IMG/VR virus record: IMGVR_UViG_3300050014_000185
Coordinates: 1-35,655 of that record
Reading direction: 5' to 3' (one strand)
From: a virus
Length of the DNA: 35,655 nucleotides
Within the stretch, counting starts at the first letter, position 1. Every line of letters starts with the position of its first letter. The notes under the pieces were generated by a model. That model did no database searches, had not been told where the DNA came from, and saw only the letters and a program-made list of their open reading frames with translations. The translations under genes were made by a program, and so were the position numbers. Below, piece by piece: positions 1 through 35,655 of the stretch.

Positions 1-410
1 TATGCGCTGCGATACTGCCATCAGCCATCGGAGGCCGTGCAGCTTGAGGCAGTCAAGCAAGATGGCTGTGCGTTGCGATACTGCCATCAGCCCTCTGAGG
101 CCGTGCAGCTCGCAGCCGTGCAGAAAGATGGCTATGCGCTGCAATACTGCCACCAGCCCTCGGAGGCCGTGCAGATCGCAGCCGTGAAGCAAGATGGCGA
201 TGCGCTGCGATACTGCCGCCAGCCCTCGGAGGCCGTGCAGCTCGCAGCCGTGCAGCAAGATGGCGAGGCGCTGCGATACTGCCATCAGCCCTCGGAGGCC
301 GTGCAGATCGCAGCCGTGCAGCAAAATGGCGATGCGCTGCGATACTGCCACCAGCCCTCGGAGGCCGTGCAGCTCGAAGCCGTGAAGCAAAATGGCGATG
401 CGCTGCAGTA
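1..410 (+). repeat. 66-bp coding tandem repeat array
   Basis: About six copies of a 66-bp unit run head to tail without spacers, each containing the words ctgcgatactgcc and tcggaggccgtgcag. The unit is a multiple of three and stays in frame with the protein above, so the array is coding. Two other frames also stay open for stretches because of the periodicity; those are shadows. The array runs off the left edge of the window. Confidence 0.9.
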
Positions 411-504
411 TTTTAAGCGTGCATGGATAAAAGAAACAAAGCGAAAAATCACAATCGAAGAAATCGAAAGTGAGCTTGGTTTTGAAGTTGAAATCGTAAA
501 ATAA
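1..504 (+). CDS. 22-residue tandem-repeat protein (DUF4116-like), 5' end outside window
   Basis: The frame is open from base 1, so the N-terminus is missing; the internal GTG at 37 is not a convincing start. Residues up to about 135 are six to seven copies of a 22-residue unit with the pattern ALRYCHQPSEAVQLAAVQQD, ending in a basic, non-repeat tail of about 30 residues (KETKRKITIEEIESELGF). The pattern (Q-[TP]-x-E-x-x-x-L-A-A-V-x-Q-[DN]-G-x-A-L-x-Y) resembles the helical-repeat proteins grouped as DUF4116-like, which occur in phages, large viruses and bacteria; their role is unknown. Repeat copies differ by only a few bases and are clearly richer in G+C than the following genes, suggesting recent expansion or acquisition. 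The next gene on the same strand starts 11 bp downstream. Confidence 0.75.
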   Translation, partial: YALRYCHQPSEAVQLEAVKQDGCALRYCHQPSEAVQLAAVQKDGYALQYCHQPSEAVQIAAVKQDGDALRYCRQPSEAVQLAAVQQDGEALRYCHQPSEAVQIAAVQQNGDALRYCHQPSEAVQLEAVKQNGDALQYFKRAWIKETKRKITIEEIESELGFEVEIVK

Positions 505-515
505 AAGGATTAAAA

Positions 516-776
516 ATGACAGCAATAAACGATCTATGTGTAAAAACTCGCACGTATGAAAAAGACGGTGCGAAGAAAAACGTGTACAAAAAAATCGGTG
601 AGGTACACGAAGGCGCGAATGGTAAATACATTGTCATCGATGCGTCTGTAAATCTCGCGGCATTTCCTCGCAAAGAAAATGATGACCGCGTGATGGTGAG
701 CATTTTCGACATTAAGGAAAATGGAAAAAAGCAACGTGAAGCAGAAAGTACGAATCCAGACGACTTACCCTTTTAG
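516..776 (+). CDS. Small SSB-like protein with acidic DDLPF tail
   Basis: An 86-residue protein preceded by aaaaggattaaaa, a good ribosome site. The central part (KKIGEVHEG..GKYIVIDASVNLAAFP) reads as alternating beta strands, and the protein ends in NPDDLPF. Such a tail closely resembles the acidic C-terminal peptide (DDDIPF) by which bacterial and phage single-stranded-DNA-binding proteins recruit replication partners. No confident full OB-fold can be assigned by eye. If correct, it would coat single-stranded DNA and work with the helicase and initiator at 32.9-35.0 kb. It sits 11 bp after the repeat protein and 8 bp before the next small gene, so the three are probably cotranscribed. Alternative: an unrelated small phage protein with a chance DDLPF end. 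Confidence 0.55.
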   Translation: MTAINDLCVKTRTYEKDGAKKNVYKKIGEVHEGANGKYIVIDASVNLAAFPRKENDDRVMVSIFDIKENGKKQREAESTNPDDLPF

Positions 777-784
777 GATTAACC

Positions 785-946
785 ATGCCAAGAAATACGT
801 TTAGCCAATGCGACGATCCACGCGCTTGCGAAGATGAACCATACAAGTGCGCGAAGTGTGGCTCTTACTGCATTCCAGAAGAAATTAGCCCTATTAGCAC
901 TGGCAACATTTGCATTTATGTCATGCACAAATGCGAGGAATATTGA
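785..946 (+). CDS. Small cysteine-rich protein (53 aa)
   Basis: Reading from ATG 785 to TGA 944-946 gives 53 residues with seven cysteines (positions about 9, 15, 22, 25, 29, 42, 49), including a CAKCGSYC knuckle. The spacing suggests a zinc-binding mini-domain, though no known family is recognised. It is preceded by taggattaacc, a plausible ribosome site directly after the stop of the SSB-like gene, and the next ATG follows its stop by 3 bp. This tight packing and the codon pattern support a real gene despite its size. Function unknown. Confidence 0.55.
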   Translation: MPRNTFSQCDDPRACEDEPYKCAKCGSYCIPEEISPISTGNICIYVMHKCEEY

Positions 947-949
947 ACG

Positions 950-1150
950 ATGAAAGTAATATCTGAAGATGATGCCCAATCGTTAGGCGAACAAAAAACG
1001 AAATTCATCAAAGCGGCATCTATTGCATTTGCAAGAAATGCATCAATGCCGACAACTGCTGAAATTCTTGTAAGAATAGGGTGCCCATATAACGAAGCAC
1101 TCGATATTACATTGGATGTATTTTCAAATGCACCGAAGGCAACATTATAA
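950..1150 (+). CDS. Hypothetical protein (66 aa) upstream of attC-like site
   Basis: The ATG lies 3 bp after the previous stop, with GAGG inside the end of the previous gene as a ribosome site. The product is a short, probably helical protein (KTKFIKAASIAFARN, followed by PTTAEILVRIGCPYNEAL) with no family I recognise. Its stop at 1148-1150 is 7 bp before the attC-like element, which is the position a cassette gene has relative to its attC in integrons. Function unknown. Confidence 0.55.
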   Translation: MKVISEDDAQSLGEQKTKFIKAASIAFARNASMPTTAEILVRIGCPYNEALDITLDVFSNAPKATL

Positions 1151-1157
1151 ACGTGTC

Positions 1158-1246
1158 GCCTAACATTCAATGAACCCGACACCACCGAAAGCGCATCTTG
1201 GCAAGGTAGTCTCTAGGCGGTGGCGCGGGTTATTTTGGAGTTAGGC
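1158..1246 (+). other. attC-like recombination site (integron cassette type)
   Basis: GCCTAAC at 1158-1164 fits the R'' core (RYYYAAC) and GTTAGGC at 1240-1246 fits the R' core (GTTRRRY); they are perfect complements. Inside are an 8/8-nt unpaired spacer, then a stem of AACCCG (1173-1178) with CGGGTT (1226-1231), a bulged A at 1179, and CACCACCG (1180-1187) against CGGTGGCG (1218-1225) with one mismatch, closed by a loop of about 30 nt. Core boxes, unpaired spacer, inner stem with an extrahelical base and a variable loop are the architecture of attC sites, which are 57-141 bp in known integrons. It lies directly after one small gene and 7 bp before the start of the next. No integron integrase is in the window. 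A plain structured RNA element is the alternative. Confidence 0.5.
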
Positions 1247-1253
1247 TAATGCG

Positions 1254-1493
1254 ATGAAATTTATGCAGCTACAAATTGATTTTGATGGGATCGATCAGTT
1301 AAACACTCCAAACGGAATGATGGCCGTCCTGAAAAGTAATTTAATGTCATCAGATAATATCTGCAACCATTGCGATTACCGTTTTAATGGTTGCAATGAT
1401 GACTACTCAACGCTTGCAAATGGAAAACTAATACCATGCATGAATCACAACAGAAAAGACGGTAAGTGCGTTTTTTTCATAAAACAGAAATAG
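1254..1493 (+). CDS. Small cysteine-rich hypothetical protein (79 aa)
   Basis: The ATG at 1254 is chosen because the ATG at 1249 meets a stop after two codons. The usable AGG ribosome site lies within the R' core of the attC-like element, as often seen for integron cassette genes. The C-terminal half carries six cysteines with spacings C-x2-C-x6-C (ICNHCDYRFNGC), C-x-N-H and GKCVFF, suggesting a metal-binding or disulfide-rich fold. No family recognised. It is followed at 1506-1558 by an imperfect stem and then by the tRNA; I see no second attC core after it. Confidence 0.55.
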   Translation: MKFMQLQIDFDGIDQLNTPNGMMAVLKSNLMSSDNICNHCDYRFNGCNDDYSTLANGKLIPCMNHNRKDGKCVFFIKQK

Positions 1494-1562
1494 GAATGAA
1501 TTTAAAGCCCGTGAAGGATCAATCAAACCGTTGAAAGAAAATCGTACCTTGGCGGGCTCCCC

Positions 1563-1636
1563 GTGCCTTTAGCTCAGTTGGTTAGAGCGGTAGACTCATA
1601 ATCTATTGGTCGCTGGTTCAATTCCAGCAAGGCGCA
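1563..1636 (+). tRNA. tRNA with CAT anticodon (tRNA-Met, or tRNA-Ile2)
   Basis: A complete 74-nt cloverleaf can be drawn. The acceptor stem is GTGCCTT with AAGGCGC (7 bp, one G-T), the D stem is GCTC/GAGC around AGTTGGTTA, and the anticodon stem is GTAGA/TCTAT with loop CTCATAA. The variable loop is TGGTC, the T arm is GCTGG-TTCAATT-CCAGC, and the discriminator is A. No CCA is encoded. CAT can read AUG (Met) or, after lysidine modification, AUA (Ile2); the sequence does not decide. Its 3' end abuts the stop codon of the convergent minus-strand gene at 1637. Confidence 0.93.
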
Positions 1637-2200
1637 TTAAAATCCTAGAGAAACAATAGCCTGTGCTCCCACAGAATAGCCACCTACATAGCTAATACCT
1701 GTGTGGTGGACATCTCCAGATACGGACAAAATCGGAATTAGTTGACGGGAATATCCCACCTCAATCTCAGGCGATACGCTAAATGGCTTCGCTGCACCTC
1801 CTAGAGAGGCATACACGGTATTTTTCTTCTCAACAGGCAAAACTACCTTCTCATGGTAAATCGACACGGTGTCATGCTTAAAAACGGCTGTTGTGTCGTG
1901 TTTTACTTCGACAACGCGGATCGTATCGGTAACGGTCGCGCCCGAATCCAAAACGGTTGTCTCAGTACCAAGCGTGTCATGCACCGTCACTCGATGAATC
2001 TGTACTTTGATAGACTGAGTGCGGTAATAGTTTAGCGAGTCGCGCAAAGAATGGATCGCGCTTGAGTCAACCACGGATACGGTTTTCACTACCTCTTTCA
2101 CCATCTCTTTTGGCTTTGCAGTCCACTCGACAATTGCCAATAGAGCAACGAGAAATAGAGCGATTGATAAACTAATCAATCCTTCTTCACGAGTTGTCAT
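1637..2200 (-). CDS. Membrane-anchored spanin candidate with C-terminal beta-rich domain
   Basis: The 187-residue product begins with a short cytoplasmic segment and one membrane helix (about residues 8-26, LISLSIALFLVALLAIVEW). A charged, partly coiled-coil periplasmic stretch (about 30-75) follows, then strands with a recurring HDT motif (VHDTLG, KHDTTAV, KHDTVSI). The last 60 residues look like amphipathic beta strands and end VSLGF, an aromatic C-terminus like that of outer-membrane beta proteins. It is the last gene of the lysis cassette and overlaps the holin by 14 bp, where Rz-type or unimolecular spanins normally sit. I infer a protein that bridges inner and outer membranes in the last step of lysis. 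No small lipoprotein partner (Rz1) was found nested in it. Confidence 0.5.
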   Translation of the reverse strand: MTTREEGLISLSIALFLVALLAIVEWTAKPKEMVKEVVKTVSVVDSSAIHSLRDSLNYYRTQSIKVQIHRVTVHDTLGTETTVLDSGATVTDTIRVVEVKHDTTAVFKHDTVSIYHEKVVLPVEKKNTVYASLGGAAKPFSVSPEIEVGYSRQLIPILSVSGDVHHTGISYVGGYSVGAQAIVSLGF

Positions 2201-2432
2201 TTACTGCCGCCTTTCCCAATTCTTTACCGCGCTCCAAAGCATCACTAATTTTCCGAGAGGCATCAAGGCGACCATAAATGGCCGCAAGTCCTGCACAAAC
2301 CTTGACGGCAAGAAGGACTTTTGGCGCGATGGTGACATACGTTTGCACCTCTGGTAGCAATGTTGCGATAAGGCCAATACCTATAAATGCGTATGTTTTA
2401 AAGCCGTCAATCTTTGCAAGTAGTGTTTTCAT
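2187..2432 (-). CDS. Putative holin
   Basis: An 81-residue protein with two hydrophobic segments (about 13-28, FKTYAFIGIGLIATLL, and 36-55, APKVLLAVKVCAGLAAIYG) and a charged C-terminal tail (ASRKISDALERGKELG). Small size, two membrane helices, a charged tail and position between endolysin and spanin candidate are the usual marks of a phage holin. Holins permeabilise the inner membrane and set lysis time. Its ATG overlaps the endolysin stop as ATGA (2429-2432), so translation is probably coupled. No sequence family assigned. Confidence 0.6.
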   Translation of the reverse strand: MKTLLAKIDGFKTYAFIGIGLIATLLPEVQTYVTIAPKVLLAVKVCAGLAAIYGRLDASRKISDALERGKELGKAAVNDNS

Positions 2433-2854
2433 GGGTTAAATATAACCAGTGCGCCCACGGCTTTGCATGGATCTAGGTAGTATGAAATATGAATCCATGT
2501 AGGAGTAGCCAATTGATTCTCTGAGCGAAATACTTTTAGGATCTGCGAGTTATCATAGATCAATTTCCGAAGAGTTGGAAGGTCTGAGCAGTGCAGATCA
2601 AACGCTCTCGCTTGGTTGGGATTTACGATCTTGTGATCTGAATGAGCTGCTCCAACAGTGCAGTTATCCGCACGAATGCCACAATGCTGGTTGAGTCCTG
2701 CATTGATGCTAATTGGCTTTCCGTACATCTCGCGGATCTTATCTAGAGAATCGCAAATATGTTGCGGGATCATAGCCCAGCACTCCGCTTCGCCGTACTC
2801 GCTCAATACTTCGGGCTGCACAAGTTCGGTAATGTGGAAATGCTGGGTAGGCAT
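2429..2854 (-). CDS. Endolysin, M15-type zinc peptidase
   Basis: The 141-residue protein has the layout of phage peptidoglycan peptidases of family M15 (D-Ala-D-Ala carboxypeptidase/endolysin fold). There is an N-terminal helical part (CDSLDKIREMYGKPISINAG), then a zinc-site region AAHSDH..ARAFDLH (about residues 69-88) supplying His and Asp, and a second zinc His in TWIHISYY (about 119-126). The His-to-Asp spacing is longer than the common SxHxxGxAxD form, apparently by an insert of about five residues. It would cleave cell-wall stem peptides at the end of infection. There is no signal peptide, in agreement with a holin next to it. Its ATG shares one base with the stop of the DUF6496-like gene (TAATG). 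Confidence 0.8.
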   Translation of the reverse strand: MPTQHFHITELVQPEVLSEYGEAECWAMIPQHICDSLDKIREMYGKPISINAGLNQHCGIRADNCTVGAAHSDHKIVNPNQARAFDLHCSDLPTLRKLIYDNSQILKVFRSENQLATPTWIHISYYLDPCKAVGALVIFNP

Positions 2855-2979
2855 TACTTCGCCGTCTTCTTGGTTGCAAACGCAATCGCGACCGCTTGCT
2901 TCACGGGCTTTCCAGCCATGACCTCGGCCTTTACATTGCTCTTAAACGCTTGCTTTGACTTGCTTTGCTTCAATGGCAT
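2854..2979 (-). CDS. DUF6496-like small basic protein (41 aa)
   Basis: Reading from ATG 2979 gives 41 residues starting MPLKQSKSKQAF and containing EVMAGKPVKQAVAIAF. This matches the small phage/bacterial family DUF6496, typically MPLKKGKSKK...AGKPQKQAVAIAL. The ribosome site is aaaggattact. The stop shares one base with the endolysin start (TAATG at 2852-2856), so the genes are coupled. The role of the family is unknown; its basic character would allow nucleic-acid or membrane binding. It is often found near structural or lysis genes of phages. Confidence 0.65.
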   Translation of the reverse strand: MPLKQSKSKQAFKSNVKAEVMAGKPVKQAVAIAFATKKTAK

Positions 2980-3063
2980 AGTAATCCTTTGTTTATTGTT
3001 CTGGCTGTATCCAGCTTGCTTTGTATATCAATTCAGAGCAAGCAGTCCTGTTTTCATTTTAGC

Positions 3064-3420
3064 CTACTGGTTAGCTTGTCCGAACGCCATATAGCTAGGA
3101 GCACCAGAAGAGTCGCCAGATCCATCGGAAGGCATCATGTCTTGATCTTGATCGCTACCCTCCATGGTATCATCATAGCCCTGTTGTTGTCCTTGCTGTG
3201 TAGGTAGCTTGAAATTCTTATTCTTGACGATCTTCATGATGGTAGGCCAGAGCTCTTTTGGAATCTCAACGCCAAGAAGCGTTTCTAGATTTTCGATTTG
3301 CTTAGGCTCTAGCTCTTCTGGCACAGTTCCTTGCTGAGTCTGTGGCATAGGTGCGCCAGAACCCATTGGCGTGCTCTGTGCTCCCTGCATAGACGAATAA
3401 AGGTCTGCTAATTGTGGCAT
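3064..3420 (-). CDS. Hypothetical Q/P-rich protein (118 aa)
   Basis: The N-terminus (about 1-32) is rich in Ser, Pro, Gln and Met. A compact helical segment (about 33-70, PKQIENLETLLGVEIPKELW and IMKIVKNKNFKLP) follows, then a low-complexity acidic tail (GSDQDQDMMPSDGSGD). No family recognised. It sits between the aspartoacylase-like gene (25 bp upstream) and the DUF6496-like gene and is probably cotranscribed with the lysis cassette. A disordered accessory or virion-associated protein is possible, but nothing in the sequence proves it. Confidence 0.6.
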   Translation of the reverse strand: MPQLADLYSSMQGAQSTPMGSGAPMPQTQQGTVPEELEPKQIENLETLLGVEIPKELWPTIMKIVKNKNFKLPTQQGQQQGYDDTMEGSDQDQDMMPSDGSGDSSGAPSYMAFGQANQ

Positions 3421-3445
3421 ATCGTTCTCCTTGGGCGTATAGCCC

Positions 3446-4369
3446 TTACCAGTTGTGAATTTCTTTTGTCGTTAAGCTCATTGCATCATTATACTCTGTT
3501 TGATAAGCAACCTCATCAATCATCACAGGCCATACGGTTTGATCTCCTGTCCATTTTACAGGCTGTCCAGCACCGTCAAGCATAATTACATCACCTTTGT
3601 TAATGGGTAGATAATCAGACATCAAGAGAGGTGGAAAAACCTTTCCACCGTCTGGATAATAAATATCACCAAGCTGCTTGAATACCGTTACCTTTGTTGG
3701 CTTACCAATATTTCCACGATTCCATTCTACCAAAAAATTAAGTATTTCGTGAACCAAATCATATTCATAACGTGCTTTTGCTGGATCAAATTTGCCATGG
3801 GGAACGGGGCCGACTTCGACCGTAAATCCGTTACGGCTCAATGAATCAAAAGACGTATCAGCAGTAATATCGTCAGGAGTATACCAAACATTAACCCAAG
3901 GAAATTTCTTTACAACATGTCCGATCACGCGCTTATTCAAGGGAGTCGCTTGGGAAACGATTATGCATATTCCCATGTTCGCGGTGGTGTTGTGCAGGTC
4001 TAAAATAAAATCTGGATTCTTAGGATTCAAAGGTTTTCCACCAAGAGCCTCTGCGATCTGTCGAGCGATCTTCAATTCTCTTGGGTCGCTTTCGCTTGGT
4101 GCTGCATATAGAGTGTCAAACCCAAATTGGTCATTCATATCCACATCTTGAAAACGAACGCACTTAGAATCGTTGTCTACGTCAGCTTTTATCATTGAGA
4201 CGCGCAATCCTTCACGCTCAAGCTCTTTCGGATTCTTGAGCCAGTAGTTCCCCAACTCCATAGACGTTTGTTCATTTCCATGCACACCTGTCGCAATCAC
4301 AACCGTCCTGATCGGATCGGTACAAACTGATTCTTTAGTGATTGAGTATGTGATTGATAGGCTGTTCAT
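3446..4369 (-). CDS. Aspartoacylase/AstE-AspA family zinc amidohydrolase
   Basis: The 307-residue length and motif order match the aspartoacylase/aminoacylase-3 branch of the M14-like AstE/AspA family, which removes acyl groups from N-acyl amino acids. Visible motifs: ATGVHGNE (zinc ligands His30 and Glu33), KCVRFQDVDMN (Arg72, Asp77, Asn79), DLHNTTANMG (zinc ligand His126) and VEVGPVPHG (catalytic Glu185). The C-terminal beta domain also aligns with human ASPA in order (PINKGDVIMLDG, WPVMIDEVAY). The family usually has DLNR here; this protein has DMND, so the substrate-binding Arg is Asp80. That suggests an altered substrate, while the zinc and catalytic residues look intact. The start overlaps the stop of the upstream membrane protein (ATGA). 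Its place just before the lysis genes suggests late expression. Confidence 0.85.
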   Translation of the reverse strand: MNSLSITYSITKESVCTDPIRTVVIATGVHGNEQTSMELGNYWLKNPKELEREGLRVSMIKADVDNDSKCVRFQDVDMNDQFGFDTLYAAPSESDPRELKIARQIAEALGGKPLNPKNPDFILDLHNTTANMGICIIVSQATPLNKRVIGHVVKKFPWVNVWYTPDDITADTSFDSLSRNGFTVEVGPVPHGKFDPAKARYEYDLVHEILNFLVEWNRGNIGKPTKVTVFKQLGDIYYPDGGKVFPPLLMSDYLPINKGDVIMLDGAGQPVKWTGDQTVWPVMIDEVAYQTEYNDAMSLTTKEIHNW

Positions 4370-4674
4370 TTTTTCACTTGCGCGTATACATCGCGATTTA
4401 CTTTTTTTGACTCTGAATATCGGTGCGAAGTATGATCTTTCAATTCTCGAAGAATGCTATTCATATCATCTAGTTTTTGATTCATTACCGCGAAGTCTGT
4501 GGTGATTGTATAAATCTTTGAATCTTGACCCATGTCGTAATTCGTCGGCATTGTAGATGTCTGTAATGGTTGCGACGATTGCGACGGAATGACAAGCTTA
4601 ACCCCTAAGTCGCCAAGGATAACAAGGACAACTGTAACAATCATCTGGACAACTTGCTTCATATCGAATGACAT
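4366..4674 (-). CDS. Single-pass membrane protein with coiled coil (102 aa)
   Basis: An N-terminal membrane helix (about residues 7-30, VVQMIVTVVLVILGDLGVKL) is followed by a polar linker and a probable coiled coil (about 62-80, MNQKLDDMNSILRELKDH), with a basic end. This shape occurs in Rz-like spanins and in antiholin-like membrane proteins, but the lysis cassette is separated from it by three genes and no family is recognised. It is coupled to the aspartoacylase-like gene by ATGA overlap at 4366-4369. Function unknown; a second lysis or envelope protein is the likeliest guess. Confidence 0.6.
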   Translation of the reverse strand: MSFDMKQVVQMIVTVVLVILGDLGVKLVIPSQSSQPLQTSTMPTNYDMGQDSKIYTITTDFAVMNQKLDDMNSILRELKDHTSHRYSESKKVNRDVYAQVKK

Positions 4675-4704
4675 TTCACCACCTAAAATTTAGTTCAAAA
4701 AAAC

Positions 4705-4863
4705 TTACGCCTTCACATCTATTGGATACAATATATAGACCTCAATCCAAGATAAGTATGCTGGATTACCAACATTAGAAAGTGCTAATGTTATACATTC
4801 ATCTAATCGAGAAGCTTTAATTGTTGGATCAATTGTAGATTGAAAAATTGTTGTTGTATTCAT
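4705..4863 (-). CDS. Hypothetical small protein (52 aa)
   Basis: Reading from ATG 4863 gives 52 residues containing FQSTIDPTIKASRLDEC and a hydrophobic/aromatic C-terminal part (AYLSWIEVYILYPIDVKA). Its ATG shares one base with the stop of the 461-residue fibre gene (TAATG), the same coupling device used elsewhere in this block, which is the main reason to call it. No family recognised; it may be a small partner or chaperone of the fibre encoded immediately upstream. Confidence 0.5.
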   Translation of the reverse strand: MNTTTIFQSTIDPTIKASRLDECITLALSNVGNPAYLSWIEVYILYPIDVKA

Positions 4864-6248
4864 TATGACTTAACCCTCATAAATAAATGATATGATCGTT
4901 CTCCATCTGGTGTAATAGTTGATGGAGCAGACGTTAATGTTCCCATATTCGATTTATACCATGCTAAATATGGACTTACATTCATGTTTTGCCCATTTAT
5001 TCCCTGAGCTAACGCTCCATTTCCATTCCAGAAAAAAACAGGAAAATACTTCTCTCCAGCATTTAATAGTGATGAAACAATATTAGTTAGCAAAGCATAA
5101 ATCCAAGAAGATGATGAAGGCATCGTTTGAATTCCACTTGATGCAACAAGATTGTAAGGAGAACCTGATCCTACTGAATAAATAGCCAAAATATAAGAAG
5201 CCCCATTAACAGGCTGAGGAACAATCAAAGCCATTTCAGACGAAGTAGTAAGTTCAACATCTCCATATGGAATGAGCATTGAGGCAATAGCAACCCAATT
5301 ATTTGATGCTCCTGTATCTATCGATATGTTTGCGCTAGCTGCTGCCGGTTCCATTGTTGAAGCATATTTACAGTTCGATCCACCAGAGTAAATAGGAATA
5401 TTCAAAACACCTGAATTTAGTGTTGACGCTCCACTTGATCCGGTCGTTGTCAACGACGTTACGGCACCATTAGTTCCAGCGGGCCCTTGTTGTCCAATTC
5501 CATTTGGACGGTAGATCATCAAAAAATCACCTAGAATTGTATCTGTGCTTCCACCTTGAGGAGTTACAGAAATAAATACCGTATCTCCAAGAGCTAGAGT
5601 TACATAAGCTTCAATATATACTTGGCATTGAGTTGTTGCGCTTGCGGGGTCAACAACAGGCATGAATTCTGCGGTGATTGGTGTTGGTATTGATCCGCTA
5701 TTGATTACAATAGAAGCGTATGCGTTTGTACTCGGAACGCTTCTTGTCATGTCGGCAAAAAACACAATCCTATAATCACCAGCTACCTGCGCTGTATAAA
5801 TCCCAGTTGACGCACTATATGCCCCATTAGTAATTCCCCGAATAATATCCCTGCTAGAGGACTGCTGGCCTACTTTTGGTATCCAGCTAGAGCTATGTCC
5901 ACCTGATGTATCTACGCCCGTGAGCGCGACTGCATACGGGTCTACTCCTGTTGGTATAGTACCCGTGAAATTAACGACTGGATTGTGTGGATCAGTATTA
6001 TCAACGGTTATATCTGTTCCGCTACTAAGCGTCCGAACACCGTTATTATTTACGATAAGAAAATCATTAGTAAGACCTGGATTCGTTATTCCAATGTTTA
6101 ACCCAGCAGTAACTTTTGCAAGCAAATCACTTGGGATTGTATCAACAGGAGATGCAAGAACAAGATGGTCACCAGAACTAATCGAATCTCCCGATTGGAG
6201 TTCTTCGATTCTTCCGGAGTTAAGAACTAATGGCTTTCTTACCGTCAT
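4863..6248 (-). CDS. Tail/head fibre-like structural protein (461 aa)
   Basis: The N-terminus (MTVRKPLVLNSGRIEELQSG) is of a type seen at the start of many phage fibre and decoration proteins. About residues 110-245 form a beta-rich, C1q-like segment (YTAQVAGDYRIVFF, YASIVINSGS, ALGDTVFISVTP). A short collagen-like GQQGPAGTNG follows, then a C-terminal Ser/Gly-rich beta domain of about 180 residues that probably exposes the receptor-binding or decoration surface. The gene follows the 172-residue structural gene by 3 bp and is coupled to a 52-residue gene downstream. The exact virion position cannot be told from sequence. Confidence 0.65.
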   Translation of the reverse strand: MTVRKPLVLNSGRIEELQSGDSISSGDHLVLASPVDTIPSDLLAKVTAGLNIGITNPGLTNDFLIVNNNGVRTLSSGTDITVDNTDPHNPVVNFTGTIPTGVDPYAVALTGVDTSGGHSSSWIPKVGQQSSSRDIIRGITNGAYSASTGIYTAQVAGDYRIVFFADMTRSVPSTNAYASIVINSGSIPTPITAEFMPVVDPASATTQCQVYIEAYVTLALGDTVFISVTPQGGSTDTILGDFLMIYRPNGIGQQGPAGTNGAVTSLTTTGSSGASTLNSGVLNIPIYSGGSNCKYASTMEPAAASANISIDTGASNNWVAIASMLIPYGDVELTTSSEMALIVPQPVNGASYILAIYSVGSGSPYNLVASSGIQTMPSSSSWIYALLTNIVSSLLNAGEKYFPVFFWNGNGALAQGINGQNMNVSPYLAWYKSNMGTLTSAPSTITPDGERSYHLFMRVKS

Positions 6249-6251
6249 TTT

Positions 6252-6770
6252 TTACCCTAATGTGATAGGACTTTTTGGCTTGAATTCAAGGCTTGTCGTA
6301 GACATCGCAATGCCCAACTCTTGCACAATATGACCCGCTGTGCTTGGTACTGTTAGTGATGCAGCACCAACAGAGCTATCGCTAAGATAGTATCGACTTC
6401 CAGCGGTCAAAGAAGAAAGCTGTGTATTTGTTTGGCTTAGACGGTACACAATATTCGTCGCGGGAGAAGTCGATGCAGTCAACACAAATCCATCAGCTTC
6501 TTTCGCTGGATTCGTCGCGTCTGCATTTCTAGCTGTAACTACGCCAGCATTTGAGTAGACATTTACAAATGCACCAGCTGCTAGATTTTCAGATGTTACC
6601 ATGGTATCGGCTTCGGGAGCCATACCCACAGGCATCAACGAAGAGTCAAAATGTCCTGTCGAGTCGAGAGCGGAGATCTGGTTAGCATTTGCACCACCAG
6701 CAGACGTTTGTGTTGCCGCTTGTTCTGTAAGAATTCCAGAAGCGAGTTTGATGTATTTATTTGCTGCCAT
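6252..6770 (-). CDS. Phage structural protein (172 aa), fibre/decoration type
   Basis: The N-terminus MAANKYIKLASGILTEQAAT, the segment NANQISALDSTGHFDSSLMP and the C-terminus ending in KPKSPITLG match a widespread phage virion protein usually annotated only as structural or fibre-associated. The middle part (AGAFVNVYSNAGVVTARNAD, DGFVLTAS, SRYYLSDSSVG) is a beta-rich domain resembling DUF2190-like capsid decoration modules. It lies between two collagen-containing fibre genes, with 3-bp and 16-bp gaps, and is probably assembled with them. Decoration and fibre roles are both open. Confidence 0.6.
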   Translation of the reverse strand: MAANKYIKLASGILTEQAATQTSAGGANANQISALDSTGHFDSSLMPVGMAPEADTMVTSENLAAGAFVNVYSNAGVVTARNADATNPAKEADGFVLTASTSPATNIVYRLSQTNTQLSSLTAGSRYYLSDSSVGAASLTVPSTAGHIVQELGIAMSTTSLEFKPKSPITLG

Positions 6771-6786
6771 TTTTTTGATCCTTGCG

Positions 6787-8157
6787 TTATGCGGTTATGA
6801 TTGGTGGGAACAGGTTTATTGCAATCTTAGTCGAAGAAATTGCCGTTGCAATTTGTCGCACGAATGGAAGCCCAGTAGCAGCAGGGTCTTGAGTCAACCC
6901 ACCATTTACGGATTGGTAAATAGGAAGATTCGGAGTCCAAGCCCAATATGATAATGTCATAATTCCAGAATATTGAACTGTTGCATTCGCACCAGCGATA
7001 GCCGCGCCTGTGGTAATTCCGATTGCGCTTGTTCCGTTTGACGCGACAAGAAGGCTACTCGAATCAACCTCTACAACAGTCTCACCGCTGATGTCGTTAC
7101 TACCCACGGTAACGGTAAATGTTTCTGAGAAAGAAGGGCCAGCGGGGCCAGTAGCACCAGTATCTCCCTTTATTCCAGTTAGCGCATGTCCAGCGAATTC
7201 GTACGACGCGAATGCGGTGTTAAAGTTCGATCCGAAATATATTTGATCTCCAACAGCAACATCAATGATGCAAGTTACGCCAACAGTACCTTGCATACCA
7301 TTTGTAATTTCTACACGAGCGGGATAAACGACATTTCCAGTAGATGACTTTTTGACGATTCCGAATCCAAAATCATTGGTCAGACCACTTAGATTTAAGA
7401 ACGAAGCAGTTCCGCTGAATGACCATCTACCAGCAGTAGCACAAGTAAAAACAAGAGTCGATGAATTCCATTGAGCACTTTGACTTGTTAGCGTTTGGCT
7501 CGTATAGTCAGGAGCATACCAGTTTAATTGTTGCGGGTCTAAATAGGTGATTGATGGTAATGGAGTCGCCCATGTATAGGCATCAAATCCCCATTGATTA
7601 AATGCCTCTTGTGTACCAGTAATAAAAACAGTTGATCCAGCATCACCCTTGTCGCCTTTTTGCCCTGTAAGTCCAGTATATCCGCGAGCACCTGTAGCTC
7701 CCGTAGCTCCCGTTGCACCCGTAGCACCGTCTGCTCCCGTAGCTCCCGTTGCACCCGTAGAACCGTCTGCTCCCGTAGCTCCCGTAGCACCCGTTGCACC
7801 GGTTGCGCCAATATTTCCTTGCTCTCCTTGGATTCCCTGTATTCCTTGTGTCCCGATTCCACCAGCAGTAGACACATTGGTAAAAGTTCGAACTGGGTGT
7901 CCATCTTCTCCAAAAGTCTCCATGAAATAATTAATTGAAGTATCAAGTTTTAATTGACATCTTCCCGAAGCATCTAAAACTATTGGATTGGTATTTAGAT
8001 CTCCGTTTTGGTTGTAGGTTGGAGCATCAAGTAAGGTCGATTGATATTTTGTAACGAGAGTACCAAACGATAGAGGCGTAATGCCATCTATATCAAAAAA
8101 GATGGTATCGAAAAATTGCGGATACATAAGCGTTGGCATCTCAAACCTCAATATCAA
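6787..8157 (-). CDS. Tail fibre with N-terminal adaptor and collagen-like repeat
   Basis: The first 90 residues ([46 protein letters not shown]) match the short N-terminal adaptor domain found on podoviral tail fibres and spikes, and are visibly related to the N-termini of the two large spikes upstream. About residues 100-170 are Gly-X-Y triplets ([16 protein letters not shown] and variants, then [10 protein letters not shown]), a collagen-like trimeric stalk. A C1q-like beta domain follows (about 220-330: [24 protein letters not shown]), then a short second GATGPAGP and a C-terminal domain. I infer a trimeric host-binding fibre. The gene starts 13 bp after the 921-residue spike ends. Confidence 0.75.
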
Positions 8158-8170
8158 AAATAGAAACTAA

Positions 8171-10936
8171 TCAATGGTACAGGTCAATAAATACGCTCTT
8201 TCCAACGCCTGAGAGATCGGAAAGAAGGTTTATCGAATGATCGAATGCAAACATAATCGTTTGATGGGAATGCTGATACACAAGGCTTTCTAAAGCTCCA
8301 TCAGAAGGGCGCATAACCTTAACCCCGCTCATAAGTTGCTCAACGAACGCGCTGCAATATCCAAATGCATCAACAGGGGTGGAACCGTCAATCCAGAATA
8401 TGTTAGCTGAATCATCATGCAAAGAATAATCTGTTTCAGTTGGCAATTCTAAAAACATGAATGGACTTGATCCAGAATCAAGCTGAATGTTGTACTCTAC
8501 AAATCCTCTAGTCGCTGGATTCCTCATGTTTTTTGCAACGGTGTTGTTGGTGAACAAGGCGTAGTGCCTTTTACCTGTTGCAGCCAAAGCACACGACCCC
8601 CCCACACTCGTTGACATTTGAATGGAATTCCAGTAGGTCGAATAGCTACCTACAAACGCATTCGATGAGATCAAAGCCACTGCAATAAGGGTATTCAGTG
8701 TTGTCGCATTTAGCACGATAGGAGTTCTATCTGCGTCCGTTCCTTCGAGCTTGTTTCCGTGCGCGAGGAATGAAATTATTCCCGCATTGTCGCTTATCTC
8801 AAAAGTCAATCCTAAAATCTTATTCGCGCAAATCATCGGGAAGCCAATACAATCAAGCGACCACGTACCACCAGCCGTTCCAGATAGCTTATTGTTTACG
8901 ATTGTTATCGCTGGTGTGTTTGGTGCGTGGAACTCTGCTTGTATTGATTCATTATCGTGAATGCTGATTCCTTGCGAAAATAATGTGGGGCTTTGTATAA
9001 CGTAATCACATAAGATATTGCTGCGACTTATTTCAAAAAATCCACTCCTAGTACCTGTCTGAGAAACGAATAGGCTACACGATGGCGCACCAATCGTTCC
9101 AGCAAAATCAACTTGGTCTAGTCTTGTAGTTGCATTATTCGCATAAAGCAAAGAAGACCCTTCGGGAGCAGTAACGCTAAGATCATATAAGCTTATTTCC
9201 CACCCTGAGACGGTGAGCGCGGGGAATGCTCCACCAATGGTTATTTCTCCGTTATGGATAGCAAGCAAAGGGAAACTAGCTGATGCTGTGGAGCTTAATG
9301 TACATGGCAATGAGCATAGGTCTAGTTCACCAAATCCAAATGCTCCAGAGTTTGCCTTTGCACATGCTAAAGCCCTTTTGAATGCTGTATTCTGTTGGCT
9401 GGTTGACGCTCCATTAGGGTAGAACCAAGCAATCAAAGAAGGCTGGTTCAGGAATGAGAATCCGTCTGAATTCACTACTCCAATATGGGGAAGCTGTGCA
9501 GCCAGTAAATCAACAGGATTCGCGGTAGTAGCTCCTTGCAAAGTACCTCGCTCCCAAAAGAAATTTAAGTGAACAGTTTTTTCGTTCGAGAGAACTGTTG
9601 AAAAGTTATTGATTGGCAAGTCAAGAATGAACCGCGCTTGCTTTGTCAGTCTTGGATAGATGCTTGTAACGACATACGAAAGGTCTATGCTCTGTGTCTC
9701 ATCAGCGAAAGATGAAAACCAAGATGAACGAATCACATGATACTGAATATCAAGGCGCGTTAGGTCACCAGTAAAGACGGAACCTGTAAGCGTTGGCTCA
9801 AGAGTTATTGACCCCATGGCGGCCAATTGTAGCCGATGCGCTGCACTTGCTGTCATGGTGATGTAGTTATTACCGCGAAACACTATTTGCTGTGGCATGA
9901 CTAAATCCGCGCTGAAAGCTCCAAGATCATAGGTTTGGTCAACAACAACCGTATAGCATGGAGTCAGATTCGCAAGCATCACTTCCCAGCGCGAACCACT
10001 ATCATACCCAACCCTGCAACCCCACCAAGATGGGTCTACTTCAAATCCATTTCTAGGGCGTGTAAAGGCTGGTATTACATCGCCTACACTTCCATATAGG
10101 TTTCTGAAAACAAGACCTCTTGGAATATCCGCGATGTCTCCAAATGAGAAAGTTAGTGTTCCGCTGGATAGGTTTTCAAAACTCACGCCTTCGTCAAGTT
10201 TTACAGGGACACCAAAAAACAATGATCCGTATGTATTGAGCTGATAAACGCCACCCGCAAAATAAATTGTCGAAGGCGAAAGAGGGTCTATCGTAGGAAC
10301 AGATCGAATCACATTAAACCTAGATGTCATATCTCCCGAACGGTCTGGGATAATGCCATAGATTCGAGCATCAAGCATATCCGTGGAACCTAAGCGAAGT
10401 CTCCAACGACCCACTGAGGTTACAGAGCTTTGAATGGTCATTCCACCATCATCAGCCATAGAGCTTGTTACATCAAAGAAATAGTCTCGCGAGAAAATGT
10501 CACTTTCTGCGTAGTACCCCAAAACAATGCAGTGAATAGCTGTTGCAGGGTCTAGTAAGCGCAAGGCTGCAACAGTTGTCACAGTGCTTACAACAACGGT
10601 ATCTTCTGCTGGTATAGGCTCATCAAGCCCCCATTCTTCCCACTGATTATCATCACGCCAAAACTCTGCGGGGTCGGTTAGGTGATTTAATCCAATGAAC
10701 TTTTTTGCATAGACTAAGCTACCACCAACGCCAAGAAATATTTGAAATTCTGAACGTCCATTACCGTCCAGCATGATCTCATTTGAGTCAAATGGAATGG
10801 TAAGGGCATCATCTTTGAACGGAATCTTAGGAACAAGCGTATCTATATCTACATAGGTCAATTTACCATACGACAAAGGAAGTCCATTGCTATCAAAATA
10901 GACCGGTCGCTTATCAACGCTTGCAACGAATGGCAT
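8171..10936 (-). CDS. Large tailspike/fibre protein B (921 aa)
   Basis: The N-terminal adaptor (DKRPVYFDSNGLPLSYGKLT and NEIMLDGNGRSEFQIFLG) would attach the spike to the tail. A conserved block at about residues 120-200 (VLGYYAESDIFSRDYFF, GRWRLRLGSTDMLDARIYG) leads into a long Ser/Thr/Asn-rich region with the periodic short strands of a right-handed beta-helix. The last residues are SVFIDLYH. Related segments run in the same order through the upstream 941-residue protein, so the two are tandem paralogues. Beta-helix spikes of podoviruses bind and often cut surface polysaccharide; I cannot identify catalytic residues here. The start shares one base with the paralogue's stop (TGATG). Confidence 0.75.
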   Translation of the reverse strand: MPFVASVDKRPVYFDSNGLPLSYGKLTYVDIDTLVPKIPFKDDALTIPFDSNEIMLDGNGRSEFQIFLGVGGSLVYAKKFIGLNHLTDPAEFWRDDNQWEEWGLDEPIPAEDTVVVSTVTTVAALRLLDPATAIHCIVLGYYAESDIFSRDYFFDVTSSMADDGGMTIQSSVTSVGRWRLRLGSTDMLDARIYGIIPDRSGDMTSRFNVIRSVPTIDPLSPSTIYFAGGVYQLNTYGSLFFGVPVKLDEGVSFENLSSGTLTFSFGDIADIPRGLVFRNLYGSVGDVIPAFTRPRNGFEVDPSWWGCRVGYDSGSRWEVMLANLTPCYTVVVDQTYDLGAFSADLVMPQQIVFRGNNYITMTASAAHRLQLAAMGSITLEPTLTGSVFTGDLTRLDIQYHVIRSSWFSSFADETQSIDLSYVVTSIYPRLTKQARFILDLPINNFSTVLSNEKTVHLNFFWERGTLQGATTANPVDLLAAQLPHIGVVNSDGFSFLNQPSLIAWFYPNGASTSQQNTAFKRALACAKANSGAFGFGELDLCSLPCTLSSTASASFPLLAIHNGEITIGGAFPALTVSGWEISLYDLSVTAPEGSSLLYANNATTRLDQVDFAGTIGAPSCSLFVSQTGTRSGFFEISRSNILCDYVIQSPTLFSQGISIHDNESIQAEFHAPNTPAITIVNNKLSGTAGGTWSLDCIGFPMICANKILGLTFEISDNAGIISFLAHGNKLEGTDADRTPIVLNATTLNTLIAVALISSNAFVGSYSTYWNSIQMSTSVGGSCALAATGKRHYALFTNNTVAKNMRNPATRGFVEYNIQLDSGSSPFMFLELPTETDYSLHDDSANIFWIDGSTPVDAFGYCSAFVEQLMSGVKVMRPSDGALESLVYQHSHQTIMFAFDHSINLLSDLSGVGKSVFIDLYH

Positions 10937-13761
10937 CAGTTTCCCTCGTACATGTCAATGTAAACGCCATAAGTAAGTAGTACGGCGGGATCTGTGATTA
11001 TAGGCAAATTTTCGAAGCGCAAAAGTACACCATTGTTGTAACCTACACCACCTAATGCATGGCTATCCTGTACCGATTCAAAACCAATAAACCGAGGGAC
11101 ATTTGGCAGCAAGTCAGCCGTTGGACTTACGTTTATTTCCCTGAATGAATCTGGTGATAGCGAATAAGGCAAACAAAAAATACCGTTGTTGTCATAGAAA
11201 TCCATGAATGCACGTACGTCGCTTATTGGTCGAATCTTTGGGTTCTGAACTGATCCGCGAGTACATGGTACATAGATATTTGCTTTCGCGCTTGCATTGT
11301 CAGTCATGCAAATTTTATGCGAAAGCATAGTTGTTGAAAAACAATTCGACCACATGGATTGAATACCAACCCCTGCAATACCCAGCTCATTTGGGGTGAA
11401 AGATATTGCGATTAATGGAGTTGTAACCGAACCAGTCCAAGAGTTTTCTGAACAGATTGCACCAGCAAATACAGTGTTTACCGTCCTTGCCTCATAAATA
11501 ACACGGCTATACTTTTTGTCTGTACTTTCAAACTGATTTCCAGAAACAATAGCATCGATGAATCCAGCGTTGTCGAGAATAAAAAGATCGCACTGATAGA
11601 ATCTATTTTCCTCAATCAATCCAGAATCTACGCAAGATAGCTGATACTTTCCAACTACTCCACCAGTTATTTTGTTGTTGTTCAGGCGAACACAGCAATA
11701 ATCAGTAAGCAAGTCGCCTACAAGATTATGATTATCGTGTAGGTTAAGATTTGACATTCCAGATTCGGCACTAACGATATACCCCGCCTCAATATGGCAG
11801 CGCGAAATATCGCAATACGTAACAGATCCACCTGTTAGCACTTCGACCAAACTAGCCGATAGAGCCGTACTATAATAAGATGAAAAGTCGCATGATTCGA
11901 CGGTTAGAGAGTCAACAGAACCGCCAGAAGATACTGATACCAATGGCGCATTGTTTGCCGAACTAATCACGTTCACATTGAAGAAATCAAGACGAGGAAT
12001 AGAAGAGGAGACCTGAACCGCTGGGTAATTCACAGACATCGATAGAAAGCCGTTCTGAACTTTGCAGCCCAAAGATGTTCCCGATGTCGTAGCGGGTAAA
12101 TTGATCGTCAAATTACGTCCGCACAACTCAAGAATAGATCCACTATGAAGGGCTGAATTTATTCCCGATACCCAAGCGTTTGTAAGTTGATCCGTGGTTG
12201 CAGAAGGTGGAATCCACCAAGGTATAAGAGCCTTGTCACAAGCAACAATGAAGCCATTTGTACCAAAGATATATTCGTTTCCAAAGTCTGAATTCGTAAG
12301 CCATACATGGCCTGAACCAGTCTTCTTTGAAACCAAACCGTACTCATGTTTGAAAATGACATTTGCTGTCATTAATTGGCTGGTTCCCAAGTTGCTGAAC
12401 AGGCTTACTGGGTGGTCAAAAATGAATGGCGTGTTCTGAGTAATTACAACAGTGCCCGAATTTTGACCGTTCGCATTTATGAAAAGATAGTCCAGCGGAC
12501 TAGTATTCCCATCGCCTACATCATCGGCAAACCAAGAAGACCGAATCTCTTCATAGTTCGTAAATTTGAGATAGGAGTAAGCACTAGAGCCGATTGCAGG
12601 GCCTTGAAACAGAACACCACGATGTACAGGAGGATTTGAATAGTAGGTGACGGACGTGTCGTTTATGATTCTACCAGAGCCAACAAATTCGATATAGTGG
12701 GCGAACTGATTTAAAATAAATCCACCAGTCCCCTCAAACCGAATTGTGTTTGGTATAGAGAAATCTTGTGTAAGTACGCTAATCGTAACTCGGCTATCGC
12801 AATAGAGAATGTAGTTAGCGTTTACGCTTGCCACAGCAATGCGCAGCCTTTCCCCTTGATCGCTTGACGTATTTACGACTCCAAGCCAAGCAAGATTCAC
12901 TTCTGAATTATCGGTATCATTTAGGAATTGAATCGTTACAGTGCCGGGACTAAAGCCAGCCTTCAAAGGCGCCGTTCCAAGTATCTTGAACGTGTTCATG
13001 AATTTTAAAGTGTAGGTAGTTGAAATTGCTTTGTTCGAGAAATAGACTCCTAAGTCTAATTTCGTTATGCAATTCAAATACTGCGTATCATTTCCAGCGA
13101 CGCAATACGTTCCCTGCGGGAAATAAAGAGTCTGTGGAAGAAACTTATTTGCTGCAATCTGCGCTTCGGCTTGATGGATAGAGCCGTTACGTGGTGTTGA
13201 TCCACCTGCGATTGCGCCAAAGATTCGCACGTCAAGGACATCGGTATTTCCGAGGCGAAGAATCCACGATCCAGCACCACCAGAACCGCGCTTGATTACC
13301 GTACCGCCATTCCCCGCTTGCGTATCTCCTGTGACCCATTCGTAGTATCTGGTATATAAGTCACCCTCTGAGTAATATCCAAGCACGTAGGCACGTTGAA
13401 ATAGGCTAGTGTCAATTGCTGCGAGTGCCGCGATTGTCGCAACATTTGTAATGTTCGTGATTGACGTTGCTGTTTCTGGTACGATTCCGTAATCGTCCCA
13501 CTGATTGTCATGGGTTACCGATCCAAACATAAATGACTGGATCGTGTATGCACCTTCCCCAAGATAAATTTCTGTCGGCGTTCTTCCATCAATTCCAAGA
13601 ATCTGAGGATTCAAAGCCGCAACGGTTCGCGCTGCATCGGTATAAACAGTCTTCGGGGTAGTTGTGCTACCATGCTCAAAATAGGCAATAGAACCGTTCC
13701 TAAGCGGGAGGCCATCGGAACCAAAATATACAGGGCGTTTATCGGTCGATGAAACGAACAT
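10936..13761 (-). CDS. Large tailspike/fibre protein A (941 aa)
   Basis: Paralogue of the next gene. The adaptor reads DKRPVYFGSDGLPLRNGSIA, NPQILGIDGRTPTEIYLG, GAYTIQSF; the second block reads VLGYYSEGDLYTRYYEW and SWILRLGNTDVLDVRIFG. After that come TLYFPQGTYCVAG (entry to a beta-helix typical of spike and pectate-lyase-like folds) and long repeats of short strands with Asn/Ser/Gly turns (SCDFSSYYS, SRCHIEAGY, NHNLVGDL). The C-terminus is VYIDMYEGN. It probably forms a trimeric spike recognising host surface polysaccharide; depolymerase activity is possible but unproven. It abuts the internal-protein gene at 13762, and its stop is fused to the start of the second spike. Confidence 0.75.
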   Translation of the reverse strand: MFVSSTDKRPVYFGSDGLPLRNGSIAYFEHGSTTTPKTVYTDAARTVAALNPQILGIDGRTPTEIYLGEGAYTIQSFMFGSVTHDNQWDDYGIVPETATSITNITNVATIAALAAIDTSLFQRAYVLGYYSEGDLYTRYYEWVTGDTQAGNGGTVIKRGSGGAGSWILRLGNTDVLDVRIFGAIAGGSTPRNGSIHQAEAQIAANKFLPQTLYFPQGTYCVAGNDTQYLNCITKLDLGVYFSNKAISTTYTLKFMNTFKILGTAPLKAGFSPGTVTIQFLNDTDNSEVNLAWLGVVNTSSDQGERLRIAVASVNANYILYCDSRVTISVLTQDFSIPNTIRFEGTGGFILNQFAHYIEFVGSGRIINDTSVTYYSNPPVHRGVLFQGPAIGSSAYSYLKFTNYEEIRSSWFADDVGDGNTSPLDYLFINANGQNSGTVVITQNTPFIFDHPVSLFSNLGTSQLMTANVIFKHEYGLVSKKTGSGHVWLTNSDFGNEYIFGTNGFIVACDKALIPWWIPPSATTDQLTNAWVSGINSALHSGSILELCGRNLTINLPATTSGTSLGCKVQNGFLSMSVNYPAVQVSSSIPRLDFFNVNVISSANNAPLVSVSSGGSVDSLTVESCDFSSYYSTALSASLVEVLTGGSVTYCDISRCHIEAGYIVSAESGMSNLNLHDNHNLVGDLLTDYCCVRLNNNKITGGVVGKYQLSCVDSGLIEENRFYQCDLFILDNAGFIDAIVSGNQFESTDKKYSRVIYEARTVNTVFAGAICSENSWTGSVTTPLIAISFTPNELGIAGVGIQSMWSNCFSTTMLSHKICMTDNASAKANIYVPCTRGSVQNPKIRPISDVRAFMDFYDNNGIFCLPYSLSPDSFREINVSPTADLLPNVPRFIGFESVQDSHALGGVGYNNGVLLRFENLPIITDPAVLLTYGVYIDMYEGN

Positions 13762-15426
13762 TTAACGCTCCGCTGGGTAGTCTGTTCCTGTTCCGTAAAT
13801 ATCGTCAAGGCTTCCAGTTCTCGTTTTTAAATATTGAGACAAACTAGACCCCAAATAAGGAGAAGCCTTTGATGCGTCGTAGATCATAGCCGCACCGCCG
13901 GGAGTAGATAATAATTTATTTCCCCCAAGAGCTTCTAGCATATATTTTGGTTCAACGGCAAGAGCCGCGATCTTATCCGTCAAAGATAGTGGGGCGTTTG
14001 ATCCACCAGTATTTGCGCGATTATTCGCAGCTTCAAGTAACGATAAATATGGTCGTTGTTGGCTTTCTTGCCCTCGAATCTCTGGAGTTTGTGACTCCAT
14101 CAATTGATTAACGCCTCTGCTGATTGCCTTTGAAACAGCTTCTGATTGAGGGGTTTGACTAGCACTAGAGCGCCCCCATTTTACAGCGGCCTGTTCTGCT
14201 TGCTTATCCGAAATAATATCTTTAGGGGTTACTCTTCCTTCAAGATACATTTCCATTTTTGATTGCCCTTGATCTGGCAACTTCGATAATGATGCTAAAT
14301 GATAAGGGTCATTTTGATAATAGTATCTTGTTTTTTCAATGTAGTCATCAATGGAATTGTAGGCGTCCTTCATATCAGCCTTTCTAATTCCAGAATCTTG
14401 TATTTTCTGCTTTGCCTGTTCTTTCAAATCATCAAGGCTAAATGTTTCATCTGATCCAGAAATATATTTTTGCTTTAAATCCTCGATGTCAGATACTAGC
14501 TTTTGCAAATTTCTTACGCCACCAGCAAACCCCTGAAAATAAGGTTGCAAACCCTCTTCAAGCATTCTTTCAAAAAGCTCTGGGTTTGGAGGTGTTGGAG
14601 CATTTAACATTGCTTGTTTTGGATTATATCGGTTAAACATTATTTTTTTTGCGAGTTCTTTTCCTGCAACGTCTCCGCCTTCACCAACGCCAAGAGGTAG
14701 TGCGGAGAATACGGACGTTAAGGCTGCTTCCGATGGATCTACCGACCCTTTTTCTGATTCTTGCGCTCCAATATCAGCAAGGGTAGATAATCCCGCTGAA
14801 AGTGGAACGCCATACAATGATGATAAACCACCCTTTCCAATTACATCAGAAAAAGATTGATTCGCGTTTTTTATTGCATCAATTTTATTTGCAGCTTTTC
14901 CAAGAAAATTAGCCGAGACTCCTTCGAGTCTAGCGGCTGGGGCTAGATTCGATAACATTCCAACAATATCATAAGCACCAGCGGTTCCACCACCACCAGT
15001 TGGATCACCAGCCTGTTCGGCCTCATATTCGTGCGGGACAATAAACTTAGCCAATCCACGTGCTGCTGCATCTCCTAGATCAGAAGCATATTTTTCAGAA
15101 AGCAAAGGCGTATGGCTTTCGTCATAGCTAAAATCAGGATTCAAATCAGGCTGAGCTTCATACTGTGCTTGCTTTATTGCCTTTGATTGATCTTCGATTT
15201 TATTTTTAATCGGCTCGTTGAGAATCTTTGTCGCTTCTTGCGCTTTTACCTTATTTTCATCATACGCTTGTTTCACCGCATTGAAATCAGTAATATCAAC
15301 GTTCCCAATGGGAACGAGTACCGTAGATTTATCGTATCCATCGCGCGAAATTAGAGCGTATGCATCGTCATAAGATGGTGCGATTACCGAGTGAAGTTGT
15401 CCATTTCCGACAAATGAATATTTCAT
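13762..15426 (-). CDS. Putative internal virion/ejection protein (554 aa)
   Basis: The product starts MKYSFVGNGQLHSVIAPSYD and then becomes highly charged and helical (VKAQEATKILNEPIKNKIED, AIKQAQYEAQPD). A Gly/Ala-rich hydrophobic stretch follows (about residues 130-260, including GGGGTAGAYDIVGMLSNLAP), then more coiled-coil-like sequence. No enzymatic motif is seen. In P22-like phages the genes between the tail hub and the tailspike encode proteins ejected with the DNA (gp7, gp20, gp16), and this gene holds the last such position. I infer a pilot or ejection protein by position and composition only. It starts 6 bp after the previous gene ends. Confidence 0.5.
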   Translation of the reverse strand: MKYSFVGNGQLHSVIAPSYDDAYALISRDGYDKSTVLVPIGNVDITDFNAVKQAYDENKVKAQEATKILNEPIKNKIEDQSKAIKQAQYEAQPDLNPDFSYDESHTPLLSEKYASDLGDAAARGLAKFIVPHEYEAEQAGDPTGGGGTAGAYDIVGMLSNLAPAARLEGVSANFLGKAANKIDAIKNANQSFSDVIGKGGLSSLYGVPLSAGLSTLADIGAQESEKGSVDPSEAALTSVFSALPLGVGEGGDVAGKELAKKIMFNRYNPKQAMLNAPTPPNPELFERMLEEGLQPYFQGFAGGVRNLQKLVSDIEDLKQKYISGSDETFSLDDLKEQAKQKIQDSGIRKADMKDAYNSIDDYIEKTRYYYQNDPYHLASLSKLPDQGQSKMEMYLEGRVTPKDIISDKQAEQAAVKWGRSSASQTPQSEAVSKAISRGVNQLMESQTPEIRGQESQQRPYLSLLEAANNRANTGGSNAPLSLTDKIAALAVEPKYMLEALGGNKLLSTPGGAAMIYDASKASPYLGSSLSQYLKTRTGSLDDIYGTGTDYPAER

Positions 15427-15432
15427 AAATTC

Positions 15433-17250
15433 CTATTGATAAATATTTCCTTGGGTAAGATGAGATGTTAATGGTTGAGTGATTGTTAATGGGGTTCCTA
15501 ATGTTGGGGAGAACGTAGGAATACTAGAATCAATTATTCCATTTGCCGAAGGGATCAAGTCTTTTTTATTTTCAGCGATCAAAAATGACTCTGCTGTATT
15601 TTTCATTCTCTGAACGGCATCGGGAATAACTTTTGTAACAGCAACGTCATAAGTTTCTTCTACCGTTGGTACAAGGCCACTAAACCATTGAGAATCTGGA
15701 ATAGAATGTACGTTAACAAGCTCTTTAACAATTTCAGAAATAGGCATTCCAGCCGTCGAATTAAATTCACGTAACGGAGATCCTGTTTCTATACGAGTCA
15801 TTGCGTCAACTATTGCAAAACGAGCTGGCATAGACTGCATTAAATCGCCACGCTTATTTGCTACGTTCCAATGAGTATTAAACGCTTGCAGTAAGGAAAT
15901 GGTCTGTTTTGCTAAAGTGAAATCCTTGACTAGATTAGCCTGTTTCAATGCAGCAGTCAATAGTTGTCCAGTCTTTTGATCTATACTCAATTCCTTTATT
16001 TTCGTTTCTTGCGCCTTCTGTGTAATCTGGTCTGTTTTTGTAGCCTCTTCTACATCAGCTTTCACAAGAGCTGTTCTAGTACTTGCTACTAGCTTTTTCA
16101 TGCTCTCCATATCTCTTTCCGTTCCCCCCGCCTCTGCGATAGCGGCTTGATCTGGATCATAAGTAGCAGGCCAGCCAGCAAGGGTTGTTAGCTCTCCATC
16201 ACTAAGACCAGAACTTTGCATTGCTATGGATCTTGCGTCATCTAATGTTTTTTGGTTATAAATTTTACCACCAACGAACGCATATTTAAGAGATTTTTGT
16301 AACGAGCTTATTTTTTGCGGTGACGTTGCACCCTTATCCGTCATAGATCCAAGACTACGAATCTGCGCCTCATTACCTTCGTATGTAGTCGGAACGCCTT
16401 GAGAATAATCCATTCCAGCGGGAGAATTTACACGTAATGAATGTAACGCAACATCAAGCGAATCCTGGTCTTTAACGTTAGGCAAATATGTCTGAAAGTT
16501 CCTTCGCTTATCCGAAGCGGACGCAATTTCTAGGCGTGATTGTGCAATGCCATTTTCTTGTTTAACGATACCAGATAACGCCTCAATCTGAGCCTCTTTC
16601 AATGGATCAATTTTACCGCTAGCATCTAGCACAGTATCAGGGATTGCGGCAAGAGAGGCTGGGCTAATCGTGCCAATTCCAGCCAAGTAAGCCTTGGCGT
16701 TCTTTAGTCCAGCGTCCATCTTTGCGGCATCGTCCTTCAATCCAAGAACTTTCTGCATGGCTGTCTGCACTTCTTTATTCTGCGCCCCTTCGCCACGGCC
16801 AGAGTAAGCAAGCTGCCAGCGTTTTTCTGCATCTTGCAACTCCATTGCTTTTACTGGATTCGTTTCTGCAAGCTGCTTCATGGTCTCATCGTGCCGCTCT
16901 TGCGCTGTCATCGGTGCGTTATCTTCTGTGTCTGATAACGCTTTCAATTGTCCAAGCAGTGATGTCAATTGATCAACGCTCATGCCAGACAAATCACCCT
17001 GAGCAATATCAATAGGATCTGTAGACGCAATAGGCGTAGGCGCAGCTTGTGAAGTGGAAATAGATGGAGTTGAAGCCGTTGCGTCAGGAATTGGAAAACT
17101 AGGCGTAGGCTCTATATCTGGGGAGGCTTTTGGCATTCTTCCAAGCAATGCGTCCATGCCGTTGAAGAGACCAGCACTAGGGATCGTTCCAGTTCCAAAA
17201 TCTTTAATTGGACTACTTAAAGTCAATGTAGATGGATCAATATAAGCCAT
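15433..17250 (-). CDS. Putative ejection/internal virion protein (605 aa)
   Basis: The N-terminal 80 residues are rich in Pro, Ser and Thr (MPKASPDIEPTPSFPIPDAT). The rest is dominated by Gln/Lys/Ala/Glu helices (SDTEDNAPMTAQERHDETMK, EATKTDQITQKAQETKIKEL, LTAALKQANLVKDFTLAKQT) with few cysteines or hydrophobic cores. That composition and its place after the gp10-like hub fit the large helical ejection proteins of podoviruses, which form a channel across the envelope or accompany DNA. Its ATG shares one base with the stop of the 199-residue gene. No specific homologue can be named. Confidence 0.5.
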   Translation of the reverse strand: MAYIDPSTLTLSSPIKDFGTGTIPSAGLFNGMDALLGRMPKASPDIEPTPSFPIPDATASTPSISTSQAAPTPIASTDPIDIAQGDLSGMSVDQLTSLLGQLKALSDTEDNAPMTAQERHDETMKQLAETNPVKAMELQDAEKRWQLAYSGRGEGAQNKEVQTAMQKVLGLKDDAAKMDAGLKNAKAYLAGIGTISPASLAAIPDTVLDASGKIDPLKEAQIEALSGIVKQENGIAQSRLEIASASDKRRNFQTYLPNVKDQDSLDVALHSLRVNSPAGMDYSQGVPTTYEGNEAQIRSLGSMTDKGATSPQKISSLQKSLKYAFVGGKIYNQKTLDDARSIAMQSSGLSDGELTTLAGWPATYDPDQAAIAEAGGTERDMESMKKLVASTRTALVKADVEEATKTDQITQKAQETKIKELSIDQKTGQLLTAALKQANLVKDFTLAKQTISLLQAFNTHWNVANKRGDLMQSMPARFAIVDAMTRIETGSPLREFNSTAGMPISEIVKELVNVHSIPDSQWFSGLVPTVEETYDVAVTKVIPDAVQRMKNTAESFLIAENKKDLIPSANGIIDSSIPTFSPTLGTPLTITQPLTSHLTQGNIYQ

Positions 17251-17849
17251 TATCCAACCCCATAGATGGAGGACAGAGTATCATTCTTATTTCCAAGAAT
17301 GCTTGAAACACGGTCATGCAAATTATTCTGAAACTGTTCTGCACGGTTGTTTCCAGCCCAAGCGAGAGGAATTCCGAGATCTTCTGAAACAGGTTCAGGA
17401 AGTGGAACAATAGGAGTGGGAACACTATCTTGTGATGCTTCCTGTTGCTTCCCAGCTTTTGACAATGCATCTTGCACTTTCTGAATCAGTGAATGCAGCA
17501 ATGCAGATTTGCCACCTGAACGCTTCCAGTCGGTCGGAATACTCACTCCAAAATCGTTCATGCGTTCTTGCTGCGCCTGAGTCCTGTACTTTTCTGCAAG
17601 CTCAGGTGAAATATCCATCAGATCAGCCGCCAAGGCCTCTGTACGCCTCGATCCAGTAAGACCAGCATACTTGTGGTCTTTCGGATCGTTGAAGGCTTTA
17701 ATCAAGTCCTGAGCCTTGTAATTCATCACGCCAGAACTGATTGCATTCCCAAGCTTATTGATGCCCTCACCAGCCCTTGCGCCAACTGCGTAAAGGTCTT
17801 GCTGTTGCAACTGTGGAATATCAATAAGATTCGTCGAAAAGTTTGCCAT
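17250..17849 (-). CDS. Putative ejection-complex protein (199 aa)
   Basis: Starts MANFSTNLIDIPQLQQQDLY and continues with a helical segment (ARAGEGINKLGNAISSGVMN), a basic/charged middle (SRRTEALAADLMDISPELAE) and a Pro-rich C-terminal part. The opening resembles internal proteins of podoviruses, in which short N-terminal peptides are followed by amphipathic helices. It sits between two putative ejection proteins, 9 bp after one ends and sharing a base with the next, which is the main evidence for a role in DNA transfer. No domain recognised. Confidence 0.5.
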   Translation of the reverse strand: MANFSTNLIDIPQLQQQDLYAVGARAGEGINKLGNAISSGVMNYKAQDLIKAFNDPKDHKYAGLTGSRRTEALAADLMDISPELAEKYRTQAQQERMNDFGVSIPTDWKRSGGKSALLHSLIQKVQDALSKAGKQQEASQDSVPTPIVPLPEPVSEDLGIPLAWAGNNRAEQFQNNLHDRVSSILGNKNDTLSSIYGVG

Positions 17850-17858
17850 AAATAATCC

Positions 17859-18662
17859 TTAAAGTTTTGACAATGCGCCAAGGCCACCTTGTAGAGCTGC
17901 TTCCCAGCCTGTAGCCGTACCATCTTCCTGAGCACCGGCTTGCATTCCTATTTGCTGGGCTTGCAAAGCGGCTTGATCTGCTGCGCTTGTAATATCAATA
18001 GATCCTTTAGCTTGCGTATTGAAATTCTGTCCCTGTGCGTTTACCGCGTTCTGCTTTTGTCCAAGGCTTGATAGGTAATTTCCCTTGTTGAAATCTGCAA
18101 CGGATCGAGCCTGATTAAACTCATCAAGATATTTTTGGTACTGGTTCTGCTCAAGTCCTGTTGCTGCATTCTGCGCGGTATTCCATTGCTGCGCTTCGAT
18201 TGGAGCAACCGTTTGAGCGATAGCCTTTCCTGCTGCACCGCTAAATAGCTTTCCAGCATTTGCCGAACTCTGCTCAACAGCACCAGTAGCAGCCTTTTCA
18301 ATTGCTTTGCGCTCTGGATTTAGTAACGCCTCTGTATCAGAGTTTTTTTGATCTGTCGTGAGCCCAGTATAAGGCGCAGCCGTCTTCAAATTGTATTGCG
18401 AGAAATCCGCATTATTTGCAGCGTCGTAATAGTTCTGCGCGTTTTTTGTGTAGCCTTCTGTGAGCGGAGAATAAAGGCTAGATAACTGCGCTTGCTCTCC
18501 GCTTGCTTTTTGGGCGATTGAATTGGCGAGGTCTGTTTCACCATTTTGCAACGCCTTTAGGTATGCAACCTTATCATCAGCAGACATTGCGGCACTTGCC
18601 GCACCACCAATAACGCTTGCTGCACCAATAGTTCCCGCAATATATGGGTTTGAAGAAGACAT
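17859..18662 (-). CDS. Putative DNA-transfer (gp7-like) ejection protein
   Basis: The 267-residue protein starts MSSSNPYIAGTIGAASVIGG, a small-residue hydrophobic segment that could insert into a membrane. It continues as an Ala/Gln-rich helical protein (NSIAQKASGEQAQLSSLYSP, YQKYLDEFNQARSVADF, DQAALQAQQIGMQAGAQ). An N-terminal Gly/Ala hydrophobic patch followed by Gln/Ala helices is typical of P22 gp7-type DNA-transfer proteins, and the gene lies in the corresponding position after the tail hub. The next gene in the direction of transcription begins 9 bp on. Assignment rests on composition and synteny. Confidence 0.55.
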   Translation of the reverse strand: MSSSNPYIAGTIGAASVIGGAASAAMSADDKVAYLKALQNGETDLANSIAQKASGEQAQLSSLYSPLTEGYTKNAQNYYDAANNADFSQYNLKTAAPYTGLTTDQKNSDTEALLNPERKAIEKAATGAVEQSSANAGKLFSGAAGKAIAQTVAPIEAQQWNTAQNAATGLEQNQYQKYLDEFNQARSVADFNKGNYLSSLGQKQNAVNAQGQNFNTQAKGSIDITSAADQAALQAQQIGMQAGAQEDGTATGWEAALQGGLGALSKL

Positions 18663-18664
18663 TA

Positions 18665-19069
18665 TTAATCCCTCACATTCTGGATATTTTTCATTTCTAC
18701 GATCACGACACCATTAAAAGTAACATCAAAATTTCTACCACTCTCAACAAAAAGATTTGACTGTGAAATACTGCCATCAGTAGGGTCAATCTTTGAAATA
18801 ATTACCACCGCATCTTTAAGCGGAAACGGTGATATAAATGTAGTGACTCCATTCAACGTAGCTTTCACTTTCGCGTCCCAAAACATAGAATGCTTTATCC
18901 AAAAACCTTCTCCACCAATACCACCGTTCCAATCGCCCTTTCCCCACGATCCTTGCAGAGCACCAGCAACCTGTTTAATCGATGAAGACCATTCTTCATC
19001 TGTGCTTGGTACTGCATGGTTGTCGTTTATCGTAACGATTCTTTTCTGAGCTTGTTGTGTTCCTGCCAT
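18665..19069 (-). CDS. Hypothetical virion-assembly protein (134 aa)
   Basis: A soluble 134-residue protein with a polar N-terminus (MAGTQQAQKRIVTINDNHAV), a Trp/Gly-rich middle (GSWGKGDWNGGIGGEGFWIK) and beta-rich C-terminal half (LKDAVVIISKIDP, NFDVTFNGVVIVEMKNI). It lies between the gp10-like hub and the first ejection protein, where P22 has gp26 (tail needle) and gp14 (assembly factor), but the sequence shows no coiled-coil needle. A small tail or assembly protein is the best positional guess. Confidence 0.5.
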   Translation of the reverse strand: MAGTQQAQKRIVTINDNHAVPSTDEEWSSSIKQVAGALQGSWGKGDWNGGIGGEGFWIKHSMFWDAKVKATLNGVTTFISPFPLKDAVVIISKIDPTDGSISQSNLFVESGRNFDVTFNGVVIVEMKNIQNVRD

Positions 19070-19078
19070 AAAATTCTC

Positions 19079-20593
19079 TTAGGTATTTGAACATGGTTGA
19101 TAATCAAGACGAGCCTGATAAATTGCACAAGGCCCCGGATACGAAGTTGTCAATCTGAAAACAAAAGAACGACCAAGATTTGGAATGCGTCTCCTAACAT
19201 AAGTTCTATATGCACCCTGCTTTCCTGTGCTCATCGTGTTTACTGATCCATAGGTGTAACCAGCGTCATTACTAACTTCCAACTGCAATTTAGGATCTGA
19301 ACCATATCCAGAAAGCAAAGGCGTTACCCCTACCTCCATGTCTACCGCGAGTTCTCGCGTTTGGATTTTGTCCAGACTATCAAAAATTGGTTGTGCAGTG
19401 CGTTGCCGAACAACTTGGCGACCGTCAAACTCGGTAAATAAATCCTCTGAAAGTCGAATCAGATATGAAGGGTGTGCGCCAATCAATCCGGTGTAAATCT
19501 CACCACGGACAACGATTCCGAACTGGTACGGATAAACTAACCATTCACCACTTTCAATGTCTCGTAAAAGTCTTTCAGTCCATGTATTCGTTGTGACTTC
19601 GTAAACAAAAGTACGATTTGAATTTGGGAATGACAGAACGTAGTAGACCATTGACTTATGCGAGTAAGCCCAGCCTAGTGCGTCTGTCTGATCGGCTAAG
19701 GACATAATTTGATCTTCGATAGCCATATCACTGATACGGTTCATCGATGTTCCTTGACCCATGTAAACGCCAGCAGCGCCAACCTCTGAGCCACCAAGCC
19801 AGAAGATCAAATTGTTTACCGTAGCCACCGACTGAGCGGCAACAATACCAATAGAAGACTGCGAACCAGCCGAGTAGCTATAAGGGTCGTACTGGTTATC
19901 ATTCGTGCGCCAAATCTCGACGGCTTTATATCCGAAAATCCAAAGTGATCCATTGCAGCTTGCGACCGCAAGGATATTATTTGCGCTCGTCGCCATCGTG
20001 TAAAAATCTGCTGCACCCCATTCCAATGGCGTATCTTGCTTTGGCAATCCTGAGAAATACCATTGATTCGTGCTCTGCGAATTGATAAGTAAGCGTTGTC
20101 CCAAAAAGGCTACGTGTGTAGGCGATACGTTTTCTACTGGGGTTAATCCAGCGATAGGAGGGAGTCCAGAAGAAATCAAAGTATTTGCATCACCGTCTTC
20201 CGCATTGAGTGGATATTCCCAAAGATTGAACCCATCAGCAACAACAAAACGGAATCCGTTATCCATCATGCGTACAGGTGTCGCTCCGCTTGAAATTGAA
20301 CCGATAGGATAAACCCCATTCAGTGATTCAGCAAAACGGAAAACGGTATAACCCCATACGCCATAAAGTCGTGGCATTCCATTCGGGCCTGTTGACGAAT
20401 AAAAAAGACCTCTGCAATCTTCAAAATCTGTCATCACTTCGAGCTTAATTTCTGCTCCGGGAGTTGGCATCAAAACGGTCTTAGACTTGGCTCCTGCGTT
20501 TGTCAAATGCTCGACAACCCAATTGATTGTACGCTGCGAAGATAAAGACTTCTGCGCCAATTCATACGAGCTACCTACAATGTCTAGCATCAT
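19079..20593 (-). CDS. Packaged-DNA stabilisation/tail hub protein, P22 gp10-like
   Basis: The 504-residue length and style match the gp10 family of P22-like phages. The N-terminus has the typical QKSLSSQRTINWVVEHLTNA and KTVLMPTPGAEIKLE, and it is followed by repeated beta-propeller-like strands (GLFYSSTGPNG, YGVWGYTVFRF, RFVVADGFNLWEYP, HVAFLGQRLLINS, ILAVASCNGSLWIFG, AVEIWRT). A C-terminal beta domain ends with FRLTTSYPGPCAIYQA. gp10 forms a hexameric hub between the gp4 ring and the tail needle, and holds packaged DNA in place. It follows the gp4-like gene by 3 bp, as in P22 order. One of the safest assignments in the window. Confidence 0.85.
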   Translation of the reverse strand: MMLDIVGSSYELAQKSLSSQRTINWVVEHLTNAGAKSKTVLMPTPGAEIKLEVMTDFEDCRGLFYSSTGPNGMPRLYGVWGYTVFRFAESLNGVYPIGSISSGATPVRMMDNGFRFVVADGFNLWEYPLNAEDGDANTLISSGLPPIAGLTPVENVSPTHVAFLGQRLLINSQSTNQWYFSGLPKQDTPLEWGAADFYTMATSANNILAVASCNGSLWIFGYKAVEIWRTNDNQYDPYSYSAGSQSSIGIVAAQSVATVNNLIFWLGGSEVGAAGVYMGQGTSMNRISDMAIEDQIMSLADQTDALGWAYSHKSMVYYVLSFPNSNRTFVYEVTTNTWTERLLRDIESGEWLVYPYQFGIVVRGEIYTGLIGAHPSYLIRLSEDLFTEFDGRQVVRQRTAQPIFDSLDKIQTRELAVDMEVGVTPLLSGYGSDPKLQLEVSNDAGYTYGSVNTMSTGKQGAYRTYVRRRIPNLGRSFVFRLTTSYPGPCAIYQARLDYQPCSNT

Positions 20594-20596
20594 AAA

Positions 20597-21343
20597 TTAC
20601 CTACTCGCGTTACCAGTGAGTATGTTATTTACGCGCATTGAATTAGATCCTGTTAGATCGTCAAGCGTAGGAATCTTAGAGCGGCTATTTGCGCGACGAA
20701 TTCTATTGAAAGCCTCTTCCCATAAAACTTTTGCGTTGGCGCAAGTATCAGATGGAAGCTGGAAATAGGCGCATAGCTTACGTGCAAGCCCTGTAATAAA
20801 CAACTCCATGTATTCCATTGGTGCAGATAATTTAGTTGATATGGAAACGTCCTGAATGGGCGCATTGTATATCATTATCCATTGACTCCCCGCTTGTGGC
20901 TTGATGTCGAAATAAAGAGTCTGATATGGATAATTACCATCAAGAGCAAAGAACAATGGCGTACCGATTGCCGTAACAACTGTTCGACGGTAAAGCAAAT
21001 CAGAAAGGTCTTGCTGCTGCACATTCATTGGCCGAGTATTTACGCTTGGGTAATACAAAAGGCGATTGATAAAATCTGGTCGAATCGCAGAAATATCAGG
21101 GGCGGGAAATCCAATTTCTTGAATACCAATCGTGTAGGTTATTTGCTGTGCAGAAGGTTTTGCCGTTACTACTTCGCGCGTCCATGGAAGAAATGCATCA
21201 ACGTTCCACTGGTGCAGCAAATTATTGAGTAAGCTTATCGCCATTGCTCCATCATCACCATTCACCTGCTCGTTACTCATCGTCATGCCTACCTGTTGGT
21301 ATGCAAGCTGTACAACGGATTGGATTGATATTGACATGGGCAA
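20597..21343 (-). CDS. Head-completion/tail accessory protein, P22 gp4-like
   Basis: The 248-residue protein begins MPMSISIQSVVQLAYQQVGM, with LLNNLLHQWNVDAFLPWTRE following (about residues 35-60). The pattern GEG/DGAMAISLLNNLLHQWN and the C-terminal helical part (MEYMELFITGLARKLCAYFQ) are characteristic of the gp4 family, whose twelve copies bind beneath the portal to close the head. It is followed by the gp10-like hub and preceded by the coat cluster, exactly the P22 order. Upstream a 12-bp perfect inverted repeat separates it from the 166-residue gene. Confidence 0.8.
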   Translation of the reverse strand: MPMSISIQSVVQLAYQQVGMTMSNEQVNGDDGAMAISLLNNLLHQWNVDAFLPWTREVVTAKPSAQQITYTIGIQEIGFPAPDISAIRPDFINRLLYYPSVNTRPMNVQQQDLSDLLYRRTVVTAIGTPLFFALDGNYPYQTLYFDIKPQAGSQWIMIYNAPIQDVSISTKLSAPMEYMELFITGLARKLCAYFQLPSDTCANAKVLWEEAFNRIRRANSRSKIPTLDDLTGSNSMRVNNILTGNASR

Positions 21344-21363
21344 ACCTGATTAAACTTTTAAAG

Positions 21364-21402
21364 GAGGGTCATGCGCAAAAGGAATAAACACGCATGACCC
21401 TC
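21364..21402 (-). terminator. 12-bp perfect hairpin between coat cluster and gp4-like gene
   Basis: GAGGGTCATGCG at 21364-21375 and CGCATGACCCTC at 21391-21402 are perfect complements around a 15-nt loop. On the transcribed minus strand the stem is followed by CTTTAAAAGTTTAA, which is not a clean U tract. I read it as a partial terminator or mRNA-processing/stabilising hairpin that would raise coat transcript levels relative to downstream tail genes. An operator cannot be excluded. Confidence 0.5.
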
Positions 21403-21418
21403 TGAGCGAGGAGGGAAA

Positions 21419-21919
21419 TTAGGCTGGAATGTTGTAGGAACCGGCAGGTACATTCTCAATCGAGAACGTGACGGTTGCAGCAGAAACGCTGGCCAATCCA
21501 GAAGACTGGATTACCCAAGCATTCTTCACGCCTTGACCGTCTGCACCACCATTGTTAAATGATTTTGCATAGAACACAACGTCCGTACTTGCATCGTTCG
21601 CCAACAGATTAACAACGGTGGAATCCGTTGCGGCTGTTGGGTTAGAGCCATGACCGAACAAGCTCACCGCTGTACCAACGGCACCAGAAGTCTGTGCGCC
21701 AGCTACGTTGAGCAGCTTAACGGCAACAGCCCTCGTAGTTCCTGTTACTCCTGTAATCGCTGAAATGCTTGCTGTGATCTTGAGATCAGAATCATAGCCA
21801 GCTTCAGAAAACGACACGGGAACGGCACCAGAAACGGTAGCAGCACCATTGTACAATACGGAACCAGCAACACAAGAAGATTCATGTGCGGCTTGTTTTG
21901 TTTGATTAAGGATAGTCAT
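21419..21919 (-). CDS. Putative capsid-associated (decoration) protein (166 aa)
   Basis: A Ser/Thr/Ala/Val-rich beta protein (AGSVLYNGAATVSGAVPVSF, LKITASISAITGVTGTTRAV, AATVTFSIENVPAGSYNIPA) resembling Ig-like or jelly-roll capsid decoration proteins. It begins 21 bp after the coat gene and is followed by the hairpin at 21364-21402, so it is part of the coat transcript. That position is common for decoration or head-stabilising proteins made in high copy. There is no family match I can state with certainty. Confidence 0.6.
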   Translation of the reverse strand: MTILNQTKQAAHESSCVAGSVLYNGAATVSGAVPVSFSEAGYDSDLKITASISAITGVTGTTRAVAVKLLNVAGAQTSGAVGTAVSLFGHGSNPTAATDSTVVNLLANDASTDVVFYAKSFNNGGADGQGVKNAWVIQSSGLASVSAATVTFSIENVPAGSYNIPA

Positions 21920-21940
21920 TGTAATTAACTCCTTTGCAGA

Positions 21941-23161
21941 TTACTGCAAGACCAAGTAAGAGGAAATCCAGTTCGAACGAGCAAGCAGGAAGCCTGTCAA
22001 CGAATCCCAGCGAGTAATATCCTCGCCAGTGATGATGCTGGATTGTGTTTGGATCAACATACCAAGCGCGGAACCCTTGGCACTCTTGGACTCAACGGTG
22101 GACAATGGCTTCAACATCGCGCTTGCGAAAATGAAGCTAAACTTATCCCACACAAGACCACGTGCGTAAGTGCTATTTGCGCGAGTCTGGAACGTTGCGA
22201 CTGCACCACTTGGGAACGCGCCAGCGGTTGAGCTGATGTTGGTTAATGGGCCAGTAGTATAGATCTGCTTGATAGGCAAGTCGATAGCATTTGCAGCAGC
22301 GGTGTAAACATCAACGCCAGCAACGCCTTGAACCACGAAAGCGTAGTTCTGTGCGCGTCCCACAGCATAGATATCAACAACCTTTACGTTTGCCAAAGTG
22401 ATAACTTCACCGGGCAACACGGTGCCAGTGAGGCTATCAGCAGCCAAGTGAAGATTCGTACCCTGAGCATTCACTGTACCAACAAAATTTGTCGTAACGG
22501 TATGAGTTCCCGTAGTCAAATTGTCAATATCAGGTGTTTCATTGAATGGCACCTTATGGTATGATCCAATCTCGCCATTGGTAAACATACCAGAGATAGC
22601 AGGAGATGGGTTAAACAGATTGATACCGCTTGCCATAACTTGCGCGTACAAATCGCAAGAAAGAACGCCATGCAAGTTACCCGTCGAACGAGCCGAACGG
22701 ATCGACGAAATGGCAACACCAAGGTCATTGAACGAAGCCGCAGAAGCGGCGCCAGTACCAGTATTGTTCACTACTGCGGTATCAGCCTTCATAATCATTT
22801 CGAGAGCTGCAACTTTTTGAACCGTAGATGCATGTTGCGCACCAAATGGAACAGCAACTTGTTCCTCGAAATCGCTCAGGTCTTGGCTCATTTCGATTTG
22901 AGTCAAAGACACTGGGGTATGACGCTGCACGAGCGTAACGCTCTGCTTTCCAGCCGTGTAGCTACGTGGTGTGTTTGTCATATCTGCACCAACGCCAGTA
23001 ACGCCATAGCCTGGGATAATCACATCCATGGTAGAGCCATTTCCGCCAACGAAATTCTTATTGAACTGAACGCTACCATTCATGAGAATGGGAAGATTCA
23101 TTTCAGTTTCTGCGATCAACGCCACCGCCTTGCGGGTGGTGATGAGGGTATTAAGAGACAT
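21941..23161 (-). CDS. Major coat protein, P22 gp5-like (HK97 fold)
   Basis: The 406-residue protein (MSLNTLITTRKAVALIAETE) is the right length for a P22-type coat. Typical features in order: an N-terminal helix, then MDVIIPGYGVTGVGADMTNT and RHTPVSLTQIEMSQDLSDFE (strands before the spine helix). Later comes AALEMIMKADTAVVNNTGTG, then a large beta domain, and finally the C-terminal SLTGFLLARSNWISSYLVLQ. It follows a coiled-coil scaffold gene by 15 bp. It would form the icosahedral head around the scaffold. Gene order and length carry as much weight as sequence similarity. Confidence 0.85.
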   Translation of the reverse strand: MSLNTLITTRKAVALIAETEMNLPILMNGSVQFNKNFVGGNGSTMDVIIPGYGVTGVGADMTNTPRSYTAGKQSVTLVQRHTPVSLTQIEMSQDLSDFEEQVAVPFGAQHASTVQKVAALEMIMKADTAVVNNTGTGAASAASFNDLGVAISSIRSARSTGNLHGVLSCDLYAQVMASGINLFNPSPAISGMFTNGEIGSYHKVPFNETPDIDNLTTGTHTVTTNFVGTVNAQGTNLHLAADSLTGTVLPGEVITLANVKVVDIYAVGRAQNYAFVVQGVAGVDVYTAAANAIDLPIKQIYTTGPLTNISSTAGAFPSGAVATFQTRANSTYARGLVWDKFSFIFASAMLKPLSTVESKSAKGSALGMLIQTQSSIITGEDITRWDSLTGFLLARSNWISSYLVLQ

Positions 23162-23176
23162 ACATTACTCCATGGG

Positions 23177-24136
23177 TCAACGACCCGTTCTTCGTTTCTT
23201 GTAGGCCGCCACCGCAGCAGCTCCGTCAACCTCTCCGTCACTCTGTCCGCCCGTGGATAATGAGCCGATAGGTGCGGGGGCTGCGGTAACTTTACGCGCT
23301 GGCTGCCCTGCATTTGCTTGCGTGGATCGTGCGTTCACACGTTCCTGCTGGCGTTCATTCCAGAGCGAGGTTTCAAGCTGCGAAAGCCTTGCAGTACGCA
23401 TATTCACAGGCATACGTTCCAACCCCTGCGCGAGGTCTGGCCGAAGCAAAAAGAACTTGAGCATTCGCGGGCCTATTTCAGAATTCTGAATGTACTCGTG
23501 AATGTCTTTGCTCAATGAGTCGGGCACTTTTAGCATTTCGTTGAATTCAGAAATCTCATCTTGCGAATCGAAGTTATCATGAATCCGTTGCGAAAAGTCC
23601 TGCCTGAATTTCTGTACTTCTTGTTCTTGCGCTAACTTTTGTTCCTGCTCTTTTTTGAACGCTATAAACCGTTCATCATTGGCTTTATTTGCGATCTGCT
23701 CCATTTGGTAGCGATCAAACTCAGCCTTATTTGCAAAGTCTTTTTCGGTCTTAACAGGTTCGACCTTCTTAGGATTCATTGCCGCTTTTAATTCTGCAAA
23801 TTCTCGTTTGAGATCTTGCATTTCGAGATCATGCTTTGCTTGCATCGCCTTTTTCTGGGCATCAAGTTGTGCAATCCTTCGATCGTTTGAATCAATGCGT
23901 GGCCTTTCGTCCTTCTTTGGTTTCAGATCTGTCTTGACTACATCATTTCTAGTGGGTTTATTTTCGGTCGGTTTCGTAACGTCTCCCAACGTCTCGACAT
24001 CGTCCTTATTAAACTCCATTAGCCTTGCTGTATGCTTCTCTCTTGGGGAGATAGGTGAGGAAGCACTTGACCCAGTTGCGACGGTTTGTTCAGGCTGTGT
24101 CGCGGCCTGTGCTGTCTCGTTTGTCATTTCTGACAT
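23177..24136 (-). CDS. Scaffolding protein
   Basis: I start at ATG 24136 (319 residues) because GAGGTACGCT lies directly upstream; an in-frame ATG at 24205 lies inside the repeat-bearing leader and lacks a good site. The protein is strongly acidic and basic by turns, with long helical and coiled-coil segments (AQLDAQKKAMQAKHDLEMQD, FKKEQEQKLAQEQEVQKFRQ), few hydrophobic residues and a basic C-terminal end (VAAYKKRRTGR). That is the usual build of P22-like scaffolds, whose basic C-terminal helix binds the coat. It sits between portal and coat. Confidence 0.75.
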   Translation of the reverse strand: MSEMTNETAQAATQPEQTVATGSSASSPISPREKHTARLMEFNKDDVETLGDVTKPTENKPTRNDVVKTDLKPKKDERPRIDSNDRRIAQLDAQKKAMQAKHDLEMQDLKREFAELKAAMNPKKVEPVKTEKDFANKAEFDRYQMEQIANKANDERFIAFKKEQEQKLAQEQEVQKFRQDFSQRIHDNFDSQDEISEFNEMLKVPDSLSKDIHEYIQNSEIGPRMLKFFLLRPDLAQGLERMPVNMRTARLSQLETSLWNERQQERVNARSTQANAGQPARKVTAAPAPIGSLSTGGQSDGEVDGAAAVAAYKKRRTGR

Positions 24137-24149
24137 AGCGTACCTCATT

Positions 24150-24232
24150 CGCTTGTTAAGGCCAAAGCTTGCCTTCGTATTTTGACATTGGGTTACGCAA
24201 CCCATCGCTTGTTATAGGCCGAGCTTGCCTTA
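24150..24232 (-). repeat. Imperfect direct repeat plus hairpins in portal-scaffold gap
   Basis: Two near-identical stretches, 24150-24175 and 24206-24231, share cgcttgtta..aggcc..gcttgcctt with two single-base indels and one or two substitutions, 56 bp apart. Between them lies TGGGTTacgcAACCCA, a 6-bp hairpin (24189-24204), and one copy itself can fold (aaggc..gcctt). The element fills most of the portal-scaffold gap and may control scaffold expression or be a remnant of a small mobile unit. Confidence 0.6.
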
Positions 24233-24240
24233 TGGACACC

Positions 24241-26367
24241 CTAAGCGTTGCGGAATATCTGTGATCGCATTCCGTCAACTGCGTTCATCTCTGGCTTCTG
24301 GCCTTCGACGTTTAAAATTGGTCTGCTAAAAGCTTCTGCTTGTGCCTCTTGCGACTTCAACAGCGCGGATCTCGCGTCTTTTTCTGCATCAGCCTGAATT
24401 TTCAGTTGAGTATCTGTCAATTTTCCTTGCTCTTTCAGGCTTTCCACGTCTACCCGTGTCTCTCGCTGTATCTGAGCCACAGCAATCTTCGTCGCATTGG
24501 CTTCCTTGTTCGCTTCAAGGGCTGATTGTAGCTGTTGGATATACGCTCCCATCTGCTGCATTTCCTGGCCGTCCTGAGCCTTGGAAGCCTGAGCCTGTGC
24601 AATAACTTCTTGCAAGTGTTGCTGCAATGTCTTAACGGTCTGCGAAGCCTGTTGTAATGCAGCCTCTGCTTGTGGATCAGGTGCGCCACCGTTATTTAAT
24701 CCGAGCTTCGTATTCGCGTACTGAGAAATCTTTTTTGAGATCTCATCTGCATTTGAGAAATCAGCATTGGCAACAATATCAGCAGCAAATGTCAAAGTAA
24801 CATCGGGGCCGAGAATCCCAGCAAGTGCAATCAGCGACTGGAATTCTTCTTTCCGCTGTGTCGCAACCATCGGGCCTGCATCTAAATCAACGTCGAATTC
24901 ATCGGCAACAATACCCATATCTGCGATATTAAGAGGCTGTCCCATTACAACTTTTCCGTCATGCACTGGAACCATTCTATCTACATCATAAATGACTGGA
25001 ATCATCTGCAAAAGGACTCGTGCGAGTTGCTTAATTGACTTCTGCGCGTTGTCCATGTACTGAAAGTTGCTCATGTCAGTGGACTTAGAGCGAGTAAGAA
25101 CGGCTGTCGCAGTCTCATTTGGAGCACCAGCAACAACAACACCAGCTTCGGGCATTCCAAGAATGCTTGAAAGGTTTTGCTGGCTCGTACCCTGCGCGGT
25201 AGTTACATCGGTAATATTTGCAGCAGGATTTGATGTCGTTGGAGGATTGTATGGCTTTCCGTTTGCATCAAAAGTACGGATTGGGAGGAATGGAAGATTA
25301 AGCTTATTACCTTGCTGCCACAGGTCTAAATAGTCTTCAATCGCCTCGGGATCAACGTAAACAGTAGGCTTTAATCCTAGTGCGATACGCTCCGCTGTGA
25401 GCGATGCCATTTGATTTACAAGCTGTTGCGCATCGTGAGCAAAGAAAGGAATTCCCACCCAATCAGTTCGGTTTGGAAGGTCTACCATTTCGCCAAGAAA
25501 TGGGACAACAGGCAAGCATTTAATTGGTAATTCTGTACTCGAAACGATTTCACCATTAACGAACTTTGAAACGATTACAGAGGTTTTTGTAGTTACACGG
25601 CTACGAAGTTTCGAATTCTTGCGGACTTCGTTTTCCTGCAATATATTCCCATCATCGTCCATGAAAATCTTGGTCTTTGCTTTACTCACCTTAAAATAGG
25701 TGACAACCTCAACAGAACCCTCAGGAGCAGCCCAGCGCGTGTCTGTGAGCAAGACTTGGCTTGAGTTTGTATAGTCGGCATCGATGTCGTTGAAGTCCTT
25801 GGCGCGGCTCTTGCTGATGTGCTCGACGAATACGCACCGAGTAGCATCAGATCCATCGACCTCAGTTGAGAACTCGTCCCAAATGACCATGTCTGGGCGG
25901 ATAATACCAGTCATTTTTAGTGATTGGTCAAATCCTGTTTCGCTCTCATAATCGGTAGTTACTGCGACATAACCACGGCCACCCTTAACTTGTCGATCAA
26001 TAGCGATGGTGTACGCTTGCTGTGCATTTGCTACGGACTCAATACCTCGCACAATGCCTTGCGTCAATTCTGTTTTTGCAATGACGGATTGCTTGCGCGG
26101 GTTTAGCACGATACCATAAGGCTTTGTTCGGTAACGATTGATAATTTGATTGCAGTAATTCCGAACAAGATTGATCGTGACTTTTGCGCGACCATTTCCG
26201 CGTATGGCGGAATCGTCTTCACCAAACTGTTCGCTCGACGCGAATGCAAGGTCATTAACGATGCGGTCAATCATCGGCCCATGATGAGCATTGGACGTGC
26301 TTATAAAATCCTTGAGGTCATCGAGGATCTTTCCATCTTCGTCTAATAACTGCGAGTCATTCGCCAT
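24241..26367 (-). CDS. Portal protein, P22 gp1-like
   Basis: From ATG 26367 the product is 708 residues (MANDSQLLDEDGKILDDLKD); an in-frame ATG at 26424 would add 19 residues with no clearer ribosome site, so the start is uncertain. Length, position and internal sequence (VRNYCNQIINRYRTKPYGIV, RGYVAVTTDYESETGFDQSL, VIWDEFSTEVDGSDATRCVF) agree with the large P22-type portals, of about 725 residues. The C-terminal 150 residues are a long Gln/Ala/Glu helix (LQQHLQEVIAQAQASKAQDG), like the barrel domain of P22 portal. It forms the dodecameric DNA entry ring bound by terminase and gp4. Confidence 0.85.
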   Translation of the reverse strand: MANDSQLLDEDGKILDDLKDFISTSNAHHGPMIDRIVNDLAFASSEQFGEDDSAIRGNGRAKVTINLVRNYCNQIINRYRTKPYGIVLNPRKQSVIAKTELTQGIVRGIESVANAQQAYTIAIDRQVKGGRGYVAVTTDYESETGFDQSLKMTGIIRPDMVIWDEFSTEVDGSDATRCVFVEHISKSRAKDFNDIDADYTNSSQVLLTDTRWAAPEGSVEVVTYFKVSKAKTKIFMDDDGNILQENEVRKNSKLRSRVTTKTSVIVSKFVNGEIVSSTELPIKCLPVVPFLGEMVDLPNRTDWVGIPFFAHDAQQLVNQMASLTAERIALGLKPTVYVDPEAIEDYLDLWQQGNKLNLPFLPIRTFDANGKPYNPPTTSNPAANITDVTTAQGTSQQNLSSILGMPEAGVVVAGAPNETATAVLTRSKSTDMSNFQYMDNAQKSIKQLARVLLQMIPVIYDVDRMVPVHDGKVVMGQPLNIADMGIVADEFDVDLDAGPMVATQRKEEFQSLIALAGILGPDVTLTFAADIVANADFSNADEISKKISQYANTKLGLNNGGAPDPQAEAALQQASQTVKTLQQHLQEVIAQAQASKAQDGQEMQQMGAYIQQLQSALEANKEANATKIAVAQIQRETRVDVESLKEQGKLTDTQLKIQADAEKDARSALLKSQEAQAEAFSRPILNVEGQKPEMNAVDGMRSQIFRNA

Positions 26368-26483
26368 ATATACACAAGCCTCGGTAACCCAAGTCTGGTG
26401 ATTCCTGCCGGTGATACGCACCATGTGTATCCCGAACTAATGTCTACAATATAAGTAAATAATCTCAATAGAGTACTTAGTTC

Positions 26484-27815
26484 TCAATCGAAAAAGCTGG
26501 AATTGTACTTTCCACCGTAGCTTCCAGCGTTCAGAAGGTTTCTCTTCATGATCTCATTTGAGATTTGACGTTCTTGAGTGGAGCGGCCAAATATGTTTCC
26601 GTTGTCGCCTAATAACGAGAGACAAAACGAATCTGAGTAGTCGGGAGACCGCTTTAAATACCGCTTGATTTCAAGCTTCGGGAGCATAGATATTCGATTC
26701 TTTTTATCTAGCGTATAAGGTGTGTACTCAAGCTCTTGTTGTAGCTTCAACGCGCCTCTAGGGATTGTTCCGCCATTCTCAAAATACTCTCTGGCAAGGC
26801 TATAAAGCTCTGTGCGCTGGTTTGAGAAATGCTTGTCCTTTCGTGCGCTGGAAGCAAAATTAATCGATACAACATTAAGTCCAGCTTTGCGCGGTGCGTC
26901 TGCGCTCCATGCGCCATGACCTGTGGTATCCATGTTATAGCGGTCACAGTGGTATTTAGCGTTGATAGCAAATAACTCGCCAACAAGCTTGTCCGAATCC
27001 ATATTAGAGTATGCTGAAATAAACAAAACCCTGCGCCCCTTACGGACGCATATAACGGTAGAGTCGTCACCATCACGGGCAATATCAATACCGCAAACGC
27101 AAATATCATTGTCAAGCTCTGGTGCCGGATTGTCGGGGTCGAACAAATTGTAAAACGGAACCATTCTCAATTGAGATTTATCAAGATAGTTGCCCATCCA
27201 CACATGATCGTAAAGGGCTGGATCGGTAAGCCTCATATGCTCCGCATCAGCCAAAGTTTTTGCAGAATTGAACGGATTATCTAGATAGGTTGACCGAATG
27301 ATAATTGAGTTAGGAGGTGGATCATTCTCGATAAACATTTGTGCGACTGGTGAAAATCGGTCGCGAGGGTTAAAGTTAAACCATATTTGAGAACCGTCTT
27401 TTCTCACTGTAGGGATAAGATCTGTCAAAGACTGTTGCGATGCGTTTTCTGCTTCTTCAAAAATTGCTAGGTCAATATCTGTATAAGATTTAACCTTACT
27501 TGTATCTTTGCTCATGCCAAGAAATGTGAACGTGCTGTGCGTCTTTCTATGCTCGATGTACTGCTCTGCGATCTTCCACGAAGATTCATCTTTCGCGCTG
27601 CGAATTACCCATTCGATTTGCGCCTTACTTGATTCTGCGATTGAGTTTTGATATTCGCGCAGAAGGACAATTCGCATTGAGCATAGGCTTGCAAAACTAA
27701 CAGATGCCTGAGCGCAGGCAACAGAACCACCACGACTTCTTCCTCCTACTAAAACCTTATAGGTATATGGATCGAGAAGCGGGGCGAACTGTGGCAGCAT
27801 CTCAAGCGCAGCCAT
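26484..27815 (-). CDS. terL: Terminase large subunit
   Basis: The 443-residue product has the ATPase and nuclease modules of phage packaging motors (Terminase_3 type). Residues 24-31 read GGRSRGGS where GG-R-G-x-x-K-[ST] is usual, so the Walker A lysine is replaced by glycine. Walker B is IDLAIFEE (114-121) and the coupling motif is IWFNFNP (144-150). Nuclease acidic positions are in CGIDIARDGDD (Asp244, Asp248/250), NMDTTGHG and SPDYSDSF. The start at 27815 has GAGG seven bases upstream and follows the previous stop directly. It docks on the portal, pumps DNA into the head and cuts it. Apart from Walker A all motifs look active. Confidence 0.9.
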   Translation of the reverse strand: MAALEMLPQFAPLLDPYTYKVLVGGRSRGGSVACAQASVSFASLCSMRIVLLREYQNSIAESSKAQIEWVIRSAKDESSWKIAEQYIEHRKTHSTFTFLGMSKDTSKVKSYTDIDLAIFEEAENASQQSLTDLIPTVRKDGSQIWFNFNPRDRFSPVAQMFIENDPPPNSIIIRSTYLDNPFNSAKTLADAEHMRLTDPALYDHVWMGNYLDKSQLRMVPFYNLFDPDNPAPELDNDICVCGIDIARDGDDSTVICVRKGRRVLFISAYSNMDSDKLVGELFAINAKYHCDRYNMDTTGHGAWSADAPRKAGLNVVSINFASSARKDKHFSNQRTELYSLAREYFENGGTIPRGALKLQQELEYTPYTLDKKNRISMLPKLEIKRYLKRSPDYSDSFCLSLLGDNGNIFGRSTQERQISNEIMKRNLLNAGSYGGKYNSSFFD

Positions 27816-28169
27816 TTACGGCCTCGCGAGTTTTCGCACTTGTCTTGGCTCCATGCATTCCGTTTGCGGGTTAAAAACAAATTTCACTTCCCATTCGACT
27901 GGTGGTTCATTGATTTTTATCGCAGGCGGAACCGCTGGTGCTCCGTTCGGCGGTTGATATGGAGTAATGCACTCTTGCACAGGCGTAGGAGCTTGCGCAT
28001 ACTTGCGTTTCAGTGCAGCCTTAGCTTCCTTGGCTTGCGTTGCTTTCGTTGTCTTGTGAGGCTTCGTAGCGGGTTGGCTTGACAATGGTGGCCGCCCTCT
28101 ACGCGCAGGGATTGGAACTTCTGGCACGTATGCGTCTGCCTCGTTGATTCCTTCTATTTCGTTGCTCAT
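27816..28169 (-). CDS. Basic hypothetical protein with AT-hook-like motif (117 aa)
   Basis: The N-terminal acidic segment is followed by PARRGRPPL (about residues 21-30), an AT-hook-like RGRP core. A lysine-rich helix follows (KTTKATQAKEAKAALKRKYA), then a Pro-rich linker and a short C-terminal strand (VEWEVKFVFNPQTECMEPRQ). A role in DNA contact during packaging is plausible because it lies between the small and large terminase genes, but no family is recognised. Its ATG overlaps the stop of the 26-residue ORF (ATGA at 28166-28169). Confidence 0.6.
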   Translation of the reverse strand: MSNEIEGINEADAYVPEVPIPARRGRPPLSSQPATKPHKTTKATQAKEAKAALKRKYAQAPTPVQECITPYQPPNGAPAVPPAIKINEPPVEWEVKFVFNPQTECMEPRQVRKLARP

Positions 28170-28246
28170 TTCTTGCCTCGCTTCTTATCTTCAAAAATAT
28201 TTCGTTTGAGAATCTTTCGCTTATCGCTACTCAGCAATCCAAACAT
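28166..28246 (-). CDS. Basic micro-protein (26 aa) in the terminase operon
   Basis: An ORF of 27 codons starts one base after the small-terminase stop (TGATATG) and ends overlapping the next start (ATGA). It begins MFGLLSSDKRKILKRN and ends in DKKRGKK, so it is strongly basic with one hydrophobic start. Tight start/stop coupling on both sides supports translation; without it the 80 bp would be an unusual gap for this block. Function unknown; DNA contact in packaging is possible. Confidence 0.45.
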   Translation of the reverse strand: MFGLLSSDKRKILKRNIFEDKKRGKK

Positions 28247-28247
28247 A

Positions 28248-28877
28248 TCATTCTTCCTTTTTCTGTTGTTGTTTAATCTTCTGCACGTCCGCGAACGTGA
28301 GTGTTATCGGAGCCGCAGCCCTTGTATCCTCTATCATCATGCGCTCACCGTACTTGCGAGGAAACAACTTCGACAGCGTCTTTAGGATTGATTCAACGTG
28401 CAGCCTTCTCGATTGCACCTCTCCGGAGTCGATTGTGCCGAATCGAGTAGGTATGTAATCTTTACTCGCAATATCCATAATCTTTTCAAAAAGAACATCT
28501 CCACCGATTTCACGCGCACGCTCATATCGACCGGCAAGTATTTCATCTCGCGCAAGCCACTCCATGAATGTGCTTCGTGTTGGCATTTCCTCGCTTGCTA
28601 AGATGTTGCTCAAAGAGTGCCCACACATGAGGCCATCAAGGATTTCGTCTATTTTCTCCATACGCTCTAGAGCAGAGTCGCTCATTGGTTTTAGTTCGCG
28701 TTTGAGAACTTGATAACCCTCATGAGAGAGCTTCACCGTCGCCACAAGATCCGTCATCGGTGGCCGTCCGACAACTGCGTGTTCTTTTTCATCCTTATGC
28801 TTCCTGCTCTTTTTATATGCAGCCAGGTTGTAATTTTTTTCTGGACATTTAGGCGGGGGCAAAGGAATCTCATACAT
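28248..28877 (-). CDS. terS: Terminase small subunit
   Basis: The 209-residue protein has a basic N-terminal arm (YKKSRKHKDEKEHAVVGRPP), a helical DNA-recognition part with RSTFMEWLARDEILAGRYER followed by AREIGGDVLFEKIMDIA (about residues 105-145), and a C-terminal tail. The phrase S/T-T-F-x-x-W-L-x-x-x-x-x-x-x-x-x-Y-x-x-A-R-E is typical of phage small terminase subunits. These form a ring that recognises the packaging site and hands DNA to TerL. Position two genes upstream of terL supports it. Confidence 0.8.
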   Translation of the reverse strand: MYEIPLPPPKCPEKNYNLAAYKKSRKHKDEKEHAVVGRPPMTDLVATVKLSHEGYQVLKRELKPMSDSALERMEKIDEILDGLMCGHSLSNILASEEMPTRSTFMEWLARDEILAGRYERAREIGGDVLFEKIMDIASKDYIPTRFGTIDSGEVQSRRLHVESILKTLSKLFPRKYGERMMIEDTRAAAPITLTFADVQKIKQQQKKEE

Positions 28878-28880
28878 AGG

Positions 28881-29084
28881 CTACTCGTCGATTGCGGCTT
28901 TGTGCGCCTTCTGGATCTTGTGCAACGGCTTTCCGCGCAGTACGTGATCTTGTGCGTCACCATGGTTTACGCCATGCGCCTTGAGACGCGCTACGGCATT
29001 ACCGATCGTCTCTTTATCTTGATCGTATGGTTGCAAATCCGAGGCGTTATTTTCTACGCCATCGTCATTGTTAATGTGATTCAT
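28881..29084 (-). CDS. Hypothetical protein (67 aa) before the small terminase
   Basis: I choose ATG 29084 rather than the in-frame ATG at 29126. It has GGAGATACC upstream, and it overlaps the stop of the micro-membrane gene as ATGA. The product is polar: an acidic N-terminus (MNHINNDDGVENNASDLQPY) followed by a helical His/Lys-rich part (IGNAVARLKAHGVNHGDAQD, KIQKAHKAAIDE). No family recognised. Its place directly before the small terminase suggests a late, packaging-related or regulatory role. Confidence 0.55.
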   Translation of the reverse strand: MNHINNDDGVENNASDLQPYDQDKETIGNAVARLKAHGVNHGDAQDHVLRGKPLHKIQKAHKAAIDE

Positions 29085-29179
29085 TTTTGGTATCTCCGAT
29101 ACTTTGTTTTTAGGTCTGTTGCACAAACGATTGCAAGCACCGCGAACGAAACTAGGCTGACGGAAGCAACGACTATCAT
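29081..29179 (-). CDS. Single-span micro-membrane protein (32 aa)
   Basis: The ORF starts with an ATGA overlap on the previous stop (29176-29179) and ends with an ATGA overlap on the next start (29081-29084). The product begins MIVVASVSLVSFAVLAIVCA, a clear membrane helix, followed by a basic tail (KTKYRRYQK) that would stay in the cytoplasm. Both overlaps and the clean topology argue that it is translated. Function unknown; antiholin-like or envelope-modifying roles are conceivable. Confidence 0.55.
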   Translation of the reverse strand: MIVVASVSLVSFAVLAIVCATDLKTKYRRYQK

Positions 29180-29448
29180 GTGGACGATTCCTTTGGCGTG
29201 ATTGACTTTTTCAGTTCATTGTAGATCTTTAGAACCATCTTTCCTTTAGTTTGCCACGTAAGGCTAGGATCTCCCATGATCGAGTGTACCTTGATATGCA
29301 TGTACCAATGGGCGCGGTCATTGGATTTATACTGCTCAATGGTAGCATTCGCATCGCGCAAATCCTCTTCGATTGTGCGCGGAGTTCCAATCTCATCTTT
29401 TGAGACTGGAAGCACAATTTCATTTGATTCTTTCTCGTTTGTATCCAT
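29176..29448 (-). CDS. Hypothetical helical protein (90 aa)
   Basis: ATG 29448 is preferred. An upstream in-frame ATG at 29565 would overlap the glycosyltransferase by about 60 bp and the micro-ORF completely, with a low-quality basic extension. From 29448 the protein is MDTNEKESNEIVLPVSKDEI, then a helical core (TIEEDLRDANATIEQYKSND) and HWYMHIKVHSIMGDPSLTWQ, ending in a basic helix (KIYNELKKSI). No family recognised. It sits between two micro-membrane ORFs. Confidence 0.55.
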   Translation of the reverse strand: MDTNEKESNEIVLPVSKDEIGTPRTIEEDLRDANATIEQYKSNDRAHWYMHIKVHSIMGDPSLTWQTKGKMVLKIYNELKKSITPKESST

Positions 29449-29459
29449 AATTTGCAATC

Positions 29460-29510
29460 TCACTTGATGATTAAGATAATGATTACGATTACTAAAATTG
29501 CAAATATCAT
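29460..29510 (-). CDS. Putative 16-residue membrane micro-peptide
   Basis: ATG 29510 overlaps the stop of the glycosyltransferase gene (ATGA at 29507-29510) and has AAGGAAG nine bases upstream. The predicted peptide is MIFAILVIVIIILIIK: almost entirely aliphatic, just long enough to span or insert into a membrane, with one terminal lysine. Overlap plus a good ribosome site make it a credible gene although it is very short; it could instead only serve to pass ribosomes to the next gene 12 bp on. Confidence 0.4.
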   Translation of the reverse strand: MIFAILVIVIIILIIK

Positions 29511-30541
29511 TTTTGGACTTCCTTTTGTTGATTGATGATGTCGATAATCTTTTTTGCGCGTACATCGTATGTTCCTGTACGCTGCACTTTGATTGCGGCC
29601 CGCTCGATCATTCGTTTGCGCAAAGCGTGTGAGTCATCGTCTATGATGCTCATTGTAACCGCCCTGCAAAAGCTCTCGGGATCTGAAAAGAAACCAACCT
29701 CGCGGCAGTCGAAGTAATCCCGCGCCTCAGCCCTGGAATCGTCCAGGAGCTGAAAGCAGCCACACAAGGCCAGCTCATATGCGCGCGGGTTTAGACTCTC
29801 AGGCGTGACGCTTGCCAGGTTGTATGGGTTCTCTTTGTCGGTCTCTGGGTGCCAAGTTGGATCGCGATGCAGATTGATTGCAGCCTTCGCACCAGAGTAC
29901 CAGCGCAGCGTCTCTTCATGCGGAACAGTTCTCGATTGAGTATCGACGCACCACCGACGAATTATGGAGTCCGCAGGTACATAATCGATATGGCCGACGA
30001 TTTTAAGATTGATGCCGTGCGATATACAAAAAGGAGTTACAGCTTCAAAAAACTTGACGCGGTTAGGATAGACAGAGCCAACAAAAATTATGTCGCTTTT
30101 GAAGCGCTCATGGACATCGGCAATGCGGCCACAGTGCGAAACACTTGCCGCCGTAGGGATGTAATGGATTTTGTCACCAGTCAATGCTCTTTCGTTTGTA
30201 AAATACCAATCCAAGTTCTCAATTGAGCGCAGGGTGAATCCGCTAGAATGCGGGTCATCTGTGGCTATGATCCCTACTCGCACAACGCTCCAGAACGATT
30301 CAATAACCTCTTTTGGGATAGAGCAGCCACCAACAAAAAGCACATGCGTAATGCCGTTGTTTTTGATTAAAGCCATGCTGTGTAATAGCGCGAGGCTTAT
30401 TGTTGACAAGTGATGTCGGTTAAACTCGTGTAAGTCAAAGGCAACAAAATCGACCCCAAGCCGCTTAAAAGCATCGACATACCCTAGATAGACGTCGTAA
30501 GTTGAGAAATTTGTGGAATCTGATACCAAAAGTAGCTTCAT
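29507..30541 (-). CDS. CgeB-like glycosyltransferase
   Basis: The 344-residue product has a GT-B layout. The N-terminal Rossmann-like domain starts MKLLLVSDSTNFSTYDVYLG and includes GITHVLFVGGCSIP. The C-terminal domain includes SDIIFVGSVYPNRVKFFEA and the signature SLNPRAYELALCGCFQLLDD (about residues 255-275), where R-x-[FY]-E-x-x-x-C-G is the nucleotide-sugar binding region of CgeB-type (Glycos_trans_1_2) enzymes. It would transfer a sugar from a nucleotide-sugar donor; the acceptor could be phage DNA, a virion protein or host surface polysaccharide. It is the first gene of the leftward late block, directly after the AT-rich control region. Confidence 0.75.
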   Translation of the reverse strand: MKLLLVSDSTNFSTYDVYLGYVDAFKRLGVDFVAFDLHEFNRHHLSTISLALLHSMALIKNNGITHVLFVGGCSIPKEVIESFWSVVRVGIIATDDPHSSGFTLRSIENLDWYFTNERALTGDKIHYIPTAASVSHCGRIADVHERFKSDIIFVGSVYPNRVKFFEAVTPFCISHGINLKIVGHIDYVPADSIIRRWCVDTQSRTVPHEETLRWYSGAKAAINLHRDPTWHPETDKENPYNLASVTPESLNPRAYELALCGCFQLLDDSRAEARDYFDCREVGFFSDPESFCRAVTMSIIDDDSHALRKRMIERAAIKVQRTGTYDVRAKKIIDIINQQKEVQK

Positions 30542-30708
30542 TTCAAAAACTCGAAATTTGATTTTTCTCGATCAAAGTGTTTCACACATAAAAATAGCAT
30601 TAGTTTCATAAAATAAATCAAAATAAAAAGTGTCGAAATTGAGTAGAAAATAACGATTTTTAGGCTAAAGCTAAATAATCTAAAGACTAATTCAAAAAAT
30701 ATTTACCA
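30542..30708. promoter_or_regulatory. AT-rich divergent control region
   Basis: This gap separates the leftward late block from the rightward small genes and is very AT-rich. It contains TTTGATttttctcgATCAAA (30558-30577), an inverted repeat with 6-bp arms, and two copies of TCGAAATT (near 30551 and 30633) that could be operator half-sites. On the minus strand TTGATT and TATTTT boxes are present but with about 19-bp spacing, so I do not fix a leftward promoter. Confidence 0.45.
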
Positions 30709-30781
30709 CACCTATTGCAATCATGGTTGTGATTAGATATCTTATCCTCATAGCCGAGAGCAATGGTGCTCAAAGCGAAAC
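30709..30781 (+). repeat. Promoter/leader repeat, copy 1
   Basis: 73 bp beginning CACCTATTGCAATCATG and ending GCTCAAAGCGAAAC; identical to the second copy at 32085-32157 except for four substitutions. It contains the promoter boxes and, downstream of the expected start, a leader with the small hairpin GAGCA-atgg-TGCTC. It lies just before the ribosome site of the 123-residue gene. Confidence 0.9.
30715..30743 (+). promoter_or_regulatory. Sigma-70-like promoter, copy 1
   Basis: TTGCAA (30715-30720), 17-bp spacer, TATCTT (30738-30743), matching TTGACA-17-TATAAT at 4 of 6 positions in each box. Transcription would begin near 30750 and give a leader of about 45 nt before ATG 30795. The same boxes recur in the second copy with a better -10, TATATT. 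Confidence 0.6.
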
Positions 30782-30794
30782 AAAAGGAATCCAG

Positions 30795-31166
30795 ATGGAA
30801 AAGCAAATCGAAATCAACGGAATAACAGTTAAGGCTTACTTGACAAGCGATAAAGTGTCTTGCTTTATTGACTTTATCAAAAACGGAAAGGTTGTTAAGA
30901 CAATCGGCGGCGCAGGGATTGCTCAATTTGTAGCACCAGCAAACCGTGACGCTGTTACAGCATTGTACAACGATGTCAATGCTCAATGCGTATGCGCAGC
31001 ATCAAAGCTAACCAGCAACTACGTTGAGACTCTAGAGGACAAAATTGCAAAAGAAGAAAACGAGAAGGTTGCTAATCGCACACAGGATCAGATCGAAAAG
31101 CAAAAAGCAGATATGGACGCTTATTATGCACACACGGACATGATGCGCAAGGCGATGGCTGTATGA
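30795..31166 (+). CDS. Hypothetical protein (123 aa), first rightward operon
   Basis: ATG 30795 has AAAGGAATCC just upstream. The frame is open back to an ATG at 30723, but that would place the start inside the duplicated promoter. The product begins MEKQIEINGITVKAYLTSDK, has a short beta-rich N-terminal half and a helical, Cys-containing middle (LYNDVNAQCVCAASKLTSNY). It ends in a long charged helix (EDKIAKEENEKVANRTQDQI). No family recognised. Its stop overlaps the next start (ATGA). By position it would be an early or regulatory protein. Confidence 0.65.
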   Translation: MEKQIEINGITVKAYLTSDKVSCFIDFIKNGKVVKTIGGAGIAQFVAPANRDAVTALYNDVNAQCVCAASKLTSNYVETLEDKIAKEENEKVANRTQDQIEKQKADMDAYYAHTDMMRKAMAV

Positions 31167-31543
31167 TTGACTTTTGTGGATATAAATTTCAGGTGGGTGT
31201 GCAAAGCATCCACCTTTATCCCATAGCGTCTAACTTATGGGATATGAGAGCCGTCACTGTGATGGAGAGATTAGGGCAAGTCCTTCCATTCGACCCGCGC
31301 CTTGTAAACATTAGCATTGGATCATGTAGCAAGAGCCTTGATCCAGACTCTTTTGGTGATGGCGTTAAGTGTTTTGCATCCCAAGCCATCGACTTACAGT
31401 CTATCGTGCAATGCAGCACCAAGGACATGATAAACTTCGCAAAAAAATATGCAGGGATCGCATTTAGGTCACACGCAAATGATGGATCGTGGATAATAAA
31501 AGGGATTGCTCGAAAAATGGTGGCAGAATTATCCGTTGATTAA
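31163..31543 (+). CDS. Hypothetical protein (126 aa), first rightward operon
   Basis: The ATG overlaps the previous stop (ATGA at 31163-31166). The product (MIDFCGYKFQVGVQSIHLYP) has mixed alpha/beta composition with QVLPFDPRLVNISIGSCSKS and KCFASQAIDLQSIVQCSTKD, several cysteines and a basic C-terminal helix (IKGIARKMVAELSVD). No motif I can place in a family. A weak 4-bp hairpin followed by seven T residues lies right after the stop and may end transcripts. Confidence 0.6.
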   Translation: MIDFCGYKFQVGVQSIHLYPIASNLWDMRAVTVMERLGQVLPFDPRLVNISIGSCSKSLDPDSFGDGVKCFASQAIDLQSIVQCSTKDMINFAKKYAGIAFRSHANDGSWIIKGIARKMVAELSVD

Positions 31544-31572
31544 AATTTTGCATGAGAAAGCATGTTTTTTTA

Positions 31573-31611
31573 TCGTGAACGGCTTACGCGGGTTCGACTC
31601 CCGCGACACGA
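31573..31611 (+). ncRNA. tRNA-like T-arm mini-helix
   Basis: CGCGGG-TTCGACT-CCCGCG (31587-31605) is a perfect 6-bp T stem with a canonical 7-nt T loop. It is flanked by TCGTG (31573-31577) and CACGA (31607-31611), which pair as an acceptor-like stem. A 9-nt bulge (AACGGCTTA) replaces the D and anticodon arms. It therefore looks like the acceptor/T half of a tRNA, 39 nt long, in the 5' leader of the 116-residue gene. It may be a decayed tRNA, an attachment-site relic or a regulatory tRNA mimic; no anticodon can be assigned. Confidence 0.5.
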
Positions 31612-31640
31612 AATAAACCTTAATCAATGGAGTAATCACC

Positions 31641-31991
31641 ATGAAATTGAAAATAATAAACTCACGCGCTTTTACATATCAAGGCCAGTGTAACCCACAG
31701 GAACGCTTCTTTGAGGTGTTCGCCAATGGTCGGGTAGAAGTTGACGTGAACTCAGAAATAGGAGACGCCGTACCGCGCAAAGTCTGGAATGGGGAAATTC
31801 GCCGCTATACGATTCCAAACAGCTACACGCGCAAGGATATTGAAACATTCTATTCGGCTCACCGTGCGCTGTTCGAAAAAGTTGTGAATGGCCTCTCGAT
31901 TGAATGGAACGGCTCAAATAACGCTGGTGTATTAAGTGATGCAGCTACACAAGCAGAAGATGAAATTCAATATGCACTTTACTCAGAATAA
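31641..31991 (+). CDS. Hypothetical protein (116 aa)
   Basis: ATG 31641 is preceded by GGAGTAATCACC, a good ribosome site. The product (MKLKIINSRAFTYQGQCNPQ) has beta-rich N-terminal two thirds (RFFEVFANGRVEVDVNSEIG, EIRRYTIPNSYTRKDIETFY) and an acidic C-terminal helix (DAATQAEDEIQYALYSE). No family recognised. Its leader carries the tRNA-like mini-helix, and it is followed 14 bp later by a strong intrinsic terminator, so it ends the first rightward transcription unit. Confidence 0.65.
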   Translation: MKLKIINSRAFTYQGQCNPQERFFEVFANGRVEVDVNSEIGDAVPRKVWNGEIRRYTIPNSYTRKDIETFYSAHRALFEKVVNGLSIEWNGSNNAGVLSDAATQAEDEIQYALYSE

Positions 31992-32005
31992 ACAAAAACG
32001 AACCG

Positions 32006-32031
32006 AGAGCGAGATCATCGCTCTTTTTTTT
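32006..32031 (+). terminator. Rho-independent terminator
   Basis: AGAGCGA (32006-32012), loop GATCA, TCGCTCT (32018-32024), then an uninterrupted run of T to 32031. A 7-bp stem and 8 T give a canonical intrinsic terminator for the rightward operon that starts at about 30750, and separate it from the second promoter copy 60 bp downstream. Confidence 0.9.
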
Positions 32032-32084
32032 CTAGTTAAATAAAACCTAAAGAACCTCAAAAATTATTTTCATTATTTTATCAT

Positions 32085-32157
32085 CACCTATTGCAATCAT
32101 GTTTGCGATTAGATATATTATCCTCATAGCCGAGAGCAATGGAGCTCAAAGCGAAAC
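32085..32157 (+). repeat. Promoter/leader repeat, copy 2
   Basis: Second copy of the 73-bp element (69 of 73 bases identical to 30709-30781). Here an ORF of 24 codons (ATG 32099 to TGA 32171-32173, containing RYIILIAESNGAQSET) runs through it and overlaps the start of the 59-residue gene as ATGA. In copy 1 the same frame is open into the following gene. If the promoter boxes are right, the ATG lies upstream of the transcript start, so this ORF is probably not translated. Confidence 0.9.
32091..32119 (+). promoter_or_regulatory. Sigma-70-like promoter, copy 2
   Basis: TTGCAA (32091-32096), 17-bp spacer and TATATT (32114-32119), differing from consensus at two and one positions. It drives the second small rightward operon (59- and 77-residue genes). 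Predicted start near 32126; the conserved leader hairpin follows. Confidence 0.65.
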
Positions 32158-32169
32158 GAGGTTAAAGAA

Positions 32170-32349
32170 ATGAATGCAACTATCAAAGTAAAGATTACAA
32201 AGAACTACGGAAACGAAGCTATCTATCCAGTTTGCGAGACTGCAAAGAAATTCGCTGAAATCGCAGGCACAAAGACAATGAGCCGTAAATTGATCGAACA
32301 AGCAAAAAGCCTCGGATTCACGGTTGAAGTTGAGCAGGTTGCCCTATGA
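32170..32349 (+). CDS. Hypothetical protein (59 aa), second rightward operon
   Basis: ATG 32170 has GAGG nine bases upstream; the ATG at 32174 is out of frame and stops after five codons. The product (MNATIKVKITKNYGNEAIYP) continues with a basic helix (CETAKKFAEIAGTKTMSRKL) and ends KSLGFTVEVEQVAL. It is a compact alpha/beta small protein without a recognised family. Its stop overlaps the next start (ATGA at 32346-32349), so the two are coupled. Confidence 0.6.
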   Translation: MNATIKVKITKNYGNEAIYPVCETAKKFAEIAGTKTMSRKLIEQAKSLGFTVEVEQVAL

Positions 32350-32579
32350 AATGTCCACACTGCACAGCTGAGCTCACTACCGCACAGCTCAAAAGCCTGT
32401 GGGGTGCTTACACCGCGTCGATCATGACAGACAAGCGCAAGGCCGACCTTTCGAATCGCAGCTATCGCGGTGGTGGTTGGCCGAAAGGAAAGCCTAGGGG
32501 TGCTCCAAAGCCAAAGCAAGAAAAGCACCCAACGAATGAGAGCCTAGTTTTGGAGCGTATCTTTTTTGACTCGGTGTGA
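32346..32579 (+). CDS. Small CxxC protein with basic tail (77 aa)
   Basis: Begins MKCPHCTAELTTAQLKSLWG, a zinc-knuckle-like CPHC followed by an AQLKSLWG helix. After that comes a Gly/Pro/Lys-rich basic segment (SYRGGGWPKGKPRGAPKPKQ) and a short hydrophobic end. This CPHC...LG...GG-[RW]-P-[RK] pattern recurs in small phage proteins of unknown role, many of which have a second CxxC that is missing here. DNA or RNA contact is likely from charge alone. Confidence 0.6.
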   Translation: MKCPHCTAELTTAQLKSLWGAYTASIMTDKRKADLSNRSYRGGGWPKGKPRGAPKPKQEKHPTNESLVLERIFFDSV

Positions 32580-32714
32580 CGTGTATTCGGTTTAATCGCA
32601 CGGCTCAAATGTTGAAATTCCGTCTGGCGTTAAAAACTGTATGGAACTTCACTTAGGTTTTTATTGACTGTCTTATACTTTTTTGTCCGGTCGAGTCTTC
32701 CCATGACTGGTAGT
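32580..32714. other. Convergent intergenic gap
   Basis: 135 bp between the ends of rightward and leftward genes. I find a 6-bp stem with one wobble (CCGGTC..GACTGG, 32687-32718) but no U tract on either strand, so no convincing terminator, and no further ORF. Confidence 0.4.
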
Positions 32715-32984
32715 TCACTCTTCCTTTTGTTTGTTTGTTGTGAGCGGATTTTCTGTCCAAAGATCTGCAATTTTTTTGCATTTGTCTGTGTCAACCCATA
32801 TTTCCCAGCTCATGTATGCAGCTTCTTTTGTTGGTTTTTTGTTACCCGTGAGAGGGAATAATTCGAATCCGTCCCTCTCCCCGCAGTCCATCATGTGCGC
32901 TTCTGTATAGCAGCCTACGACATAGAGTCCGTCACATTCGCGTAGCTCTGGTTTAGATTCGCATACTGGGCATTTAGTTACCAC
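32715..32984 (-). CDS. Lar-like zinc-ribbon protein (89 aa)
   Basis: The N-terminus KCPVCESKPELRECDGLYVV, followed by a second Cys group and KEAAYMSWEIWV (about residues 53-64), matches the plan of the Lar family (CPFCG..P.L....YxVxC......T.EEAIEAWN). Lar of the Rac prophage eases host type I restriction by promoting DNA modification. Here the second Cys pair is spaced differently (VVGCYTEAHMMDCG), so function may differ. The start overlaps the helicase stop by 7 bp, so it is read as the last gene of the replication operon. Confidence 0.5.
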   Translation of the reverse strand: MVTKCPVCESKPELRECDGLYVVGCYTEAHMMDCGERDGFELFPLTGNKKPTKEAAYMSWEIWVDTDKCKKIADLWTENPLTTNKQKEE

Positions 32985-34222
32985 TCTAGATCCTGTTGTT
33001 CGGTTGATTCGTAAAGATACAACCCCCTACATAGTACTTTTGAGTCTGGAATATATCCTGTTTGCCTAGCTTTGAGGGCATTTGATACCCATATGTGGCT
33101 TGTATCTGCGATAGACTGACCTGATTCTGATTTAATTTCAGATCTCCAAATACAAATGATCCCATCGACCGATGGCATGATGTCCCTAGACCCCGCTAAC
33201 CAATTGATACGACCGGTTTTAAACTCCTCTCCATTAGAGTTGTATTGAGCTAAAACTAAGATCGGTACAGATAGTTTTTTTGCGATCATCTTTATTTTTC
33301 GAATCACAAATTTGCTTTTTTCGTGCTCCGTTTCAAATCTCTTTTCCGTCTCAATCCGCCCTAGGTAATCAATTAAAACGTAGTCTGGACGGTTTTTATT
33401 TTTAATTTCGACTTGGATTGTCTGCTCTATTTCCTCGACGGTTATTGTCGATAAATCCACCGTCCTAAAAAGTGGCATCATTCGCTCTTTGATTTTGTCG
33501 AACGACGTTTTAGCGCATTCCCATGTCCAAGCAACGCTTTGTCGCATTTCGCTAAATGATCCTGTCGAATGCTTGTATGCATGGATTTCGAAGATTCGTT
33601 TAACAACATCAGGCACGGTCATGTCTACGCCAAAGTAGAGCACTTTTTTTTCTGCAAAAATTTGCAAGGCAAGGTTTGTTTTACCTGCGCTCGATGTCCC
33701 AGCCAAAAGATAGACAGATCCCGACGAAAAATATTTTAGGTACTCCGTCATAGACGGGATTGAGCACTCAAAAGATTTCGTCTGCGCAAAATGCTCTGTT
33801 GTCTTTTTTATCGAGCCGTCAGCATCAAAAACCTCAACCCCTGTATTTCCCCCTACAAGGTCTATACAAGGGTCTGTTTCATCTGATAGGCGTCTAAGTA
33901 CCTTCGACACCTTTTCGACCTCTACAAGCTTCCTAAACCGTGCTAGAACGATTGCTACTCCATTATCGATTGCGTGCTGCTTCGTGGAGCTGCTTTTTAG
34001 GAAGTTTACATGGCTCCATGACTCTCGGGTCGCTTTGCTGTCTGCTCTCCAAAATTTTTGACCCTGATCCATCTCTTGGGCGATAAACCGAGCGTTTCGA
34101 GACATGAACATTTGAGCAGTAAGTTCGAACTCTGATTTTGTTGCATCATTTTGGTACAACCCTAGAGCGTAGGCCTCTGCATATTCGATTCCATCGACTT
34201 GGAATTGTCTCACTAGGTTCAT
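32978..34222 (-). CDS. DnaB-like replicative helicase
   Basis: ATG 34222 gives 414 residues, with GGAAGG upstream and an ATGA overlap on the previous stop; the ATG at 34234 is less likely. The C-terminal two thirds is a RecA-like helicase domain. It has Walker A GTSSAGKT (about 172-179), KVLYFGVDMTVPDVVKRI after it (motif H1a), Walker B YVLIDYLGRI and VPILVLAQYNSNGEE (the DnaB Q/N motif), followed by GSRDIMPSVDGIICIWR. The N-terminal 130 residues do not look like a canonical DnaB N-domain. It would unwind DNA at the fork with help of the upstream winged-helix protein. Confidence 0.85.
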   Translation of the reverse strand: MNLVRQFQVDGIEYAEAYALGLYQNDATKSEFELTAQMFMSRNARFIAQEMDQGQKFWRADSKATRESWSHVNFLKSSSTKQHAIDNGVAIVLARFRKLVEVEKVSKVLRRLSDETDPCIDLVGGNTGVEVFDADGSIKKTTEHFAQTKSFECSIPSMTEYLKYFSSGSVYLLAGTSSAGKTNLALQIFAEKKVLYFGVDMTVPDVVKRIFEIHAYKHSTGSFSEMRQSVAWTWECAKTSFDKIKERMMPLFRTVDLSTITVEEIEQTIQVEIKNKNRPDYVLIDYLGRIETEKRFETEHEKSKFVIRKIKMIAKKLSVPILVLAQYNSNGEEFKTGRINWLAGSRDIMPSVDGIICIWRSEIKSESGQSIADTSHIWVSNALKARQTGYIPDSKVLCRGLYLYESTEQQDLEW

Positions 34223-35034
34223 TTTTCCTTCCATGGCTCAATGTCTAGATCCATTCGAGCCATTAGCTCACGGCCTAACTGCTCAACTCTAGCTTTCGAT
34301 AGCTTAGGCTCAGGTTTCATCATTGGGATTTCTGGTGGGGCGATCTGCTGCGCATTTCCGTCTGGTTGAAAAAGCCCAGTGTATCCTTTCTCGATTGAGA
34401 AATTTATCATCGCGATTGGGTCTGGACTTTTCTCAAGCTTTTTGAGCTGAAGGCTTTTTGTCGATTCGGTTAGCTTCTGTTTTTTCTCGACCTTGTACTT
34501 TTGCCAACGATCCCATGCTGTCAAAAAGTCTGGAATCAGACGAAGTTTTTCCGGAATTTCTGACTTCCACTTTGGGGAAAGGGGTGTATTATTCTTTTCA
34601 TTCTTTTCATTCTTATCATTCTTGTTAGTGTACCGTCTGATGTCCGTCTGATGTCCGTCTGTTGTATCGTTTGTTGTATCGTTTGTTGTATCATCTGATT
34701 GGTACTTATCGTAGTTAAGTATTGTAATCATTGAACTTACAGCGTTTTTTTGTTGTACTATTTGATGTACCGAATCAGAACCCAGATTTGATAAAAATCT
34801 ACGAACTTTTCCGCGAGACCATTTCCAGCGTTTTGCCAGTTTTTCTTCGCTCCAACCAAGCTGTCCACGATCAATTTTTAGAGTAATTCCGCGCACTAAA
34901 ATAGACCCCTCTTTATGGTTCGCGATGAGAAGCATATCGACCCATGCTTGACCACGAGTAAAAGGTTCCTGCAACCAAGCGTCAGAATCTAAAATTTGTC
35001 GATGCAGCTTTATCCAGCCAGTATCATATGCCAT
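34219..35034 (-). CDS. Winged-helix replication initiator/helicase-loader-like protein
   Basis: I start at ATG 35034 (271 residues, MAYDTGWIKLHRQILDSDAW). The upstream ATG at 35061 would overlap the previous gene more deeply. Residues about 5-95 match the N-terminal winged-helix domain of phage replisome-organiser proteins (GWIKLHRQI, FTRGQAWVDMLLIANH, GQLGWSEEKLAKRWKWSRGK). The middle is a low-complexity linker (DDTTNDTTNDTT, then NKNDKNEKNEKN, coded by 12-bp and 9-bp repeats), and the C-terminal part is helical (PDFLTAWDRWQKYKVEKKQK), possibly contacting the helicase. It probably binds the origin and loads the helicase encoded directly downstream. Confidence 0.7.
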   Translation of the reverse strand: MAYDTGWIKLHRQILDSDAWLQEPFTRGQAWVDMLLIANHKEGSILVRGITLKIDRGQLGWSEEKLAKRWKWSRGKVRRFLSNLGSDSVHQIVQQKNAVSSMITILNYDKYQSDDTTNDTTNDTTDGHQTDIRRYTNKNDKNEKNEKNNTPLSPKWKSEIPEKLRLIPDFLTAWDRWQKYKVEKKQKLTESTKSLQLKKLEKSPDPIAMINFSIEKGYTGLFQPDGNAQQIAPPEIPMMKPEPKLSKARVEQLGRELMARMDLDIEPWKEK

Positions 35035-35221
35035 TTTTAAGACCGCCCAGATAACCAGCATCTTTCCATCTATCTACCCATCGGTTATCTGCTGCCATGA
35101 GTTCAGCGGCCTTCTCATGGGCTCCTGACCTATGCAATGCTTCAATGGACTGTAAAAAAAGATATGCAAGCCACTTTGATCTGTGTGGAAATTTATTATG
35201 TGCGCCAAATGGTATTGACAT
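35024..35221 (-). CDS. Hypothetical protein (65 aa) heading the replication operon
   Basis: ATG 35221 has AAAGGATAAA directly upstream, a strong site. The 65-residue product (MSIPFGAHNKFPHRSKWLAY) is helical with Trp-rich C-terminal half (SGAHEKAAELMAADNRWVDR, WKDAGYLGG). The gene overlaps the initiator-like gene by 11 bp, suggesting coupling. No family recognised. A competing ORF in another frame from 35334 lacks such a ribosome site and is rejected. Confidence 0.6.
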   Translation of the reverse strand: MSIPFGAHNKFPHRSKWLAYLFLQSIEALHRSGAHEKAAELMAADNRWVDRWKDAGYLGGLKNGI

Positions 35222-35372
35222 TTTATCCTTTTCGTTTTAGGAACGATAACCAAAACAGAAACAGCCTCTAGTGTGTGAATGTCGTTGCAAACCACGCTCG
35301 TTATGATCCGATAGAGGACTGCATTAAAATACAATTAATCATAGCGTTAAAAGTTTAGCGTACGCATCATTT
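35222..35372. other. Upstream region of the replication operon
   Basis: 151 bp, AT-rich toward 35330-35370 (minus strand TTTTAACG, TGATTAATTG, TATTTTAATG). A leftward promoter is expected here, but no pair of boxes with good spacing stands out. No ORF that I accept. Confidence 0.35.
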
Positions 35373-35645
35373 TCATTCTACGTCCTCTTGGATTTCTGAA
35401 AGCGACGAATTGAGCGACGAATTGAGCGGCCAATCGAGCGACCTATTGAGCGGCCAATCGAGCGACCTATTGAGCGACGAATCGAGCGACGACTTGAGCG
35501 ACGAATCGAGCGGCCAATCGAGCGACGACTTGAGCGACGAATCGAGCGACGACTTGAGCGACGAATCGAGCGGCCAATCGAGCGACGACTTGAGCGACGA
35601 CTTGAGCGGCCAATAGAGCGACGACTTGAGCGACATAGTTTTCAT
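35373..35645 (-). CDS. SLxxSL 12-bp-repeat protein (90 aa)
   Basis: Read from ATG 35645, the product is MKTMSLKSSLYWPLKSSLKS and continues as four-residue units of the types LKSS, LDWP, LDSS and LNRS. The only non-repeat part is the C-terminus SEIQEDVE. Proteins built of SLDxSLxx-type tetrads occur as hypothetical proteins in bacteria and phages; none has a known role. The opposite strand is also open (DLSDESS-type), but it lacks a good ribosome site and would be extremely acidic, so I prefer the minus reading. The upstream region is cut by the window edge 10 bp before the start. Confidence 0.5.
   Translation of the reverse strand: MKTMSLKSSLYWPLKSSLKSSLDWPLDSSLKSSLDSSLKSSLDWPLDSSLKSSLDSSLNRSLDWPLNRSLDWPLNSSLNSSLSEIQEDVE
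35401..35634 (-). repeat. 12-bp tandem repeat array
   Basis: About nineteen 12-bp units, all beginning GAGCG on the plus strand, occur in only five or six versions: GAGCGACGAATT, GAGCGACGAATC, GAGCGACGACTT, GAGCGACCTATT, GAGCGGCCAATC and GAGCGGCCAATA. Higher-order blocks repeat, for example GGCCAATC followed by alternating CGACTT and CGAATC units. There are no spacers, so it is not CRISPR. Length is in frame with the protein above. Confidence 0.9.
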
Positions 35646-35655
35646 TTTGCAGCCT

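Follow-up and report, generated by a model that had tools for sequence, protein, structure and literature searches.

The DNA analysed here, referred to below as the window, makes up a whole IMG/VR virus entry (35,655 bases). It comes from a P22-like podophage: PHROG families were matched for the portal, terminase, head closure and major head proteins. This phage and its close relatives are represented by uncultured contigs. An early rightward operon on the + strand begins with a repeat-rich ORF (37-504), an ORF ending in DDLPF, an SSB-like acidic tail (516-776), and a third ORF (785-946). These are followed on the same strand by an ORF of 66 aa (950-1150), an integron-type attC site (1158-1246), a Cys-rich ORF of 79 aa (1254-1493) and a tRNA-Met gene (CAT, 1563-1636). 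Convergent late-end and lysis genes on the - strand (1637-2854, with the endolysin at 2429-2854) form the downstream border of the operon, and a helicase loader on the - strand (34219-35061) forms its divergent border.

The attC site is 89 bp long, compared with published attC length limits of 57-141 bp (PMC5371416). Its top strand lies on the + strand and it folds on the - strand. In + strand order, it consists of the R'' core box GCCTAAC (1158-1164), a left spacer of 8 nt (1165-1172), the left arm L'' AACCCGACACCACCG (1173-1187), a variable terminal loop of 30 nt (1188-1217), the right arm L' CGGTGGCGCGGGTT (1218-1231), a right spacer of 8 nt (1232-1239) and the R' core box GTTAGGC (1240-1246). 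The two boxes match RYYYAAC and GTTRRRY and are complementary at 7/7 positions. Cleavage is expected at G|TTAGGC, from the position given in PMC9892861. A1179 is a clear extrahelical base on the L'' side (a T on the bottom strand) and G1172 is a possible second one. The A/C mismatch made by A1181 on the top strand becomes a G.T wobble on the bottom strand, and three pairs are possible between the 8-nt spacers. The bottom strand folds more stably than the top strand, both with flanks (z of -2.9 vs -1.5) and as the site alone (-17.6 vs -15.5 kcal/mol). The core boxes, the bulged L''/L' stem, the spacers, terminal structure and length, the strand preference and the covariance match described below are all as in attC sites. 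A preliminary description, made from the sequence alone, had already proposed the core boxes with their 7-bp complementarity, the 8/8 spacers, the extrahelical base, the 30-nt loop and the coordinates, and all of these hold. It also had the Cys-rich ORF starting 7 nt after R', which is correct, with its ribosome site in R' (AGG), which is plausible but weak. As it stated, no second attC follows the downstream gene, and none was found elsewhere in the window.

The same description likened the Cys-rich ORF after the site to the gene of a real cassette. This needs correcting: canonical order would make the cassette gene the ORF at 950-1150, which precedes the attC on the same strand. The 5' border of this cassette was not located. 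A GTTAGGC at 982-988 was tried as the border and rejected, as it has no attC and no start codon soon after it; the heptamer is also near its expected frequency (5 found vs 2.7 expected). The flanking genes had been suggested for comparison with integron cassettes, but we found no homologues of ORFs 950-1150 and 1254-1493 or of the endolysin in IMG/VR, so nothing marks the neighbouring ORFs as mobile. A plasmid search with the attC site as query gave nothing useful. None of nine phage records, including the window, has a match to Phage_integrase (PF00589), and no intI or attI was seen in the window.

The palindrome alone is just moderately unlikely, because a perfect core with any inner arm of at least 13 pairs also occurs in 36 of 600 shuffled windows (6%). 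Since shuffling yields such a core and stem now and then, we recast the attC plan as an explicit and strict grammar, in which the stem bulges once, on the L'' side; it was composed after the site had been seen and hence is not blind. The grammar has one match in the window, the site at 1158-1246, and it also matched several class 1 sites. In 3000 dinucleotide shuffles, searched in both orientations, there was one weaker match and none equally good. The grammar is specific rather than sensitive, as it misses real attCs (0 of the Vibrio or Shewanella sites were matched). We also built a covariance model, R1, from 23 attCs of bacterial or captured integrons and class 1 integrons, none of them from this phage group. 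With filters off, R1 scores the window attC at 19.2 bits (E 0.0076 in the window), and the runner-up place has 10.2 bits; a speed-filtered search misses the site. R1 gives approximately 22-35 bits to aadA-type sites outside the training set and 27-40 bits to the attCs of phage TJE1; against these real sites (22-40 bits together), the window attC scores low. A score below the threshold of attC covariance models had been named beforehand as evidence against an attC; in our own model the score is above chance. A second model, R2, which was built from 51 sites and treated long loops as model positions, performed less well than R1 and missed the window site.

Over the main aligned blocks, a sister phage, L002 (IMGVR 3300037361_000022), shares 96-99% identity with the window; its contig stops short of the stretch that holds the attC in the window. 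About 800 bp of L002, lying between the repeat ORF and the helicase-loader side, contain an ORF, a full attC (348-432, 20.2 bits), a second ORF (458-802) and one half (R''-L'') of another attC. Because this segment is absent from the window, near-identical phages differ in attC-bordered genes: the spot at 35276-35373 (- strand) of the window is without an attC, and L002 has a different attC cassette there (L002:113-950). A motif common to the window attC and the half attC of L002, GCCTAACNNNYRATGAAYCCGAC, led to the viral contig L112/G049. The window site had been described as solitary, which is true of this record but not of L002 and L112, both of which carry other attCs and cassettes. Two further differences between the sister phages were also seen. 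Both contig ends of the window (2-504 and 35373-35645) are degenerate tandem repeats inside ORFs, and the repeat copy number differs between the window and L002; these repeats probably broke the assembly. The canonical SSB gene of L002 (3516-3920) is reduced to a remnant in the window (32664-32721), whose early operon holds a different small ORF with an SSB-like DDLPF tail (516-776).

The phage of L112/G049 is related to that of the window, with 44% identity in TerL, 33% in the portal and 72% in the helicase loader over 138 residues, and the gene order is alike: divergent helicase loader, repeat protein, early operon, and convergent endolysin-like and tail genes. The early operon of L112 has the same borders as that of the window and contains five attCs, whose accompanying genes run the same way. 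Lying between these attCs are an unknown ORF, a radical SAM protein, an N6_N4 DNA methylase (N6_N4_Mtase) and another ORF; the last ORF in L112, of 71 aa, is the positional counterpart of the Cys-rich ORF in the window. Two of the L112 attCs have the arms of the window site, attC d with TTCAATGAACCC and GGGTTATTTTGGAGTTA and attC c with CAATGAACCCGACACCACC and CTCTAGGCGGTGGC; the window's L'' arm is that of attC c. The last L112 attC has a body unlike that of the window site, followed by the same junction, GTTAGGCTAATGCGA.GAAATT; the window's downstream junction TAATGCGATGAAATTT (1247-1262, + strand) is thus common to both (TAATGCGAGGAAATTA). Sequence that is unlike before R' and alike after it could be the pattern left by IntI exchange at G|TTAGGC, as judged from this one genome pair. 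In L112, the same 26-nt leader, ACACAACCTTCGGTTGGATCGAGGAG, occurs after two of the attCs (3495-3520 and 2420-2445, - strand), before genes that are unrelated to each other (radical SAM and methylase), as if a built-in translation leader were common to cassettes. Two tandem large ORFs of the window (8171-10936 and 10936-13761) both match L130:9769-12357 (L112/G049), which suggests a duplication in the window phage.

Covariation among the attCs of this lineage is strong, with paired changes that keep the stem. When seven lineage attCs were aligned to the model, 91% of cells were paired, and double changes were found in 24 cells, compared with a mean of 8.9 in shuffled alignments. The covariation score was 0.481, compared with 0.184 for shuffled alignments and at most 0.117 for slid ones; fitting the alignment to the model does favour the structure, yet the difference is wide. 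Five of the seven core pairs never vary, and the CTAAC of R'' is invariant in 7/7 sites. Invariant core pairs are a requirement of a recombinase site. The preliminary description had held that the same hairpin kept in related phages with varied core boxes would speak against an attC; in the relatives, it is the stem that varies and the core boxes that are fixed. Wobble pairs in the lineage show a strand bias of the expected sign, which is not significant (6 vs 2, p 0.14).

Several other explanations of the site need to be weighed. The best of them is that the site is a decayed relic, a former attC that is carried passively and in which recombination has ended. The low model score and the single site fit a relic, and the truncated half attC in L002 indicates that decay does occur in the lineage. 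However, the core boxes match at 7/7 positions, the stem is intact, and paired changes have kept the stems of the lineage, and we therefore regard a relic as unlikely. It is considerably less likely that the site is a hairpin of phage RNA or DNA that serves some other purpose (as a terminator, a processing site or a protein-binding palindrome) and resembles an attC. There is no Rfam match at the site and no T run, the core heptamers barely vary while the stem changes, copies lie between unrelated genes in the L112 array, and the sister phage L002 has such a site elsewhere. These observations have to be set against the position between two genes of one operon, the ability of the top strand to fold as well, and the suggestion (PMC9892861) that attCs are weak terminators. 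We give even less credence to the joining of host integron DNA to the phage by misassembly or an error at a prophage boundary: the window site is 1.2 kb from a contig end, and the arrays in two other records, G008 and G011, are also near contig ends, but the L112 array is inside its contig with phage genes on both sides, the array of MW202573 is inside a circular genome, and the window site is followed by phage genes and is colinear with L112. A chance palindrome is the least credible of all, despite the shuffled windows that hold a perfect core and some inner stem and despite the picking of the site in a scan for oddities, since the attC grammar match and the covariance score are far rarer and homologous attCs are at the same place in a relative.

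The structure, model score, orientation, covariation and kinship with the array attCs of related phages support the conclusion that the site is an integron-type attC. Very probably, it is a true attC in a docking spot that this lineage of P22-like podophages has in its early operon, where a host integrase could swap cassettes. The docking spot lies between the divergent replication genes and the convergent lysis genes and, depending on the member of the lineage, contains one to at least five attC-bordered small genes.

attC sites recombine as folded single strands, chiefly the bottom strand, through the action of IntI (PMC5371416, PMC8946536); it has been proposed that phage infection supplies these single strands (PMC8946536). 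Phage-borne attCs, including those of TJE1, recombine with IntI1 in a published assay (PMC9892861). We postulate that phage DNA exposed as a single strand would allow the bottom strand of the attC to fold into its hairpin. The integrase of a host integron could then bind the L and R boxes and cut R' at G|TTRRRY, and cassettes could be excised, inserted or swapped with no change to the downstream flank. Since no tyrosine recombinase was detected in these phages, the reaction would depend on a host IntI acting in trans. We infer that host IntI recombines these sites, that they are used during infection to some benefit of the phage, and that cassettes are captured and spread in this way. Because the related arrays carry anti-restriction enzymes (DNA methylases and Mom), a likely benefit would be the swapping of counter-defence genes. 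More tentatively, and with rather more doubt than confidence, we speculate that this podophage lineage might keep a permanent cassette dock without an integrase of its own, borrowing host IntI while infecting to swap small early genes, including those for anti-restriction.

Homologous and illegitimate recombination are thought to account for most gene exchange among phages. With attC docks, a phage lineage would be able to draw on its hosts' cassette pool and could move cassettes from cell to cell. A colinear spot with different cassettes, together with near-identical phages that differ there, makes this directly testable with the existing assay.

That phages can carry attCs is known from earlier work. 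Qi et al. 2023 (PMC9892861) described integrase-less attCs in virulent or uncharacterised phages, MW202573, TJE1, P12002L and PH101 among them, and the cargo of those phages, like that of the present arrays, includes DNA methylases as well as small genes of unknown function. MW202573 is P22-like and distantly related to the window phage (TerL approximately 31% identical). Qi et al. counted clusters of at least two sites, and the accessible text of their paper reports no common docking position. In the present lineage, by contrast, the spot is colinear and its cassettes turn over, and phages that are nearly identical carry different cassettes. What is new is this fixed spot for docking and its turnover of cassettes; we found no description of such a spot in one phage lineage in the literature searched.

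The window site shares with class 1 attCs (aadA1, aadB) the RYYYAAC/GTTRRRY boxes, L''/L' arms with a bottom-strand T bulge after CCG, and spacers of 7-8 nt; it differs in its longer terminal loop, the lack of attI and intI, and its phage context. As in sedentary chromosomal integrons, the cassettes hold mostly unknown genes, and the L002 attC resembles one in an Ignavibacteria bin (L125). Unlike those integrons, the phages have one to approximately 12 cassettes, with no integrase detected and no attI seen. The window record, without intI and attI, is not a complete integron. Nor is its one attC a CALIN, defined as at least two attCs without an integrase, whereas L112, G011, G008 and MW202573 are all CALINs. 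IntegronFinder 2, which uses this two-site rule, itself states that single sites can be real.

We searched other phages with the attC model. A first set comprised 50 phage records, 47 of which were TerL relatives retrieved regardless of attC content. Matches were found in L002, MW202573 and TJE1 (the latter two already published), G008 and G011; the other 45 records (approximately 1.3 Mb) had no match at E<=0.1. A second set of 42 records added matches in G049, G080 and G084; G080 and G084, like G011 and G008, hold further arrays. These rates are lower bounds, as the fast search misses weak sites such as that of the window. By eye and model, G011 has approximately 12 attCs in 4 kb and G008 approximately 8 in 3 kb. 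The cargo includes Mom in G011 and N6_N4 methylases in L112 and G008, consistent with the anti-restriction cargo that Qi et al. note in phage attC arrays (PMC9892861). The Mom-family DNA modification gene is at L110:2003-2623 within its array (Pfam E 1e-40). In G011, G008 and MW202573, the attC top strand and the cassette genes run in opposite directions, which is not so in the window, L002, L112 or TJE1. Antiparallel arrays lie at 582-4529 of L110 (G011:1-8000), 4235-7086 of L111 (G008) and 2281-3738 of L003, and in them gene stops are in or beside the R' box, unlike in classical integrons.

The number of matches is too small to claim that attCs are enriched in this group of phages: of 88 records retrieved regardless of attC, 4 matched, compared with 0 of 23 P2-like records, a count that leaves out six records with TerL 98-99% identical to that of an integron-carrying Shewanella prophage, four of which match. 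P2-like viral records with TerL of this identity to the Shewanella M16-3 prophage that match the attC model are L134, L135, L139 and L164, which makes the association recurrent. A search for possible hosts with a strict attC motif gave 0 genomes. A relaxed motif gave seven stretches, of which two metagenome bins, L125 (Ignavibacteria) and L127 (Fibrobacteria), hold attCs. The integron-integrase model scored above its cut-off in an Alteromonas genome only. The likeness of the L125 attC to that of L002 is a weak hint at the host group.

Follow-up and report, generated by a model that had tools for sequence, protein, structure and literature searches.

The phage and the locus

The window, by which we mean the whole stretch of DNA that was analysed, corresponds to a single virus record, 35,655 bases long. 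It contains genes for a portal protein (phrog_156), a large terminase, a coat protein, the head-closure protein Hc3 and an Sf6-type small terminase, and because of this set of genes we regard the phage as P22-like. The portal and the terminase are only about 25-31% identical to their matches in named phages. One gene of this phage encodes a predicted zinc amidohydrolase, and it lies among the following reading frames, given from upstream to downstream:

4863..6248, minus strand: fibre- or virion-protein-like ORF, without family match
4366..4674, minus strand: ORF of 102 amino acids with an N-terminal hydrophobic segment and a probable coiled coil
3446..4369, minus strand: gene for an ASPA/ACY3-family (AstE_AspA) zinc amidohydrolase of 307 amino acids (P0001), assigned from family profiles, PDB matches and a structural model
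3064..3420, minus strand: ORF of 118 amino acids, no family match
2429..2854, minus strand: M15-type endolysin (phrog_894; PF08291 at 22.6 bits, just below the cut-off of 23.2)
2187..2432, minus strand: small hydrophobic ORF, holin-like by eye, without family match

The enzyme gene is a single intact reading frame with its ATG at 4369 and its TAA ending at 3446. An earlier note on this DNA had placed it at exactly these coordinates, leaving out the strand, and had described it as lying next to phage lysis genes in a late operon, which agrees with the tail-fibre-like genes on its upstream side and the M15-type endolysin and holin-like ORFs on its downstream side. The start codon overlaps the TGA of the 102-residue ORF (ATGA), which suggests that the two are translationally coupled, while the next ORF downstream (3064-3420) is preceded by a Shine-Dalgarno-like sequence of its own. 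In codon usage the enzyme gene falls inside the spread seen for genes that are the phage's own. Taken together, the overlap, the codon usage and the position between tail-fibre and lysis genes make it a resident phage gene, carried as cargo. No neighbouring gene hints at a substrate. Inspection of the sequence by eye revealed no obvious signal peptide at the N-terminus of the enzyme (MNSLSITYSITKESVCTDPIRTVVIATG) and no membrane segment or anchor.

Family, fold and catalytic residues

The protein matches Pfam PF24827 (1.8e-21), and within the AstE/AspA superfamily (PF24827 and PF04952) it reaches 77 bits with the catalytic-domain profile against a cut-off of 25, and 23.7 bits, slightly below the cut-off of 25, with the hybrid-domain profile. 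It also passes the curated equivalog cut-off of NCBIfam PRK02259.1 (NF002601, "aspartoacylase"), with 186 bits (8.4e-55) against 180, a narrow margin. In the PDB, phmmer matched it over nearly the full length to mouse ACY3 (1e-38) and human ASPA (4e-32). An AlphaFold model, built on 58 bacterial homologues with the plasmid rows omitted, is confident (pLDDT 92.4, pTM 0.89) and has a catalytic domain at about residues 20-212 and a barrel-sandwich hybrid domain at about 227-299. Over nearly its whole length it superimposes on ACY3 (TM 0.88 and rmsd 1.8 Å for 3nh5) and on ASPA (TM 0.85-0.87), an end-to-end overlay that was the structural check proposed in the earlier note. Profiles, PDB matches and model thus all bear out its assignment of a full-length ASPA/aminoacylase-3 enzyme. 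A loop in DVDNDSKCVRFQD that resembles a calcium-binding EF-hand was considered and rejected; its spacing is wrong by one, it lacks the glycine, and in the model this stretch is helical.

The catalytic machinery can be followed by alignment with rat ASPA, from which the ASPA numbering is taken:

4280..4282, minus strand: His30, zinc ligand (ASPA His21)
4271..4273, minus strand: Glu33, zinc ligand (ASPA Glu24)
4154..4156, minus strand: Arg72, oxyanion/acyl-carbonyl arginine (ASPA Arg63), kept
3992..3994, minus strand: His126, zinc ligand (ASPA His116)
3815..3817, minus strand: Glu185, catalytic base (ASPA Glu178)
3503..3505, minus strand: Tyr289 (ASPA Tyr288), kept

Asn79 (ASPA Asn70) and the counterparts of ASPA D68 and G180 are also kept, so that the zinc and catalytic motifs which the earlier note had seen are all in place (H30, E33, R72, N79, H126, E185 and Y289). 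Twelve residues of ASPA have been listed as key to catalysis, namely H21, N23, R63, N70, R71, D114, N117, E178, G185, P232, A287 and Y288 (PMC11091098). In the alignments the phage protein keeps 11 of them, and R71 is the sole change.

The changed substrate site

The following positions depart from the family:

4181..4183, minus strand: Asp63 replaces ASPA Asn54 of the NPxA motif (Asn in 140 of 140 bacterial homologues, ASPA and ACY3)
4172..4174, minus strand: Asn66 replaces ASPA Ala57 (Ala in 140 of 140 bacterial homologues, ASPA and ACY3)
4130..4132, minus strand: Asp80 replaces ASPA Arg71 in the alignment, DLNR becoming DMND (residues 77-80)
3515..3517, minus strand: Asp285 replaces the mostly conserved ASPA Asn284 (Asn in 122 of 142)

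The replacement of DLNR by DMND had been pointed out in the earlier note and is confirmed, and a single miscall cannot explain it, since going from Arg to Asp takes at least two base changes. At this position 138 of the 140 bacterial homologues have Arg, as do rat ASPA and mouse ACY3, and the other two have His, in cyanobacterial Asn-His pairs. Asp occurs in none of the 140, so that an ordinary host clade with Asp as the rule, which the earlier note had named as a refutation, is rejected. The Asn-Arg pair is intact also in the AstE- and DoeB-type relatives whose motif was readable. We take this pair to correspond to Asn144-Arg145 of carboxypeptidase A, an M14 carboxypeptidase; there the pair binds the terminal carboxylate. 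In human ASPA the residues R63, N70, R71, R168 and Y288 interact with the substrate (PMC10998430), and the variant R71H is annotated as pathogenic although the abundance of the protein is near-normal, 0.95 (PMC11091098). A pathogenic variant with near-normal abundance indicates that R71 matters for activity rather than for stability.

The changes at Asn54, Ala57 and Asn284 are absent from the earlier note, and so is that of the usual Lys291, which is Tyr293 in the phage protein. The position of ASPA R168, where an Arg goes with aspartate selectivity, is Asp175; family members differ at this place (G, R, N, C, D), and ACY3 has Glu. D171 is a further acidic shift, and two basic residues stand at positions that are usually uncharged, K243 (Met in 130 of 142) and R97 (Tyr in 111 of 142).

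Relation to known enzymes and origin

The bacterial aspartoacylases of PRK02259, for example from Fibrobacter, Campylobacterota, cyanobacteria and Vibrionaceae, resemble the phage protein over the whole length and in both fold domains, and share its zinc ligands, catalytic Glu, oxyanion Arg and Asn70. Their identity to it is about 23-36%, their genes are on chromosomes or plasmids and not in a phage, and N54, A57 and R71 are invariant among them (save for the two His at R71) where the phage protein has D, N and D. The structures of ACY3 (3NFZ, 3NH4 and 3NH5) and ASPA (2O53, 2O4H and 4NFR) agree with the model at TM 0.85-0.88 and in the 11 of 12 catalytic residues, and differ from it in sequence (about 31-33% identity) and in having Arg71 and Lys291 instead of Asp80 and Tyr293. 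AstE succinylglutamate desuccinylase and the DoeB/EutE acetyl-diaminobutyrate deacetylases have the superfamily and the catalytic layout in common with it, but their TM to the model is only about 0.6. More distant still are the M14-type zinc carboxypeptidases of phages, e.g. Bacillus phage Moonbeam and Clostridium phage phi24R (BFVD); these are alike in the core fold but belong to another subfamily and match at a TM of about 0.4 over less than the full length.

The enzyme had been called eukaryote-like in the earlier note, and this part of its reading is not supported. The closest homologues are only about 36% identical, and Fibrobacterota give the best scores (151-154 bits, compared with 135 for ACY3 and 119 for ASPA). 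In the tree the phage branch is very long, about 3 substitutions per site, and with a balanced set of sequences the protein is placed beside Fibrobacterota (96/84). The AU test does not reject a grouping with the animal proteins (p-AU 0.346), of which the tree had only two. As both the best scores and the best tree point to Fibrobacterota, the bacterial family suffices to explain it; the eukaryote-like impression comes simply from the most familiar members of this family being mammalian. What remains of the earlier reading is a phage-borne zinc enzyme of the ASPA family with its core intact and a substrate-binding arginine replaced.

Searches for other copies

A tblastn search of 50,697 phage records (INPHARED) gave no counterpart, and scans of IMG/VR with the single phage sequence and with its alignment gave none either. 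Patterns at the DNA level, which are narrow in that they take Arg as CGN only, returned four IMG/VR matches for R-[FY etc.]-x-D-x-D-[L/M etc.]-N-D-x-F, all without homology, and none in 398 Pseudomonadota genomes. The family was not found in 41 related P22-like phage records, many of them partial. The one near-identical sister phage, a 20.4-kb IMG/VR contig (L090) with main blocks 96-99% identical to window 16194-35276, ends short of the enzyme gene. The library of predicted viral structures (BFVD) held no full-length relative, and the best match there was a 233-residue Harvfovirus protein, with a TM of 0.46 relative to the length of the query.

An IMG/VR scan led by a bacterial sequence found three contigs, all carrying Arg. 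In each of them an Arg-type aspartoacylase lies directly upstream of psbA (L228, 5731-6582; L229, 1346-2197; L230, 491-1342). On L228 the genes on the other side are host-like, and on L229 phage-like genes follow psbA. We rejected these as viral copies; with host-like genes beside the enzyme they are probably host contigs, or chimeras in which host and phage sequence meet at psbA. The Asp-type form of the ASPA family is thus known from one sequence and was not found elsewhere at the sensitivity used.

What the enzyme may do

Replacement of the arginine by an aspartate, with the residues for catalysis kept, suggests that the enzyme cleaves a different acylated molecule, probably an uncharged or positively charged one. 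With a probability of roughly 55%, we think that this is a cytosolic zinc N-acyl amidohydrolase in which the leaving-group pocket has switched from recognition of a carboxylate to that of a neutral or cationic group. A change of substrate fits a catalytic set that is kept, an anchor whose charge is reversed and two invariant residues that are altered, and random decay hardly does. As a predicted enzyme of the ASPA/ACY3 branch of the AstE/AspA family it would most likely remove an N-acetyl group. Sequence and model show that the protein retains the residues needed to hold zinc, to activate the water and to stabilise the tetrahedral intermediate, and the amide would be hydrolysed by a promoted-water mechanism like that of carboxypeptidases. 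The leaving-group pocket, whose charge is read from the sequence, would have been remodelled by R71 to D, N54 to D and A57 to N, together with Asp for N284 and Tyr for K291. An Asp within the carboxylate-binding pair suggests that the amine released need not have a free alpha-carboxylate, and that it may be neutral or cationic. The loss of Arg71, together with the lack of an Arg at position 168, argues against hydrolysis of N-acetyl-L-aspartate by the phage enzyme.

Candidate substrates would be an acetylated polyamine, an acetyl-diamine or another blocked amine. We would think first of acetylated polyamines, since these are acyl-amines with a positive charge and since polyamines in free form neutralise the DNA that a phage packages; their deacetylation would free polyamine late in infection. 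Made late from the tail and lysis operon, the enzyme might serve as cargo that acts on a metabolite or signal of the host and not as a lysin. In its full form, an enzyme that deacylates cationic or neutral acyl-amines (such as acetylated polyamines or an acylated host molecule for defence or communication) with an acidic leaving-group pocket unseen elsewhere in the family, the proposal is speculative and we regard it as rather unlikely.

In the main rival reading, a basic residue elsewhere (Lys243 or Arg97) makes up for the lost arginine. The protein would still be an N-acyl amino acid hydrolase in which Lys243, Arg97 or Arg179 now holds the carboxylate, and the Asp would be a local swap that leaves the class of substrate little changed. 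The new K243 and R97 could restore carboxylate binding, the second carboxylate contact (ASPA R168) varies naturally in the family, and the stretch leading up to the catalytic Glu, SLSRNGFTVE, is similar to SISKNGICLE of ACY3. An Asp at the carboxylate site should however repel a carboxylate, and, apart from the two Asn-His pairs, Asn-Arg is intact in every readable relative, even in AstE and DoeB types with different substrates. We find this explanation improbable, if not by far, and prefer the switched pocket.

That the protein has lost its activity, is cargo in decay or now serves for binding would be in line with the great length of its branch (about 3 substitutions per site), the loss of several positions that are invariant in the family, and its absence from all related phages checked. 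We nevertheless consider it quite improbable, since the reading frame is intact and coupled to its neighbour, codon usage is phage-like, the fold is confidently predicted, and every metal and catalytic residue is still in place although divergence has been free elsewhere; neutral decay is not expected to leave a whole catalytic set untouched. Equally doubtful is an enzyme for lysis or the envelope that acts on acylated components of the cell wall or LPS, an envelope component being among the substrates suggested in the earlier note: tail-fibre genes on one side and the M15 endolysin and holin-like cluster on the other would suit it, but the sequence shows neither a signal peptide nor a membrane segment, the gene does not belong to the lysis genes themselves, small molecules are the substrates of its nearest characterised relatives (ASPA, ACY3 and AstE), and related phages manage without the gene.

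With Asp for Arg in an otherwise intact active site, the phage protein is a natural enzyme that offers a direct test of what this arginine does. That is relevant to the Canavan variant R71H, as the human relative ASPA is defective in Canavan disease. Should the enzyme prove to act on a new substrate, it would be a phage deacylase for small molecules of the host, a kind with no counterpart in the phage records searched by tblastn.

Other features of the phage genome

A tRNA-Met (CAT) gene lies where the lysis cluster ends (window 1563-1636, plus strand). Both ends of the record carry repeats. At the start, 66-nt tandem repeats (window 2-504) encode a DUF4116 repeat protein (37-504, plus strand, opposite to the late genes) that is clipped by the start of the record. 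At the other end is an array of at least 14 units of 12 nt (window 35377-35644) with SLKSSLDWPL-like repeats. A glycosyltransferase gene (Glyco_trans_1_2; window 29507-30541) lies between the replication and packaging genes, and the early region contains a 115-nt direct repeat, 82% identical, at window 30667-30781 and 32043-32157.
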